Shown here piece after piece: positions 1 through 64,000 of a stretch of DNA of 64,000 nt (its first letter is position 1; the number at the start of each line of letters is the position of its first letter). The notes below the pieces were generated by a model. That model was given only the letters and a program-made list of their open reading frames with translations, was not told the DNA's origin and searched no databases. The position numbers were made by a program, and so were the translations under genes. Source of the stretch: Populus alba (taxonomy: Eukaryota > Streptophyta > Magnoliopsida > Malpighiales > Salicaceae); assembly GCF_005239225.2 (NCBI RefSeq), contig NC_133293.1:4712001-4776000 (forward strand), read 5' to 3'.

Positions 1-674
1 TGGAGCCAATAGAGAAGCTTGCTGACATTTCTTGAAAGAAAAAACCATTGAGCATATGGTAGAATAGGAACATCTGAACTTGTCCATGTCCGAGTTAGCT
101 TCCTCTGGACTCCCCAGTTCCCAGAGATTTCTGCATCAGGATTCTTCCTTATTTCTCTGGTATGCAGACTCTGCTTGTGAACCCGTGTTATTGGCCTAAA
201 AAGTGCTTTCACAGTTTCAATAATGAAGTGGGAGCTGGATCTCAATGCCCGGAAACTGTTAATCCCAGCATCAGTAATTGACCACGTGGCTTGGTGTTGC
301 CATTCAAGCTCATGGCTCCTGCTGTAAATTCGAGTCCCTTCAATCAACAGAATAATGGTGATAAACCAGAAATCTGTTTTATCCAAAGTAATCGCAAACC
401 CTCCGAGAAGAACAACAGTTGCCCAGATGAACCCGAGGGTTCCCAGGCAAGTAGCTGCCTTCTCAAAAATGGCAAGGCGAAGAGCAAAGAGTGTGAGTTT
501 CTTCTCCGGTGCAGGTAATGTTGGAGAAACAGAATTTCCAGTGCTACTGTCTCTCTTTCCTATATCACTCTGAGGCTCAAAAATGGTTGCAGAGCCATAG
601 GTTTCGCTAAGCCTGCGAAGCTCGTCAACCGGAAAACGAATGCTGCCATCTTCTTCCGATACGCCACGATCCAT
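1..674 (-). CDS. Plant membrane protein of unknown function, N-terminal part
   Basis: The minus strand is open from an ATG at 674-672 to the window edge (about 224 codons), so the 3' end lies outside. This ATG is the first in frame after an upstream stop. The N-terminus is acidic and disordered-looking (residues 1-60). Two hydrophobic stretches follow, about residues 75-97 and 101-113, the second beginning DFWFITIILLIEGTRIYSRS. A conserved-looking stretch then includes HELEWQHQATW and SFRALRSSSHF. I recognise this as the N-terminus of a plant-specific family usually annotated as uncharacterised or ARM-repeat-like membrane protein; that family memory is not verified here. No intron is evident in the visible part. 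No biochemical role can be assigned. Confidence 0.75.
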   Translation of the reverse strand, partial: MDRGVSEEDGSIRFPVDELRRLSETYGSATIFEPQSDIGKRDSSTGNSVSPTLPAPEKKLTLFALRLAIFEKAATCLGTLGFIWATVVLLGGFAITLDKTDFWFITIILLIEGTRIYSRSHELEWQHQATWSITDAGINSFRALRSSSHFIIETVKALFRPITRVHKQSLHTREIRKNPDAEISGNWGVQRKLTRTWTSSDVPILPYAQWFFLSRNVSKLLYWL

Positions 675-864
675 ACTCACCGGATTAGACCAACCTTCAG
701 TTGTGCAAAACTTGCCTTTGGAAATGCTAGAGTGGCTTGATTCTTGGACTATGGTGTTTGTGCAAGAAAAAAAAGAGAAACTAGGATTATAAAACGAAGA
801 GAAAAACTAGCTTAGGGAGCACGTTTAATTTGTGAAAATGTAGAGAAACGTTAGAAGTTGCTCT

Positions 865-873
865 CTATTTATG
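865..873 (-). promoter_or_regulatory. TATA-like box of the gene at 1-674
   Basis: On the minus strand CATAAATAG lies about 190 bp before the ATG at 674. That would leave a 5' UTR of roughly 160 nt if transcription starts about 30 bp downstream. The position is plausible, but nothing else supports it. Confidence 0.4.
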
Positions 874-2783
874 CAGTTTTTCCTAGGAAGTTTTGCTCAG
901 CTATAAAACTTTGCCGGCAAGGGTTGTCCACTCTACTATCCCTCTCTCTGGTCATGTGATGGCTTATTAAAGTCGGTTGTCTCTCACCAATAAGTCTCCT
1001 CATGGGCCATCTAAACCAGCCGAAAGCTTCTTTTTCTCGCAAGCAAAACTAGAAAGTTAACAAACCCTTTATAAAGCTGGAGAAGTTGCTTGCACTTTTC
1101 CATGTCCTTTGCTCTTACAATATTTTACGGTTCAATCTGTTTTGTTTTCCTGTTCTTGGGGGTACAAGAACAGGACCATTGAGCGTGCTCTGGAATGCAT
1201 CCAAGTAGCCTTTGATTAATCCTGTTTTTGTTCATGGGAACACGCAGGAATAATTGCCAACTCCAGATTCCCGAGACGATTCCTGTTTGAATGATTAAGA
1301 TGATAGTGATGTACACTCCACCTTTTCATTTATTGCTTTATTATTGTTATGATTATTAACAGAACCAACCCATAATTCACAATGATTCAATGAGGATAAA
1401 TGGGGTTTTTTTCATCAAGTTGTTGTCCTTATTTCCTTTAAGAGGGAGGGACACGGTTAATTTCTTTTTCTTTTTCTTTTTCTTTTTGACTCATTCCATT
1501 TCTGGATTCTTAAATTTGATGACTTAGTCAAGGTCTTTACTAGTGTGAATTTAGCAATTTGGCTGGTTATCCATGGCTTGCAGAAATAGATATACAGAAG
1601 GACTCTTCTCTTGTGTCAAGGCAAAGGCTCCTTTCAATGGGATGGGACCCACATTCCTCCTTATCCCTTAAACTACACGAACAGCTCGGCTTTGATGGAG
1701 ACCTTGCTTTTGTCAGACCATAATTAATAAGGCATAAGCTAGGTTGGTTTGTAAATTGTAATGAACCGGATTGACGTCTCCCACACCATTCAGGAGCCTT
1801 GGCTTCCACTTGACGACGGTGCAAGATAGTCACTTTGCTTTGCGCGTGGTCTTCATTAGTATGGATACTTGACGGGGGAAACCAGTTCAAATCTTCGCCG
1901 GAATAGAAAACGGAAGATTGGGACAAGCAAAGTCTCAGGTAGGCCTGTGCAAAACAAAATTTTCAATAAATAAATAAACAGAGAGAGAGAACCAACAATA
2001 GTAGAGTGACTACCAATCGCTATTTCTTTCAACATCCAGCTTCCAATTCTTTTGTATTTTCCAATGGATTCTTCTTCGAAGAAATAGAGTTGATCCTTCA
2101 AACATCAAAATGCTTCTGCGAAGGAATAAGTCAGATTCAACTTAGCTGAGAGCTCCATCATCAGCTCACTGGGAATTCCAGCAATGGTCAATAGATCATT
2201 CCAACTACTTGAAATTTGAAGACGACATGCTGAATAGAAATGCTATCAAATTTAAGAGATTGAAATGGACACAACAACACTCCAGAAACAAGCAACTATA
2301 ATAATCCAAGACCTTAAACAATCTTTATCCCCACTTGGATTGATCATGGTAAAACTCAATTTCTACAAGAGATCTTCAACAAAAAAAGAGTGTAAAAGTG
2401 GCATCAATGAACTTGAGGAGGAGGTTCCTTCTTGATGTACCGACATAAACTTTGAAATGTTAAAATAAGATTGTCCTATTCCTATGTTCTCCTCTCCCAT
2501 TATTGCTCTATCCAACTACGCCTAAACCACAAACTAAGATGGGCTCCATTACACTTACACAGATCCATCCCCACCACCACTAGGTTGCTTCTCACAGATG
2601 GCAAACTTTGCAACTTCGATTCTGAATACGTGTCCATGTGCAAGATATCTCCTGGCTGCTAATTACCAGAGCCAAGTTTCTAAAGTAACTCAGTCACCAT
2701 TTTTTTTGTACTTTTGTTGTCCCAGAAAAAAAAAACAATAGTACGAGTGGATGAAAATACAAATCATTGACAAGAAACTTCTT

Positions 2784-2955
2784 GCATGCATTTCCCATGA
2801 TAAACCACCTAATTGCAAGGCAACAAAGACCAGACTTGGTTCAGGCATAGAGGAAGTTAGCAAAGGTAAGCATGCATTTCCCATGATAAACCACCTAATT
2901 GCAAGGCAACAAAGACCAGATTTGGTTCAGGCATAGAGGAAGTTAGCAAAGGTAA
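2784..2955. repeat. 86-bp tandem duplication
   Basis: Two adjacent 86-bp copies, 2784-2869 and 2870-2955, both starting GCATGCATTTCCCATGATAA. They differ by a single visible substitution (acttgg versus atttgg), so the duplication is recent. Confidence 0.95.
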
Positions 2956-3787
2956 GTAACAGAATCCAAACAGAGAATTTCTTTGGAAAAATGGGTCTTT
3001 TCTTCCAGATTTATGAAACAAATTCAGAAACAATATCTGACTTCTGGTAGGTTAGTTACATCTTGGCTATGCAATTCTGTTTCACTTTTAACAAAATGCA
3101 ATAAAAACTTAAGGACTAACAATTGTCTGATTGAAAAAAGAGTTTGTCAAAGAACACAGGTTTCTCCATGGCATTTCTTCTCATTGTATAAAGTTTGTGG
3201 TGCAAAGAAAACCAATTATCAGTTAGATGACCACTTCACTAAACTTTATCAGAATAACAGGTTGATCGAGTTTCACTAGAATCATTACAGTTAAAAACAT
3301 TTCACTGAACAGTTGATCAATCCGCCACCTGCACAACCAATGACCTATCTTCTGGTATGCAACATTCAATGAGTTATAAGAATAGAGCATACAAAAAACA
3401 AAAAAAAAAACCTTCACAGATATAAGATGGCATTTCAGATCATCACGTCATATAACTCACAATGATAACTTTCAAATGCACACATTCTTTGAATTTCCGT
3501 TTTAACTTCTGTTATGCAACATTTAATCTGTTATGTGAGAAGTCAAAAGGAAAAAATAACTTCACAGAATTAAAATAATGCCTCTAAAAAAATGGCAAAA
3601 ATGACAGGTGCTTGCCTGTTCCAAATGTACAAGGAGAGGTGATTGATATCTTATTGCAGAAAGTTCTTTCTGGTTACATAAAAGCACTAAAAATGAATGT
3701 GATTGTCCATGAAATAAAGGATGTGACCCATCCTTAACCAAACCAAAGCAAAATGCTTAGAAAGGCTTGCTGTTGTAAGACATAGGG

Positions 3788-4039
3788 ACTCAAAGACTCA
3801 AGTGTGCAGTTATAAGACATCAGGATAGTCGTTACAGTTGCAATAAGAATGAGCTTAAAGATAACAGGAAAGAGAAATAAATAAAGCTGCCAGATTCGGA
3901 CACCAACCTATGTACTCAAAGACTCAAGTGTGCAGTTACAAGACATCAGGATAGTCGTTACAGTTGCAATAGGAATGAACCTACAGATAACAGGAAAGAG
4001 AAATAAATAAAGCTGCCAGATTCGGACATCAACCTATGT
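3788..4039. repeat. 126-bp tandem duplication
   Basis: Two adjacent 126-bp copies, 3788-3913 and 3914-4039, both starting ACTCAAAGACTCAAGTGTGC, with only a few substitutions between them. It sits about 600 bp beyond the stop of the guanylate kinase gene. Confidence 0.95.
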
Positions 4040-4621
4040 ACACATATGGAGATAGTACAAAAATTTAACTATAGAACAAGAATCTGCAAAACATTGTAAT
4101 CTCTTCTAAACTGTAATCCAAATACACTCCTCTCTCTCGAACAATCAATTCAACTATTATGGAGCATTTTATGCAATACAATGCAGTTGCTATATTACAC
4201 TGCCTCTTTTCCAATATAATAGACTCATCCATCCATCACCTATCTGCATACTCATAGCTGAACTCCTAGTTTGGGAACAAGGCTTTCTTGAGTTTGAGTG
4301 TATAATGAACAATTTAGTCTAGTTCCTAAGACAAGTCAATTAAAGTTGGGTCACTCCTACGCCTGGTTAGATGCACAGTGGACCTCTGTCAGTGTTTTAT
4401 CGCATAACAAAGTAGAAAACCAACAAGATCATAAATTGAACATAACGAACTTTATCCAGTGCTGAACTTCTAACCTACGTTCAGATTCTCATGCCTTAAA
4501 ATCCATAATTAAAACCTTCAAATGCAATCATATTATTCAATTCCACAAAAATAAAAACTTAGAAAAGCATAACCACTGAAAGCACTGCCCATACCTCAAA
4601 AACAATACTTTGAGCCCTCAA

Positions 4622-5578
4622 CTAAATCACAGCCCTCCTTTGCTGGACCTTGGCCTTCTCAGCATCAATGATAGATTCCACCAGCTTAACTGCATTATCC
4701 AACTTCCCTTCACCATTCACAACCACATAATCAAAATCCCTAACATGTTTCACCTCCTCTCTCGCAGTCGCAATCCTCACAAGCAAAGCCTCGCTAGTCT
4801 CAGTCTTCCTATCAATCAACCTCTCCACAAGTTCCAACTCACTCTCCGCCACTAAATATATAAAGACAGCAGAAGTCCCCAAAATCTTCCTCAAAGTCTC
4901 AGCCCCTTGTACATCAACTCTTAAAACTATGTCATGCCCTTTTGCCATAAACTCCCTGATTTGCCTTTTTGGTATCCCTTTATAATCACCATAGAGAAGT
5001 GCATATTCTAACAATTCATTTCTCTCTACCATTGATAAAAATTCTTCCTCTGACACAAAGTAATAATCTTTACCATCAACCTCACCTTCTCTCGTTGGCC
5101 TACTAGTTGCAGTCACAACAAAATGCAAACTTTCTCTAACTTGTCTCAATTTCTTGATAACAGCATCTTTACCAACCCCACTTGGACCACTTATCACAAT
5201 GATTAAAGGGTTTGGAGGGGGGCAAATTGGGCTAGTACTAAAAGAAGAACCCATCGAGAACTCAAGGGCACGTAGCATTTCAGGCTTCGAGGCTTTATCA
5301 GGAGGTGGAATAGTGAATTTAGGCTTCTGGCTATCGCTCATTTTGGTGTAAGAAGCAAAGAATCTTGGTGGGGTTGAAGTGAAACGTTCAGTGATAGAAG
5401 TGGGTTTGCTGTGATTTATGATAAGAGAGGTATATTGGTGGTGAAAGATCGGAGAAGAGAGAGTTGGGCTCGAGCGAGCGAGAGAGAAATAGAGTCTGCG
5501 AAACACGAGGGGATTACGGGTTTTGTACGTGGAGAAAGGAAGGAGAAGGGCAAAGTGGAGCTTGGATTTAGAATCCAA
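4622..5578 (-). CDS. Guanylate kinase, organelle-targeted type, single exon
   Basis: A 318-residue protein from one uninterrupted frame. It is expected to phosphorylate GMP to GDP with ATP. The P-loop GPSGVGKD is at about residues 131-138. The GMP-binding part includes [18 protein letters not shown] and ends of the YGDYKG type, followed by [12 protein letters not shown] and the lid region with RLIDRKTE. The last P-loop position is Asp instead of the usual Ser/Thr, which I associate with the plant plastid/mitochondrial guanylate kinase group (rice V2 type). Residues 1-79 are rich in Ser, Arg and hydrophobic residues with few acidic ones, as expected of a transit peptide. A second Met (residue 80, codon starting at 5341) precedes the conserved part and could give a form without the presequence. 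The stop is TAG at 4622-4624. Confidence 0.9.
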
Positions 5579-5599
5579 ATTTTTATTTGTAATATTTGT

Positions 5600-5815
5600 T
5601 ATTGTGTTTTAAAAATATTTTTAAAATAATTTAAAAAAATATTTTATTTTTTTATTTTTTATTATTTTATATTTTAAATTAATAATTTTTTATATTTTTA
5701 AATTTTTTTGATGTTTTAATATTAAAAATAATTTTAAAAAATAAAATATTATTTTAATATATTTTTAAATAAAAAATATTTTAAAAGATAACTGTAATTA
5801 TATTTTTAAATATAT
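5600..5815 (+). mobile_element. AT-rich dispersed element, copy 1
   Basis: First of six related AT-rich segments in the window. Shared blocks are a TTTGTTxTTGxGTTTTAAAAA-like start, a central TTTGATG/GTTGATG block, then ATTATTTTAATATATTTTTA and a run like AAATAAAAAATATTTT. It has no coding capacity and lies immediately upstream of the guanylate kinase start. Confidence 0.55.
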
Positions 5816-6179
5816 CTTAAATAATATTAGTTTGGGCCTCGGGGTTTATGTTACAGTTGAGGTAATTTTTTGTGTTTTATTTATGAAAAAAAAATTATTC
5901 TACTCTACTTGAATTCTCGGATGAACATTGGTACTCGTTTTTTTTATATTTATATTTTATATGTTATTTATTGTGTATGTATATATCATGTTAAGTTGGG
6001 GTTGAATTTCAAGTCAACAATATCTATTATATTATATATATTGTGTATGAAATAAGATTGTAATATATATTAAAAGAGTCAGTGTTTTACTATGAAATCA
6101 GTAAAACACTGATGTTTAATATGTTTTTTTTTAGTTGTTTTTTTTTTTTGCCTTTCGGGATTGTTTTTTTTGCTTCTTT

Positions 6180-7225
6180 CTTTTAATAAATTTTTTTTAT
6201 TTAATTTAGTTTATTAATGTTAATTTTTTTTATTTAGTTGTCAGACTTTTATTACATTTTTTAGGTTTAATGGGTTAACTTGATTTGAGTTAAACCATAA
6301 ATTTATTTTTTTTGCTTTTTTTTTTTTAATTTTTTGTTTGTTTAGTTTAGTTTGTTCAATATTAAATTTCTTTCTATTTAGTTATTAGACTTTCATGACA
6401 TATATCCTGAGTTTCACGAGTGAACCCAATTAATTATAGGTTGACCCGTCAATTTTATTTTATTTTTCATAAATTTTTTTTGTTTAATTTAGTTTGTTAA
6501 TGTTAATTTTTTTTATTTATTTAGTTATCAAACTTTTATGACACAGAACCTAAGTTTAACAGGTTAACATGATTTGACGAGTTAACTCAGATTTCTTTTC
6601 TTTTTTTTTAATTAATTTTTTTGTTTAGTTCAGTTTTTTAATGTTTAATTTTTTTTATTTAGTTACCAGATATTTATGACACGGATCCGGGTTTAACGGG
6701 TTAACCTGGTTTGACAAGTTAACTTGAATTTTTTTTTTTTGCTTTTTTTTTTTAATTATTTTTCTTTTGTTGAGTTTAGTTTGTTAATGTTAAATTTCTT
6801 TCTATTTAGTTTTTTTTTTTTTTTTTTTACTTCTTAGAGGTTTTTTTTCTTTTTAATTAATTTAGTTTATTAATATTAAATTTTTTTCTATGTAGTTATC
6901 AGTTGATGCCTTTCAGTTTTTTATTTTATGCATTTGACTATGGACTGCACAGTACAGTCTACAGTGAAAAGGCTGATGCCTTTTGTTTTTGTTTTTTTTT
7001 TGTTTTTAATTAATTTTTTCATTTAATTTAAACTATTAATGTTAAATTTTTTTTCTATTTAGTTATCAAACTTTCATGACACAGATTCCGGGTTTGATGA
7101 GTTAACCTATTTTGACGAGTTAGCCTAGTTAATTCTAGGTTAACCTATTAATTTGTTTTTTCCTATTTAGTTATCAAACTTTTATGACGTGAATCTAAGG
7201 TTTGACGGGTTAACCCTTTTTTTTT
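6180..7225 (+). repeat. Degenerate tandem array, about 140-bp unit
   Basis: At least six diverged units recur with phrases such as TTTAGTTATCAAACTTTTATGA and GGTTAACCTG-like blocks, at about 6236, 6379, 6522, 6661, 7060 and 7169. Each is followed by long T runs. It is satellite-like, with no open frame of interest. Confidence 0.7.
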
Positions 7226-7589
7226 TAAGCACCATAAAACTTTTTTCTCTTGCCACCATCGTTTCATCATCTTCATCCTTGTCATCTTCTTCCTTCTTCC
7301 ACTTTTCTACATTTACCAATATCATTTCTCTAATTTTTTTAACCTTAATATCAACCTATAGTAAATACTAGATCATTGGCATGCATGATCAATTTATTTT
7401 AACTTTAAAAAAAAATATTCAAGCGTTGCTAATTTTTTTTTCTAATTGAAAAAAAAGTTGGAACCATGTGGAGGTTGATCTGATGTGACTCAATTGATTT
7501 AACGGGTCTGAAAGCAACTGAAATGGCCAATAAAAATATATTTTAACTAAAAAAGTTAAAAATGACATTATTTTTAAAAAATATTGAGA

Positions 7590-8480
7590 AGACAACTTAT
7601 TGAATCGCCTCGAGTTATCTTGGGTTAATCTGTCAAATTCACAACTTGGATCATGATAACCTCATATAAAGAAAATCAAAAAATTATAAAACTCAATTTC
7701 CAACAATTCAATGTTGTAGAATGAAATTAAGAAAAAAAAATGAATTAAAAAAAATGTTAAAAAATAAAAACTTAATTTAACTTACCAATCCATGACTTAA
7801 GTCATGGGACCAACATTACCCCATAAAAATAAAGTTAAAATAAATTATGAAACTCAGTTTCTAATCAATCCAATGTTGAATAATGAAATTAAAAAAAAAT
7901 CAATTAAGAAAAGATATAAAAATATAACTCGAGTCAACTTGGGTTAACTCATCAAACCCATAATCTGAATCTTGAGACTAGATAACCTCATAGAAAGCAT
8001 ATCGAGTAAACAACTTGGGTTAACTCATTAGATCCGCAACTCAGGTCATAAAAATGGGATGACCTCATATAAAACAAATCAAATAAATTATAAAGAATAA
8101 TTCAAAGTTCAACCCCTAATTGAAGAATTAAATTTTAAAAAAAATTAATCTAAAAAAAAAAACAAAAAAAACAACTCAAGTAAACTAAGATAACCTGTAA
8201 ATCTCATATTTTGAGTTATGAGACTGGGATAGCCTCATAAAAAGTAAACTCATGAAACTTAATTCATAGTTAACATACTGTTGAATGATAAAATTGAAAA
8301 TAAATACCAATTAAAAAAGAAAGAAAGAAAACCTGAGTCAATTGGGTTAACTCGCTAAATCTACAAGACAAGTGATAAGACTATGATAATTACATAGAAA
8401 ACATGCTACAACAAATCATGAAATTCAATATTTAATAAATCATTAGTGAAGGATAAAATAAAAAATATAGATCTAAAAAG
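7590..8480 (+). repeat. Second degenerate tandem array with GGGTTAACTC motifs
   Basis: Six diverged units contain CAACTTGGGTTAACTCAT-like blocks followed by a GATAACCTCATAxAAA block and AAxTCAATxTxxAAT. They are centred near 7610, 7770, 7930, 8015, 8175 and 8335. The same family recurs at 37.1-37.5 and 38.7-39.1 kb. Confidence 0.7.
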
Positions 8481-9641
8481 AAAAAAAAATTTCAATAAAT
8501 AGTGTTATGTAAGGTAATAGATAGTAAAAGCACTACCCTTTTTAGTTTTTGTTAATAAATAAACACTTAGATATCATATCGATCAAATTATTCCTCTTAC
8601 CATGAACACAATATGAATCATTTTCTTCTCATTGCCATTGTTTTCACATTTGCAATTTTGTTGTTCATCACAAAATAATCAACATTCACTTTACTTCATA
8701 ATAACAAATAATCATAGTATTGCCACTAGTATTATCATGAAAACTGTATAAACACTAAATTTTTGAGCTCTTCTTCTTCGTACTACCGCAAGTGTTGTCA
8801 CCATTTTGACATGTTTCTTCTTCATAATAACAAAACCAATAATCATAAAAACATATACCTCCATCTTCGTTGTAACATTATCAACATGTCTTCATTTGCA
8901 TCAAATATCAATAATACACAAGGTAGCAGCTAGGTGGACTAGAGTTTAAGAATATAAAGTGTAAGAAATATGAGGAAAAAAAAACTATAGGATATTAGAA
9001 ATAAAAATAGTAAAAATAAGTTATTCTATATATGAGATGACAGATAATGTAATAATATTTTCATTGATTAGTATAAACCTATTAGTAAAATCAAAATCAC
9101 TGCTGAAGGAGGTGTTAATGATGTTGAGCCAATGCTACATAAAATGAAGAAAATAAATGATGAATTAAATAGAGTTTGAATTAAGAATCATAATATAAAG
9201 GCTAGATTTACAAAAGTTAAGTACATGTTGGTAGCAAATTTAATATGTGTAGTGTTATTGTATCTAACTATTATATTGTTCATGTTTAACAAATGAAAAA
9301 TGACATCAAACAAATGTATGAGATTTAAATGAACTAGGTTGCTCTAAAATAAACATCATTAGAAAAATAAAGTGTTTATCTAAATCATCCACTTAATACT
9401 ACATAATTAAGTTCTTATGTAAAAGCAAAAGTAATTATCCAAATAGTCAACATAACAATACATCATTAAATTGGTAAGCAAACTAAAGTGTTTATCTAAA
9501 ATAAACATCACTAATAAAACATCATTAACACCAATCTTCATTTCTCATTTAATGCAACTTGTTTGGGTTAAGTTGAGCTTAAACTCATCTTTTATAAGTA
9601 TGTGAAGAATGATAAGTGAATATCATAATTATAATTTAAAT
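8481..9641. other. AT-rich intergenic DNA, no feature seen
   Basis: No open frame, motif or clear repeat can be supported here. It may include outer, decayed parts of the MuDR-like element that follows. Confidence 0.5.
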
Positions 9642-11467
9642 TTAAAGTGAAATATTTTTTTGAGTCACTTGTTTTACACCACTATTTATATAACCTCTGA
9701 CTCCTATCCAATCTCTAAATACCATATTTATAACAAATTGGACATTAACTTGTTTATCATTTACTATCCCATATGTGGCTTCCATATTTACAATATATTG
9801 AACATTAACTTGTTCATTACAATTACTTTGGCAAGTCCTCAAGTTATGGCTAAATAATTTGCATACATTACACCTAATTATCGAAATCTTTTTTTTCTTA
9901 GGGTCCACTTTTCTTTTCTTATTATTAATCATTTTATATTCTTTTAAGGTCTACCCATAAATATTTTAAAGGATAAAGGTTAAATAATTACCTCTCCTTC
10001 GTATGGATTAATATTAGCTTCTAGTAATAAGTGGACCACCTTATTATAAGTCCTCATAAAAGTCTTAATCTTGAAGAACTAATGATAATATTAATATAAA
10101 TTCACCCTTTTAGGAGGTATATAAAAAATAATGTGTCTACATAGAATCCTTGTTAGTGTTCATGCACCACATGAGCAATGTCGTTTCTCTAATATAACTA
10201 AAAGTCTAGTATGTCCCTCGAACACTTGGTAATCATAAATAATTTTAGGAATCATTCTCAAGTTTCTTGAGTTTTTCATTGCCTTATCCAACAACTTGCT
10301 TACGTGAGGATTGATTTTAGTCTTCTAACTAGCAACTTAAGCAAACCTATCATAAAACCTAAACATCAACTTCAACCTAATCTTCTCAAGTAACATCACA
10401 ATTGACATACTTTTATACTTGTCAACCCAATTATTAAATGATTTGGACATATTATTTGTTACATTTTTAACCTTCACTTTAGTGCCAAATAAATGTCTTG
10501 TCTAGGTCTTATAATGGATGTTCTTCAACCAATCATCAACACCATTTTCAATTCATCAATATCTTACATATGGTTGCAATGGTTGAGGTATGTAAATGAT
10601 TTAGATGCACCTCAAAATCCAAGTTTAAGTTCTCATATATGGAATTTTATATATATATATATATTGACATAAATATATCTTTCACATTGTCTATGTGTTA
10701 TCTTAAGAAAAATCACTACAACACTTTTAGGTGGACTTTGTAAAATGTTTTTAATAATTACATAAACACACAAATATATAGGCTAATTGAACCTTTTGTA
10801 TATTAGATATTATGCAAAATAGCTTGTGACTTATTTTGGTTTTGATAAAGTCATACAAAACACACAACAATCATCTCCAAATGTCATTATTTTGAGCATC
10901 TACAACAACATATGTAATTGAAATAATCTTTATATGCATCTAGACCAACTACTGCTAATAATACTTAATTCATAAGGACCCTTGAAATAGAAATCATTAA
11001 TTCCCATAAAATGTCTATAATCATTTACGAAGTCATCTTTCATGGATTTCACATAAATATAGATTGTTGAAACTTTTAAGGTAAATGAACATCAACATTA
11101 AAATTAGGGTTAAACATTTAGTAAACATCATAAATATGGATAAAATCTTTCAATAACTAAAAATATCTAATCAACTTCTTATATGATTGCCTTAAACAAA
11201 TTTTCTAGTTTTAGTTTTAGCCCTCCACGACTATATTAGATGAAGTTTTATTATAAACTTATTATTTATGGTTTCAAGAGCATCATTGAATATGTTAAGG
11301 TCAATATTAAGTAGGGGCAATAGTTTTTTAGCTATCGATGTAAAGTTAACTTCCTTGATAGTGGATGATTTAATACAACTATATTTTCCTTTCAATAACT
11401 TTATCAAAATAGTTTTGGTACCAAGTAACAAATAAGCATAAATACTACATCTACAACCATTACCCAA
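9642..11467 (-). pseudogene. Decayed MuDR-like (MULE) transposase
   Basis: Read on the minus strand, pieces appear in MULE order with many frameshifts and stops. At 11467-11231 is a MuDR-type DNA-binding region (GCRCSIYAY then LLKGKYSCIKSSTIKEV). Around 11050-10800 is the start of the transposase core, with FYFKGPYELSII and an AYKDYF/YVVVDAQN-like stretch split across frames. Around 10500-10320 is the block VTNNMSKSFNNWVDKYKS followed by MLLEKIRLKLMFRF. At 9932-9642 is a zinc knuckle, RCNVCKLFSHNLRTCQ, with CX2CX4HX4C spacing. The order, spacing and knuckle match plant Mutator-like transposases. The copy cannot encode an active enzyme. Terminal inverted repeats were not found by eye. Confidence 0.8.
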
Positions 11468-11632
11468 ACAATATGCACCTACCTATTCCTTTAATAGTTT
11501 TTTCTCTAGTTAATAATCATGCTTAACTTTATATTCCCTCAACATATCCTTGAAGTGAAACACACTACTAGATATTTGACAATCTTAAAATCTATGGACC
11601 TATTCATGATTGCTGAATTAAAGCTTTTATAA

Positions 11633-11832
11633 AGAATATGTTTGTTTTTGCATTTTAAAAATGCTTTAAAAAAATAGATTTTTTAAAAAATTTTGTTTTC
11701 TTTTGTTTTTATATCATTTTAATGTGTTGATGTCAAAATGAATTTTAAAAAAATAAAAAAAATATATTATTTTGATATATTTTCAAGTGAAAAATACTTT
11801 GAAAAACAATTGCTACCACAATACAGAATAAA
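11633..11832 (+). mobile_element. AT-rich dispersed element, copy 2
   Basis: Good copy of the family at 5600. It starts TGTTTGTTTTTGCATTTTAA, has ATCATTTTAATGTGTTGATG in the middle and ends near ACAATTGCTACCACAATAC. Confidence 0.7.
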
Positions 11833-14799
11833 CTCAAAGCTTTGGATATAAGTTTACAAGAAAGGAAAATAAAAGTTTACAATGAAAAAATAAAAACATA
11901 AGTAAATAGCAATGATAGATGTCGCGGGGCGACATTGAACGATGTGTTTTAATGCCTTCTGGTGAGGTATTGTTGGGAAAGAAAAGAGTTTTAGGTTTAA
12001 TCATAAAATCATGATTAAGGTTTAGAAGTCACTATCTAGTATTATGGTTACTAGAAAACCTAATGGTCTGTGAGAGTTTGGGTAAGGGACTAGTTGTGCA
12101 TGGAAAAGATACATCACCTCTAGTACACCTTATCTAAGATAAGTTGCATTATTGTTTGATTTTTTATAGGTCAAGTTTCCATTTGTTGATCTTTTTTCTA
12201 AGGTCTAAGAAAAATCTTTTTTCATGAGAAAATATTTACTTTACTAGGTTAAATCTTAATTATTCTAGAGTCTAAATTTTAGCATCGTATTTATTTTGCA
12301 CTTTATATATTTAATACCTAAGGGTATACTCTACTATGTAGTTTTGCAATCCTCAAATATTAAAGTCTGCATCTAAATCCTAATATAAAATGAACAAAAT
12401 GATTGGTGAAGGATTTTTGATATTTTGACCAAACCTAACGGATAATCATAAATTAGTTATGATATTTATTTTTGCATTTCAAAACATGAGAAAGATGCTT
12501 TATATATATATATATATATATAAAAAAGTATGTGTAGAAAACTTTTAGGATTTGGCCATATGCATGTAAACAAAAAACAATTTGTAAGAGGAAATTAATT
12601 TTAAAATTTTGAGATTGTTTTTTGAATTTTTTTTAAAAAAATTAGAAATGTTTCGGAGAAAATGAGGTATTTTAATATCAGGTTTGTATCTTATAGTATA
12701 AATATACAACCTGATATTATACAAATTAGAAGAAAAACATGCAAGAAAATCAAAAGTATTTTTGAAAAGACTTCTAATTTTTTTTTTGAATTTTTTTATT
12801 TTTTAAAATATTATATAATATTATTATTATATTATTATATTGGGTTGGGCCTGACCCAACCAACCAAAGCGGGTTTGGTCGATTGGGGGGCCAATATGCC
12901 TGACCTTTTTTTTTACCGGGCTAGACTCGACGCAACCATATGGGTTGGATCTAGCCTAAGCTCGCATGGTCACCAGTTGAGTGACCATGTGGTAAATATT
13001 TATGGTTATTACATATAGAATGCAATGGATAAAGGGGGTTTGGGAGGAGAAAAGAGAGGGAAAACTCGCCTTGTAAGAGGAGGAAAGTTGTTGGTGGCAT
13101 TCGTGGTGTTGCAGGGAAGACCGATAAGTAGTTGGTGGTGGCAACGATGGCTAAGATGTGGAGGAGGAAGGGGCCAAAGTGGTGGCCGAGAGGGTGTATA
13201 AAAAAACTGAGCAAATATGATTTTTTCTCAACTTGGCTTTCTTTTTCTTCTCCATTAGGCCATACAATCTACCCTTATTTTTTAGGGGATGGAAGAGGGA
13301 TATTTTATCTTTAATGATGTCAAATCTTGGTCCTTGATTTGACCTAGAACGATCCTAACCACTGGTTTAAAGTTGTCATCATGGCCTGGAAGAATTACTG
13401 TAGAAAGAGGTTGTTTGGGTTGGCTACTATGAGATAGTGCCACAATTGTTATGATGTCAATTGGTCAGAAAGGACCACATTAGGTTGTAGTCAAATGTCA
13501 ACCAATTGTTTGCATGCAAGTTTTGTCAAATTTGGTGGAGAAATGAAGCATTAAACATTTTGAAAAGAAGGTCACTCAAATAACTTTTTCTGACTTAATT
13601 GAAGAAGAAGATAAACAATTACCAGATGATGTGTCTTCTGATATTTTTTTTACTATTCAAAACAATGTCGTTTTGGCTCATAAAGTTTTAAATTAGGGTT
13701 TTAGTTGGTGTTCAATTTGGTCTCTTATCTTTTAATTTATTTCAATTGCACCTCTAATTGACCATAAACTTTTAATTTTATGTACTTTTGCCCCTGTTAA
13801 ACTTCAATGTCAACCCCGAATTTCAACACGTTTTTCACTGTGGTTCTTGGTCTTTGATTTATACAATTTAATTCTTAATTGACCATTAAAATTTTAATTT
13901 TCTTTAATTTCACCTCTAATTTCGATCAATTGAGTTCTTATATTTTGACACTTTTTGCAAAATGGTTATTGACTGTGAATTTCTTCAATCTTACCTCTTA
14001 TTTCAGTTGATTGACTCGGTAAAAATTAAATTTAATCTTGTAAAATTTCAATCTTCTCAATTAAGCTCAAATTGGGCACCTAAACTTAAGTTTCCACTAA
14101 TTAAGCCCATAATAAAATTAATTTGACCCATTTAAAGTATAATTAAGTCTTTGCACCTAATTAAATATTTCAATAGGACCAAAAGTAATTCTTAAACATA
14201 ATTAAACTTTAATTTGGCCCATGATTGGCTTATTAAAAATCTAATTATGCCTTTAGACTTAATTTTTATGCAAATTCATCTAATAATCATGTAATTTAAC
14301 CTTGAATTTACATTGTCTCTTTAGTTTTTGGTAAAATAAGGTACAATTACACTCTTGATTCCATTCCAAAATTACAATTTGATTTTTTTTTTCTATATGT
14401 GAAATTCTCTTAACTTACTTCTGCCAAAATACTAGTCTTTATTTTATTTTTTATTTTAAAAAGAAAAAAGATGAATTTAGAGAATAACCTAAAAATGAGT
14501 TATAACAATAAAAAAGATGGAAATGCTTGATGATCTAGGAAGAAGAATTCTCAACAAGAGAAGAGCGGAAAACATGGAATTTACTTGTTGAAAAAGAATA
14601 CTGTCATACTTATTTTATGATTATTTCATGTTCTTAAAAATAAAGAAATCTTTTTTAATGGAGTTACAAAATAGACAAAAATAAAAAAAATTGCATTGCT
14701 CTCTCTTATCCACTTGAATACAAAAAACACACACACACACACCACAACAAATACTTTTTTCATTGTCATGATCACAATCATGCTCACTTGTGTTACTAG
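11833..14799. other. Gene-poor region with degenerate repeats
   Basis: It contains a (TA)n tract at about 12501-12521, a short GC-richer segment at 12840-13200 with unsupported small frames on both strands, and, at 13680-14400, repeated phrases of the CACCTCTAATTGACCATAAA kind alternating with TTTAATTTT runs. These phrases look like a decayed tandem or LTR-derived repeat. A (CA)n tract lies near 14728-14741. No gene is supported. Confidence 0.5.
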
Positions 14800-15005
14800 A
14801 GCGTATTTGAAATTTGATAGAAATTGTTTTTAAAAATACTTTACACTTGAAAATGTATCAAAATAATAGTTTTTTTTTTTTAAAAAAATTTATTTTTAAC
14901 AACAACACATCAAAAATGATAAAAAAACATAAAAAATTATTTTAAAGCTAATTGTTTTTTTTTCGAAAAGTGTGGTCCAACTGCAAAAACAAACATTGTT
15001 CTAAT
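14800..15005 (-). mobile_element. AT-rich dispersed element, copy 3, inverted
   Basis: Reverse-orientation member of the family at 11633. Reading plus, CACTTGAAAATGTATCAAAA and AACACATCAAAAATGATA appear, and it ends near CTGCAAAAACAAACATTG. It abuts the left side of the solo LTR at 15113. Confidence 0.65.
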
Positions 15006-15112
15006 ACTACATTACAAACATTTTTTTTAATTTTAATTTTTCTTTTAAAATAAAAGTTTTTATTGAAAGTATTATATAGTACTTCAATTCCAAGTTATTG
15101 TTTTTGTGAAAC

Positions 15113-16671
15113 TAACACGACCAAAAGATTGATGTGTTGTTTCAAGTGCAGGAGTGTTGAAGTAATAAATAACCCGGCAAGACTAGGGTTGAACCACAAG
15201 AAGGTTAACTATATAAATTATAAATAATAATAATAATAATAATAAGTTAAAGAGGACTTTGAGATGTAAGATTAATGTGAGGATTCAGCAATGATAAAAA
15301 TAAATGTCAAGGTTAGAGAATCTACTAATAGTATTAAAAATAAATATAGTATAAACTCTTTTTATTAATCAACTGGAAACCACACACAAAGGAGGTTCCA
15401 ATCGGATAATTTATCCTTAATAGTTCATTATAAATTTTTAACATGATCATATTAATTATCTTATTTAAGTAACATCATACTTTTAAATATTGTTAGGAAT
15501 TTATGATGCTAACTTATGTTAACAACAAAGCAAGTTCCTTTGATAGCACATGTGTAGGTTATATCATACGGTTGGCTATGAAAGTGCCAAACAGTTGTTG
15601 TACCAAGTGTTATACAACACAAATCTAGATTAACTATTTAACAAGCAAGGTATTAAGAATTAGTAAGATAAAAAAATAAGACATGTTAATAACAAACTTT
15701 CTTGAATATAAACATTGAAGTCCATATTGAGTTTATATTATAACTATTCTAACACCATTAGTGAAACCTTTTCACATTGACATAATAAACTTACCTAAAC
15801 ATAATGAAGAAGATAAACATAAAAAAACAACATACGAACATAAGTATAGTAAAGGAAATGAAAAGCATAAACAAGAGATTAAGGAAAATATAACATGAAA
15901 TAAAACTTAAACATTACAAAAATATAAAGAAAGAAATAAAGAGCATGATCTTGATCTGAACAATCCAGATCCTAAACGCATGGCAAATGCCTCCTTTTAT
16001 TGGCCAAAATTTGAAACTATTGATTTATGACTAATTGTTGAGTGGGTGGCTAACTTTTGACTTGATCAAAATCCTTATCTTTTTGTCTGAATAAAACATT
16101 ATTGCTAGTATCAGAATTGGAACCACCTACATGAAAGTTATAGGAAATTGTCTTATCTTTCCAGGAAAAAAATTGAGGTCATTTGGACTTATAAAACTCG
16201 AGATATGGGTTGAACACTGAACAGTGTTTGGGCTGTAAGACAGATTCAGACTTCTCCGTTGTTGCTATAATTTGGACTTGAAAACAACCTTTTTAAATCT
16301 TGGACTCCACATAAAAGTTATAGGCCTATGTCATACCGAATCTGTCCAAACAATTAAGGTCATTTGAGCATTTAGAACTCGAGATATGACCCAATTATCG
16401 AACAGTGTTCCAGTTTGGACTGCACCAACATCTCTTTTCTAAGTTTGACCATCTTTTTGTCCTTTCAATTTTAATACTTAAACTCATTAATCAATCCTTT
16501 AATTTATATGATAGGTCTGCATTTAAGATAAACATTTACCATAAATTAAAGGTACCTTATATTATTAGGTATGTTATTATAAAGCATGTTTCAGTTAAGG
16601 AGTTATTGATATTTCAAGCGCAAAATGATGATATAAAACATTGATAAAAATACACTTTTAAGTACTAATCA
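15113..16671 (-). mobile_element. Solo LTR of the Athila-like family, with perfect target duplication
   Basis: The 1559-bp segment is collinear with the LTR at 61781-63604: TAACACGACCAAAAG at the left (the family has TGACACGACC), the NAACCCGGCAAGAC block, a short AAT microsatellite, and AAGTACTAATCA at the right. It is flanked by GAAAC on both sides (15108-15112 and 16672-16676), a 5-bp target duplication. There is no internal sequence, so it is a solo LTR. Orientation matches the large element at 41-64 kb. Confidence 0.9.
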
Positions 16672-16676
16672 GAAAC

Positions 16677-17499
16677 CCCCGAATAAATCTACATGAAATG
16701 GTAAATAAATATTTGTCCGATGTAGTAAATTGAATATTTACCTTAACGGGAGGTGATATTGGATTTTTTATATTATTCAGGAAAATTAACTAGATTTTAA
16801 TTAATGATATGTGGGCTACTTTTATATTGTTCTTGTTCATAAAGTATATATGATGGATGGATGGATTGTGTGATGTGTTGAGTAATGATTATAGAAGTAA
16901 ATTCAGGATGTTTGGACCATGCAATGATGATGGTGGTGGTTTAGGTAATTATGAATTAGTTGATAACTTGGTATGATCTAAATACAAAGGAAACTCTGCT
17001 GAAATTTTGGTAGACTCCTTTCACATGGAAATGCAAATATGAAAATGTAAATATGATAAGTGTCAAGATGAATATGTTATAAAAGAAAAAAAGAAAATTT
17101 TTTTTTCCCTAAAGAAGTCATATTACTATGATTAATGAACTTAATGTGTCATGGAAGGTAGGTGTTACAGTTTCAAACTCAATACTAAAATTAAAATATT
17201 ATTCTAATTTTCATATATTTATTTAATTTCAAATTTTAGAGAGTTTAACATGGTTAAAGATACTTGTTTCATATCTTAATTTTATAGGTTCAAACTTTAA
17301 AACCTTAAGACAAATATTCAAGAGAATTATAAAATATTTCTAAATATATGAGATTGATGTAGGAAATAAATTTTTAAAATACTAAAAAATAAAAAAAAAA
17401 TCCTACACCACATTGAAACAATGGAAAGAATAGAATTACCATATATAACATTAATGATTAATCTAAAAAAAAGTACAATTTTATTTGGCATATATTAAA
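16677..17499. other. Intergenic, no feature seen
   Basis: AT-rich sequence without a supportable frame or repeat. Confidence 0.5.
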
Positions 17500-17695
17500 G
17501 TTTCTGTTTGTTTTTATAGTTAAAAAAATATTTTTTTTAATTAAAAAATATAATTTTTATATTTTTATATCATTTTAATGCGTTGATGTTAAAAATAAAT
17601 TTTAAAAATAAAAAATATTATTTTAATATATTTTTAAATAAAAAATATTTTTAAAAAATAATAATAAACTTAAAAATATAATAAGAAATGCGACG
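17500..17695 (+). mobile_element. AT-rich dispersed element, copy 4
   Basis: Plus-orientation family member with ATCATTTTAATGCGTTGATG and ATTATTTTAATATATTTTTA. It ends just before the foldback element at 17716. Confidence 0.7.
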
Positions 17696-17715
17696 ATAAG
17701 TGTTATAGGTTATAA

Positions 17716-18136
17716 GGCCATGTTTGTTTCCTAGAAAATAGTTTCTAGGAAAACTATTTTCTAAATTTTCTTGTGTTTGTTTGCCACTAGAAAAGTTGGT
17801 CAACAGAAAATAGTTTTCAGTCAAAGAAAAAGTTAGCTTGGTTTTCTCTTTTACTGGAAAGTTTTTTCCATTTACCAACTTTTCTAATGACAAACAAACA
17901 CAAGAAAGTTTGGAAAGTGATTTCCCGGAAATCACTTTCCGGAAAACAAATACAACTAAAGGGAAAACACTTTCCTGAAAACCAAGCCAAATTTTTCTTT
18001 GACTGGAATTATCTGGAAAATGTTTTTCGTTGACCGGAAAGTGTTTTCCGTTGACCAACTTTTCTAATAATAAACAAACACAAGAAAGCTTGGAAAATGG
18101 TTTCCTGAAAATTACTTTTCAGGAAATAAATATGGT
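17716..18136. mobile_element. Foldback MITE, Tourist/PIF-Harbinger-like
   Basis: Long inverted ends: the left begins GGCCATGTTTGTTTCC and reads to CTTGTGTTTGTTTG, and the right end is its imperfect complement over about 65 bp. TAA flanks both sides (17713-17715 and 18137-18139), the target preference of PIF/Harbinger. The interior holds further small palindromes such as TTTCCCGGAAA and two direct copies of an ACAAACACAAGAAAG-led block (near 17893 and 18073). It has no coding capacity and ends about 430 bp before the BPM start codon. Confidence 0.65.
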
Positions 18137-18392
18137 TAAGATTCACTTGTGAGTCCTCCATTTTAATGGTTAATGATTGATTAATGTACTTTTTTTTCTT
18201 TGTTTTAATATAACTTAAGTTATTGAAATTTTGGTAGTGGCATATATGATAGTGTTTTTTCATGATTTTTTTTAATTATAGAATATGAAAACTTTGTTTA
18301 TTCAAAATACAAATTATGCAACTTTTTGTAAATATTTAGTAGCTACTCCACCTCCACCACCACAAACTTTTTTTCTTCTTTTCACATCTTCC

Positions 18393-18400
18393 TATAAAAA
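18393..18400 (+). promoter_or_regulatory. TATA box of the BPM gene
   Basis: TATAAAAA lies 165 bp before the ATG at 18565 and is followed by a CT-rich leader (TATCTCTCTCC), typical of plant 5' UTRs. Confidence 0.55.
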
Positions 18401-18564
18401 AAAACACATCTAATCTTTTTTACCTGAAAAACCCTAATTGTCCGTAAAACACACATATCTCTCTCCAAATCCAAAATTGAATCAGACCCATTTCAATTCC
18501 CTCATCCATAACCCTGAAAACACGAAAACGCAGGATACCCAGATACCATTTTTATCAATAGTTG

Positions 18565-21500
18565 ATGGGCACAATCAGGTTTTCTAGCAGAGACCTCCCA
18601 GCAGCACCTCCCACATCAAACCCATCATCATCAATTCCAACAAAAACAACATCATCTTCTATAACGGAAACCGTAAATGGGTCTCATGAATTCAAGATCG
18701 GTGGCTATTCTCTCTCGAAAGGCATGGGGGTAGGCAAATACATCGCATCGGATACTTTTTATATTGGTGGATATGCATGGGCTATATATTTCTACCCAGA
18801 TGGCAAAAGCCCTGAAGATAATGCCACTTATGTCTCCTTATTCATTGCCCTTGCCAGCGAGGGGACGGATGTTAGGGCTTTGTTTGAATTGTCGTTGATG
18901 GATCAAAGTGGGAAAGAAAGGCATAAGGTTCATAGCCATTTTGGGAGAGCCCTTGAGAGCGGGCCCTATACGCTTAAGTATCGTGGCAGTATGTGGTGAG
19001 TTTTCTCTCTTTTTTTAGATCGAAATGTCTGAATTCTGAATTTTTAGGGTTGCGTATTCTAATTGATCAAAGTGCTTGTATGATTACGATTGATTGTTGT
19101 TTTTTGTCAGGTAGAATTTTTTTACTTTTGTTATGGCATGCTAATTTTGGGTTTTGTGTGTGGTTTAACAATAATTGTTTGATGTTTGGTGAGAATTTAG
19201 AATTTACTGAATTTATTTTTTAGAAATGATGGAAACTTGTAGTGTATATGGAAAAGAAATTAAGTATAGTTTTTTTTACTTTTTTTTTCGATTTTCAAGT
19301 TATATAGAGCACTTTTCACTTAGTTGAATGTCTGTTGTTATTATTCTATATTTCTGTATCTCACTATTTCATTTTTAATTGCATTCTTGAACTTTTTTTT
19401 TCCTCTTTTAAAATGTCAAAATGTCTGTTCCTATTTGTTGTTCATATACTGTGTGATTACAGATGTATTAATAGGCTTTACTATTAAGTGTCTTGTCATC
19501 TTAAGTACATCTTGATAGCGTCATTATTTATTGCTCCTTTGGATAATGCCATCCTTGCAGTGTGCAAGGATACTCCCTGGGAATCAGACATTTTTTTTTT
19601 CTCAAACCAGAAATTTTCACCTCCAACATTATTGAAGTATCTTTAAGCGTCTTGTCATCTTAAGTACGTATTAACAACTTCATTATTTAGTGCTCTTGGA
19701 TTTGTCATCTGCAATGCCATCCTTGCAGTGTGCAAGGATACTCTCTGGGAATCAGACATTTTTTTTTTCGCAAACCAGAATTTTTCACCTCCAACATTAT
19801 CAAAGTATCTTTAAGCGTCTTGTCATCTTAAGTACATATTAACAACATCATTATGTTCTCTTGGATTTTTCATTTGCAATGCCATCCTTGCAGCATGCAA
19901 GGATACTCTCTGGGAATCAACAATTTTTTTCTCAGACCAATTTTTTTCACCACCAGCATTATCCAAGTATCTTTTATTCATTCTTTAAGTTTCGGAAGTT
20001 TTTATTACTGGTGGATGTTGTGGTGGATGAAAAACACAATGTAATGGGTGCTGCTGTTGGATACTGCAGGGGTTATAAACGATTTTATAGAAGGAATCAA
20101 TTAGAGACATCAGACTATCTTAAGGATGATACCCTACTAGTTCGCTGCTGTGTTGGTGTTGTTAAGTCTCACACCGAGGGGCCTAAGACCTACACCATTT
20201 CCGTGCCACCTTCCAATATTGGTCAGCATTTTGGAAAGCTTTTAGACAGTGGAAAGGGAACTGATGTAAATTTTGAAGTTGATGGAGAAACCTTTGCTTC
20301 TCACAAAATAGTTCTGGCAGCACGCTCACCAGTGTTCAGAGCACAGCTTTTTGGTCCAATGAAAGATCAAAACACTCAATGCATCAAAGTTGAAGACATG
20401 GAAGCCCCGGTATTTAAGGTCCCCCTTCTTGTTCTCGCTCTTGCTCTCACTCTCGCTCGCTCTCTCTTTTACATGCATGTGAGCATGCATGAATACACAC
20501 ACAGACAGAAACAAGCTGTGAAAACAAATCTGATAATATCTGACTGGAATGTTAATCTTAGTTGCAAAAGCCTTAATTCATTTTCTGCTGTCTGTTTTTA
20601 TGGTTGTGCCTTGTTTCTTCCTGTTCAGATTGTTGAATGGAATATGCTGTCATATTTGCCCTTTTGTTTGATATGGTTACATTTTTAAAGTGTTTTGGGA
20701 AGCACAAGTAATGTGAGTGATTGTTAACTTTTAGTCGAGAAGCAGACAATCTATTACTGCAAGTTTGGAGATGTCAATATTGTTTTGAACCTAGCATGTG
20801 CAAGTTTTATGACATGCATTCTAATTCTAGATTTGTTGCCAAAGCCTTGATTGAAGGGTGTTTTTTTTTTTTTTTTCCTTTTCATGCTATAAAATAAAAG
20901 AGGAAAATAGTGGAAAGCATTACTTTCTGAAATGAGAACTCCTGAGTGAGGCACAATTAAGTATTGTGCTTGTTAAATGTATTTTAGATTGGAAAGGTGG
21001 AATTTATCTGAAGTGGTGAACTTGCCAAGTTATTGTAATGTCTTGGATGTAGCTGTAGCTGTAGCATATACTTGAGAGTACAGGTGGTCCTTATTGTTCA
21101 AGTATTGGTCTGCACTTAAAAGGTTTTAGTAATTTTAATGCATTAGTTATGAGATGTTATGCATTCCATGATAAGTTTCATGGGAAGAGGTAGCTTTATT
21201 GGCTGGTTGCCTTTGTTAGGTGAGCAATTGTGGTGTTGTGCAGGATATTTGTGGTGCCATACACAAATGTACATGTGGATTCATCTCCCAAGGCACTGCT
21301 CCTATCCTTATTCTTACTCACTCCGGTTAAGGTTTACTGTTTCTTGCTTCTCATCCTGCTTGTCCTGTTATATATGCAGTTTGTCCATTACTAGTCAAGT
21401 AGGCTGCATATTTCATTGCACCAGCTTGAGAGTATCCTTGCTTAATTGTACATAACACTCTAGTTGATTCACACCTCATAACTTCCTTTTGGCAAAAATT

Positions 21501-23969
21501 TTGAACTATGTTTCAGCCATGTTCTGGCTTGATAGATCAGGTGATAAAATTGCAGTAGGATAACTACACTGTACCGTTTCCATTCCTTGTAAAAAATGCA
21601 TTGATGATTTTCTAAAACAAGTCAGTCTTATCTCGTCTCAGTTCTTGTTGGAATTCAATCGTTTTTAGGCTTCTAAGCATATGCTGTTGTGGACAAAATG
21701 ACACCAAACAATTCTACTATGTTCAACTTAGTCACACAGATGATAGTAGTAACTGCATTTGCCCTAGGCGAAAATGGGCTGGACCTAAATAAGGAAATGA
21801 CTTTGTTGTGAGGTTAAATGAAGAATGGCCTAATTGTGCTTCCCTTTCACTGTGAGGTTAAATGAAGAATGGCCTAATTGTGCTTCCCTTTCACCCTGTC
21901 ATTACCCCTGCTTCTTTATTTTTATTTAGCATGTTGGCTTTCTATTTAGTGTTGGTAATGTTCTGTTAACTAGATTCTTCTTCTGATAATTGGATTGAAG
22001 CCAATATAAATCGTGATAAATGTTAAGGGTGCAAATGTTCCCAATTTAAAAACTTTTTAGAATTGAATGTTTATGGTGCCTGGATGTATAATGCAAATGG
22101 TGTATGTAATATTGGTGCAAAAGCTATGGAATATCGGGATGGCAGAGGTTGGTGACATCTTTATCACCATTTAACCTCCTATGAACCTAGCTCTGTTGGT
22201 TAGAAGGCACACTGGACAGGCTTAAAGGTGTCAAATGTTTCTGGAATAATATTTAAATCCCTTTAAACCTAAATCACACTCATCCTAAAGACTATAAACC
22301 AGGTTATTAGCTTACCTAGTACCTTAATGATCACAAGGCTAATAAATAATCTTTCAAACAAGAGGAAAGGTGAATAGGTTAGCTTGCACAAATATAACTT
22401 GTTCTTCTCTCATGTTTGTGTGTTTGCAGGCGTTAATCCATTTTATGTACTGGGATGCGTTACCAGACGTTGAGGAACTTGTTGGTTTGAACTCAAAATG
22501 GGTTTCTACACTGATGGCTCAGCATCTGCTTGCAGCAGCAGATCGCTATGCACTTGAGAGGCTCAGATTGCTCTGTGAGGCTAGACTTTGTGAAGATGTC
22601 TCAATAAACACTGTTGCAACAACACTAGCTCTAGCGGAGCAGCATCAGTGCATCCAACTAAAGTCCGTATGTCTCAAATTCATTGCTTTGCCTGAAAATT
22701 TGAAAGGTAAGACTTTCATCCCTGTGCCTCCATTTGGATTTTTGATATGTTGTAGAAAATTGTCTTTTTTGATAAATGAGTTACGGACATAGTGTTCAAT
22801 GTACAAGTATTGGACATGCAAGCATAAAATTGCAGGTTCAAGTCTTGAAGTTGAAAACAGTTGATGCAAACGTGCTGTATGACATAGTGTTCAATGTACA
22901 AGTATTGGACATGCAAGCATAAAATTGCAGGTTCAAGTCTTGAAGTTGAAAACAGTTGATGCAAACGTGCTGTATGGTAGGATTGTCCTTAATCTCTCCC
23001 CAGCAACCCGCTTTGATGGAGTCATGACTTGCTAATGGCTTTTTTTACTTCACACGAAAAAAAAGAAAGAAAGAGCAATGGGCAAGCCAACCAACCACCC
23101 TTTCCCATTTTTTGCACTGTAGCTTTTGAATGGATTGATCCTCAAAAGATCCAGTGAGCAATTAACATTTTAAGATAGTTATTGATTGATGTGTTCACAT
23201 GAAATTCAATATATTCACATTTATCACATTTAGAAAGGTTTTTTTTTTTTTTTTTTTCTTTTGTGTGTGTGTGTGTTTTATGTTGCTGCGTGCACTTGTT
23301 TTTAATTTTACTGCATTATAGTGCCCATGCCTTTTGTTGTTCGGAAACAGTGAACATAAGTCAACGAAAAGGTAATGCTGATTTATGCATGGCTTGATTA
23401 GGCTTTGACAGAGCTCAGTTTTTCATCTGTTTCCTCAGCCAACCCCCCTTGGTGTTTAAATTGTTTTCAAACAGTAATTGCATTAGTCAACTCTTTATCA
23501 TTTGAATGTGGTGTATGTTCATGTAATCAGATGGCCTCCCAAACTACCAAAAAACAAAGCTTTGTGTCATATTTGGTTGCCCTCTACTCTCTCCTTTTGT
23601 TGGCCTAGTGTTATTGTTGGGGACGTATGGAAACTAATGAATGAACATTTTTCTATACACATGATTGTTGTCCACCTTGATTTTCCTGCATGCTGGTGTG
23701 TGCATGGTATTTTAAGTTTTGATAGTGACTGTTGGTTGGAGACTTTCTTTATGAATGCATAACTAATGACCGTGTGCTGGTGATTCGTTTCAGATGTGAT
23801 GCAAACAGATGGGTTTGAATACTTAAAAGAAAGCTGCCCTTCTGTCATCACGGAACTACTGCAATATGTTGCCAAAAATGGTGAGCGTTCTGTCATCACT
23901 TGTACACATGGAAATGATACCTTAGATAGCGATATGAATGGAAGGCGGGTGAAGCAAAGGATACATTGA
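18565..23969 (+). CDS. BPM: BPM-type MATH-BTB/POZ protein, CUL3 adaptor
   Basis: Four coding exons with GT-AG borders give 410 residues: 18565-18995, 20070-20418, 22430-22706 and 23794-23969 (TGA at 23967-23969). Exon phases join exactly. MATH domain is at about residues 38-175 ([24 protein letters not shown], ending [10 protein letters not shown]). BTB domain is at about 205-325 ([20 protein letters not shown], then FRAQLFGPM, then [12 protein letters not shown]), followed by a C-terminal helical part with ALPENL and [10 protein letters not shown]. Plant BPM proteins dock onto CUL3 through BTB and bind substrates such as AP2/ERF or HD-ZIP factors through MATH; that role is family knowledge. 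The exon 2 donor (AAG|GTCCCC) is weak beyond GT. Introns 1, 2 and 3 each contain a tandem duplication. The start is the first ATG; a foldback element sits just upstream. Confidence 0.92.
19492..19980. repeat. Three tandem copies of about 160 bp in BPM intron 1
   Basis: Copies begin CTTGTCATCTTAAGTAC at 19492, 19651 and 19819. Each contains GCCATCCTTGCAG followed by TGCAAGGATACTC and a T run. The third is truncated and closest to the exon 2 acceptor (20069). Each copy carries a CTTGCAG that resembles a splice acceptor. Confidence 0.9.
21807..21894. repeat. 44-bp tandem duplication in BPM intron 2
   Basis: Copies 21807-21850 and 21851-21894, both beginning TGTGAGGTTAAATGAAGAAT, are identical by eye. 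Confidence 0.95.
22786..22975. repeat. 95-bp tandem duplication in BPM intron 3
   Basis: Copies 22786-22880 and 22881-22975 both begin GACATAGTGTTCAATGTACA and are identical by eye. Confidence 0.95.
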
Positions 23970-24842
23970 TATGGAAAGAACAGATGAGTCCACTGGACAA
24001 TAATCAGAGCTTGCTAGGCTTTAGACATTTTAGTGATTGTACTGACAGTTCACTGTAAGAGAAATTTAATACCAGCGGTTCATTTGTTGGTCTCGTGTTT
24101 TCTAGTACATAGGCTAGTTTGTTCTATAATTCTGGAAACTTTATTTTCTTGTCTGTTTAGTTGTTGTTGCATCATACCAACCAGACCCGTTTCTTCTGGC
24201 GCTTGTGTAGCTTTCTGGATGTACTTTGTTGTGTGCAAGTAAAGAACGTTTACGTGAATGTAATATAGAGGTCATTTGCAAGCATTTTGCCATAGCCACC
24301 GGCTCTATTGGAAATCAAACTGCCTATACGTTATATTTAGCTTGGCAGCTGCTAAAAAAACGTTCCATTTGCTTTTTGGGATGTTTGTTGTGTATAATAT
24401 CTATTAATGTAAAGTCCATTTCCAGAGGAATTTTTTTTAGCTGATGAACCTCACATTTTTTCACCTACACTGTTGTCAAGCGATTTCAACTACCACACCA
24501 CTGCCGCTTGCTACTTTTGCCCCCGCCGCCTAGCCATCACCATTATCAACATTTACCACTATTTTATTACCCCACCCTCATCATTCAATCACTACCGAAC
24601 TTTTCACTTAGATTTCACTACGTAAATGGTGGATTCTCCTACCATTCTTTTGCTGAACTAATTAAGTTGTTTAGATTAATAATTTAATTTTAAATTTAAA
24701 CTAGGTAAGAAATTGGGTTAATATATTTTTTTTTATTATTAATTTTATGTTTAAAATATTTTTTAACGGTCAGTTAGGTTGTTTAGAAAGAACCAAATTA
24801 ATCAAATTATATTGAGATAACTTTTAAATAATTTAATTTTAA
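23970..24842. other. 3' flank of the BPM gene and AT-rich spacer
   Basis: The first few hundred bases are probably the 3' UTR. The rest is AT-rich, with a short pyrimidine-rich segment at 24450-24620. No other gene is seen. Confidence 0.5.
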
Positions 24843-26141
24843 ACTTGAACTAAATAGTAAATAAAATAAAGATGTTTACAGGTAAACCTACTTAATTATG
24901 TTTAACAATAATATCAAATAATTTTATATAATCAAAATATTTTTTTTTTAATATTGAATAAACTTTTGATTCGTCTCACAATATAGCGCAGGTATGTAAA
25001 CTAGTTTTAGTACTCAGTATTTAAGAGGTAAAAAGAATATGGCCGAATAAATGGCAGAAGAAAATGAAGAAACATCTGACTCAAAAGAGAAGAAAAGTTA
25101 GGTTTTTTAGTTGAAGGTAGTTAGGAGTTAGTTGAGAGAACATCTCTCGTGTGTAAGGGCTACAATTCATAGCTTGACAATCAAGTAATCAATGAAACGG
25201 TCTTTTCTGTACAATGTGCTTCTATTCTTTCTTTCTTTCTTTCTACAATCTCTCTTCTATCTTTTCTCTACAACTTGAACTAAATAGTAAATAAAATAAA
25301 GATGTTTACAGGTAAACCTACTTAATTATGTTTAACAATAATATCAAATAATTTTATATAATCAAAATACTTTTTTTTTTTTTAATATTGAATAAACTTT
25401 TGATTCGTCTCACAATATAGCGCAGGTATGTAAACTAGTTTTAGTACTCAGTATTTAAGAGGTAAAAAGAATATGGCCGAATAAATGGCAGAAGAAAATG
25501 AAGAAACATCTGACTCAAAAGAGAAGAAAAGTTAGGTTTTTTAGTTGAAGGTAGTTAGGAGTTAGTTGAGAGAACATCTCTCGTGTGTAAGGGCTACAAT
25601 TCATAGCTTGACAATCAAGTAATCAATGAAACGGTCTTTTCTGTACAATGTGCTTCTATTCTTTCTTTCTTTCTTTCTACAATCTCTCTTCTATCTTTTC
25701 TCTACAACTTGAACTAAATAGTAAATAAAATAAAGATGTTTACAGGTAAACCTACTTAATTATGTTTAACAATAATATCAAATAATTTTATATAATCAAA
25801 ATACTTTTTTTTTTTAATATTGAATAAACTTTTGATTCGTCTCACAATATAGCGCAGGTATGTAAACTAGTTTTAGTACTCAGTATTTAAGAGGTAAAAA
25901 GAATATGGCCGAATAAATGGCAGAAGAAAATGAAGAAACATCTGACTCAAAAGAGAAGAAAAGTTAGGTTTTTTAGTTGAAGGTAGTTAGGAGTTAGTTG
26001 AGAGAACATCTCTCGTGTGTAAGGGCTACAATTCATAGCTTGACAATCAAGTAATCAATGAAACGGTCTTTTCTGTACAATGTGCTTCTATTCTTTCTTT
26101 CTTTCTTTCTACAATCTCTCTTCTATCTTTTCTCTACAACT
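24843..26141. repeat. Near-identical tandem triplication of a 433-bp unit
   Basis: Units at 24843-25272, 25273-25706 and 25707-26141 start ACTTGAACTAAATAG and end TTTTCTCTACA. They differ almost only in the length of an internal T run. Each contains GTATTTAAGAGG (TATA-like), AATGAAACGGTC and a CTTTCTTTCTTTCT tract. The unit lies in or over the 5' LTR of the chromovirus that follows. The repeat ends share AACT, a possible microhomology. Confidence 0.93.
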
Positions 26142-26169
26142 CCAAAGATTAGGTTGTGCCCTTAACAAA

Positions 26170-26183
26170 TTGGTATAAGAACC
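26170..26183 (+). other. Primer-binding-site-like sequence
   Basis: TTGGTATAAGAACC follows CCCTTAACAAA. It matches the plant initiator tRNA-Met primer site (TGGTATCAGAGC) with two mismatches. The LTR probably ends with ...TTAACA at 26167. The left LTR boundary was not resolved. Confidence 0.55.
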
Positions 26184-26194
26184 TTTAAAGACCC

Positions 26195-29100
26195 ATCATT
26201 AATTCAATAATAGCATTCTTTGTCAGCAACGATAGTGAGAGAACAAGTGCAATGAATTCATGAGGAATTCCAAAAACAGCTACAACAGAGGCATGGGGAT
26301 TCCCTGCAGAATCAGAAGTAGTGAGAGGAGCAGTTCAAGAAGAATGAACAATTCAAAACACAGCTAGGTTCCATATTGAATACATTGCAAACTATAGTTA
26401 TCAATCAGAAGCTGAGAAAGAGGAAATGAGGAACCAAAACTCTAATGGAAAAACCGGACCCGTTGCAGATGGAATTTTACCACTTCCTAGAAACAACATT
26501 GTGCTGGAAGGATCAAATTCTTGGGACAGGCATAGAGGAAGTCACACTACACCTCTACTAAGAATAGAATTCACAACCTTCCAAGGAGAAAATCCTAAGA
26601 GTTGGATTAGGATAGGCAAAAGTATTTCAAGCTACACCTCATTCCAGTAAATCAATAGGTGGAAATTACCTCTATGTATCTGGAAGGGAGAGTAGAAGTA
26701 TGGTTTGAAGGATTTATGGCAAGTAATGGGGAGATGTTAGTTGGGAAGAATTCACAAAAGGAATCTACCTACGGTTTGGAGCTAAGAAAGATGTGGTAAA
26801 GGAGTTTAATAAACTATCTCAAGAAAATGAAGTAAAAGACTGTATAGAAAGATTTGAGGAGCTCAGATCTTTAATGACTGTCACGAACCCTACACTACCA
26901 TAATCTTATTATATCTCCAACTTCATTAGTTGATTGAAAGATGATGTGAAACTAATGCTAAAGATCCTTAAGCCTTCCTCATTAATGCAAGCCTTTGAAG
27001 AGGCAAAATGGCAAGAAGAATCTAATGCAAACTATGTTAAAAAGAAACAAAATAGCTGCTAAGCCAACTTTTACTACTAGGATCAGCAAACACGGGAGCA
27101 ACCTTCCTTTCAAAATTAACAATCAAATGAAAAATGATGCACTGAAAGAGACTAAACAACCTGCAAAATCATTGTATGAAAAGAGGAGACGCTTTGGGCA
27201 GTGCTATAAGTGCGGGGAGCAATATAAACAAGGTCATCAATGCCATAATAAAGGTTTACATTTGATTAAGGGGATGGATGAAGACGATGAAGAATTCAAG
27301 GAAGCTGAAGAAGGAGATACTAATGGGATAGAGGTAGAATTTGAAACAATAGAAGAGTATATATGGTCTATCTCTTAATGTTATGGTAGTTAGATATGCA
27401 CACAAAACCATAAGGATCAAAAGGAATTGTTAGGTAAGGATGATCATTTTCAATTTGGTTTGGTTTTTATCAGAAAAAAGTAACTAAACTGATTTTTTTT
27501 AAAAACCTGAAATCGGTTCAAAACAACTGGTTTCGGTTCGGTTCGGTTTTTTAGAACAAAAACTGGTTCAAACCGGTTTGGCTTGGTTTTTTCGGTTTGG
27601 ACTGGTTTTTCCAGTTTGGCTCAATTTAGGCTCGGTTTTTTTCTGTTTGGATTCAGTTTGGTTTTTTCGGTTTCTAGCTTATAAAACCGAAACTCAACTG
27701 AATTGGTTGGTTTTTTTTAAAATTTTAATCGGTTTAATCGTTTTTTTTTTTCACAGTTCGATTTTTTTAGTTATTTTGTTTTGATTTTATCAGTTTAATC
27801 AGTTTTTTAATTTTTTTTCTCACCTTTTATTATTAGGGAAAGGACTTAATAGTTTTGATTGATAATGGCAGTACCCCCAACGTCATTGATGAAGCCATTG
27901 TCCAGGAAATTAAAGCTATTACTCAAAAGACTACCATTATTTTTATTTTTATTTTTTGTTATTTATTTCATCAAGATAAAGATTTCTTTCGAGAAGGGAG
28001 GCATGACTATATAGAGTTCAAGGGCATTGTAGAGCCAATATAATTGCAAATGATAACAACCACCAAAGTTTATAAGAGCTTAAAATAAGTTATCTCTGGT
28101 TTTGTGGGGCAACTGTTTTCTTTAACCACTTTTGAAGAAGTAGATGTTCACATTAAAAATGAGGAGACCAAAACATTGTTGAGGGAGTTTCAATTACTTT
28201 TTGAGGAACAAAAACAACTACCATCAGTTAGAAATTTGGATCATCAGATTTCCACTAATTCCATGGGCTAAACCAGTAAACATCAGGCTTTCCAAGAGCT
28301 CTTTTATTCACAAAAAAGAGATTGAAAGATTGGTGAGAGAAATGCTATCAAATGAAATCTTACAGCATCGCAACAATCCTTTTTCTCCACCAGTACTTTT
28401 GGTTAAAAAGTAGGATAATATATGGAGGTTATATGTCGATTACATATAATTAAATAATCTCGCCATTAAAAATATATTTTCGATTCCCCTTGTAAATGAA
28501 CTAATGGATGAGCTTAACAAATCTAAATTCTTCTCACAACTTATTTAAGGAGATTTGTGTTAGTCTTCTTTGATTACATCTTAATATACAGCTCTTCTAT
28601 AGAATCACATGTTGAGCATCTCAAATTGATCATGGAAACACTAAGAAATAACCAACTATTTGCTAAACTATCTAAGTGCACATTCTGTGAAGAAATTTGA
28701 ATATTTTGACCAAATTGTCTTGGTAAAAGGAGTAGAAACTGATCTTGAAAAGACTGAGAGTTTTCCTTGGATTGACAAGCTATTGTAGAAAGCTTATTAG
28801 AGGGTTTGGAATCTTGAGTAAACCTCTAAATGAATTATTGAGGGAGAACAGTTTCAGGTGGAACCTAGAAGCTTAGAAAGCTTTTGATCGCCCTTAAAAG
28901 GCATTGTGTAAGGCTCTAGTATTAGCATCTCTAGATTTTCATAAAGTTTTTATCCTTGAAACTTATGCATGTGCTTTTAGGTTGGAGGCAATGCTTAGTC
29001 AAGAAGGAAAACCTTTGGCATTTGTTTGCAAGGCCTTAAGTTCTCATCACCTGAGATTGTCAATTTATAAGAAGGAGTTCATGGACATTTTCATGGCAAT

Positions 29101-29863
29101 TGATAGATAATGACACTACTTGGAATATGTTCAGTTTATCATCAAAATTGATTATGAGAGCTTCGAATACCTATTGGAATAGAAAATTCACACCCTTTTG
29201 CAAAGAAAAGGACTAACAAAGTTGTCAGGGCTACAATATACCATTTAACATAGAAAAAGAATGGATAACTTGGTAGCAGATGCCTTGTTCATGAAGGTTT
29301 ATCTGCAAGATATATAGCTTCATAGCAAAGAAAGGAGTAATCATAGACAATGTCAACTGCATTCATGCTATAACAATAATAATTAAAACGTGGTATGGAG
29401 AGATAAGCAAGTTCTATGAAAATGATCCACAACTAAAAGATATTGTGGCTAAGAAGTTACTCTATACTAACAGTTGGCTTGAGTCGACATTAGCTGATGG
29501 TGTACTAAGGTATATAAGAACATGGTTGTAATTGGTAGTAACGAGGAACTAAAGAAGAGACTGGTTGATGCTATTCATGATTCTTGTGTTGAGGGCCACA
29601 TATGTATTCAAAATTCATATAAGAGAATTAAGTCATATTTTTATTGGCCATCAATAAAGCAAATTGTTAAACAAGTGGTGGAAGAATATGATACTTGCAA
29701 TAAGGCAAAACCAAAAAGGGTGGCTTATCTAGGGTTGCTACAACCCTTTCCATTACTAGAAGGTATATGGAAGAATATTACAATGAATTTCATTGAAGCA
29801 CTTTCTAAATCTGGCACTACACCATTAAATAGTTTTATTGATGGATTCATTTCACTGGTATGA
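26195..29863 (+). pseudogene. Broken Ty3/gypsy chromovirus gag-pol
   Basis: Fragments appear in the order gag, protease, reverse transcriptase, RNase H, integrase with many stops and shifts. Gag has FQGENPKSWIR near 26580 and a knuckle QCYKCGEQYKQGHQC near 27200. Protease has LIDNGSTPNVID (27855-27900; Asn replaces the usual Ser of DSG). RT has NPFSPPVLLVKK (28370-28410); the central catalytic part is missing, the sequence jumping to a FFDYILIYSS-like piece near 28570. RNase H has MLSQEGKPLAFVCKALS (about 28990-29040). Integrase has a zinc-binding start (HDSCVEGH, then CNKAK) at 29522-29863. It is interrupted by a hAT-like insertion at 27435-27829 and ends abruptly beside CACTA-like sequence. 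Confidence 0.88.
27435..27829. mobile_element. Non-autonomous hAT-like element inside the chromovirus
   Basis: The 395-bp insert is built of GGTTCGGTTCGG/AAACCGAA-type repeats. Degenerate terminal inverted repeats are TAAGGATGATCA at the left and, reading the complement of the right end, TAAAAGGTGAGAA. It is flanked by TTGTTAGG (27427-27434) and TTATTAGG (27830-27837), a 7-of-8 match at the hAT target length. It separates the gag and protease fragments. Confidence 0.7.
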
Positions 29864-29869
29864 GACACG

Positions 29870-30285
29870 CAAATCATTGGTAACATTTTTGCTGATGGCC
29901 TCACTAACGGAATTCATCCGTAGGAATATTGATCATCAGTAATTTCTCATTCCATCATCAATTCTGTCAGGAATTAAAAAAAAAGAAAAAAATTGACAGT
30001 ATTGCAGACGGTGAAGCGCGCTAAAAAAAGCTTTTCCTGCAAGAATTTTACTGACGGAATCATTACATCTGTATTTTCAACGGTAATCACTGATGAAATA
30101 TACATCGGTGATTGTGGCATGAACGGTAAATATTTCAGAATTCTCTATCAAATACCGATGGATATATTCCGTTGGTAATAGTAATGGTAAATATCGACGG
30201 AATATATCTTTCGATGATTGTTGCATGGGTGGTAATTTTTTTACAACTCTCGGTAAAATACCGACGACCTGGCTTCATTTAGAAG
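29870..30285. mobile_element. CACTA (En/Spm)-like subterminal repeat fragment
   Basis: Many short direct and inverted copies of an ACGGAA/CGACGGAAT/TACCGAxGG-type motif occur, for example TATCGACGGAATATAT and AAATACCGACGACC. Such dense motifs are usual near the ends of plant CACTA elements. No CACTA terminus or transposase was found. It adjoins the truncated integrase of the chromovirus. Confidence 0.45.
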
Positions 30286-31376
30286 TCATAGAAAGATCTG
30301 GTATTTATAGAATTTGATCATCATTCCAATTTTATTTCTAGGAATTTTTTAACCGATATAGCTCCACATTCACAAAATCCATGAAAACCAAAGGCCTTCA
30401 CTTATAAATTATATTCGTAATGAAATTACAAGTAGTTAAATGCAACAATAAAACCAATGTTATAATTCACATAACTATTTTTTCAACATATTAATAATCA
30501 AATGCATATTAATGTAATTGCAAAATAAAAATTTAATCCATGTTTTTTCTTATCATTTTATTAACATCAATTTCAACCATAATTTTCCATAAATACCTTT
30601 TAACATATTTTTTGGTTAAATCATAATTTTAACTATAATTTTAACCAAACATATATTTTAATAAAAATATATTTTGCTAAACTTTTTTTTTTTTTCCAAC
30701 CACATGCATGGTAACAAACTCAGCAATGCTGCTATACAAAAACTACAAGAATTTACCAGCTTTCTGCATGAAAGAAACAGATAACGAACAGCCAGATAAA
30801 GTAGTGATAATGACAACAAATTTCATTGCATCCTAATTCTCCTTTTGATCAAGTTATGGCCAAATTTTCCAGTTGCTGAGACAAATATTCAAGACGAAAG
30901 AACAAGTATCCTTTTTCCGAATACAAAGTAACAAACAGATTGATACAACCTTCAGATTGAAAACCCCAAAAGTGGGGAAAGAAATCACTTATTTTTTTAA
31001 AAGAAAACAGTAAGACTTGGCTAGTCAACCAATCACTTTGCCTTCTCCACACTTGCGATATCAAACATTCTTTGTTATATTGGTTATTGAGCTAAATCAG
31101 ACTGCAACACGTCATGGATCCTAAACGCTGAAGAACCTGTTCAACCTTAAATCAGTGATATGAATGACAACTTGCAGCTCAACTTCTTTCAACAGAAGCC
31201 CCAGACATGTCTTTTGAAGAGCCTGAGCTGGTTAAAAGCACTGCTAAATGACAGCATTTGAATCTGATGTATTTTGCACTGGCAGAAGATCTATCTGTGG
31301 ATGTTATTTGATAACCGCCTCCATTAGGTTGGACGTAGGCAGTCAACACTTTGAGTTGCTACAGAGAAAAACACCA
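30286..31376. other. 3' flank of the MPK16-like gene
   Basis: It is AT-rich up to about 30750, then lower in A+T toward the MAP kinase stop. The part nearest 31376 is probably its 3' UTR. No further gene is seen. Confidence 0.5.
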
Positions 31377-35962
<4,586 letters not shown>

Positions 35963-36654
35963 CTTATTAGAGAGAATGCATCAACAATCTTCAAATTGAT
36001 AAATCAACAAGAGAGAGCACGAACCCCAACTCCAATCACACAAAAAAACGAGGACCAGATATTCTGAATTCTCAACCTCAGTATAAACAAAAAAAAAAAA
36101 AAGAGCACCAAGAAGCCAAAATTGATCAAATAACCTTAAACCAGAACTAATAGTTGGGATCACAAACTACCAGCAGAACAAAAGAGACCCAGAAGACTAA
36201 ACAGCCTAAAGAACATAAAATACACACTATTATGGCAAGATCAACAAAGAACGAAAAGGCGGGGTTAGTAAATAAAAGAACTTTTGAGGCTTCGAAGCTA
36301 AAGTAGCCAGATTTAAGTTAAAACAAAGAACAAACACCAGATTTTTTAAACTGAAAGAAGCGAAGAGAGAGAAGAAGGGACAAGATAAAGAGAATGTGTG
36401 GCCAAAAACTGGCGGAGGAGACTAAAAATGTATTAGCTGGAAAAGAGAGAGAACATATCAAGATGAAGTGAGTGCTTTTAAAAAAAATATATAGCGGATA
36501 TAACTAAATTTTGAAGAATCTAAAGACAAGGAAGTATCTTTGTAGTTCAGAAACAAGAAAAGTAATGTAAGAGACGAGAAGTTCTTTTGGAAAAGTGCTT
36601 TTGCATCTCAATCGACAGAGGAGGAGAGAAAATTTCAAGTAACTTCACCGTCCA
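35963..36654. other. 5' leader and upstream region of the MPK16-like gene
   Basis: Purine-rich leader-like sequence (AGAGAGAAGAAGGG region near 36367). No coding frame and no unambiguous TATA box was identified. Confidence 0.4.
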
Positions 36655-39600
36655 AAAATATTTTTTAAAACTTTTTTAAAAAAAATATTAAATTTTTTAA
36701 GAAAAAAATAGATTATTTTAATATATTTTTTAATAAAAAACATTTAAAAATAATTATTATAACAATACCAAATAAACTATAAAACAAAAGTCAATGGCGT
36801 TTTGTTTATGGAACAAGGATGGAGATAAACAAGGAACTAAAAATTGAAATTTTTCTTTTTTTGTTCTTCAACCTTGAGAAAGGTAATTTTGGATTGTAAT
36901 TAGAAATAATAAATAAAAATTAGCTTTTGTGTCTAACTCATCTTTTTCACTCATCTTGTTCTAAAAGAATTATAAAATTCTTTTTTTATATATAGTTTAT
37001 GAATGAAACTAGATAGGAGGTGCTATGAAGGAGCCTAATTTTTTTACTACATAAAAAAAAATGCCAAGATAATGTAAGTGTTAACAAACAAATAAAAATG
37101 AGATTCAAGTCATTAACTCGATTAGGTTTAATAAAATCAACTAACTTAATAAATATAAAAAAACAATAATAATAAACAAACTCACAAAAAAATTGACAAG
37201 GTAAAATAAGCTAAAAGAAGAAAAAACCCAACCTAAGCCCATCTAGGTTAAACTCTTAATTTCAATTAAAAAACAACTAAATGTTGAAGAATAAAATTAA
37301 AAAATTAAAAAAAAACAACAAAAAAACAATTAATGTGAACCCAGGTTAACACGCTAACTTGGTGATCATGGACACATGATTGCGAAACCTCATAGAAAAA
37401 AAAAAAAGCACGAATGTCAATTCCCAATAAATTAAATATTGAATAATAAAATTGAAAATAAAAAATAAAAATAGTTTTAAAAAAAATTCAAATTCAACCT
37501 ATTTTAACCTTCTAGACTCATGACCTTGTCCATGAGCCCGTGACAAGTCTCAAAGAAAGTAGACCCTAAAAAACAACAAAGCAAAATTATAAATTAATAA
37601 AATATTAGGGGATGAAATTAAAAAGAAAATACAATAAAACAAGGCTCCTAAACAAAAGAATATCAATAAAAGGAACGTAAACTAAATTTGATATAAAAAT
37701 AATTTGAAATCAAATGTTGCGGAATGAAATTGAAAATAAAGTTCAATTAGAAAAGGGGTTAAAAAAAAAACGAAAATAAAAAGAATAGGGATCAAGTTTG
37801 ATATACAAATTAATTAAAATCTAATGATGAGGGACAAAATTAAAGAAAAAAATCACCAAAAAAAATAAAAAAAAATAAAAAACAATAATAATAATAAAAA
37901 AAAGGACAAGTAAGGATACAAAAAAAACTAATGGAAAGACATGTTCATCTTTTGGCAAAGAGAAGATTGAGAAAAAGGTTCATCGGAGTTTAAGCACTCC
38001 TCCGCCAGCTACACACCCCGCATCGTTGGAAAGAACACGTTAAGTCGCTTCTAATTTACTTGACTAGTGCGGGTGTTACCCACTCGTTTGCACATGTCAC
38101 ACACGCACAAGCAAAATGTTTTCTAATTGACAATAAAATTATTAAAAGACCAAGTTGCCATCAATCCAACCTATCAATTACCAAACACAAACACCTAGAA
38201 ATACGCAAATAACCTTGGTTGCAAGTTTTTTTTTTGTTTCTAAGGGTATTAAAGTCTTTATGTTGTTCCTTGAAAATATAAAAAGACCTAAAAATTTAAA
38301 AATAAAAAAATATTATTTTAATATATTTCCAAATAAAATAAACTTAAAAAATAAATATTACCACGATACTAAACAAGCTCTAAACACAAAAATCAATGGC
38401 ATTTTGTTTTTTGAGCAAATAGGGAGACAAATAAAGAACCAGAAATTGAATTTTTTTTTTCAACCTTGAAAGAGATAATTTTGGAGTGCATTTGGAAAGG
38501 ATAAATAAAAATTAGTTTTGTGTCTAATATCATCTTTTCCACTCAACTTGCCCTAAAATTGCGAAAAACAAATTATACAATTCTTTGTTGTTTTTTTTTC
38601 CTTGTATGGGACTAGATAGGGGCACCATGAACTAGCCTAATTTTTTTCCATGATAAAAAAATATGCTAAGATGATGCCAATGTTAAAAAAACCAAAACAA
38701 TTCAGGATTCGAGCCATTGACTTAATTAGGTTTAATAAGATCAACTAATTTAATTAATAATAAAAAACACAACAGTATTAAATAAAAACCGACCTAAGCC
38801 CATTCAGGTTAAACTATTAAGCTCAATTACAAAATAACCCTATTTACAAGGGTGAAACCGGAAAAAAAAATTAGGAAAAAAGCAACAAAAAAAATTCATG
38901 TCAACTCAGGTTAACCCATTGACTTGGTGACCATAGGCACATGATTGGAATAACACCATTAAAAAAAAAAAAAAAAAAAAAAACATAAAGACCAATTCTC
39001 AATAAATTAAATGTTGAAGGATGAAATTAAATTTTTTCTTTAAAAAAAAAAGGTCCTAAAAAAGACTAGACTCAACCAATGTTACTCTTCAAGACTCATG
39101 GTCTTGGTCATGAGCTCATGACAAGCCTCAAAGAAAGCAGACTCTAAAAAACAACAAAGCAAAATTATAAATCAATAAAATGCTTGGGGATGAAATTGAA
39201 AAGAAAATGCAATAAAAAAAGGCTATTAAACAAAATAAATTCTAATAAAAAGAATATGGACTAAATTTGATATAAAAATAATTTGAAATCAAATATTTTA
39301 GGGTAAAATTGAAAATAAAATTCAATTAGAAAATGGGTTAAAAAATAAATAGAAATAAAAAGAATAGGACTAAGTTTGATATAAAAATTAATTGAAATCA
39401 AATGATGAATGACAAAATTAAAGAAAAAAATCAACTAAAAAAAAATAAAAACAAAACAAATAGTAATAAGAAAAAAAATAAGGATTTGAATGGATACAAA
39501 AAACTAATAAAAGGACACAATAATCTTTTAGTAAAAAAAAAGAGAAGAAAAAGTTATCTTGAAGCCTACGCACTCCTCCACTAGATGCACGCCCAACACT

Positions 39601-39870
39601 GTTGGGCATGCAAATTGAGTCACTTCCAACAATGCTCAAAGGGTGTAGGCATCGCCCACTCGTTAGCACGTGTCGTGCACGTGCAAGTAAAGTGTTTTTT
39701 TAATTAATATTAAAATTATTAAAAGACCAAGTCACCATCAATCCAACTTGTTAATTACAAAAAAAAAAAAAAACACCTGAAAATATGCAAATACCCCTGG
39801 TTGAAAGTTTTAATTTTTTTCTAAAGGTATCAAAGTCTTTATGTTGTTCATTGAAAATATTAAAATATCA
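36655..39870. repeat. Tandem duplication of a 1.6-kb repeat unit
   Basis: Two collinear, diverged copies of about 1.6 kb, roughly 36655-38279 and 38280-39870. Matching landmarks are offset by 1577-1602 bp: TCAATGGC at 36791 and 38393, CTAGATAGG near 37009 and 38611, TCAATCCAAC at 38161 and 39738. Each begins with a member of the AT-rich dispersed family, contains GTTAACCC-type blocks like those at 7.6-8.5 kb, and ends with a GC-richer segment (GCACTCCTCC ... CCCACTCGTT). A partial third copy of the end (near 39890-40010) follows. No coding function is seen. Confidence 0.85.
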
Positions 39871-41300
39871 AATTGACCTCAAACAAATTGTTAATTACAA
39901 AGAAAAAACAACATGAAAAGACACAAATGCCCTTGGTTGCAAATTTTTTTTTCTTTTTTGCTTTAAAAGGTATGGCAAGTCTTTACATTTTTCCTAAAAA
40001 TTAATAAAAAGATCAAATTGACCTCGATCAACCTTTAAACAAAATGTGCTTTCAAGGTTAATATAGTTTTTATATGTGTTCATAAAAAAGATTGAATTGC
40101 CCCTAAACAATTGAATGGTGGCTAATGTCTCCTATGGAAAAAATTAAATTACCCCCAAAAGCAAGTGAACTTATTTTTTTGTTGGAAGAGAAAAAAAGTA
40201 ATTATAATATTCCAATGAATAGTGATTTTTGTCTATATGTAATTTGTGCCATGTGTTTCCTCAATGGCTTTTAGTTTTTTTTTTATATATAAGTTTAGGG
40301 TTAGTTAAGCTTGGACTTTTTTGGCAAATACATCCATTTCAAAATTTCAGTTCAATAATTGAATATGTTTATGCATGGTGTCCACTTTATTATTTTTGTA
40401 TATGTATTAAAAAAATTATATAATAAATTATTTTTCATTAATAACTTTAAATTGACAGTAATAAAATAAAAAAATTATAATATTTAATTCAGTTTGGTAG
40501 AACATGGGTCTCTAATACCTGAAGTCATGGATTCAAATTCTATAATGATAGAAGTACTGGTTCTAATGATTATGATGTTAACTTTGATGATAATTGTGAT
40601 TATAATAGTAATAATACTAATGGTAGTGGTGTTAGCCTAACATTCTAAACTAGAGTTTGTTGTTGAGCTAGTGATATAGTAGAAATAAGGATAAAATAAT
40701 GATTGTTATAATAGTTATTTAAGAATAAGGCATCAATAGTAAAGACCACAATGGTGGGCAACAATAATAAGAAGGTGGAAAATAATGATGGTGACATCAA
40801 TAATGAAGTGGTGGTAAACTAGTAATAATTACGATAGCTAAAGTGGTTAAATGTTGGTGTTGAAAAATATTGTGAATAATTGTTAATCTATGAAAAACAA
40901 TTCAAGACTTTATAAATTTAAAATATTTTTCTTTATATTAGCAAAAAAATTAGTTAACTAAATTTTTATGTTTGTTTTGTATTGGAACATGAGAGAAACT
41001 ATTTTCTTGAAAAATACTTTTTACAAAAAAAAAAAAAATAGACTTATTACGTTAAGAAAAGCCTAACATGTAGCATCCTGAATTCTAGGACTTTTAGGTG
41101 ACAAATTGTCGTCAAATAGATTCTACAAGAGTCTAGATTATTACAACTTGACTGAAACGAATATGAATTTCCTTGTCAATTTAATAAAACATTAGGTGAT
41201 AACTATTGCCACCTCTTGAAAGGCGAATCCATGTTCAATTTACCTTATCTTTTATTGCATGCATATCATATTTATCAGCTTTACAACATTGCATGTTATT
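39871..41300. other. Intergenic, low-complexity, possible tRNA-derived fragment
   Basis: It is AT-rich with trinucleotide-biased sequence at 40550-40870 (GATGATAATTG, GGTGGTAAAC). At 40487-40545 AGTTTGGTAGAACATGG and, 28 bases on, TGGATTCAAATTC resemble degenerate A and B boxes of a tRNA gene. It does not fold convincingly by eye into a functional tRNA. Confidence 0.35.
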
Positions 41301-41432
41301 TGACACGATCAAAAGATTGATATTTTCTCCCAAGTGCAAGAGTGTTGAAGTAATAAATAATCTGGCAAGACCGGGGTTGAATCATAGGGAGGTTAATTGT
41401 ATAAATTATAGACAACAATAATACAACAATAA

Positions 41433-41464
<32 letters not shown>

Positions 41465-42102
41465 CTAGTACTAGTAGTACTAATAATAATAAAAATAAAG
41501 AAGTAAATGAGAACTTTGAGATGAAAGATTAATGTAAGGATTAAACAATAATAAAAACAAATGTCAAGGTTAGAGGATCTACTAATAGTATTTCAAACAA
41601 GCATAGTATAAACTTTTATTACTCAACTGGAAACCACACACAAAGGAGGTTCTAATCGAATAATTTATCATTAATAGCTCATTATAAATTGTTAACATGA
41701 TCATATTAATTATATTATTTAAGTAACACCAAACTTTTAAATATTGTAAGGAATTCATGATGCTAACTTACGTTAACAACAAATCAAGTTCCTTTCATAG
41801 CACATGTGTAGGTTATACCATACGGTTATGCTATGAGAGTGCCAAGCATTTGTTGTACCAAGTGTTATACAACACAAATCTAGATTAACCATTTAACAAG
41901 CAAGGTATTAAGAATTAGTAAGATAAAAAGATAAGACATGTTAATTGACATAACCAAAAGCTTGATGTCTTCTCTCAAGTGCAGGAGTGTCGAAGCAATA
42001 AATAACCCGGCAAGACCGGAGTCGAACCACAAAGAGGTTAATTGTATAAATTATAAATAACAATACAACATTAATAACAACAATAATAACAATAATAGTA
42101 AT

Positions 42103-45100
42103 TGTAACAACCCCGATTTCTCACATCCTTTTTCGCGATACATTGGAAATTTTCAGGTAATTATATATATATATATACACCGGTTCCACCAAATTTCTAC
42201 CAAAATTTCAGCAGAGTCTCCCCTATAATAGGAGGCCCCAAGTTATCGAAAAAACCATATTACACTTCCAATTTTAATTCACATCCTGATCCAATCATCC
42301 TAGATCTCAACCCAACTCAACATCATCAACACAACACATGTTATTCAATAACGTCATATAATGTAATTCGAGTTAAAGATTCGATTTCCAACTCTAAACA
42401 TGCATGGTTAAATAGGTACTTAAAGTTACAAACATTAAATTAAAGTCATACATTCAAATTTATAAATTAATATTACATTTCAAGTTTTAGGATATAAGAC
42501 TCTTAATTTACAAATAATTACATGGTCAAAAGCAAAAGGTAACTAAACCAATATCATTTCGGACGCGACCTTGATGGACCTGAAAATAGAAATTAATGTG
42601 TACATATAAATATAAAAAGGTAGTAACAAACAATAATAATGATAGGTAATAATCTTCATAGAATTTATTTTGAGATATAAAATTAGGTATAAACCTCTTT
42701 TACAACATGCATTTTCAATCTATTACCAATATCCATCTAATATCCTTTCTCATTTGTTGAGAATAATTTCATCTTGGAAATCTCAACACAACTCAACGAT
42801 TTTCGAACACCATCTCCTTATAAATCAATTCTCTCTTTATACCAAGACATTTCTCTCTTGATATCCTTAGCTTATCTCATTCCTTTGGAATAACTAATTA
42901 ATATTTTCCCTTTTATTTTCTAGAAAGTAATCGCCGACACTAATAAATCTCAATAGTATCATTAGTATTTTAATATTGAGATAGACTAATCACTTACATT
43001 CACGTACCAATATTAACACAACCAATTAGTATCATTAACTATTCTTATCTGGAGTATCAAATCTTATTCATATCTGATTCACCATCAAAGTTGCCGATGT
43101 CAAGAACCCTTAACACTATCAGCCTCCTTACCTGGAGTAGCTAATCACACCAGAAATAGTTGTCGATACCAATGTGACCCATTGATATCATTAACTATTC
43201 TCGACCCATAATAGTTAATAAACCTATCTTTTTCACTGAACCAGGAGTAACCATGCTGATGTTAGTAATCTTTACTAACATCATTAGTCACCCAATTGCT
43301 CGGGATCAACTAATCAATTTAAGAAATGCCAGCACCAATGAAACCTCATTGATACCATTAGCAATCCAAACCCAAATTGCTAATCAATGTCGTTTGAAAT
43401 GCCGATACCAATGAAACCTCATTGATACCATTAGCTATCCAAACCCAGATAGCTAATCAATGTCACCCTAAATGTCGGTACCAATGAAACCTTATTGATA
43501 CCATTAGCTATCCAAACCCGGATAGCTAATCAATGTTACCCTAAATGTCGGTACCAATGAAACCTCATTGATACCATTAGCTATCCAAACCCGGATAGCT
43601 AATTAATGTCACTTGAAATTTCCATTCGTATCAATCCCTTTTTTTTTCTTCTTTTTTTCTTTTTTTTTTTTTCTTTTAACATCATATGCATTATAATAAC
43701 TGTTGCTAAGCATAATTCCCACACAAACTTAGTTATCGACACTACGACCATAATAACATAATTAATTCGATACATAACAACACACGCAAGTCACTCCTAT
43801 TCGTTCAAACATTATCCTAACAAATAGAGATATACTGTTGCACATAAGGTACTCTTACTCATTTCAATATTATCAAAGCAATAAAACAATAAATTCTAAA
43901 ATTTACCAATAAGTTTACTCAACTTAAAAAGACAAGGTGCGATACACCTGCTTCCTTCACATAAATTATTTAAACACAATGCATCATCAGTATACATATA
44001 TAAATTGAGCATCAATAATTTAATCATAATATACCATTAATTTATCACCCTAAAGTTGGTACACTTCATTTTTGTTATTATATATCTAACTCGACAGTCG
44101 GTACAATAGTGCCACTAACTCTATTCAAACCAGCTAGTCCACTGTATTTTCCTCGACAAAAACATTCACAATTACACAAGCACAAGTACATTTATAGAAA
44201 ATACCATTTATTTAACTCTAACAAGTATTGTAAAAACAAAAGTTTGAGGTGTGAGACACCTACCTAATGCTTGAACTCGTGCAAAAGTCCCATGTTATTG
44301 AACATATTCTGCAATCTCTCATGTATCATTAAAGATACATATCAAATGTGGCTCCACCATAATTGAAAATTCCATTCTAAAATTCATTTAAATTTAGAAT
44401 CGCATGACACATGCACTCACATATTTATTTATTTATTTCCTTTCTTTTCATGACTTGTTTTTCTAGACTGAGTATCTTTAAACATGACCTAACAATCTTA
44501 ATTTATTTTATTTTATTTTTGTCTACTCAATCCATCATGTACAGACTTAGTAACATCACATCCTTGCATTTATTCATACCATTGAAACTAATTCATTTTC
44601 CTTATCAAACCAACTCTTGGCAGAATGACCTTATTTTTTATTTATTTATTTTCATGATGAGTTTTCCAATTCTTTTTCATAAGTCCACTTTACTTCATCT
44701 TAAGTAAATTTAACAACATATTTTCATCATAATTCCATGTAGCCTTAATTTAACCTTTTCCTCCTCTTTTATTATCCATTTGGACAGCGTTAAAATTCCA
44801 CAAAATGACATTTTCCTCACATTAATCTATTATTTCAAACATAACACAATTCATTTGGCATTCAACAAACCACAATCCCATAAAAATCCCCATAACATTA
44901 GGTCAAATAAACTCAAGTTCAAGATTTTCATTTTTGGTTAATTCCATATTATGATGAGAATTTGGATCTTTTTAAAATTCTTCCAATTGACACTCTACCT
45001 AATTTTCTTTATACAAATATATGCATCCATACCTAGTTTTCATAGAAAATGAATCAAAGTCTTATCTCCTTATTTCTTCTTTATTTGGCCGAATGCCTTC

Positions 45101-46658
45101 ATTCATGGTGAGGGATGATTCCCTTTTTAATTATTCCATATAAACCTTTACCAATTCATTTCATATCTATTCTAACCTCATTCAACTCAAATTCCATAGC
45201 AATTAAAACAATTAAGCTCATCCTCTCATTTATATGTCTAGGCCGAATCTTTGCATTAAATGGAGGATAAAGTTTTCTTCAAGTTTTCTTTCAATTACAA
45301 CTAGACCCAATCCTTTTTAATACCTAAAAACATATATCCATTAAATCAACAAACTCAATGTCCCTTCATCCAAATTTCAAAACTTCCCTAACACATTTTA
45401 CAACACAATTAATCTATGACAACACTAATAACAAGAACGCATTTTACCATTATATCTTACATAAACCCTACACCCACACAATTCTAATTTCTTCAAAATA
45501 TGTAATTAAATCAAGCTTCCTAAATGTTTTACTAAGACTAGCAATAGATTCAAATAGCAACAATTTATCCACCTTTGATTATTTCCTTGAACCCAACAGT
45601 CAGAATATATATTATTGTGTTGTGTACAATACATCTCAAAATCAGAATAATTCAACGGTTGGATCTCCATAGATCTGAATAAAACCGAACTAACTTGAAA
45701 ATGGACGAGCTACTGTTCAACATGAACCAAACCTTGCCAGAGAGTGCGTTTCCGATCTCCACCGTCTAGAATGAAGGCCACATCTAGGCGCACCACATAT
45801 CCAAAAATAGGCACGATCCAATGGTGGAAGAGAGAGAATCGGTCGGCGACCAAAACTGCCCTGCATGTATATTTCCTTTTGTTTTCTAGGACACTTCCGA
45901 TGATGAGTTCTGTTCAATGGATTATGTTCCTTCAAATCCCTCCGGTTAGTTAATAGAGGAGTGTGAGAAGAACAATATATCCAAAAATAAACATGATCCA
46001 ACGGTGGATTCAAGAGATATGGCCACCAAAGCATTATTGGTTCATCCAAATCCTGCACCTCTCTGTAACCGAATTCTCTATTGTCTCTCACCCCTTTTCG
46101 TTTTTCTTTCTTTTTTTTTTTTATTTAATCTGGTGGCCTTTTGCTGTTTTTAAAGGCACCATTGTTTTCCTAATTACATTTATGTCCCTCATTTATGTAT
46201 TTATATATTATTTGTTTTTTTTTTTCATGGAAACCATCCAGTTTGTTTCTGCTTAAATCGTTAGTCTTTACCAAACTCCTATTGGGATGATATCTTTCAC
46301 CAATGTAGGAAAACATATTAGTGGACTTCATGCAAAATTTCATCCCAATTCGACGATTGGATTGAGAGCTCTGCTTTCTAATGTAAAATTGGTCAGTTTA
46401 TGACTTTTCGTCAACTATCCAAATTTTCTTGTTGAATCTTCACATAAAATAATATCAATTATCCTTCTAAACCTTTAAGGTCATTTTATTATTTTGGAAT
46501 ATATTCATTTTGTCGTTTCTCTTATTATTTTATTCATCAAAACACGTTACCAGTTTCTCTGTCTTTATGAATTCTAAAACAAAATTCATTTTATGGAGGT
46601 CATCCCCTCCATTATATACATCCGCATATTTAGATCATAAATTTTCTAGGGTTTCACA
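42103..46658. mobile_element. 4.6-kb LTR-like insertion, probably a solo LTR of another family
   Basis: The segment begins TGTAACAACCCCGATTTCTC and ends CTAGGGTTTCACA, with TG...CA borders. It interrupts the AAT microsatellite of the solo LTR around it. Flanking 5-mers are GTAAT and ATAAT (4 of 5), ambiguous in a microsatellite. No gag or pol frame is present, so a solo long LTR (as in Ogre/Tat-type elements) is most likely. The internal parts include the 73-bp array at 43335 and, near 45765-46040, an imperfect direct repeat with ATATCCAAAAATA and GATCCAAxGGTGGA. Confidence 0.75.
43335..43626. repeat. Four 73-bp tandem repeats
   Basis: Units start CCAATGAAACCTCATTGATA at 43335, 43408, 43481 and 43554, exactly 73 bp apart. 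Each includes ATTAGCTATCCAAACCC and GGATAGCTAATCAATG, which form a hairpin (TAGCTATCC with GGATAGCTA). More diverged relatives extend left to about 42940. Confidence 0.9.
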
Positions 46659-46661
46659 ATA

Positions 46662-46692
<31 letters not shown>

Positions 46693-47697
46693 TAGAAAAA
46701 AAAAAATTGAGGTCATTTGGACTTCTAGAACTCAAGATATGGGTTGAACACTGAATAGTGTCTGGGCTGTAGGACAGATTCAGACTTCTCCGTTGTTGCT
46801 ATAACTTGGACTAAAAAACGGCCTTCTTAGATCCTGGTGTCCTTATGAAAGTTGTAGGCCTATGTCTTACCAAATTTGTGTAAAAATTTGAGATCATTTG
46901 GACATCTAGAACTCGAGATATGACCTAATTACCAATCAGTGTTCCAGTTTGGACTGCATCAACATCTCTTTTCTAAGCTTCACCCTTCTTTATCTTCAAA
47001 ATTTCAGTAGTTGAATTCATCAATCAATCCTTTGATTTATGTGATAGGCCTGCATTTAAGATGAACATTTACCATATATTAAGGTATCTTATAGTATTAG
47101 ACTTGTTATTATAAAACATGCTTTAGTTAAGGAGTTATTGATACTTTAAGTACAAAATGATGATATAAAACCTTGATAAACATGCACTTTTAAGTACTAA
47201 TCATTAATATTAAACATTAAGGTCCATGTTGAGTTTACACCATACTTATTCTTACACCATTAGTGTAACCTTTTCACCTTGACATAATAAACTTAGCTAA
47301 ACATATTGAAGAAGAGTAACATAAATAATAAAACAAGAACATAAATAAGATACAAGTTAACTAAGTAAATGAAATGAAATGAAAAGTATAAACAAGATAT
47401 CAATGAAAGCAAAACTTAAGAATTACAAAAAAAATATAAAGAGAGAGAGCAAGAACAAGTTCTTGATCTGAACAACCAAGCCCCTAAATGCATGGCAAAT
47501 GCCTCCTTTTATAGGCCAAAATTTGGAACTATTGATTTGATGACTAATTGTTGAGTGGGTGGCCAACTCTTGACTTGGTGAAAATCCTTATCTTCTTGTC
47601 TGAATAAAACGTCATTTCAAGCATCAGAACTGGATCCACCTATACTTATGAAACCTATAGGAAATTATCTTAGCTTTCCAGGAAAAAAACATTGAGG

Positions 47698-47823
47698 TCT
47701 TCTAGAACTCAAGATATGGGCTGAACACTAAACAATGTTTGGGCTGCAAGACAAATTTGGTCTTCTAGAACTCAAGATATGGGCTGAACACTAAACAGTG
47801 TCTGGGCTGCAAGACAGATTTGG
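47698..47823. repeat. 63-bp tandem duplication in the 3' LTR
   Basis: Copies 47698-47760 and 47761-47823 both start TCTTCTAGAACTCAAGATAT. The other LTR copies have one unit, so this arose in this LTR. Confidence 0.9.
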
Positions 47824-48190
47824 ACTTCTCCGTTGTTGCTATAATTTGGACTTGAAAACGGCCTTTTTAAATCTTGAACTCAACATGAAAGTTATAGGCC
47901 TATGTCTTACCAAATTTGTCCTAAAATTTGAGGTCATTTGGACATCTATAACTTGAGATATGACTCGATTACTGAACAGTGTTCTAGTTTGGACTCCACC
48001 AACATCTCTTTTCTAAGTTTGGCCCTCTCTTTGTCCTTTCAATTTCAATACTTAAACTCATCAATCAATCCTTTTATTTATGTGATAGGCCTGCATTTAA
48101 TATGAATATTTACCATAAATTAAAGGTATCTTATATTATTAGGTATGTTATTATAAAACATGCTTTAGTTAAGGAGTTACTGATACTCTA

Positions 48191-49539
48191 AAGCGTTAAA
48201 ATAGAGAAACAATTTGCAAGTATCACAAAGCAAGGCATTCATCATTCAACTTCCATTAATCTATCCAGATAAACAAACTCTCATTAAATTTATATTACTG
48301 CTTCATACTTCTTAAACAAGATATTAATAAACCTTCTTTTTATGTGCTCAATATATGAAAACATAGATGATGGGGCTTTTGTTGGAAGAAAACAATATTA
48401 TGTTCAAATGTTTAAGGTGAACTTCCTTGGGTTGGGATTATTATTATTATTACTTTTTTTTTTTTCTTTTTATTTTTTTTTATTTTTTTATTTTTATTTT
48501 TATTTATATACACATACAACTTAAAACATAATGTATCTTTAACCCATGTAACGAGTTTTAGGCTAATGACTCCCATACCAGTTGGTCTTAGGGCATTAGG
48601 TGTTGAGACACCCCTACGAGCTTAACAACTCGGGTTGTAGATACTGATACGTAGATAGTGCAATGTTTGATTCCCTTAAGCTTTTCTCCTTAACCCATGT
48701 AACAAGCTTTGGGCCAATAACTCCCAAGTCAGTTGACTTTAGGGTATTAGGTGTTAAAACACCCCTTCGGGCTTAATTGCTTAGGTTAGGGAGGCTACGA
48801 AACCAAACTTATCTACGTTTTTATTATCATCATTTTTTTTTTTTATTTTTATTTTTTGCAAATTATATACTAACCCTTACCCTTAGTTGTTACCTTCAAC
48901 AAAAGAACATAAATAATGTAATAATCCAATGTGCAACCCACAATCATATGTTAAAGTGTGTGTGTGAAAATGAAGGTTTAATAATACTTGTTAAATGAGT
49001 ATATGAGCAGAATCAAGTGATAACAATGCGAGAGTTTGTAAACCTGAATATTTCAAGAAGTATTCTAATAGGCCTTGTTATGAATATTGCAAATAACCAT
49101 TAGAAAATTTTTACTATGATGCGTCTCAAGAATAATTCCTCTTTACTCTGCCATCCTAGTAATAACAGTTTTGCCAAATGGTTTTTTTTTTTAAAAACAA
49201 CAACAGTTAGTTCGTTATTTTTTTTTTTTATTTTTTTTTTTAACTACTACCCTCTCCCCCCAACCAAAACGAGACATTGTCCTCAATGTCCTAAGGTAGA
49301 AAGATAGAGTATAGAAGACATCACCTGAAACAGCGAACAATGACAAACCTGAAACACACTTAAACAAATATAAGAAGTAACAAAACAAAATACTATGCTA
49401 TTAATAAAACCAAAAGACACAAGGTTTCACAGATGAAGGCTCAAATCTAATCTAAGCTTTTTACGGCTTTCCTTAGTTGACCAATTTAGGCGACTCATGC
49501 AAGGATCAATGACAGGGATGAAAGATTGTAGTTGGTCAA
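48191..49539 (-). other. 3' internal noncoding part of the retrotransposon
   Basis: It is collinear with 63635-64000. It includes an imperfect direct repeat of about 100 bp, 48541-48640 and 48692-48790 (TAACCCATGTAACxAG, then GxATTAGGTGTT). At 49246-49264 a minus-strand purine tract (TTGGGGGGAGAGGG) follows GACATTGAGGACAATGTC, as often seen downstream of pol in this type of element. No gene is present apart from the shifted C-terminal tail of the LOG-like frame (to about 49427). Confidence 0.6.
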
Positions 49540-50079
49540 TCATTGTTCAGCAGTAGCAGCAGAGATTATGATTTGCCGTGCCGAAGATGTTAGAAATTCT
49601 TGTTCCACAGCTTGATCAAGGAAAGACAACAACTTGTCATAAAAACCATTAACATTTAACAAACCTATAGGTTTATGGTGAATGTGAAGTTGGGCCCAAG
49701 ATGAAATATGAAAGATCTCTTCCAATGTGCCCAGACCACCTGGTAAGGCAATGAAGACATCAGCATGGTTAAACATGGTATTCAGTCGGTCAGACATTGT
49801 TGGGACCTGTAGTTCCTCTCCAATTGTTTTTCCAATGATGTCCCCATTTGCTAAAGCTTTGGGGACAACCCCTAAAACTTGACTGCCTCCTAAAAATGCA
49901 CCCATTGAAACACCTCCCATTAACCCAAGGCTGCCTCCCCCATACACTAAATGAATCTTTCTCTCAGCTAGTACTTGACCAAGATGATTTGCTGATTCTA
50001 AAAACTCTTTTTCTTTCCCAGGGCTGGATCCACCGAAAACACAAATATTTCTTATGTGATGACTTGAGGAACCTGCCAT
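49540..50079 (-). CDS. LOG: LOG-family cytokinin-activating enzyme carried by the retrotransposon
   Basis: An intronless frame of 179 residues. LOG enzymes release active cytokinin bases from riboside 5'-monophosphates. Seen here: NICVFGGSSPGKEKEFLESA near the start, VYGGGSLGLMGGVSMGA (about 45-61), VLGVVPKAL, and the signature PGGLGTLEE (113-121), then SWAQLHIHHKPIGLLNVNGF. The usual RKAEM stretch before the signature reads RLNTM: Arg is kept but the Glu is not. The frame stops with SAATAEQ and TGA; directly after, another frame continues with an IDQLQSF-like tail to about 49427, so a one-base loss probably cut about 35 C-terminal residues. Plant LOG genes have several introns, so this is a processed copy. 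It lies between integrase and 3' LTR on the gag-pol strand. Confidence 0.85.
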   Translation of the reverse strand: MAGSSSHHIRNICVFGGSSPGKEKEFLESANHLGQVLAERKIHLVYGGGSLGLMGGVSMGAFLGGSQVLGVVPKALANGDIIGKTIGEELQVPTMSDRLNTMFNHADVFIALPGGLGTLEEIFHISSWAQLHIHHKPIGLLNVNGFYDKLLSFLDQAVEQEFLTSSARQIIISAATAEQ

Positions 50080-50310
50080 TTCTACACACTTCTATAGTTG
50101 TATGGGATGAGTAGAAATGAAGGGAAGGAAGAGAAGAATTTATAGATGAAAAAGTGAAAATGCAATCATACCACCTACATGTAGGCCAGCTGTAGTCTCA
50201 CACTGTCTCTCTGTATTTATTTATTTTGACAAAGCATGTATGTACAGGTAGTTGTGATTGTGGCTCACATCTTCCCTTGGTTTTACGTCTAAGAACGGCT
50301 TAAACTCCCT

Positions 50311-50859
50311 CTATGGGTCGGGGATAGGCTTCCCATCCAGTTTTCTTAAAAACTGGCAAACAGGGTCTTTTTTAGTCAGATTCCCAAGACTAAGTCGATC
50401 ATGTTCTTTATGGAATTGTGGCCATAAATCATGAATTACACGATGCACATCTCCACTAGGATGCGTCTCAAGGGTCACTAAAAGATTATCTAAAGACCCC
50501 TTACTCAGGCCATCCTTAATGAATTGTATTTTATCTTCACGGTTTACAGATACCATTCCTAAAGAACGACATGTCGCATTACAAGTCCATCTGGCACATC
50601 TGTGACAGACTTTCAGTCGTTTTGCACGACGTTTCTTTGCAAAAGTGCTTTTACCTGTTCCAGGCATGTGTAAAATGAAAGAATTGGAGGACTCACCTGA
50701 TAATCGGACCTTTGCTTCAATCAGCCAACGAATATCTTCAGGAATTCCATGGTTCATTAACAACCTCAATCTTTCACACCTAGCACGGTAAATTTTTGTA
50801 ATCGCATTCTGAGGTAGAGCAGGAAAATACTTTTTCAATTTTTCAAGAGTGGTGTCCAT
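50311..50859 (-). CDS. Basic cysteine-rich protein of the retrotransposon, unrecognised
   Basis: 182 residues from the Met in MDTTLEKLKKYF (an upstream in-frame ATG at 50919 would add 20 hydrophobic residues). The middle has GTGKSTF, the basic patch KKRRAKRLK (about 75-83) and then C85-x2-C88-x4-C93-x3-C97 (CHRCARWTCNATC), followed by KIQFIKDGLSKG. A basic patch before a small Cys cluster suggests nucleic-acid binding. The layout recalls the small cysteine-rich proteins of carlaviruses, some of which suppress silencing; this is an inference from pattern only. It stands 213 bp after the integrase stop and 231 bp before the LOG-like frame, on the same strand. Confidence 0.6.
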   Translation of the reverse strand: MDTTLEKLKKYFPALPQNAITKIYRARCERLRLLMNHGIPEDIRWLIEAKVRLSGESSNSFILHMPGTGKSTFAKKRRAKRLKVCHRCARWTCNATCRSLGMVSVNREDKIQFIKDGLSKGSLDNLLVTLETHPSGDVHRVIHDLWPQFHKEHDRLSLGNLTKKDPVCQFLRKLDGKPIPDP

Positions 50860-51071
50860 TTTCAAATGAGAATTGGATGGGAGATTCAAAGAAAGAAGAA
50901 AGAGCAGAGAATTGCACAATTATATACACAAATATCAGTTATCATGGGAAACTGAAAGAACCGACTTAAGAGTCACGGAGTACCGTTATCTGCCATTTGA
51001 CCGGGGTGAGAGAAACTAGCAAAACAAAAGATACACCAAAACAAACACAAAACAACGTGAGAAAAAAAAAA

Positions 51072-51430
51072 TCAATCTTTATATACAGGATCACTCAATT
51101 CAGTAGAGTCATTTTCAACTGAAAAATTATCAAAATAAACTTTCAATCGATGCCCATTTACCTTGAAAACATTGCCATTCTTTGGATTCTCAATATCACA
51201 GGCCCCATATGGATACACATGTTTCACAATAAAAGGACCGCTCCATCTTGATCTTAGTTTTCCAGGAAATAAATGGAGTCGAGAATTATAAAGCAAGACT
51301 TTTTGACCAACATTGAATGTTTTTCTCAGTATTTTCTTGTCATGAAACTCTTTGAGTCTTGCTTTATGAATTCTTGAATTGTCATATGCATCATTTCTAA
51401 TTTCCTCAAGCTCATTTATTTGCAATTTTC
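51072..51430 (-). pseudogene. Integrase C-terminal part, separated by the LINE
   Basis: It resumes the integrase frame after the LINE: LQINELEEIRNDAYDNS, then KILRKTFNVGQKVLLYNSRL and LRSRWSGPFIVKHV, the typical C-terminal integrase core of Ty3/gypsy. It ends at a stop at 51072-51074. An ATG supplied by LINE 3' sequence (51476) gives an accidental longer frame. Confidence 0.85.
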
Positions 51431-51630
51431 TTTTTTTTTGGTAAGCTGACTTATGTATAAAAAGAAAATGATACAAAGAATATAATGGGCATACCCAAGA
51501 TTTACAATGAGGACAGAAACGAAAACCAACAAATGGCTACAGGCTAGCCACAACAAAACAAAAACTTGGACCAACTAGATATCCTAGGAGTACAAAAACA
51601 ACCAGCTAAACATCAAATTAAGAGTCCATG

Positions 51631-52493
51631 TTATTGACCCTCCAAAGTCTTTGGATCCTTATGTTTCCATCTGTTTGTTGAACATTCCTTATCAAAACAA
51701 GCTTTATCGCGAATGATACATTCGATTTGATCAAAAACCAAATTCGAAGCTTTAGACACATCTGCAAAGATCCTTGCATTGCGTTCTTGCCAGATACAAT
51801 ACACTGTAGCTGCGAAACCCAGTTTACGAGAAAAGTTGATGAAACTTTTTCCATGCCAAGAGACAGTGGCCAATCGAATCCATTCATCCAAGCTTTTTGT
51901 CATTCTTGGAATGTCGCATCTATCACAAACATTCCACCATAATGCTTTCGCAAAGGAGCATTCGAAGAACAAGTGGTTGTGATCTTCATTATTGCAGAGA
52001 CAGAGTGAGCACCTATTGGGACCATGAATACCAAACCGATGAAGTCTATCCTGCGTTGAGAGTTTCCGTTGGATAGCCACCCAAAGAAGAAATGCATGTC
52101 TTGGGACAGCATTCTTGAACCACACGATGTCATGCCAATCAACCATTTGATGATGAATTCTTAGTTGTTCCCAAGCTACTTTGACTGAGAAACTCTGATT
52201 TGGCGAATCCAACCAAACAATCTCATCCTTTTGCCCCTTAGGAGTAGAGGTGGGAGGAATAGCTTTTAAAATGGGGTGCCAGCCAATAGCATGAGTGATA
52301 GGAATTCTCCATTCTAAGTTATTAATCAGCACGTTCACTCTCGCGTTGTGTTCCATACCTGAATCATAGATGAAACGTTCACCGTAGGTATCAGCGAGCG
52401 GGCTGTGAGGATGCCAATTGTCAAACCATAGAGAGGTTGTCATTCCATCTCCGATGACGTGCTTCATCTTCGGCCATGCTAAGGATCTGAGCT
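51631..52493 (-). pseudogene. LINE ORF2, C-terminal part after a frameshift
   Basis: Continues ORF2 in another frame: KLRSLAWPKMKHVIGDG, SLWFDNWHPHSPL, then a zinc-binding RT-associated domain (WFKNAVPRHAFLLWVA, CSLCLCNNEDHNHLFFECSF, with Cys/His ligands). The overlap with the preceding frame near 52494-52515 indicates a one-base indel. The stop is at 51631. Confidence 0.85.
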
Positions 52494-55298
52494 TTAGAAT
52501 CTTTCCCAAGCCCAAGAGCAGCTTCCTGGCGCCTTGATTGTCCAGAAATTCCTACCTCGCAAGAGATTGGATCTGATCCAAGTAGACCAGATTGAGCCAT
52601 CTGAGTCATTGCACAAGTTCCAAATATGTTTCAACAAGGCAATCTTGTTCCATTCTGCTATCCTTTTTATGCCTAGCCCCCCCTCCTTTTTTGGAAGACA
52701 TACCTGATCCCAAGCCACTTTAGCCCTGGTAGTGCTCATATCTGAACCTGACCAAAGAAAGGATCTCATAATTTGCTCAACATTTTTCACTACTTCCCCA
52801 GGTAATAGGAATAGAGATGCCCAATAGACCTGGATGGAGAATAAGACTGAGTTAATCAGTTGTACTCGCCCTGCGAAAGAGAGTGTTCTACAGGTCCAAT
52901 GTCGAACTTTGGCGGTAATTCGATCCACGAGGCCCTTACAATTAACAGCCTTTAGTCTAGACGAGATAAGAGGCACTCCCAAATATTTCATAGGAAGCTC
53001 CCCCTCTCTAAACCCAAGAATACTGATAATCTGTTCCCTCTCAGCTCCTAACGAACCGCTCAAGAAGATGTCACTTTTGTTTGGATTTGGATATAAACCT
53101 GATAGAACCTGAAACTCTGTGAGTACATTTTTGATCATACGGATTGAATGTACATCCCCTTTGCTGAATATCATCAAGTCGTCGGCAAAGCAAAGATGAG
53201 AAATGCTGTCCTTCTTGCATCTCCAGTGGAACTTGAAGTTTTGGTTGGCACTCATATTGCAGAACAGCCCTGACAGGATTTCCATGCATAGGACAAACAA
53301 ATATGGAGATAATGGATCACCTTGTCTCAGCCCTCTCCCCCCTTGGAAGTAACCCGCAAGTTCACCGTTGACGTTGATTGAGAATTGACATGATGTAACA
53401 CAAACCATGATCCAATCAATGACTGTTCTAGGGAATCCCATTTTTATCAACGTAGCATCAACGAAATCCCACCGAACAGAGTCATAAGCCTTCATCAGGT
53501 CTACTTTCATAGCACAACGAGCAGGACCCGTAGTTGTGTGATAGCCTTTCATTAGTTCCTGAGACAAAAGAATATTGTCGCTGATTCTCCGTCCAGAGAT
53601 AAAAGCTGTTTGATACGGACCTACTAAGGATGGTAAAACAACTTTCATTCTCCCAGCTAGAATCTTCGCGATGCATTTGTATATTGTATTGCAGCAAGAT
53701 ATAGGACGAAAATCTGTCAACCTCGTAGGATTAGCAACTTTAGGGATAAGGGAAATGGATGTAGCATTCATTTCTTTAAGCATTCTACGAGTCTGGAAGA
53801 AGGAGCTAACAGCGTTGATTACATCTTCCCCCACTATGTGCCACATTCTTTTGAAGAAACCTGCGTTGAAGCCATCTGGACCAGGAGCTTTGTTGTTTTT
53901 CAAACTAAACATAGCATGCTTAATCTCCTCTCTTGTGACATCTTGTGCTAGTACATGCTGTTGAGTTGCCGACAATTTGTAAATAATTGCCGATTGCATC
54001 ACTTCCTCGTTCAGGACCCTAGGCATCTGTTTCACTCCCAATACACGCTGGAAGTATGCAATTACTTCTGATTTGACTGCCTCGTGTCCTTCAGCGACTT
54101 CTCCATCCTCCCTTGTAACCGAGAGAAGCTTATTTCTATTCTGTCTACCATTTACTGATTTGTGAAAGTAGCTAGTATTCTGATCCCCCAAGCTAAGCCA
54201 TTGTATCCTTGCCTTTTGTCTGAAAAAACACTCTTCCGCCCTGACAGTAGAAGCATAGTTACGAACAGCATCTCTTTCTCGCATACGCAATGTTGGATCC
54301 TCAGGCGCTGTATGCAGAGCTTGTTGAGCCCTATCCATGTGATCTTTTGCATCTTTGACTCTATCGGAAATATTGGAGAAGTGAGTCTTATTGAAATGTT
54401 TAAGTTCCTGCTTTAGCTTCCTTAGTTTGCAACACAGTTGATACATTGGACACCCTCCTGAATGCTGATCCCATACTTTCTTCACCAAGGGCATGAACTC
54501 GTCATGATCCATCCACATATCGAAGAATCTGAATGGTTTCTTTATGTTCTGAACATTGCCAGTGACTTTTACCACCATGGGAGAATGATCTGACATACCA
54601 GCAGGCAAGAATCTCGCTTCCGACAATGGGAAGCGCATATTCCACTTCTCATTCACAAGCACTCTATCTAGTTTCCGCATAATCATATTCTCAGGACATT
54701 GGTTCGTCCAAGTATAATGCATACCTGAATACCGAAGATCATCCACTTTCGCTTCACGTATACATGTTTCCAATCTGTCCATATGACCAGCCCACGTAGA
54801 AGACCCCCCTAACCTCTCTGACTGGTTGCGGATAGCATTAAAGTCGCCCATAAGAATCCATGGGGTTGACTCCCATCCATCACTACGACTCACAATATCA
54901 GACCATAAAGCCTCACGTACAGATGCATTATTGTCTCCGTAAATGATTGAAGTATTAAAACAGATATTGGTAGCTAATATCATGACAGAAACATGGATAG
55001 CCTGGTCTGACATTCCCAGAACATCCACCTTCACCAAATCAGCATTCCAACAAACCCAAATACGACCACGACAAGAGAAATCATAATTATACAAGAATGA
55101 CCAATTACGCAGAAGAAGTTGCGAAACATTATCTTTATTCCTGTCTCTAACCCGAGTTTCAACCAAACCAAAAAAAACCATCCTCTCTTGATGGATGAGC
55201 TGACGCAGTTCTGAATGCTTTATGGGATCATTCAAACCTCTAACATTCCAACATCCAATAATCATAGGGAAATAGAGAGGAGTACCAAACATCAACAC
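52494..55298 (-). CDS. LINE ORF2, endonuclease and reverse transcriptase
   Basis: 934 residues. The N-terminal APE-type endonuclease has IIGCWNVRGLND, the catalytic Glu in LVETRV, WILMGDFNAI, and SDHSPMV. The RT has NKAPGPDGFNAGFF, FRPISCCNTIYK, KVDLMKAYDSVRWDF, GLRQGDPLSPYLFV and the catalytic CFADDLMIF. The enzyme nicks target DNA and primes reverse transcription of its RNA. The more likely start is Met12 (MIIGCWNVRG). The frame is broken at its C-terminal end (52494), cutting the protein before the zinc-binding domain. Confidence 0.93.
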   Translation of the reverse strand: MLMFGTPLYFPMIIGCWNVRGLNDPIKHSELRQLIHQERMVFFGLVETRVRDRNKDNVSQLLLRNWSFLYNYDFSCRGRIWVCWNADLVKVDVLGMSDQAIHVSVMILATNICFNTSIIYGDNNASVREALWSDIVSRSDGWESTPWILMGDFNAIRNQSERLGGSSTWAGHMDRLETCIREAKVDDLRYSGMHYTWTNQCPENMIMRKLDRVLVNEKWNMRFPLSEARFLPAGMSDHSPMVVKVTGNVQNIKKPFRFFDMWMDHDEFMPLVKKVWDQHSGGCPMYQLCCKLRKLKQELKHFNKTHFSNISDRVKDAKDHMDRAQQALHTAPEDPTLRMRERDAVRNYASTVRAEECFFRQKARIQWLSLGDQNTSYFHKSVNGRQNRNKLLSVTREDGEVAEGHEAVKSEVIAYFQRVLGVKQMPRVLNEEVMQSAIIYKLSATQQHVLAQDVTREEIKHAMFSLKNNKAPGPDGFNAGFFKRMWHIVGEDVINAVSSFFQTRRMLKEMNATSISLIPKVANPTRLTDFRPISCCNTIYKCIAKILAGRMKVVLPSLVGPYQTAFISGRRISDNILLSQELMKGYHTTTGPARCAMKVDLMKAYDSVRWDFVDATLIKMGFPRTVIDWIMVCVTSCQFSINVNGELAGYFQGGRGLRQGDPLSPYLFVLCMEILSGLFCNMSANQNFKFHWRCKKDSISHLCFADDLMIFSKGDVHSIRMIKNVLTEFQVLSGLYPNPNKSDIFLSGSLGAEREQIISILGFREGELPMKYLGVPLISSRLKAVNCKGLVDRITAKVRHWTCRTLSFAGRVQLINSVLFSIQVYWASLFLLPGEVVKNVEQIMRSFLWSGSDMSTTRAKVAWDQVCLPKKEGGLGIKRIAEWNKIALLKHIWNLCNDSDGSIWSTWIRSNLLRGRNFWTIKAPGSCSWAWERF

Positions 55299-55303
55299 AC
55301 GGA

Positions 55304-56476
55304 TTACCTTGACTTGCCCCCCCTCGAGGAGCCAGATTTCTTACTCTTCTTTGAAAAGCCTGGAGAACCCGTTTTCTTTTTTTCTAGAGAGTCTCTAGCC
55401 TTGCTAGCTAACTGATTAATAAAAGTTTCCCCGTCAGAAGAAATCGGACTTTGCGGACTTGTTGGGATCAGTGACGTCGACTCCTTATCATCATCTTCCT
55501 TACCTGTACCACCTCCCATAACTCCAATATCAACATTCACCTCATGACTAACAGGGTTCATGGTTGCATTACAGATGGTTGAACTTTGATCTAAAGAAGT
55601 ACATGCATCCCCTTCCTCCGGCACCATGTCTGCTCGTAAGCTCTTCAAAATAAGAGGAGAGGTAGGATTTTCATCTTCATAACAACCAACATTGGGCACA
55701 TCTAATGTCGCAGCTTCATTCGTATTACAATCAGCACTCTGTAAAGCAGATGCTAAACAACCATTCTCATTACAATTAAGCTCTTTAGATGCCAAACAAT
55801 CATTCTCACCAATCGTAACACCCTTATTTCGTTTACCAACTACCTGCCATTGAAGCTGATTCTGCTTATTATCTGCATGTTTAGAGTTCACAGCTCCTAT
55901 TTTCCTTTTGCCCTCTGCCCCCATTGTACGATCATCAACTTTACTGGTAGCACATATCGCTGTGGTATGTCCAAAGACATTGCAATTATTGCACCTTGAA
56001 GGAATCCATTCATAATCCGCTGAAATTGTTATGAATAACCCATTTGGACAGCGAAGGTCGTATTCCTTCACCAGCGTTTTCGAAGCTTCTATCTCAACGC
56101 AAACTCTTGCGTAGCTAAGCCTTTTACGCAACAATGTAGTAAGGTCAGCATGAAGGGGGACCCCAATAGCACTCGCTACACAACTCAGCCCCTTAACAGT
56201 CCAATACTCGAGAGGAACATTGTAGAGCTTAACCCATACCGGAACTCTATCCAGATCATCTTTCAAAAATTGCATGTTCGGATGCCAACGTTTAAGCACC
56301 AAAGGTCTGTTGGCCATGTGCCATGGGGCTCTCTCCAGAACATTAGTGGCGCGATCGACAGAATCAAAGGTGAAGAGAAAGAATCCATTATCAGAAGATA
56401 AAACTTCGGATAGACCGTGGGAGCCCCATATTCTTTTAGCAATAGAATTAAAATTGTGTCCTGATGGTATGTGTTC
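55304..56476 (-). CDS. LINE ORF1, 5'-truncated, fused in frame to integrase
   Basis: About 390 residues, starting inside a DUF4283 domain ([35 protein letters not shown]) followed by a CCHC knuckle [14 protein letters not shown], the RNA-binding ORF1 of plant L1 elements, and a Ser/Lys-rich tail. The real ORF1 start is missing. The frame is open into the integrase upstream across the target duplication, so it has no start of its own at the N-terminal end. Confidence 0.88.
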
Positions 56477-57544
56477 TATTTGCAATTTTCGCAGCTGACT
56501 AGCATCATCAATGTTTGAATTGAAAGCTTTAATAGCCCAATAAGCTTTATGTTCAATTTCCACAGGCAAGTGACAAGGTTTTCCATAGACTAGTCTATAA
56601 GGTGACATACCTAATGATGTTTTATATGCAGTTCGATAAGCCCAAAGTGTATCATTAAGTCTTAAAGACCAGTCTTTCCGATTAGGGTTCACAGTTTTCT
56701 CCAAGATCTGTTTGATCTCCCTATTAGCAAGCTCTACTTGTCCACTTGTCTGAGGGTGATAAGGGGTGGCAACTTTGTGTGTGATTCCATATTTCTTCAT
56801 TAAAGAAGCAAATGGCTTGTTGCAGAAATGTGTTCCACCATCACTTATTATGGCTCGAGGAATTCCAAATCGACTCAAAATATTGTCTTTCAAAAACTTT
56901 ATCACTGTTTTGTGATCATTGTGTCGACTTGGAATTGCCTCTATCCATTTTGAAACATAATCTACTGCGACTAATATGTACACGAAACCAAATGATGGAG
57001 GAAATGGACCCATGAAATCTATACCCCAACAGTCAAAGATCTCAATGACAAGAATAGGATTTAAAGGCATCATGTGATGTTTTGAAATAGATCCCAACTT
57101 TTGACAATTTTCACAAGTCTTGTAGAATGCATGTGAGTCTTTGAACATGGTGGGCCAATAAAATCCACTTTGTAAGATTTTTGCAGTTGTCTTTCTTGAT
57201 GAGAAATGACCCCCACATGCCTCAGAATGACAAAATTTAATGACACTACTTACCTCATTGTCAGGAATGCATCTTCGAAATATTTGATCAGAACAATATT
57301 TGAATAAATAAGGGTCATCCCAATAAAAGTTCTTCACTTCGTTCAAGAACTTTCTTTTGTCTTGGGTACTCCAATGAGCTGGCAATTGTCCTGAAACAAG
57401 AAAATTAACAATATTAGGAAACCAAGGCATCGTAGAAACGGAAAATAAAGATTCATCGGGAAAGTAGTCATCGATTGGTGTGATGTCAGATTTTGAAGAA
57501 AGAAACTCGAGCCTACCAAGGCCACTTTTAGGTTCACCAATCAA
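56477..57544 (-). pseudogene. Integrase, N-terminal and catalytic parts
   Basis: The zinc-binding region has [14 protein letters not shown] then CENCQK. The catalytic core has WGIDFMGPF (first Asp), [11 protein letters not shown] (second Asp) and [16 protein letters not shown] (Glu), and ends at ...RKLQI where the LINE entered. Upstream the frame begins in an extra segment (57510-57672) that parts it from RNase H, so it is not continuous with the gag-pol frame. Confidence 0.9.
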
Positions 57545-57726
57545 CTTAGAGAGAAGCCCTTATCAAGACAGCTTTAGAAGCAGAATCCGAGATTGATCCC
57601 GACAGGAAGTTAGCGCTATCAGTTCCTAAAAAGTCAGATTGCCGCTGACATCGCTGTTGTCAATCTTGACAAATGATCTGCAACAACATTTTTGGTGCCT
57701 TTCTTGTCTTTTATTGTGATATCAAA

Positions 57727-60700
57727 TTATTGAAGTAACAAAATCCACCGCACCAATCTAGCCTTAGAATCTTTCTTAGAAAGAAGATATTTCAATGCTG
57801 CATGATCACTAAAAACAACAACAGGTGAGCCAACAAGATAAGATCTGAATTTATCACAAGCAAATACTACTGCAAGTAATTCTTTTTCAGTGGTGGTGTA
57901 ATTCATTTGAGCACTATTTAAAGTTTTACTTGCATAGTAAATCACATAAGGTTTCTTATCTTTTCTTTGTCCCAAGACAGCACCCACGACATAATCACTA
58001 GCGTCACACATTATTTCAAAAGGTAATGACCAATCAGGAGGTTGAATGACAGGAGCAGAAGTAAGCAAGTTTTTAAGTTTAACAAAGGCTTCTTCACAAT
58101 GTTCAGTCCATTCAAAAATATTATCCTTTGTTAGAAGGTTACTCAAGGGCTTAGATATTACACTAAAATCTTTGATGAACCTTCTGTAAAAACCAGCATG
58201 TCCTAAGAATGATCTAACATCTTTAACAGATTTTGGTGTTGGTAAGTTGGCAATTAACTCGATTTTAGATTTGTCAACCTCAATTTCTTTCGATGAAACA
58301 ATGTGACCAAGTACAATGCCGTTTGTTACCATAAAGTGACATTTTTCCCAATTCAATACAAGATTCTTCTCTTCACACCTGCTCAAAACCTTTTCTAAGT
58401 TAGTCAAACAATCATCAAATGAATCACCAAAAACAGAAAAATCATCCATAAAAATTTCAAGAAAACATTCAACCATATCACTGAATATGCTAAGCATGCA
58501 TCTTTGAAACGTGGCTGGTGCATTACATAATCCAAAAGGCATCCTTCGATATGCAAAAGTACCAAATGGACATGTGAAAGTAGTCTTCTCTTGATCTTCC
58601 AATGCAATTTCAATTTGATTGTAACCTGAATAGCCATCTAGGAAACAATAAAATTCATGACCTGCAACTCTTTCTAGGATTTGATCCATGAAAGGTAAAG
58701 GGAAATGATCTTTTCTAGTCATAGAATTAAGTTTCCTATAGTCAATGCACATGCGCCAACCAGTAACAATCCTAGTTGGAATTAACTCATTTTTCTCATT
58801 CGTTATCACAGTGACTCCAGACTTTTTGGGTACAACTTGGGTAGGACTAACCCATTTCCTGTCAGAAATAGGATAAATGATTCCATTATCTAGAAGCTTA
58901 ATGACTTCATTTTTCACTACTTCTTTCATATTAGGATTAAGCCTTCGTTGCATTTCTCTAGAGGGTTTAGCATTTTCCTCCAAATAAATCCTGTGTGTGC
59001 AAATCAAAGGGCTAATTCCTTTTATGTCAGCTATGGTCCATCCTAATGTATTTTTGTGCATTTTCAAAATCTGTAATAACTTACCTTCTTGATGTGCATT
59101 AAGTTTGGAAGAGATTATTACCGGAAAAGTTTCATTTTCTCCCAAAAATGAGTATTTGAGATTAAATGGTAACGGCTTCAATTCAGGTTTTGGTGGTTGA
59201 ACACTTGAAGGTATGAGCTCAATTGATCGTGGTGGCAATTCTTCAATTTGTGGTCTCCAATTGCATGCCTTTGATTCCTGAAAGTAGATCATTTGCAAAT
59301 CATCAGATTCATCAATCTCAGTTTCACTGGAAGTGGTTTGAAATTGATCATGAACTAATTTTTCAATAAAGTCCACTTCCTGTAAATCATTATCATCTTC
59401 AGGTTGCTTGTAAATGTTGAAAATATTCATCTCCAATGTCATGTTTCCAAATGATAGCTTCATCAGTCCATTCTTACAATTAATCAATGCATTAAAAGTG
59501 GCAAGAAATGGACATCCTAAAATGACAGGAATTGAATTACATGCTTCAACAGGTTGTGTATCCAAGACAATAAAATCTACAGGGTAAATGAATTTATCAA
59601 CTTGTACTAACACATCCTCAGCTATTCCTCTAGGCACTTTTACAGATCTATCGGCAAGTAAAAGAGTTACAGAGGTTGGTTTTAACTCACCTAGATTGAG
59701 ACTTTGAAAGACTGAATATGGAAGTAAATTCACACTAGCTCCAAGATCAAGTAAGGCTCTTTCAATTTTATGTTCTCCAATAAAGCAAGAAATTGTAGGA
59801 CAACCAGGGTCTTTATATTTCAAAGCATTATTGTTCTGAAGAATGACACTTACTTGTTCGGCTAAAAAGGCTTTCTTTTTCACATTCAGTTTTCTCTTCA
59901 CAGTGCACAAATCTTTCAAAAATTTAGCATAGGAAGGAACCTGTTTAATAGCATCCAACAAAGGTATATTGATCTTTACCTGTTTGAAAATTTCAAAGAT
60001 TTCAGGGTTGTGATTGACTTTCCTTTGTTTGGTCATGGCATGAGGAAATGGAAGTACTGGCGGGGAATCAGTCTTTTCTTTGCAATGTTCAGGTTCAACC
60101 CCTTCCTTACCCTCAGAGATAGACTCATCATCTTTCTCACAAGGTTCAAGAATGGGTTTTTCAATAACCTTACCACTACGAAGAGTGATGACTGATTTAA
60201 CTTGATCCATGTGTTGGCTTCCAGAACCACTTGCATTTGCATTGTATTGCCCCTTTGGATTTTGTTGTGGTTGAGATGGAAACTTACCTTTCTCTTGGAA
60301 ACTGAGAGCAGATGTTAATTTTGCAAGAGCATCTTTAAAATCTGTCATGCTTTGAGCAAGTTGAGTGTTGATTGTCTCCTGCTTTTCAATGAATGCATGT
60401 AATGTTTCCTCAAAATTTCTTCTAGGAGGTGGAGCATAAGGAGGTGCATATCCATGAGAATTTTGAAAATTATGGTGTGCTTGAAACGGTGGCTGTGAAG
60501 TTTGTGCATTGTTGCTATCACTCTTCCAACTGAAATTTGGGTGATTTCTCCAACCAGGGTTGTACTTTTGTGAGTATGGGTTATGGTTGGGTCTTTGGAA
60601 ACTGTTTAAAGCATGGGCTTGTTCATGGAGGCATTCCTTAAAAGAAGGCAAAGTTGGACAATCATTTGTTGAATGTTCATTGGTTTCACATATTTGACAC

Positions 60701-61548
60701 ACAATGTCTTGAACAGATTTTAATTGACCACTCTTTTTCAATTCTAGTGCCTCGACTTTTCTAGCTAAAGATGCAAACTTGGCTTGGAGGTCATGATCTT
60801 CCCTAAGGTTGTGCATACCTACACTAGATGTATGAGGTTGAGTTTTACTTGGTGCCTCATAAGTACCTGTGGTATCCCAATTTTGAGCATTTTCGGCTAG
60901 CAAGTCTAGGTACTCCATTGCTTCATTAGGGTCTTTATCTTCAAAAGTTCCATTGCACATCAATTCAACCATTTGCCTATCTCTAGGTGTTAAACCTTCA
61001 TAAAAATGTGAAACCAATCTCCATGTTTCAAAACCATGATGTGGGCAAGTATTAAGCAAATCTCGATACCTATCCCAACATTGGTAAAATGTTTCTCCTG
61101 GTTTTTGAGTGAAAGTGATGATTTGTCTTTTGAAAGAGTTTGTTCTGTGAGATGGAAAAAACTTCTTTAAAAATTGTTGTTGCATATCATCCCAAGCACG
61201 AATGGATCCTGGTCTCAAATTTTGTAGCCATGTTTTAGCTTTATCTTTTAATGAAAAAGGAAAAAGCTTTAATCTGATAGTGTTCATGCTACAATTTGAG
61301 TCATTATAGGTATTACAGACCTCCTCAAATTCCCTTAAATGCAAGTATGGATTTTCTAGGTCTAAGCCATGAAAAGAAGGTAAAAGTTGAATAATGCATG
61401 GCTTAAAATTAAAATGAGATGCATCAGGAGGGAAAACTATGCATGAGGGTGCACTTGTTCTTGTGGGATTCATATGGTCTCTAAGTGTTCTCATACGGTT
61501 ATTCTCATTATTCTCATTATGAAGTGATTGATTATCTTCTTCGGCCAT
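57727..61548 (-). CDS. Retrotransposon gag-protease-RT-RNase H polyprotein
   Basis: 1273 residues counted from MAEEDNQSLHN at 61548; an upstream ATG (61674) only adds a hydrophobic, unlikely leader. Gag is at about 60-230 (FHGLDLENPYLHLREF, WDDMQQQFLKKFFP), the knuckle CQICETNEHSTNDC near 283, protease active site LLDLGASVNLLP near 600, RT with CFLDGYSGYNQI and FMDDFSVFG near 1033, and RNase H from IMCDASDYVVGAVLG (about 1179) with SDHAALKYLL. The gag type is that of the Athila branch. The frame is intact until a TAA at 57727-57729 at the end of RNase H, which looks like a nonsense mutation because sense sequence resumes directly (ITIKDKKGTKNVVADHLSRL). Confidence 0.93.
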   Translation of the reverse strand: MAEEDNQSLHNENNENNRMRTLRDHMNPTRTSAPSCIVFPPDASHFNFKPCIIQLLPSFHGLDLENPYLHLREFEEVCNTYNDSNCSMNTIRLKLFPFSLKDKAKTWLQNLRPGSIRAWDDMQQQFLKKFFPSHRTNSFKRQIITFTQKPGETFYQCWDRYRDLLNTCPHHGFETWRLVSHFYEGLTPRDRQMVELMCNGTFEDKDPNEAMEYLDLLAENAQNWDTTGTYEAPSKTQPHTSSVGMHNLREDHDLQAKFASLARKVEALELKKSGQLKSVQDIVCQICETNEHSTNDCPTLPSFKECLHEQAHALNSFQRPNHNPYSQKYNPGWRNHPNFSWKSDSNNAQTSQPPFQAHHNFQNSHGYAPPYAPPPRRNFEETLHAFIEKQETINTQLAQSMTDFKDALAKLTSALSFQEKGKFPSQPQQNPKGQYNANASGSGSQHMDQVKSVITLRSGKVIEKPILEPCEKDDESISEGKEGVEPEHCKEKTDSPPVLPFPHAMTKQRKVNHNPEIFEIFKQVKINIPLLDAIKQVPSYAKFLKDLCTVKRKLNVKKKAFLAEQVSVILQNNNALKYKDPGCPTISCFIGEHKIERALLDLGASVNLLPYSVFQSLNLGELKPTSVTLLLADRSVKVPRGIAEDVLVQVDKFIYPVDFIVLDTQPVEACNSIPVILGCPFLATFNALINCKNGLMKLSFGNMTLEMNIFNIYKQPEDDNDLQEVDFIEKLVHDQFQTTSSETEIDESDDLQMIYFQESKACNWRPQIEELPPRSIELIPSSVQPPKPELKPLPFNLKYSFLGENETFPVIISSKLNAHQEGKLLQILKMHKNTLGWTIADIKGISPLICTHRIYLEENAKPSREMQRRLNPNMKEVVKNEVIKLLDNGIIYPISDRKWVSPTQVVPKKSGVTVITNEKNELIPTRIVTGWRMCIDYRKLNSMTRKDHFPLPFMDQILERVAGHEFYCFLDGYSGYNQIEIALEDQEKTTFTCPFGTFAYRRMPFGLCNAPATFQRCMLSIFSDMVECFLEIFMDDFSVFGDSFDDCLTNLEKVLSRCEEKNLVLNWEKCHFMVTNGIVLGHIVSSKEIEVDKSKIELIANLPTPKSVKDVRSFLGHAGFYRRFIKDFSVISKPLSNLLTKDNIFEWTEHCEEAFVKLKNLLTSAPVIQPPDWSLPFEIMCDASDYVVGAVLGQRKDKKPYVIYYASKTLNSAQMNYTTTEKELLAVVFACDKFRSYLVGSPVVVFSDHAALKYLLSKKDSKARLVRWILLLQ

Positions 61549-61756
61549 ATTTTCTGAAAATAATGAGGATACCCTACAAAGTCGACCACTTAATGTACGT
61601 GACCAAACTCGCATGCACGTGTAAAAAGAGAATAAAAGGAAGAAAAGAAAATAGAAGAAAAAGAAACAAAACAAAACAAAGAAAACAAAAGTTAGATAAA
61701 ATGAAAAGTGAAAAGAGAAAATAAATTAAATATTATAATTTATACAAGAATTTACC

Positions 61757-61774
61757 TCCCCGGCAACGGCGCCA
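61757..61774 (-). other. Primer binding site for tRNA-Asp
   Basis: The minus strand reads TGGCGCCGTTGCCGGGGA, complementary over 18 nt to the 3' end of plant tRNA-Asp(GUC) including CCA. It lies 6 nt inside the LTR border, fixing the orientation of the element. Confidence 0.92.
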
Positions 61775-61780
61775 AAAACT

Positions 61781-63604
61781 TGACACGACCAAAAGCTTGA
61801 TGTCTTTTCCCAAGTGCAGGAGTGTCGAAGTAATAAATAACCCGGCAAGACCGGGGTCGAACCACAGAGAGGTTAATTGTATAAATTATAAATAACAATA
61901 CAACAACAACAACAACAACAATAACAACAACAACAACAACAATAATAATAATTATAATACTCAGTACGTGGCGTTGTTACACCTGAGAATGATCCAAAAG
62001 ATCGGGTCACAGGTTTCCAGCCTATATACTGAGTTTATGAAAAGATCAAAGGGATATATTACAGAATGTAAATAACAACAACAACAATAATAATAAAAAT
62101 AATAGTAGTAGTAGTAGTAGTAGTAATAGAAGTAGATGAAGAAATTAATGAGAACTTTGAGTTGGAAGATTAATGTAAGGATTAAACAATGATAAAAACG
62201 AATGTCAAGGTTAGAGGATCTACTAATGATACTTCAAACAAGTATAATATAAACTCTTATTACTCAATTGGAAACCACACATAAAGGAGGTTCCAATCAG
62301 ATTATAAATTGTTAACATGATTACATTAGTTGTCTTATTCGAATAAAGCTAATACTTGTAAATGTTGGCAGGCATTCATGATTATAACTTATGTTAACAA
62401 CAAATCAAGTCCCTTTCATAGCTCAGGTGTCGGTTATACCATACAGTATGGGCTATGAAAGTACCAAGTATTTGTTGTACCAAGTATTATACAACATAAA
62501 TCTCGATTAACCATTTAACAAGCAAAGTATTAAAAGTGAACAAGATAACAAATATAAAACATGTTAGTATCCAACGTTAAGGTCCATGTTAAGTTTATAT
62601 TATACTTATTCTTACACCATTAGTGTACCCTTTTCACCTTGACATAATTAACTTAGCTAAACATAATGAAAGAAAGAAACATAAATAGACAAGATAAGAA
62701 CATAAATGAGAAAGAAGTTAACTAAGTAAAAGAAAGGAAATGAAGTGCATAAACTTGATATTAATGAAAGAAAAACATAAGCAATACAAAGAGAGAAAGC
62801 AAGAGCATGATCTTGATCTGGAAACCAAGATGCTTTAATACATGGTAAGTGCCTCCTTTTATAGGCCAAAATTTAGAACTATTGATTTGTTGACTAATTG
62901 ATGAGTGGGTGGCCACATCTTGACTTTGGTGACAATCCTTATCTTCTTGTCTGAACAAAACGTCATTGCTAACATCATAATTTGCCTAGAATCCTCAGGA
63001 ATGTTCTAGGAAATTGTCTCATCTTTCCAACAAAAAAAAAGATGAGGTCATTTGGACTTCTAGAACTCAAGATATGGGCTGAACACTAAATAGTGTCTGG
63101 GCTGCAGGACAGCTTCGGACTTCTTCATTGTTCCTTCAATTTGGACTTCAAAACGGCCTTCTTAGATCTTGGGCTCCTCATGAAAGTTGTAGGCCTTTGT
63201 CTTACCTTTCCATCCATATAAAATGGACCTAAATCCGAGATCTAGAGCTCCAGATATGATCCAATTACCGAGCAATGTTCCGGTTTGGACTGCACCGACA
63301 TCTCTTTTCTAAGTTTGGCCATCTCTTTGTCCTTTAACTTTCAATACTTAAACTCATCAATCAATCCTTTTATTTATGTGATCGGCCTGCATTTAAGATG
63401 AGCATTTACCATAAATTAAGGTATCTTATAATATCAAAGTTGTTATTATAAAACATGCTTTAGTTAAGGAGTTATTGATACTTCAAGTGCAAAATGATGA
63501 TATAAAACCTTGATAAACATGCACTTTTAAGTACTAATCAGATACTTCAAGTGCAAAATGATGACATAAAACCTTGATAAAAATGCACTTTTAAGTACTA
63601 ATCA
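61781..63604 (-). mobile_element. 5' LTR of the Athila-like element
   Basis: 1824 bp, TG...CA: on the plus strand it runs from TGACACGACCAAAAGC to AAGTACTAATCA. It contains CAA/AAT microsatellites, an extra segment of about 110 bp at roughly 61957-62068 absent from the other copies, and a 64-bp duplication of its outer U3 end (63477-63540 and 63541-63604). The PBS lies on one side and a purine tract plus 3'-type internal sequence on the other. Confidence 0.9.
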
Positions 63605-64000
63605 CATCCCCCAACCAGCTTATTACTAGTCCCTAGTAATCAAAGCATTAAAATAGAAAAACAATTTGCAAATTCCACAAAGCAAGGCATTCATCATTCA
63701 ACTTCCATTAATCTATCCAGATAAACAAACTCTCATTAAATTCATATATCTGCTCAATACCTCTTAAACAAGATATTAATAAACCTTTCTTTTATGCTCA
63801 AAATATCAACATATAGTTATGGGGCTTTACTTTGAAGAAAAACAAATTTTTGTTCTAATATTTTAAGGTTAACTTCCTTGGGTTGAGATTATTATCTTTT
63901 TTATTTTTTTAATATATACATATAACTTAAAACACAATGCATCTTTAACCCATGTAACGAGCTTTCAGCTAATGACTCCCAGATCAGTTGGTCTTAGGGC
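63605..64000 (-). other. 3' internal part of a second, neighbouring element
   Basis: It starts CATCCCCCAACC (minus: GGTTGGGGGATG, a polypurine tract touching the LTR) and from about 63635 is collinear with 48190-48600 of the main element. It is cut by the window edge. Confidence 0.85.

What the first reader, a model, noticed from the sequence alone, without database searches (positions are those of the whole stretch)
49540..50859. LTR retrotransposon carrying a LOG-like cytokinin-activation gene beside a cysteine-rich protein gene
Between integrase and 3' LTR, on the gag-pol strand and within about 1.3 kb, are two intronless frames not part of the usual gag-pol: a LOG-family enzyme with PGGLGTLEE and a basic protein with a CX2C/CX3C cluster. 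LOG genes normally have several introns, so a processed copy was captured. If copies of this family elsewhere keep both frames, the element would carry a growth-hormone gene with a nucleic-acid-binding partner, which would be an unusual cargo module.
Basis: partly seen in the sequence, partly recalled or inferred. Interest (0 to 1): 0.93.

Follow-up and report, generated by a model that had tools for sequence, protein, structure and literature searches.

The report
Retrotransposon carrying hormone and viral-like genes
A plant jumping-gene family carries, in many copies, two extra genes - one resembling a plant enzyme that switches on a growth hormone, the other resembling a small zinc-binding protein of plant RNA viruses - and both look protected by natural selection while the element spreads; a short version that has lost its own copying enzymes still carries them.

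Summary
Window 49540-50079 (-) is a LOG-family frame; 50311-50859 (-) is a basic Cys-rich frame (CRP) passing Pfam cut-offs for plant-RNA-virus nucleic-acid-binding proteins. They lie between integrase and 3' LTR of an Athila-like Ty3/gypsy element; this copy is dead (LINE in integrase, LOG frameshifted). 150 copies of each frame were scored from ~1,700 first-look candidates each. 28 of 28 fetched LOG loci have CRP sequence upstream; 24 of 30 CRP-sampled loci have LOG, 6 share one LOG deletion. Cross-sampled dN/dS is 0.29 (LOG) and 0.26 (CRP); variants shared between copies give omega 0.2-0.3, private ones about 1: selection while spreading, drift after landing. Nine of 20 long loci lack RT, RNase H and integrase core but keep gag (at least part), protease, CRP and LOG; in eight the LTR pair differs by 0.2-0.6%. 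LOG in Gypsy elements is in print (Citrus, Populus; PMC9289625); ten searches did not show the viral-like partner, the pair, or its retention without pol. Function is inferred.

The parts
49540..50079 (-). LOG-family frame, 179 aa; broken by a frameshift near its end in this copy (the last ~38 codons continue in another frame to 49427)
   Evidence: 137 of 150 scored copies are listed with a 221-aa frame, 7 of them with a stop read through
50311..50859 (-). CRP: basic Cys-rich frame, 182 aa, Viral_NABP/Carla_C4-like (basic patch then CX2C-X4-C-X3-C)
50080..50310 (-). CRP-LOG spacer; stops in all three frames; TATA-like box at 50139-50144, starting 65 nt before the LOG ATG
   Evidence: TATAWA kept in 50 of 51 copies, but the spacer as a whole is conserved
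51072..51430 (-). integrase C-terminal part, downstream of the LINE insertion
   Evidence: collinear with integrase in other copies
51431..56476 (-). LINE (L1-type) inserted in integrase; 14-bp duplication at 51417-51430 and 56477-56490
56477..57544 (-). integrase N-terminal and core part (H2C2, rve)
   Evidence: domains on ORF 55304-57544
57727..61674 (-). gag-protease-RT-RNase H frame, 1315 aa; stops and a frame change follow before integrase
   Evidence: the Pfam protease hit is below its cut-off, 21.3 of 24.3 bits
61758..61774 (-). primer binding site TGGCGCCGTTGCCGGGG
   Evidence: found within 2 mismatches in 10 of the 20 long loci
61783..64000 (-). 5' LTR, running beyond the window end
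   Evidence: 96% to the 3' LTR of L015 over 61783-63540 and 80% over 63541-64000
49250..49263 (-). polypurine tract TTGGGGGGAGAGGG
   Evidence: same G-rich motif in the 5 copies printed
48184..49241 (-). start of 3' LTR; beyond 48184 the sequence switches to an older related LTR
   Evidence: 95% to the L015 3' LTR, then 78-85%

Best explanation
This is one damaged copy of a high-copy Athila-like Ty3/gypsy family whose 3' extra-gene slot holds two separate genes: CRP, a basic zinc-finger-like protein related to nucleic-acid-binding proteins of plant flexiviruses, and LOG, a homologue of cytokinin-riboside-monophosphate phosphoribohydrolases. SHOWN (in the copies sampled): both frames recur together at near-fixed spacing; both were under purifying selection while copies multiplied and drift after insertion; a derivative class that lost RT, RNase H and the integrase core still carries gag, protease, CRP and LOG and has inserted recently. 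INFERRED: gag and protease of the short class package its RNA, an autonomous partner lends RT and integrase in trans, and module exchange by template switching keeps CRP/LOG similar across classes. INFERRED: CRP and LOG are made from their own messages (every frame between integrase, CRP and LOG is closed), LOG perhaps from an internal TATA promoter or a spliced RNA. INFERRED FUNCTION: LOG frees active cytokinin and keeps the cell and its descendants dividing; CRP binds nucleic acid and damps RNA silencing or acts as a transcription regulator, as flexivirus CRPs do. Together they would raise the chance that new copies are made in dividing, heritable tissue.
For: Multi-copy. Pairing: 28 of 28; 57 of 150 CRP hits have a top-150 LOG hit 780-825 bp downstream; 13 expected if ranks were independent among ~1700 linked copies. 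Selection: cross-ascertained dN/dS LOG 0.29 (bootstrap 0.22-0.37, 23 loci), CRP 0.26 (0.21-0.34, 26 loci); shared variants LOG 17 S/11 N, CRP 24.5 S/19.5 N versus private 16.5/45.5 and 14/51; against three mutation models p is 6e-6 to 4e-4 for shared variants and 0.40-1.00 for private ones; the true frame gives the lowest shared omega of six frames in both genes. Pol-less class: 9 of 20 long loci, LTR K 0.002-0.006 in the 8 of them measured, LOG intact in 9 of 9 (that set was picked by LOG similarity) and CRP in 4 of 9. Motifs: LOG E120 in 50 of 51 and E121 in 51 of 51 copies; CRP Cys 85/88/93/97 in 54-56 of 56. CRP family match: 6 of 6 copies scanned pass both Pfam cut-offs, one (L002) only just. 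Viral CRPs as silencing suppressors and, for chrysanthemum virus B p12, a transcription factor inducing hyperplasia: PMC12172455, sections 3 and 5 read.
Against: No transcript, protein or enzyme data. LOG is dispensable for spread: 6 of 30 CRP-sampled copies belong to a LOG-deleted type with one shared junction. Only 9 of 30 CRP-sampled and 10 of 28 LOG-sampled copies have both frames intact by my criterion. CRP has stop variants shared by 2 or more copies (3 in the LOG-sampled set; codons 52, 91, 146 and 169 in 3-4 copies each), so CRP-dead lineages may spread too, unless the stops recur by mutation. CRP's Cys spacing (CX2C-X4-C-X3-C) is not the CX2CX12CX4C of a carlavirus CRP, and the Pfam match is modest. 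The CRP TATA-like box is not conserved (31 of 54). By tblastn-derived codons CRP dN/dS was 0.38, not 0.26. Conservation of the cargo in the pol-less class may be partly borrowed by recombination: on a weakly resolved CRP tree pol-less and LOG-minus copies are scattered, autonomous ones cluster but not as one clade. The NCBI equivalog model for cytokinin-specific LOG scores 113.9 against a cut-off of 300.
Confidence: 0.6

Rival explanations
1. Passive passengers: a host LOG cDNA and a viral fragment were caught once and are copied only because they lie between integrase and LTR; no function.
For: LOG-minus copies multiply too; many copies are broken; CRP has shared stops; private variants look neutral.
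Against: Shared variants have omega 0.2-0.3, lowest in the true frame; 0 shared LOG stops in the CRP-sampled set; the pol-less class lost RT, RNase H and integrase core but not CRP-LOG.
Confidence: 0.07
2. LOG acts as a general nucleotide 5'-monophosphate phosphoribohydrolase (nucleotide-pool or damaged-nucleotide clearance helping reverse transcription), not as a cytokinin enzyme.
For: In NCBIfam only the broad TIGR00730 model passes its cut-off; the cytokinin-specific model does not; a weak hit to the nucleosidase PpnN model.
Against: The best solved relatives are the Arabidopsis proteins At2g37210 and At5g11950 (that these are LOG3 and LOG8 is recalled); the signature motif is kept.
Confidence: 0.15
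3. CRP is not virus-derived but a home-grown protein of the env slot of the Athila lineage that converged on a basic patch plus Cys cluster; it acts as an RNA chaperone or packaging factor.
For: Cys spacing differs from the carlavirus finger printed in PMC10141686; E-values about 1e-6 to 1e-5; no viral contig relative found by sequence.
Against: Two viral Pfam families pass curated cut-offs in 6 of 6 copies, one over 83 residues; 0 of 8 shuffles match anything.
Confidence: 0.2
4. The constraint is on DNA or RNA (promoter, packaging or splicing signals inside CRP/LOG), not on the proteins.
For: Parts of the CRP-LOG spacer are strongly conserved, e.g. spacer 41-80 and 181-200.
Against: Constraint follows codon structure: the true frame has the lowest shared omega in both genes.
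Confidence: 0.05

Closest known systems
LOG/YgdH-carrying Gypsy elements of Citrus and Populus (Steinbauerova 2011 cited in PMC9289625)
   Same: A LONELY GUY-family domain in Gypsy-type consensus sequences of Citrus sinensis, C. clementina and, with a looser filter, P. trichocarpa (PMC9289625 section 12 read). That the 2011 paper called its elements Athila-like with LOGL4 similarity is recalled; the paper is not held.
   Different: PMC9289625's main text has 0 occurrences of NABP, carlavirus or 'nucleic acid binding', and sections 3, 12 and 17, which I read, give no selection data on LOG and no pol-less class keeping it. Its supplements were not read.
Orchid Gypsy elements with an AlkB m6A demethylase ORF (PMC9289625)
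   Same: A Gypsy element with an added ORF kept through replication, of a protein type also found in plant RNA viruses (abstract and sections 3, 12, 17 read).
   Different: A different enzyme, related by that paper to cellular RNA demethylases, and one gene, not a pair.
Carlavirus/allexivirus/mandarivirus cysteine-rich proteins (CRP/NABP)
   Same: Pfam Viral_NABP and Carla_C4; basic patch just before a Cys cluster.
   Different: Different Cys spacing from the carlavirus finger in PMC10141686; chromosomal retrotransposon context.
Non-autonomous GAG-only LTR elements (TR-GAG; recalled, paper not held)
   Same: LTRs, PBS, polypurine tract and gag kept; RT and integrase core lost.
   Different: Keeps protease, an integrase remnant and two cargo genes as well.
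Athila env-like 3' extra ORFs
   Same: Sense ORF between pol and 3' LTR (PMC7264820, part 1 of 3 read).
   Different: The two frames found in that slot are a LOG-family enzyme and a zinc-finger-like protein; no env-like frame was recognised.

Membership tests
Athila clade of Ty3/gypsy | No second (archaeal-type) RNase H domain, unlike Tat (PMC6317226, passages) | tested here: met
   Pfam finds one RT/RNase H set; only ~180 bp between the RNase H frame and the integrase frame
Athila clade of Ty3/gypsy | Clusters with Athila on an RT-RH-INT tree | not tested
   No plant reference elements were fetched
Athila clade of Ty3/gypsy | Sense extra ORFs between pol and 3' LTR | tested here: met
Athila clade of Ty3/gypsy | tRNA-Asp-type primer site (recalled) | tested here: inconclusive
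   PBS TGGCGCCGTTGCCGGGG found; its match to tRNA-Asp is recalled, not computed
LOG (cytokinin riboside 5'-monophosphate phosphoribohydrolase) | LOG/lysine-decarboxylase-like family and PGGxGTxxE motif | tested here: met
   PF03641, TIGR00730 above cut-off; motif at residue 113
LOG (cytokinin riboside 5'-monophosphate phosphoribohydrolase) | NCBI equivalog NF058542 cut-off (300 bits) | tested here: not met
   113.9 bits; whether plant LOGs reach it was not checked
LOG (cytokinin riboside 5'-monophosphate phosphoribohydrolase) | Enzymatic activity | not testable with these tools
   -
Carlavirus-type CRP/NABP | Pfam Carla_C4 / Viral_NABP gathering score | tested here: met
   6 of 6 copies scanned; L002 only just
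Carlavirus-type CRP/NABP | Basic NLS-like run adjacent to the finger | tested here: met
   KKRR 75-78, then C85
Carlavirus-type CRP/NABP | CX2CX12CX4C finger (PMC10141686) | tested here: not met
   CX2C-X4-C-X3-C
Carlavirus-type CRP/NABP | RNA-silencing suppression | not testable with these tools
   -
Non-autonomous GAG-bearing LTR element (TR-GAG-like) | LTRs, PBS and gag present, RT and integrase core absent | tested here: met
   9 of 20 long loci show no RT/RH and no integrase core; PBS in 8 of the 9, gag at least partly in 9 of 9
Non-autonomous GAG-bearing LTR element (TR-GAG-like) | No other coding sequence (definition recalled) | tested here: not met
   protease, CRP and LOG also present

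The most novel reading that the evidence does not exclude
A plant retrotransposon family evolved a two-gene host-manipulation module, one gene of host type (cytokinin activation) and one of RNA-virus type (zinc-finger silencing suppressor/transcription regulator), and the module is so useful that a short, RT-less derivative keeps it instead of its own polymerase and spreads by making its host cell lineage divide and go unsilenced.
Probability: 0.3. Interest if true: 0.92.

Novelty: new variant of a known kind. Interest (0 to 1): 0.7.

Why it matters
Plant Athila-like elements have long been known to carry 'extra ORFs' of unknown use. Here both extra ORFs have recognisable homologues, recent copies, and a signature of selection at the element level, so the question 'what do extra ORFs do for a plant retrotransposon?' becomes testable: one is a homologue of a hormone-activating enzyme, the other resembles virus proteins known to suppress silencing. 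It would also be a case of an LTR element keeping host- and virus-type genes in the slot where related elements keep an env-like gene, and of a non-autonomous element that keeps cargo rather than polymerase. It suggests, too, that LOG gene counts in genomes with this family may be inflated by element copies (inference, not tested).

Tried and rejected
Rejected: chance ORFs (homology); passive cargo; my first LOG dN/dS of 0.16 as evidence, because the loci had been picked by LOG protein similarity (a self-picked sample gives 0.16 for LOG and also 0.16 for CRP), so I resampled by the other gene. A first cross-sampled LOG value of 0.59 came from only the 19 loci lacking a top-150 LOG partner and from HSPs running past frameshifts; with 11 loci added to restore the proportion and with nucleotide alignment it became 0.29. 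CRP in the LOG-sampled set went from 0.38 (tblastn codons) to 0.26 (nucleotide alignment). Dropped before the counts: 6 LOG-minus loci and 1 with only 92 LOG codons (30 to 23); for CRP, 2 of 28 with under 100 codons. The 19 loci were taken by script at every fifth rank of the 93; the 11 were picked by eye at roughly even steps among the 57. Both lists are themselves the best 150 by protein score, so old or decayed copies are under-represented.

Tried without result: viral-contig scans for both proteins (no relative); phage records; solved structures for CRP (nothing significant); PHROGs (one hit at E 0.1); single-sequence fold of CRP (mean pLDDT 39, not used for a fold search); internal TATA promoters (LOG box kept in 50 of 51 but the spacer is conserved generally; CRP box 31 of 54): suggestive for LOG, not supported for CRP. 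The CRP tree is weakly resolved (8 of 53 inner branches starred) and did not let me order LOG loss or capture. Dating the window copy by its own LTRs: rejected, its 3' LTR is chimeric. Literature: 10 of 10 paper searches used; the statement that CRP+LOG was not found in print rests on these open-access searches only.
Full report
WHAT IS THERE. The window lies in an unnamed 416-Mb genome of 96 contigs; the large contigs seen among hits are C1 to C19, with C1 at 54.8 Mb, which to me suggests Populus (recalled karyotype; not established by a tool). On the minus strand, in order: 5' LTR (61783 to beyond the window end), primer site, one 1315-aa gag-protease-RT-RNase H frame (57727-61674), integrase (57544 down to 51072) split by a LINE with a 14-bp duplication, CRP (50859-50311), LOG (50079-49540), a polypurine tract (49250-49263) and a 3' LTR starting near 49241. 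No second RNase H domain was found and there is little room for one between the RNase H and integrase frames, so by the criterion in PMC6317226 (passages) it is Athila-like, not Tat; I did not build an RT tree. All three frames in the gaps integrase-CRP and CRP-LOG contain stops, so CRP and LOG are separate genes and not read-through parts of pol.

THIS COPY IS DEAD. pol is broken between RNase H and integrase, integrase carries the LINE, LOG is frameshifted near its end, and the 3' LTR switches after about 1 kb to an older LTR type. CRP is intact. Intact LOG frames exist elsewhere: of 150 scored copies 137 are listed with a 221-aa frame (7 of these with a stop read through) and 8 of 150 have a stop inside (counted by hand).

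WHAT THE TWO PROTEINS ARE. LOG: PF03641 3.6e-36, TIGR00730 162 bits (cut-off 96), best solved relatives At2g37210 and At5g11950. The stricter cytokinin equivalog model is not reached (113.9 of 300 bits). CRP: PF05515 Viral_NABP and PF01623 Carla_C4 above their curated cut-offs in the window copy and in five further copies, L002 by 1.3 and 0.7 bits only; 0 of 8 shuffles match any family and the reversed sequence has one unrelated sub-cut-off hit. Its run KKRR lies six residues before Cys 85, and Cys 85/88/93/97 are kept in 54-56 of 56 copies. The finger spacing differs from the carlavirus CX2CX12CX4C quoted in PMC10141686 (passages), so I call it NABP-like, not a carlavirus CRP. PMC12172455 (sections 3 and 5 read) describes flexivirus CRPs as silencing suppressors and, for chrysanthemum virus B, a transcription factor inducing hyperplasia.

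MULTI-COPY AND PAIRED. The LOG frame has 1691 first-look candidates, 150 scored; CRP 1719, 150 scored; the spacer 1205, 40 scored. First-look counts are not copy counts. Of the 150 CRP hits, 57 have a top-150 LOG hit 780-825 bp downstream on the same strand, a lower bound because both lists are cut at 150. Of 28 LOG loci fetched (the 8 best, and 20 that I picked over the list), 28 have CRP sequence upstream (2 only residues 120-182) and 27 have integrase sequence upstream, in L014 beyond an LTR piece. In the 20 long loci the LTR begins at +838 to +844 from the LOG start in 20 of 20. From the CRP side, a sample of about 1 in 5 of the list (19 of the 93 without a top-150 LOG partner, by script; 11 of the 57 with one, by eye) has LOG sequence in 24 of 30; the other 6 are one LOG-deleted type with a shared junction at spacer position ~95.

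SELECTION. Because each list was ranked by protein similarity, I tested each gene only in loci sampled by the other. LOG in 23 CRP-sampled loci: dN/dS 0.29 (bootstrap 0.22-0.37). CRP in 26 LOG-sampled loci: 0.26 (0.21-0.34); with tblastn codons it had been 0.38. Variants seen in two or more copies: LOG 17 S/11 N, CRP 24.5 S/19.5 N; variants in one copy: 16.5/45.5 and 14/51 (Fisher p 0.002 and 0.0005 on rounded counts). Against three mutation models shared variants give omega 0.21-0.25 (LOG) and 0.24-0.30 (CRP), p between 6e-6 and 4e-4; private ones 0.88-1.35, p 0.40-1.00. As a control, the six reading frames of the same alignments were run: the true frame has the lowest shared omega in both genes (0.20 and 0.22); next is a reverse-strand frame (0.30 and 0.42); the other four give 0.58-1.53 (LOG) and 0.74-1.25 (CRP). 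So the proteins mattered while copies were multiplying, and stopped mattering once inserted, as expected of genes working for the element rather than for the host. Against this, CRP has 3 stop variants shared by two or more copies in the LOG-sampled set, and stops at codons 52, 91, 146 and 169 occur in 3-4 loci each; I read these as recurrent deamination, which I did not test; they could mark CRP-dead lineages.

A SHORT CLASS KEEPS THE PAIR. Nine of 20 long loci (L009, L010, L015-L019, L021, L026) show no RT or RNase H and only residues ~19-155 and a C-terminal piece of integrase (70-79% identity for the first piece), yet have gag (partial in L010 and L017), protease, CRP and LOG; eight show a primer site, so that their whole internal region is in view. 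Eight others carry RT/RH; L012, L014 and L028 fit neither class cleanly. Within the short class shared-variant omega is gag 0.07, protease 0.05, CRP 0.06, LOG 0.20, integrase remnant 0.46 from only 3 shared variants; the integrase C-terminal piece has 0 S and 2 N. These loci were picked by LOG, so the LOG value is biased low; CRP is intact in only 4 of the 9. LTR pairs of the eight loci where both LTRs were in view differ by K 0.002-0.006, gaps left out: roughly 0.1-1.2 million years for recalled rates of 1.3e-8 to 2.5e-9. Between classes integrase differs most (dS 0.42), then protease, CRP and gag (0.17, 0.15, 0.14), LOG least (0.06) (LOG being the gene by which the loci were picked). On a weakly resolved CRP tree (8 of 53 inner branches starred) pol-less and LOG-minus copies are scattered and autonomous ones cluster without forming one clade. 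Module exchange by recombination is the likely reading, but poor resolution is not excluded; either way the cargo's constraint in the short class may be partly borrowed.

HOW IT MOST LIKELY WORKS. Shown: paired, selected, recently mobile. Inferred: separate expression (a TATA box 65 nt before LOG is kept in 50 of 51 copies but ranks only 35th of 224 six-mers in a conserved spacer; the CRP one is kept in 31 of 54); trans-mobilisation of the short class; LOG raising active cytokinin; CRP binding nucleic acid and damping silencing or steering transcription. I put about 0.95 on a conserved two-gene cargo, about 0.8 on CRP being homologous to viral NABPs, and about 0.3 on the joint host-manipulation model.

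KNOWN OR NEW. LOG/YgdH in Citrus and Populus Gypsy elements is in print (PMC9289625 section 12, citing Steinbauerova 2011, not held). That paper's main text has no NABP or carlavirus; its supplements were not read. Chiba 2011 (PMC3136472, passages) reports a flexivirus replicase-like sequence and other RNA-virus sequences in plant genomes; no NABP carried by a retrotransposon appeared in the passages shown. PMC11728184 and PMC11963269 (passages) discuss extra ORFs, with no cytokinin or carlavirus in either text. In 10 open-access searches I found no description of the pair or of a pol-less class that keeps it. Hence: new variant of a known kind.

Noticed in passing
window 51431-56476: L1-type LINE (DUF4283, endonuclease, RT, zf-RVT) inserted inside integrase, 14-bp target-site duplication GAAAATTGCAAATA, A-rich tail, coding region in several ORF pieces.
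   Followed up: yes
L031, L034, L035, L038, L044, L046: LOG-minus type: the CRP spacer is joined near position 95 directly to sequence inside the LOG C-terminal tail, same junction in all six with about 5 bp overlap; deletion or ancestral empty state not resolved by the CRP tree.
   Followed up: partly
window 15115-16679, 41303-42097, 46698-48187: Older LTR pieces of the same family (78-93% to a young LTR); the window copy's 3' LTR switches into one at about 48184.
   Followed up: partly
L014: Composite locus: pol-less class integrase remnant and a partial CRP about 4.6-5.4 kb upstream, then an LTR piece, then a second CRP with LOG.
   Followed up: no
L009, L011, L012: L009 and L011: a further gag leader region follows the 3' LTR (tandem LTR arrangement). 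L012: its LTRs are flanked by the two halves of another copy's integrase, i.e. an element nested in a related one.
   Followed up: no
CRP codons 52, 91, 146, 169 in several loci: Same-codon stops in 3-4 copies each, possibly cytosine deamination of methylated copies, possibly shared ancestry.
   Followed up: partly
window 24842-26141: Near-perfect (99%) tandem duplication with a ~430-bp unit.
   Followed up: no
window 28745-29176: Weak similarity (29%) to Ty3/gypsy RT-RNase H, another degraded retroelement.
   Followed up: no
CRP-LOG spacer (50082-50310), positions 41-80 in element sense: Almost invariant across 51 copies (mean mismatch 0.001-0.007) although noncoding; possibly a regulatory or RNA signal.
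   Followed up: no
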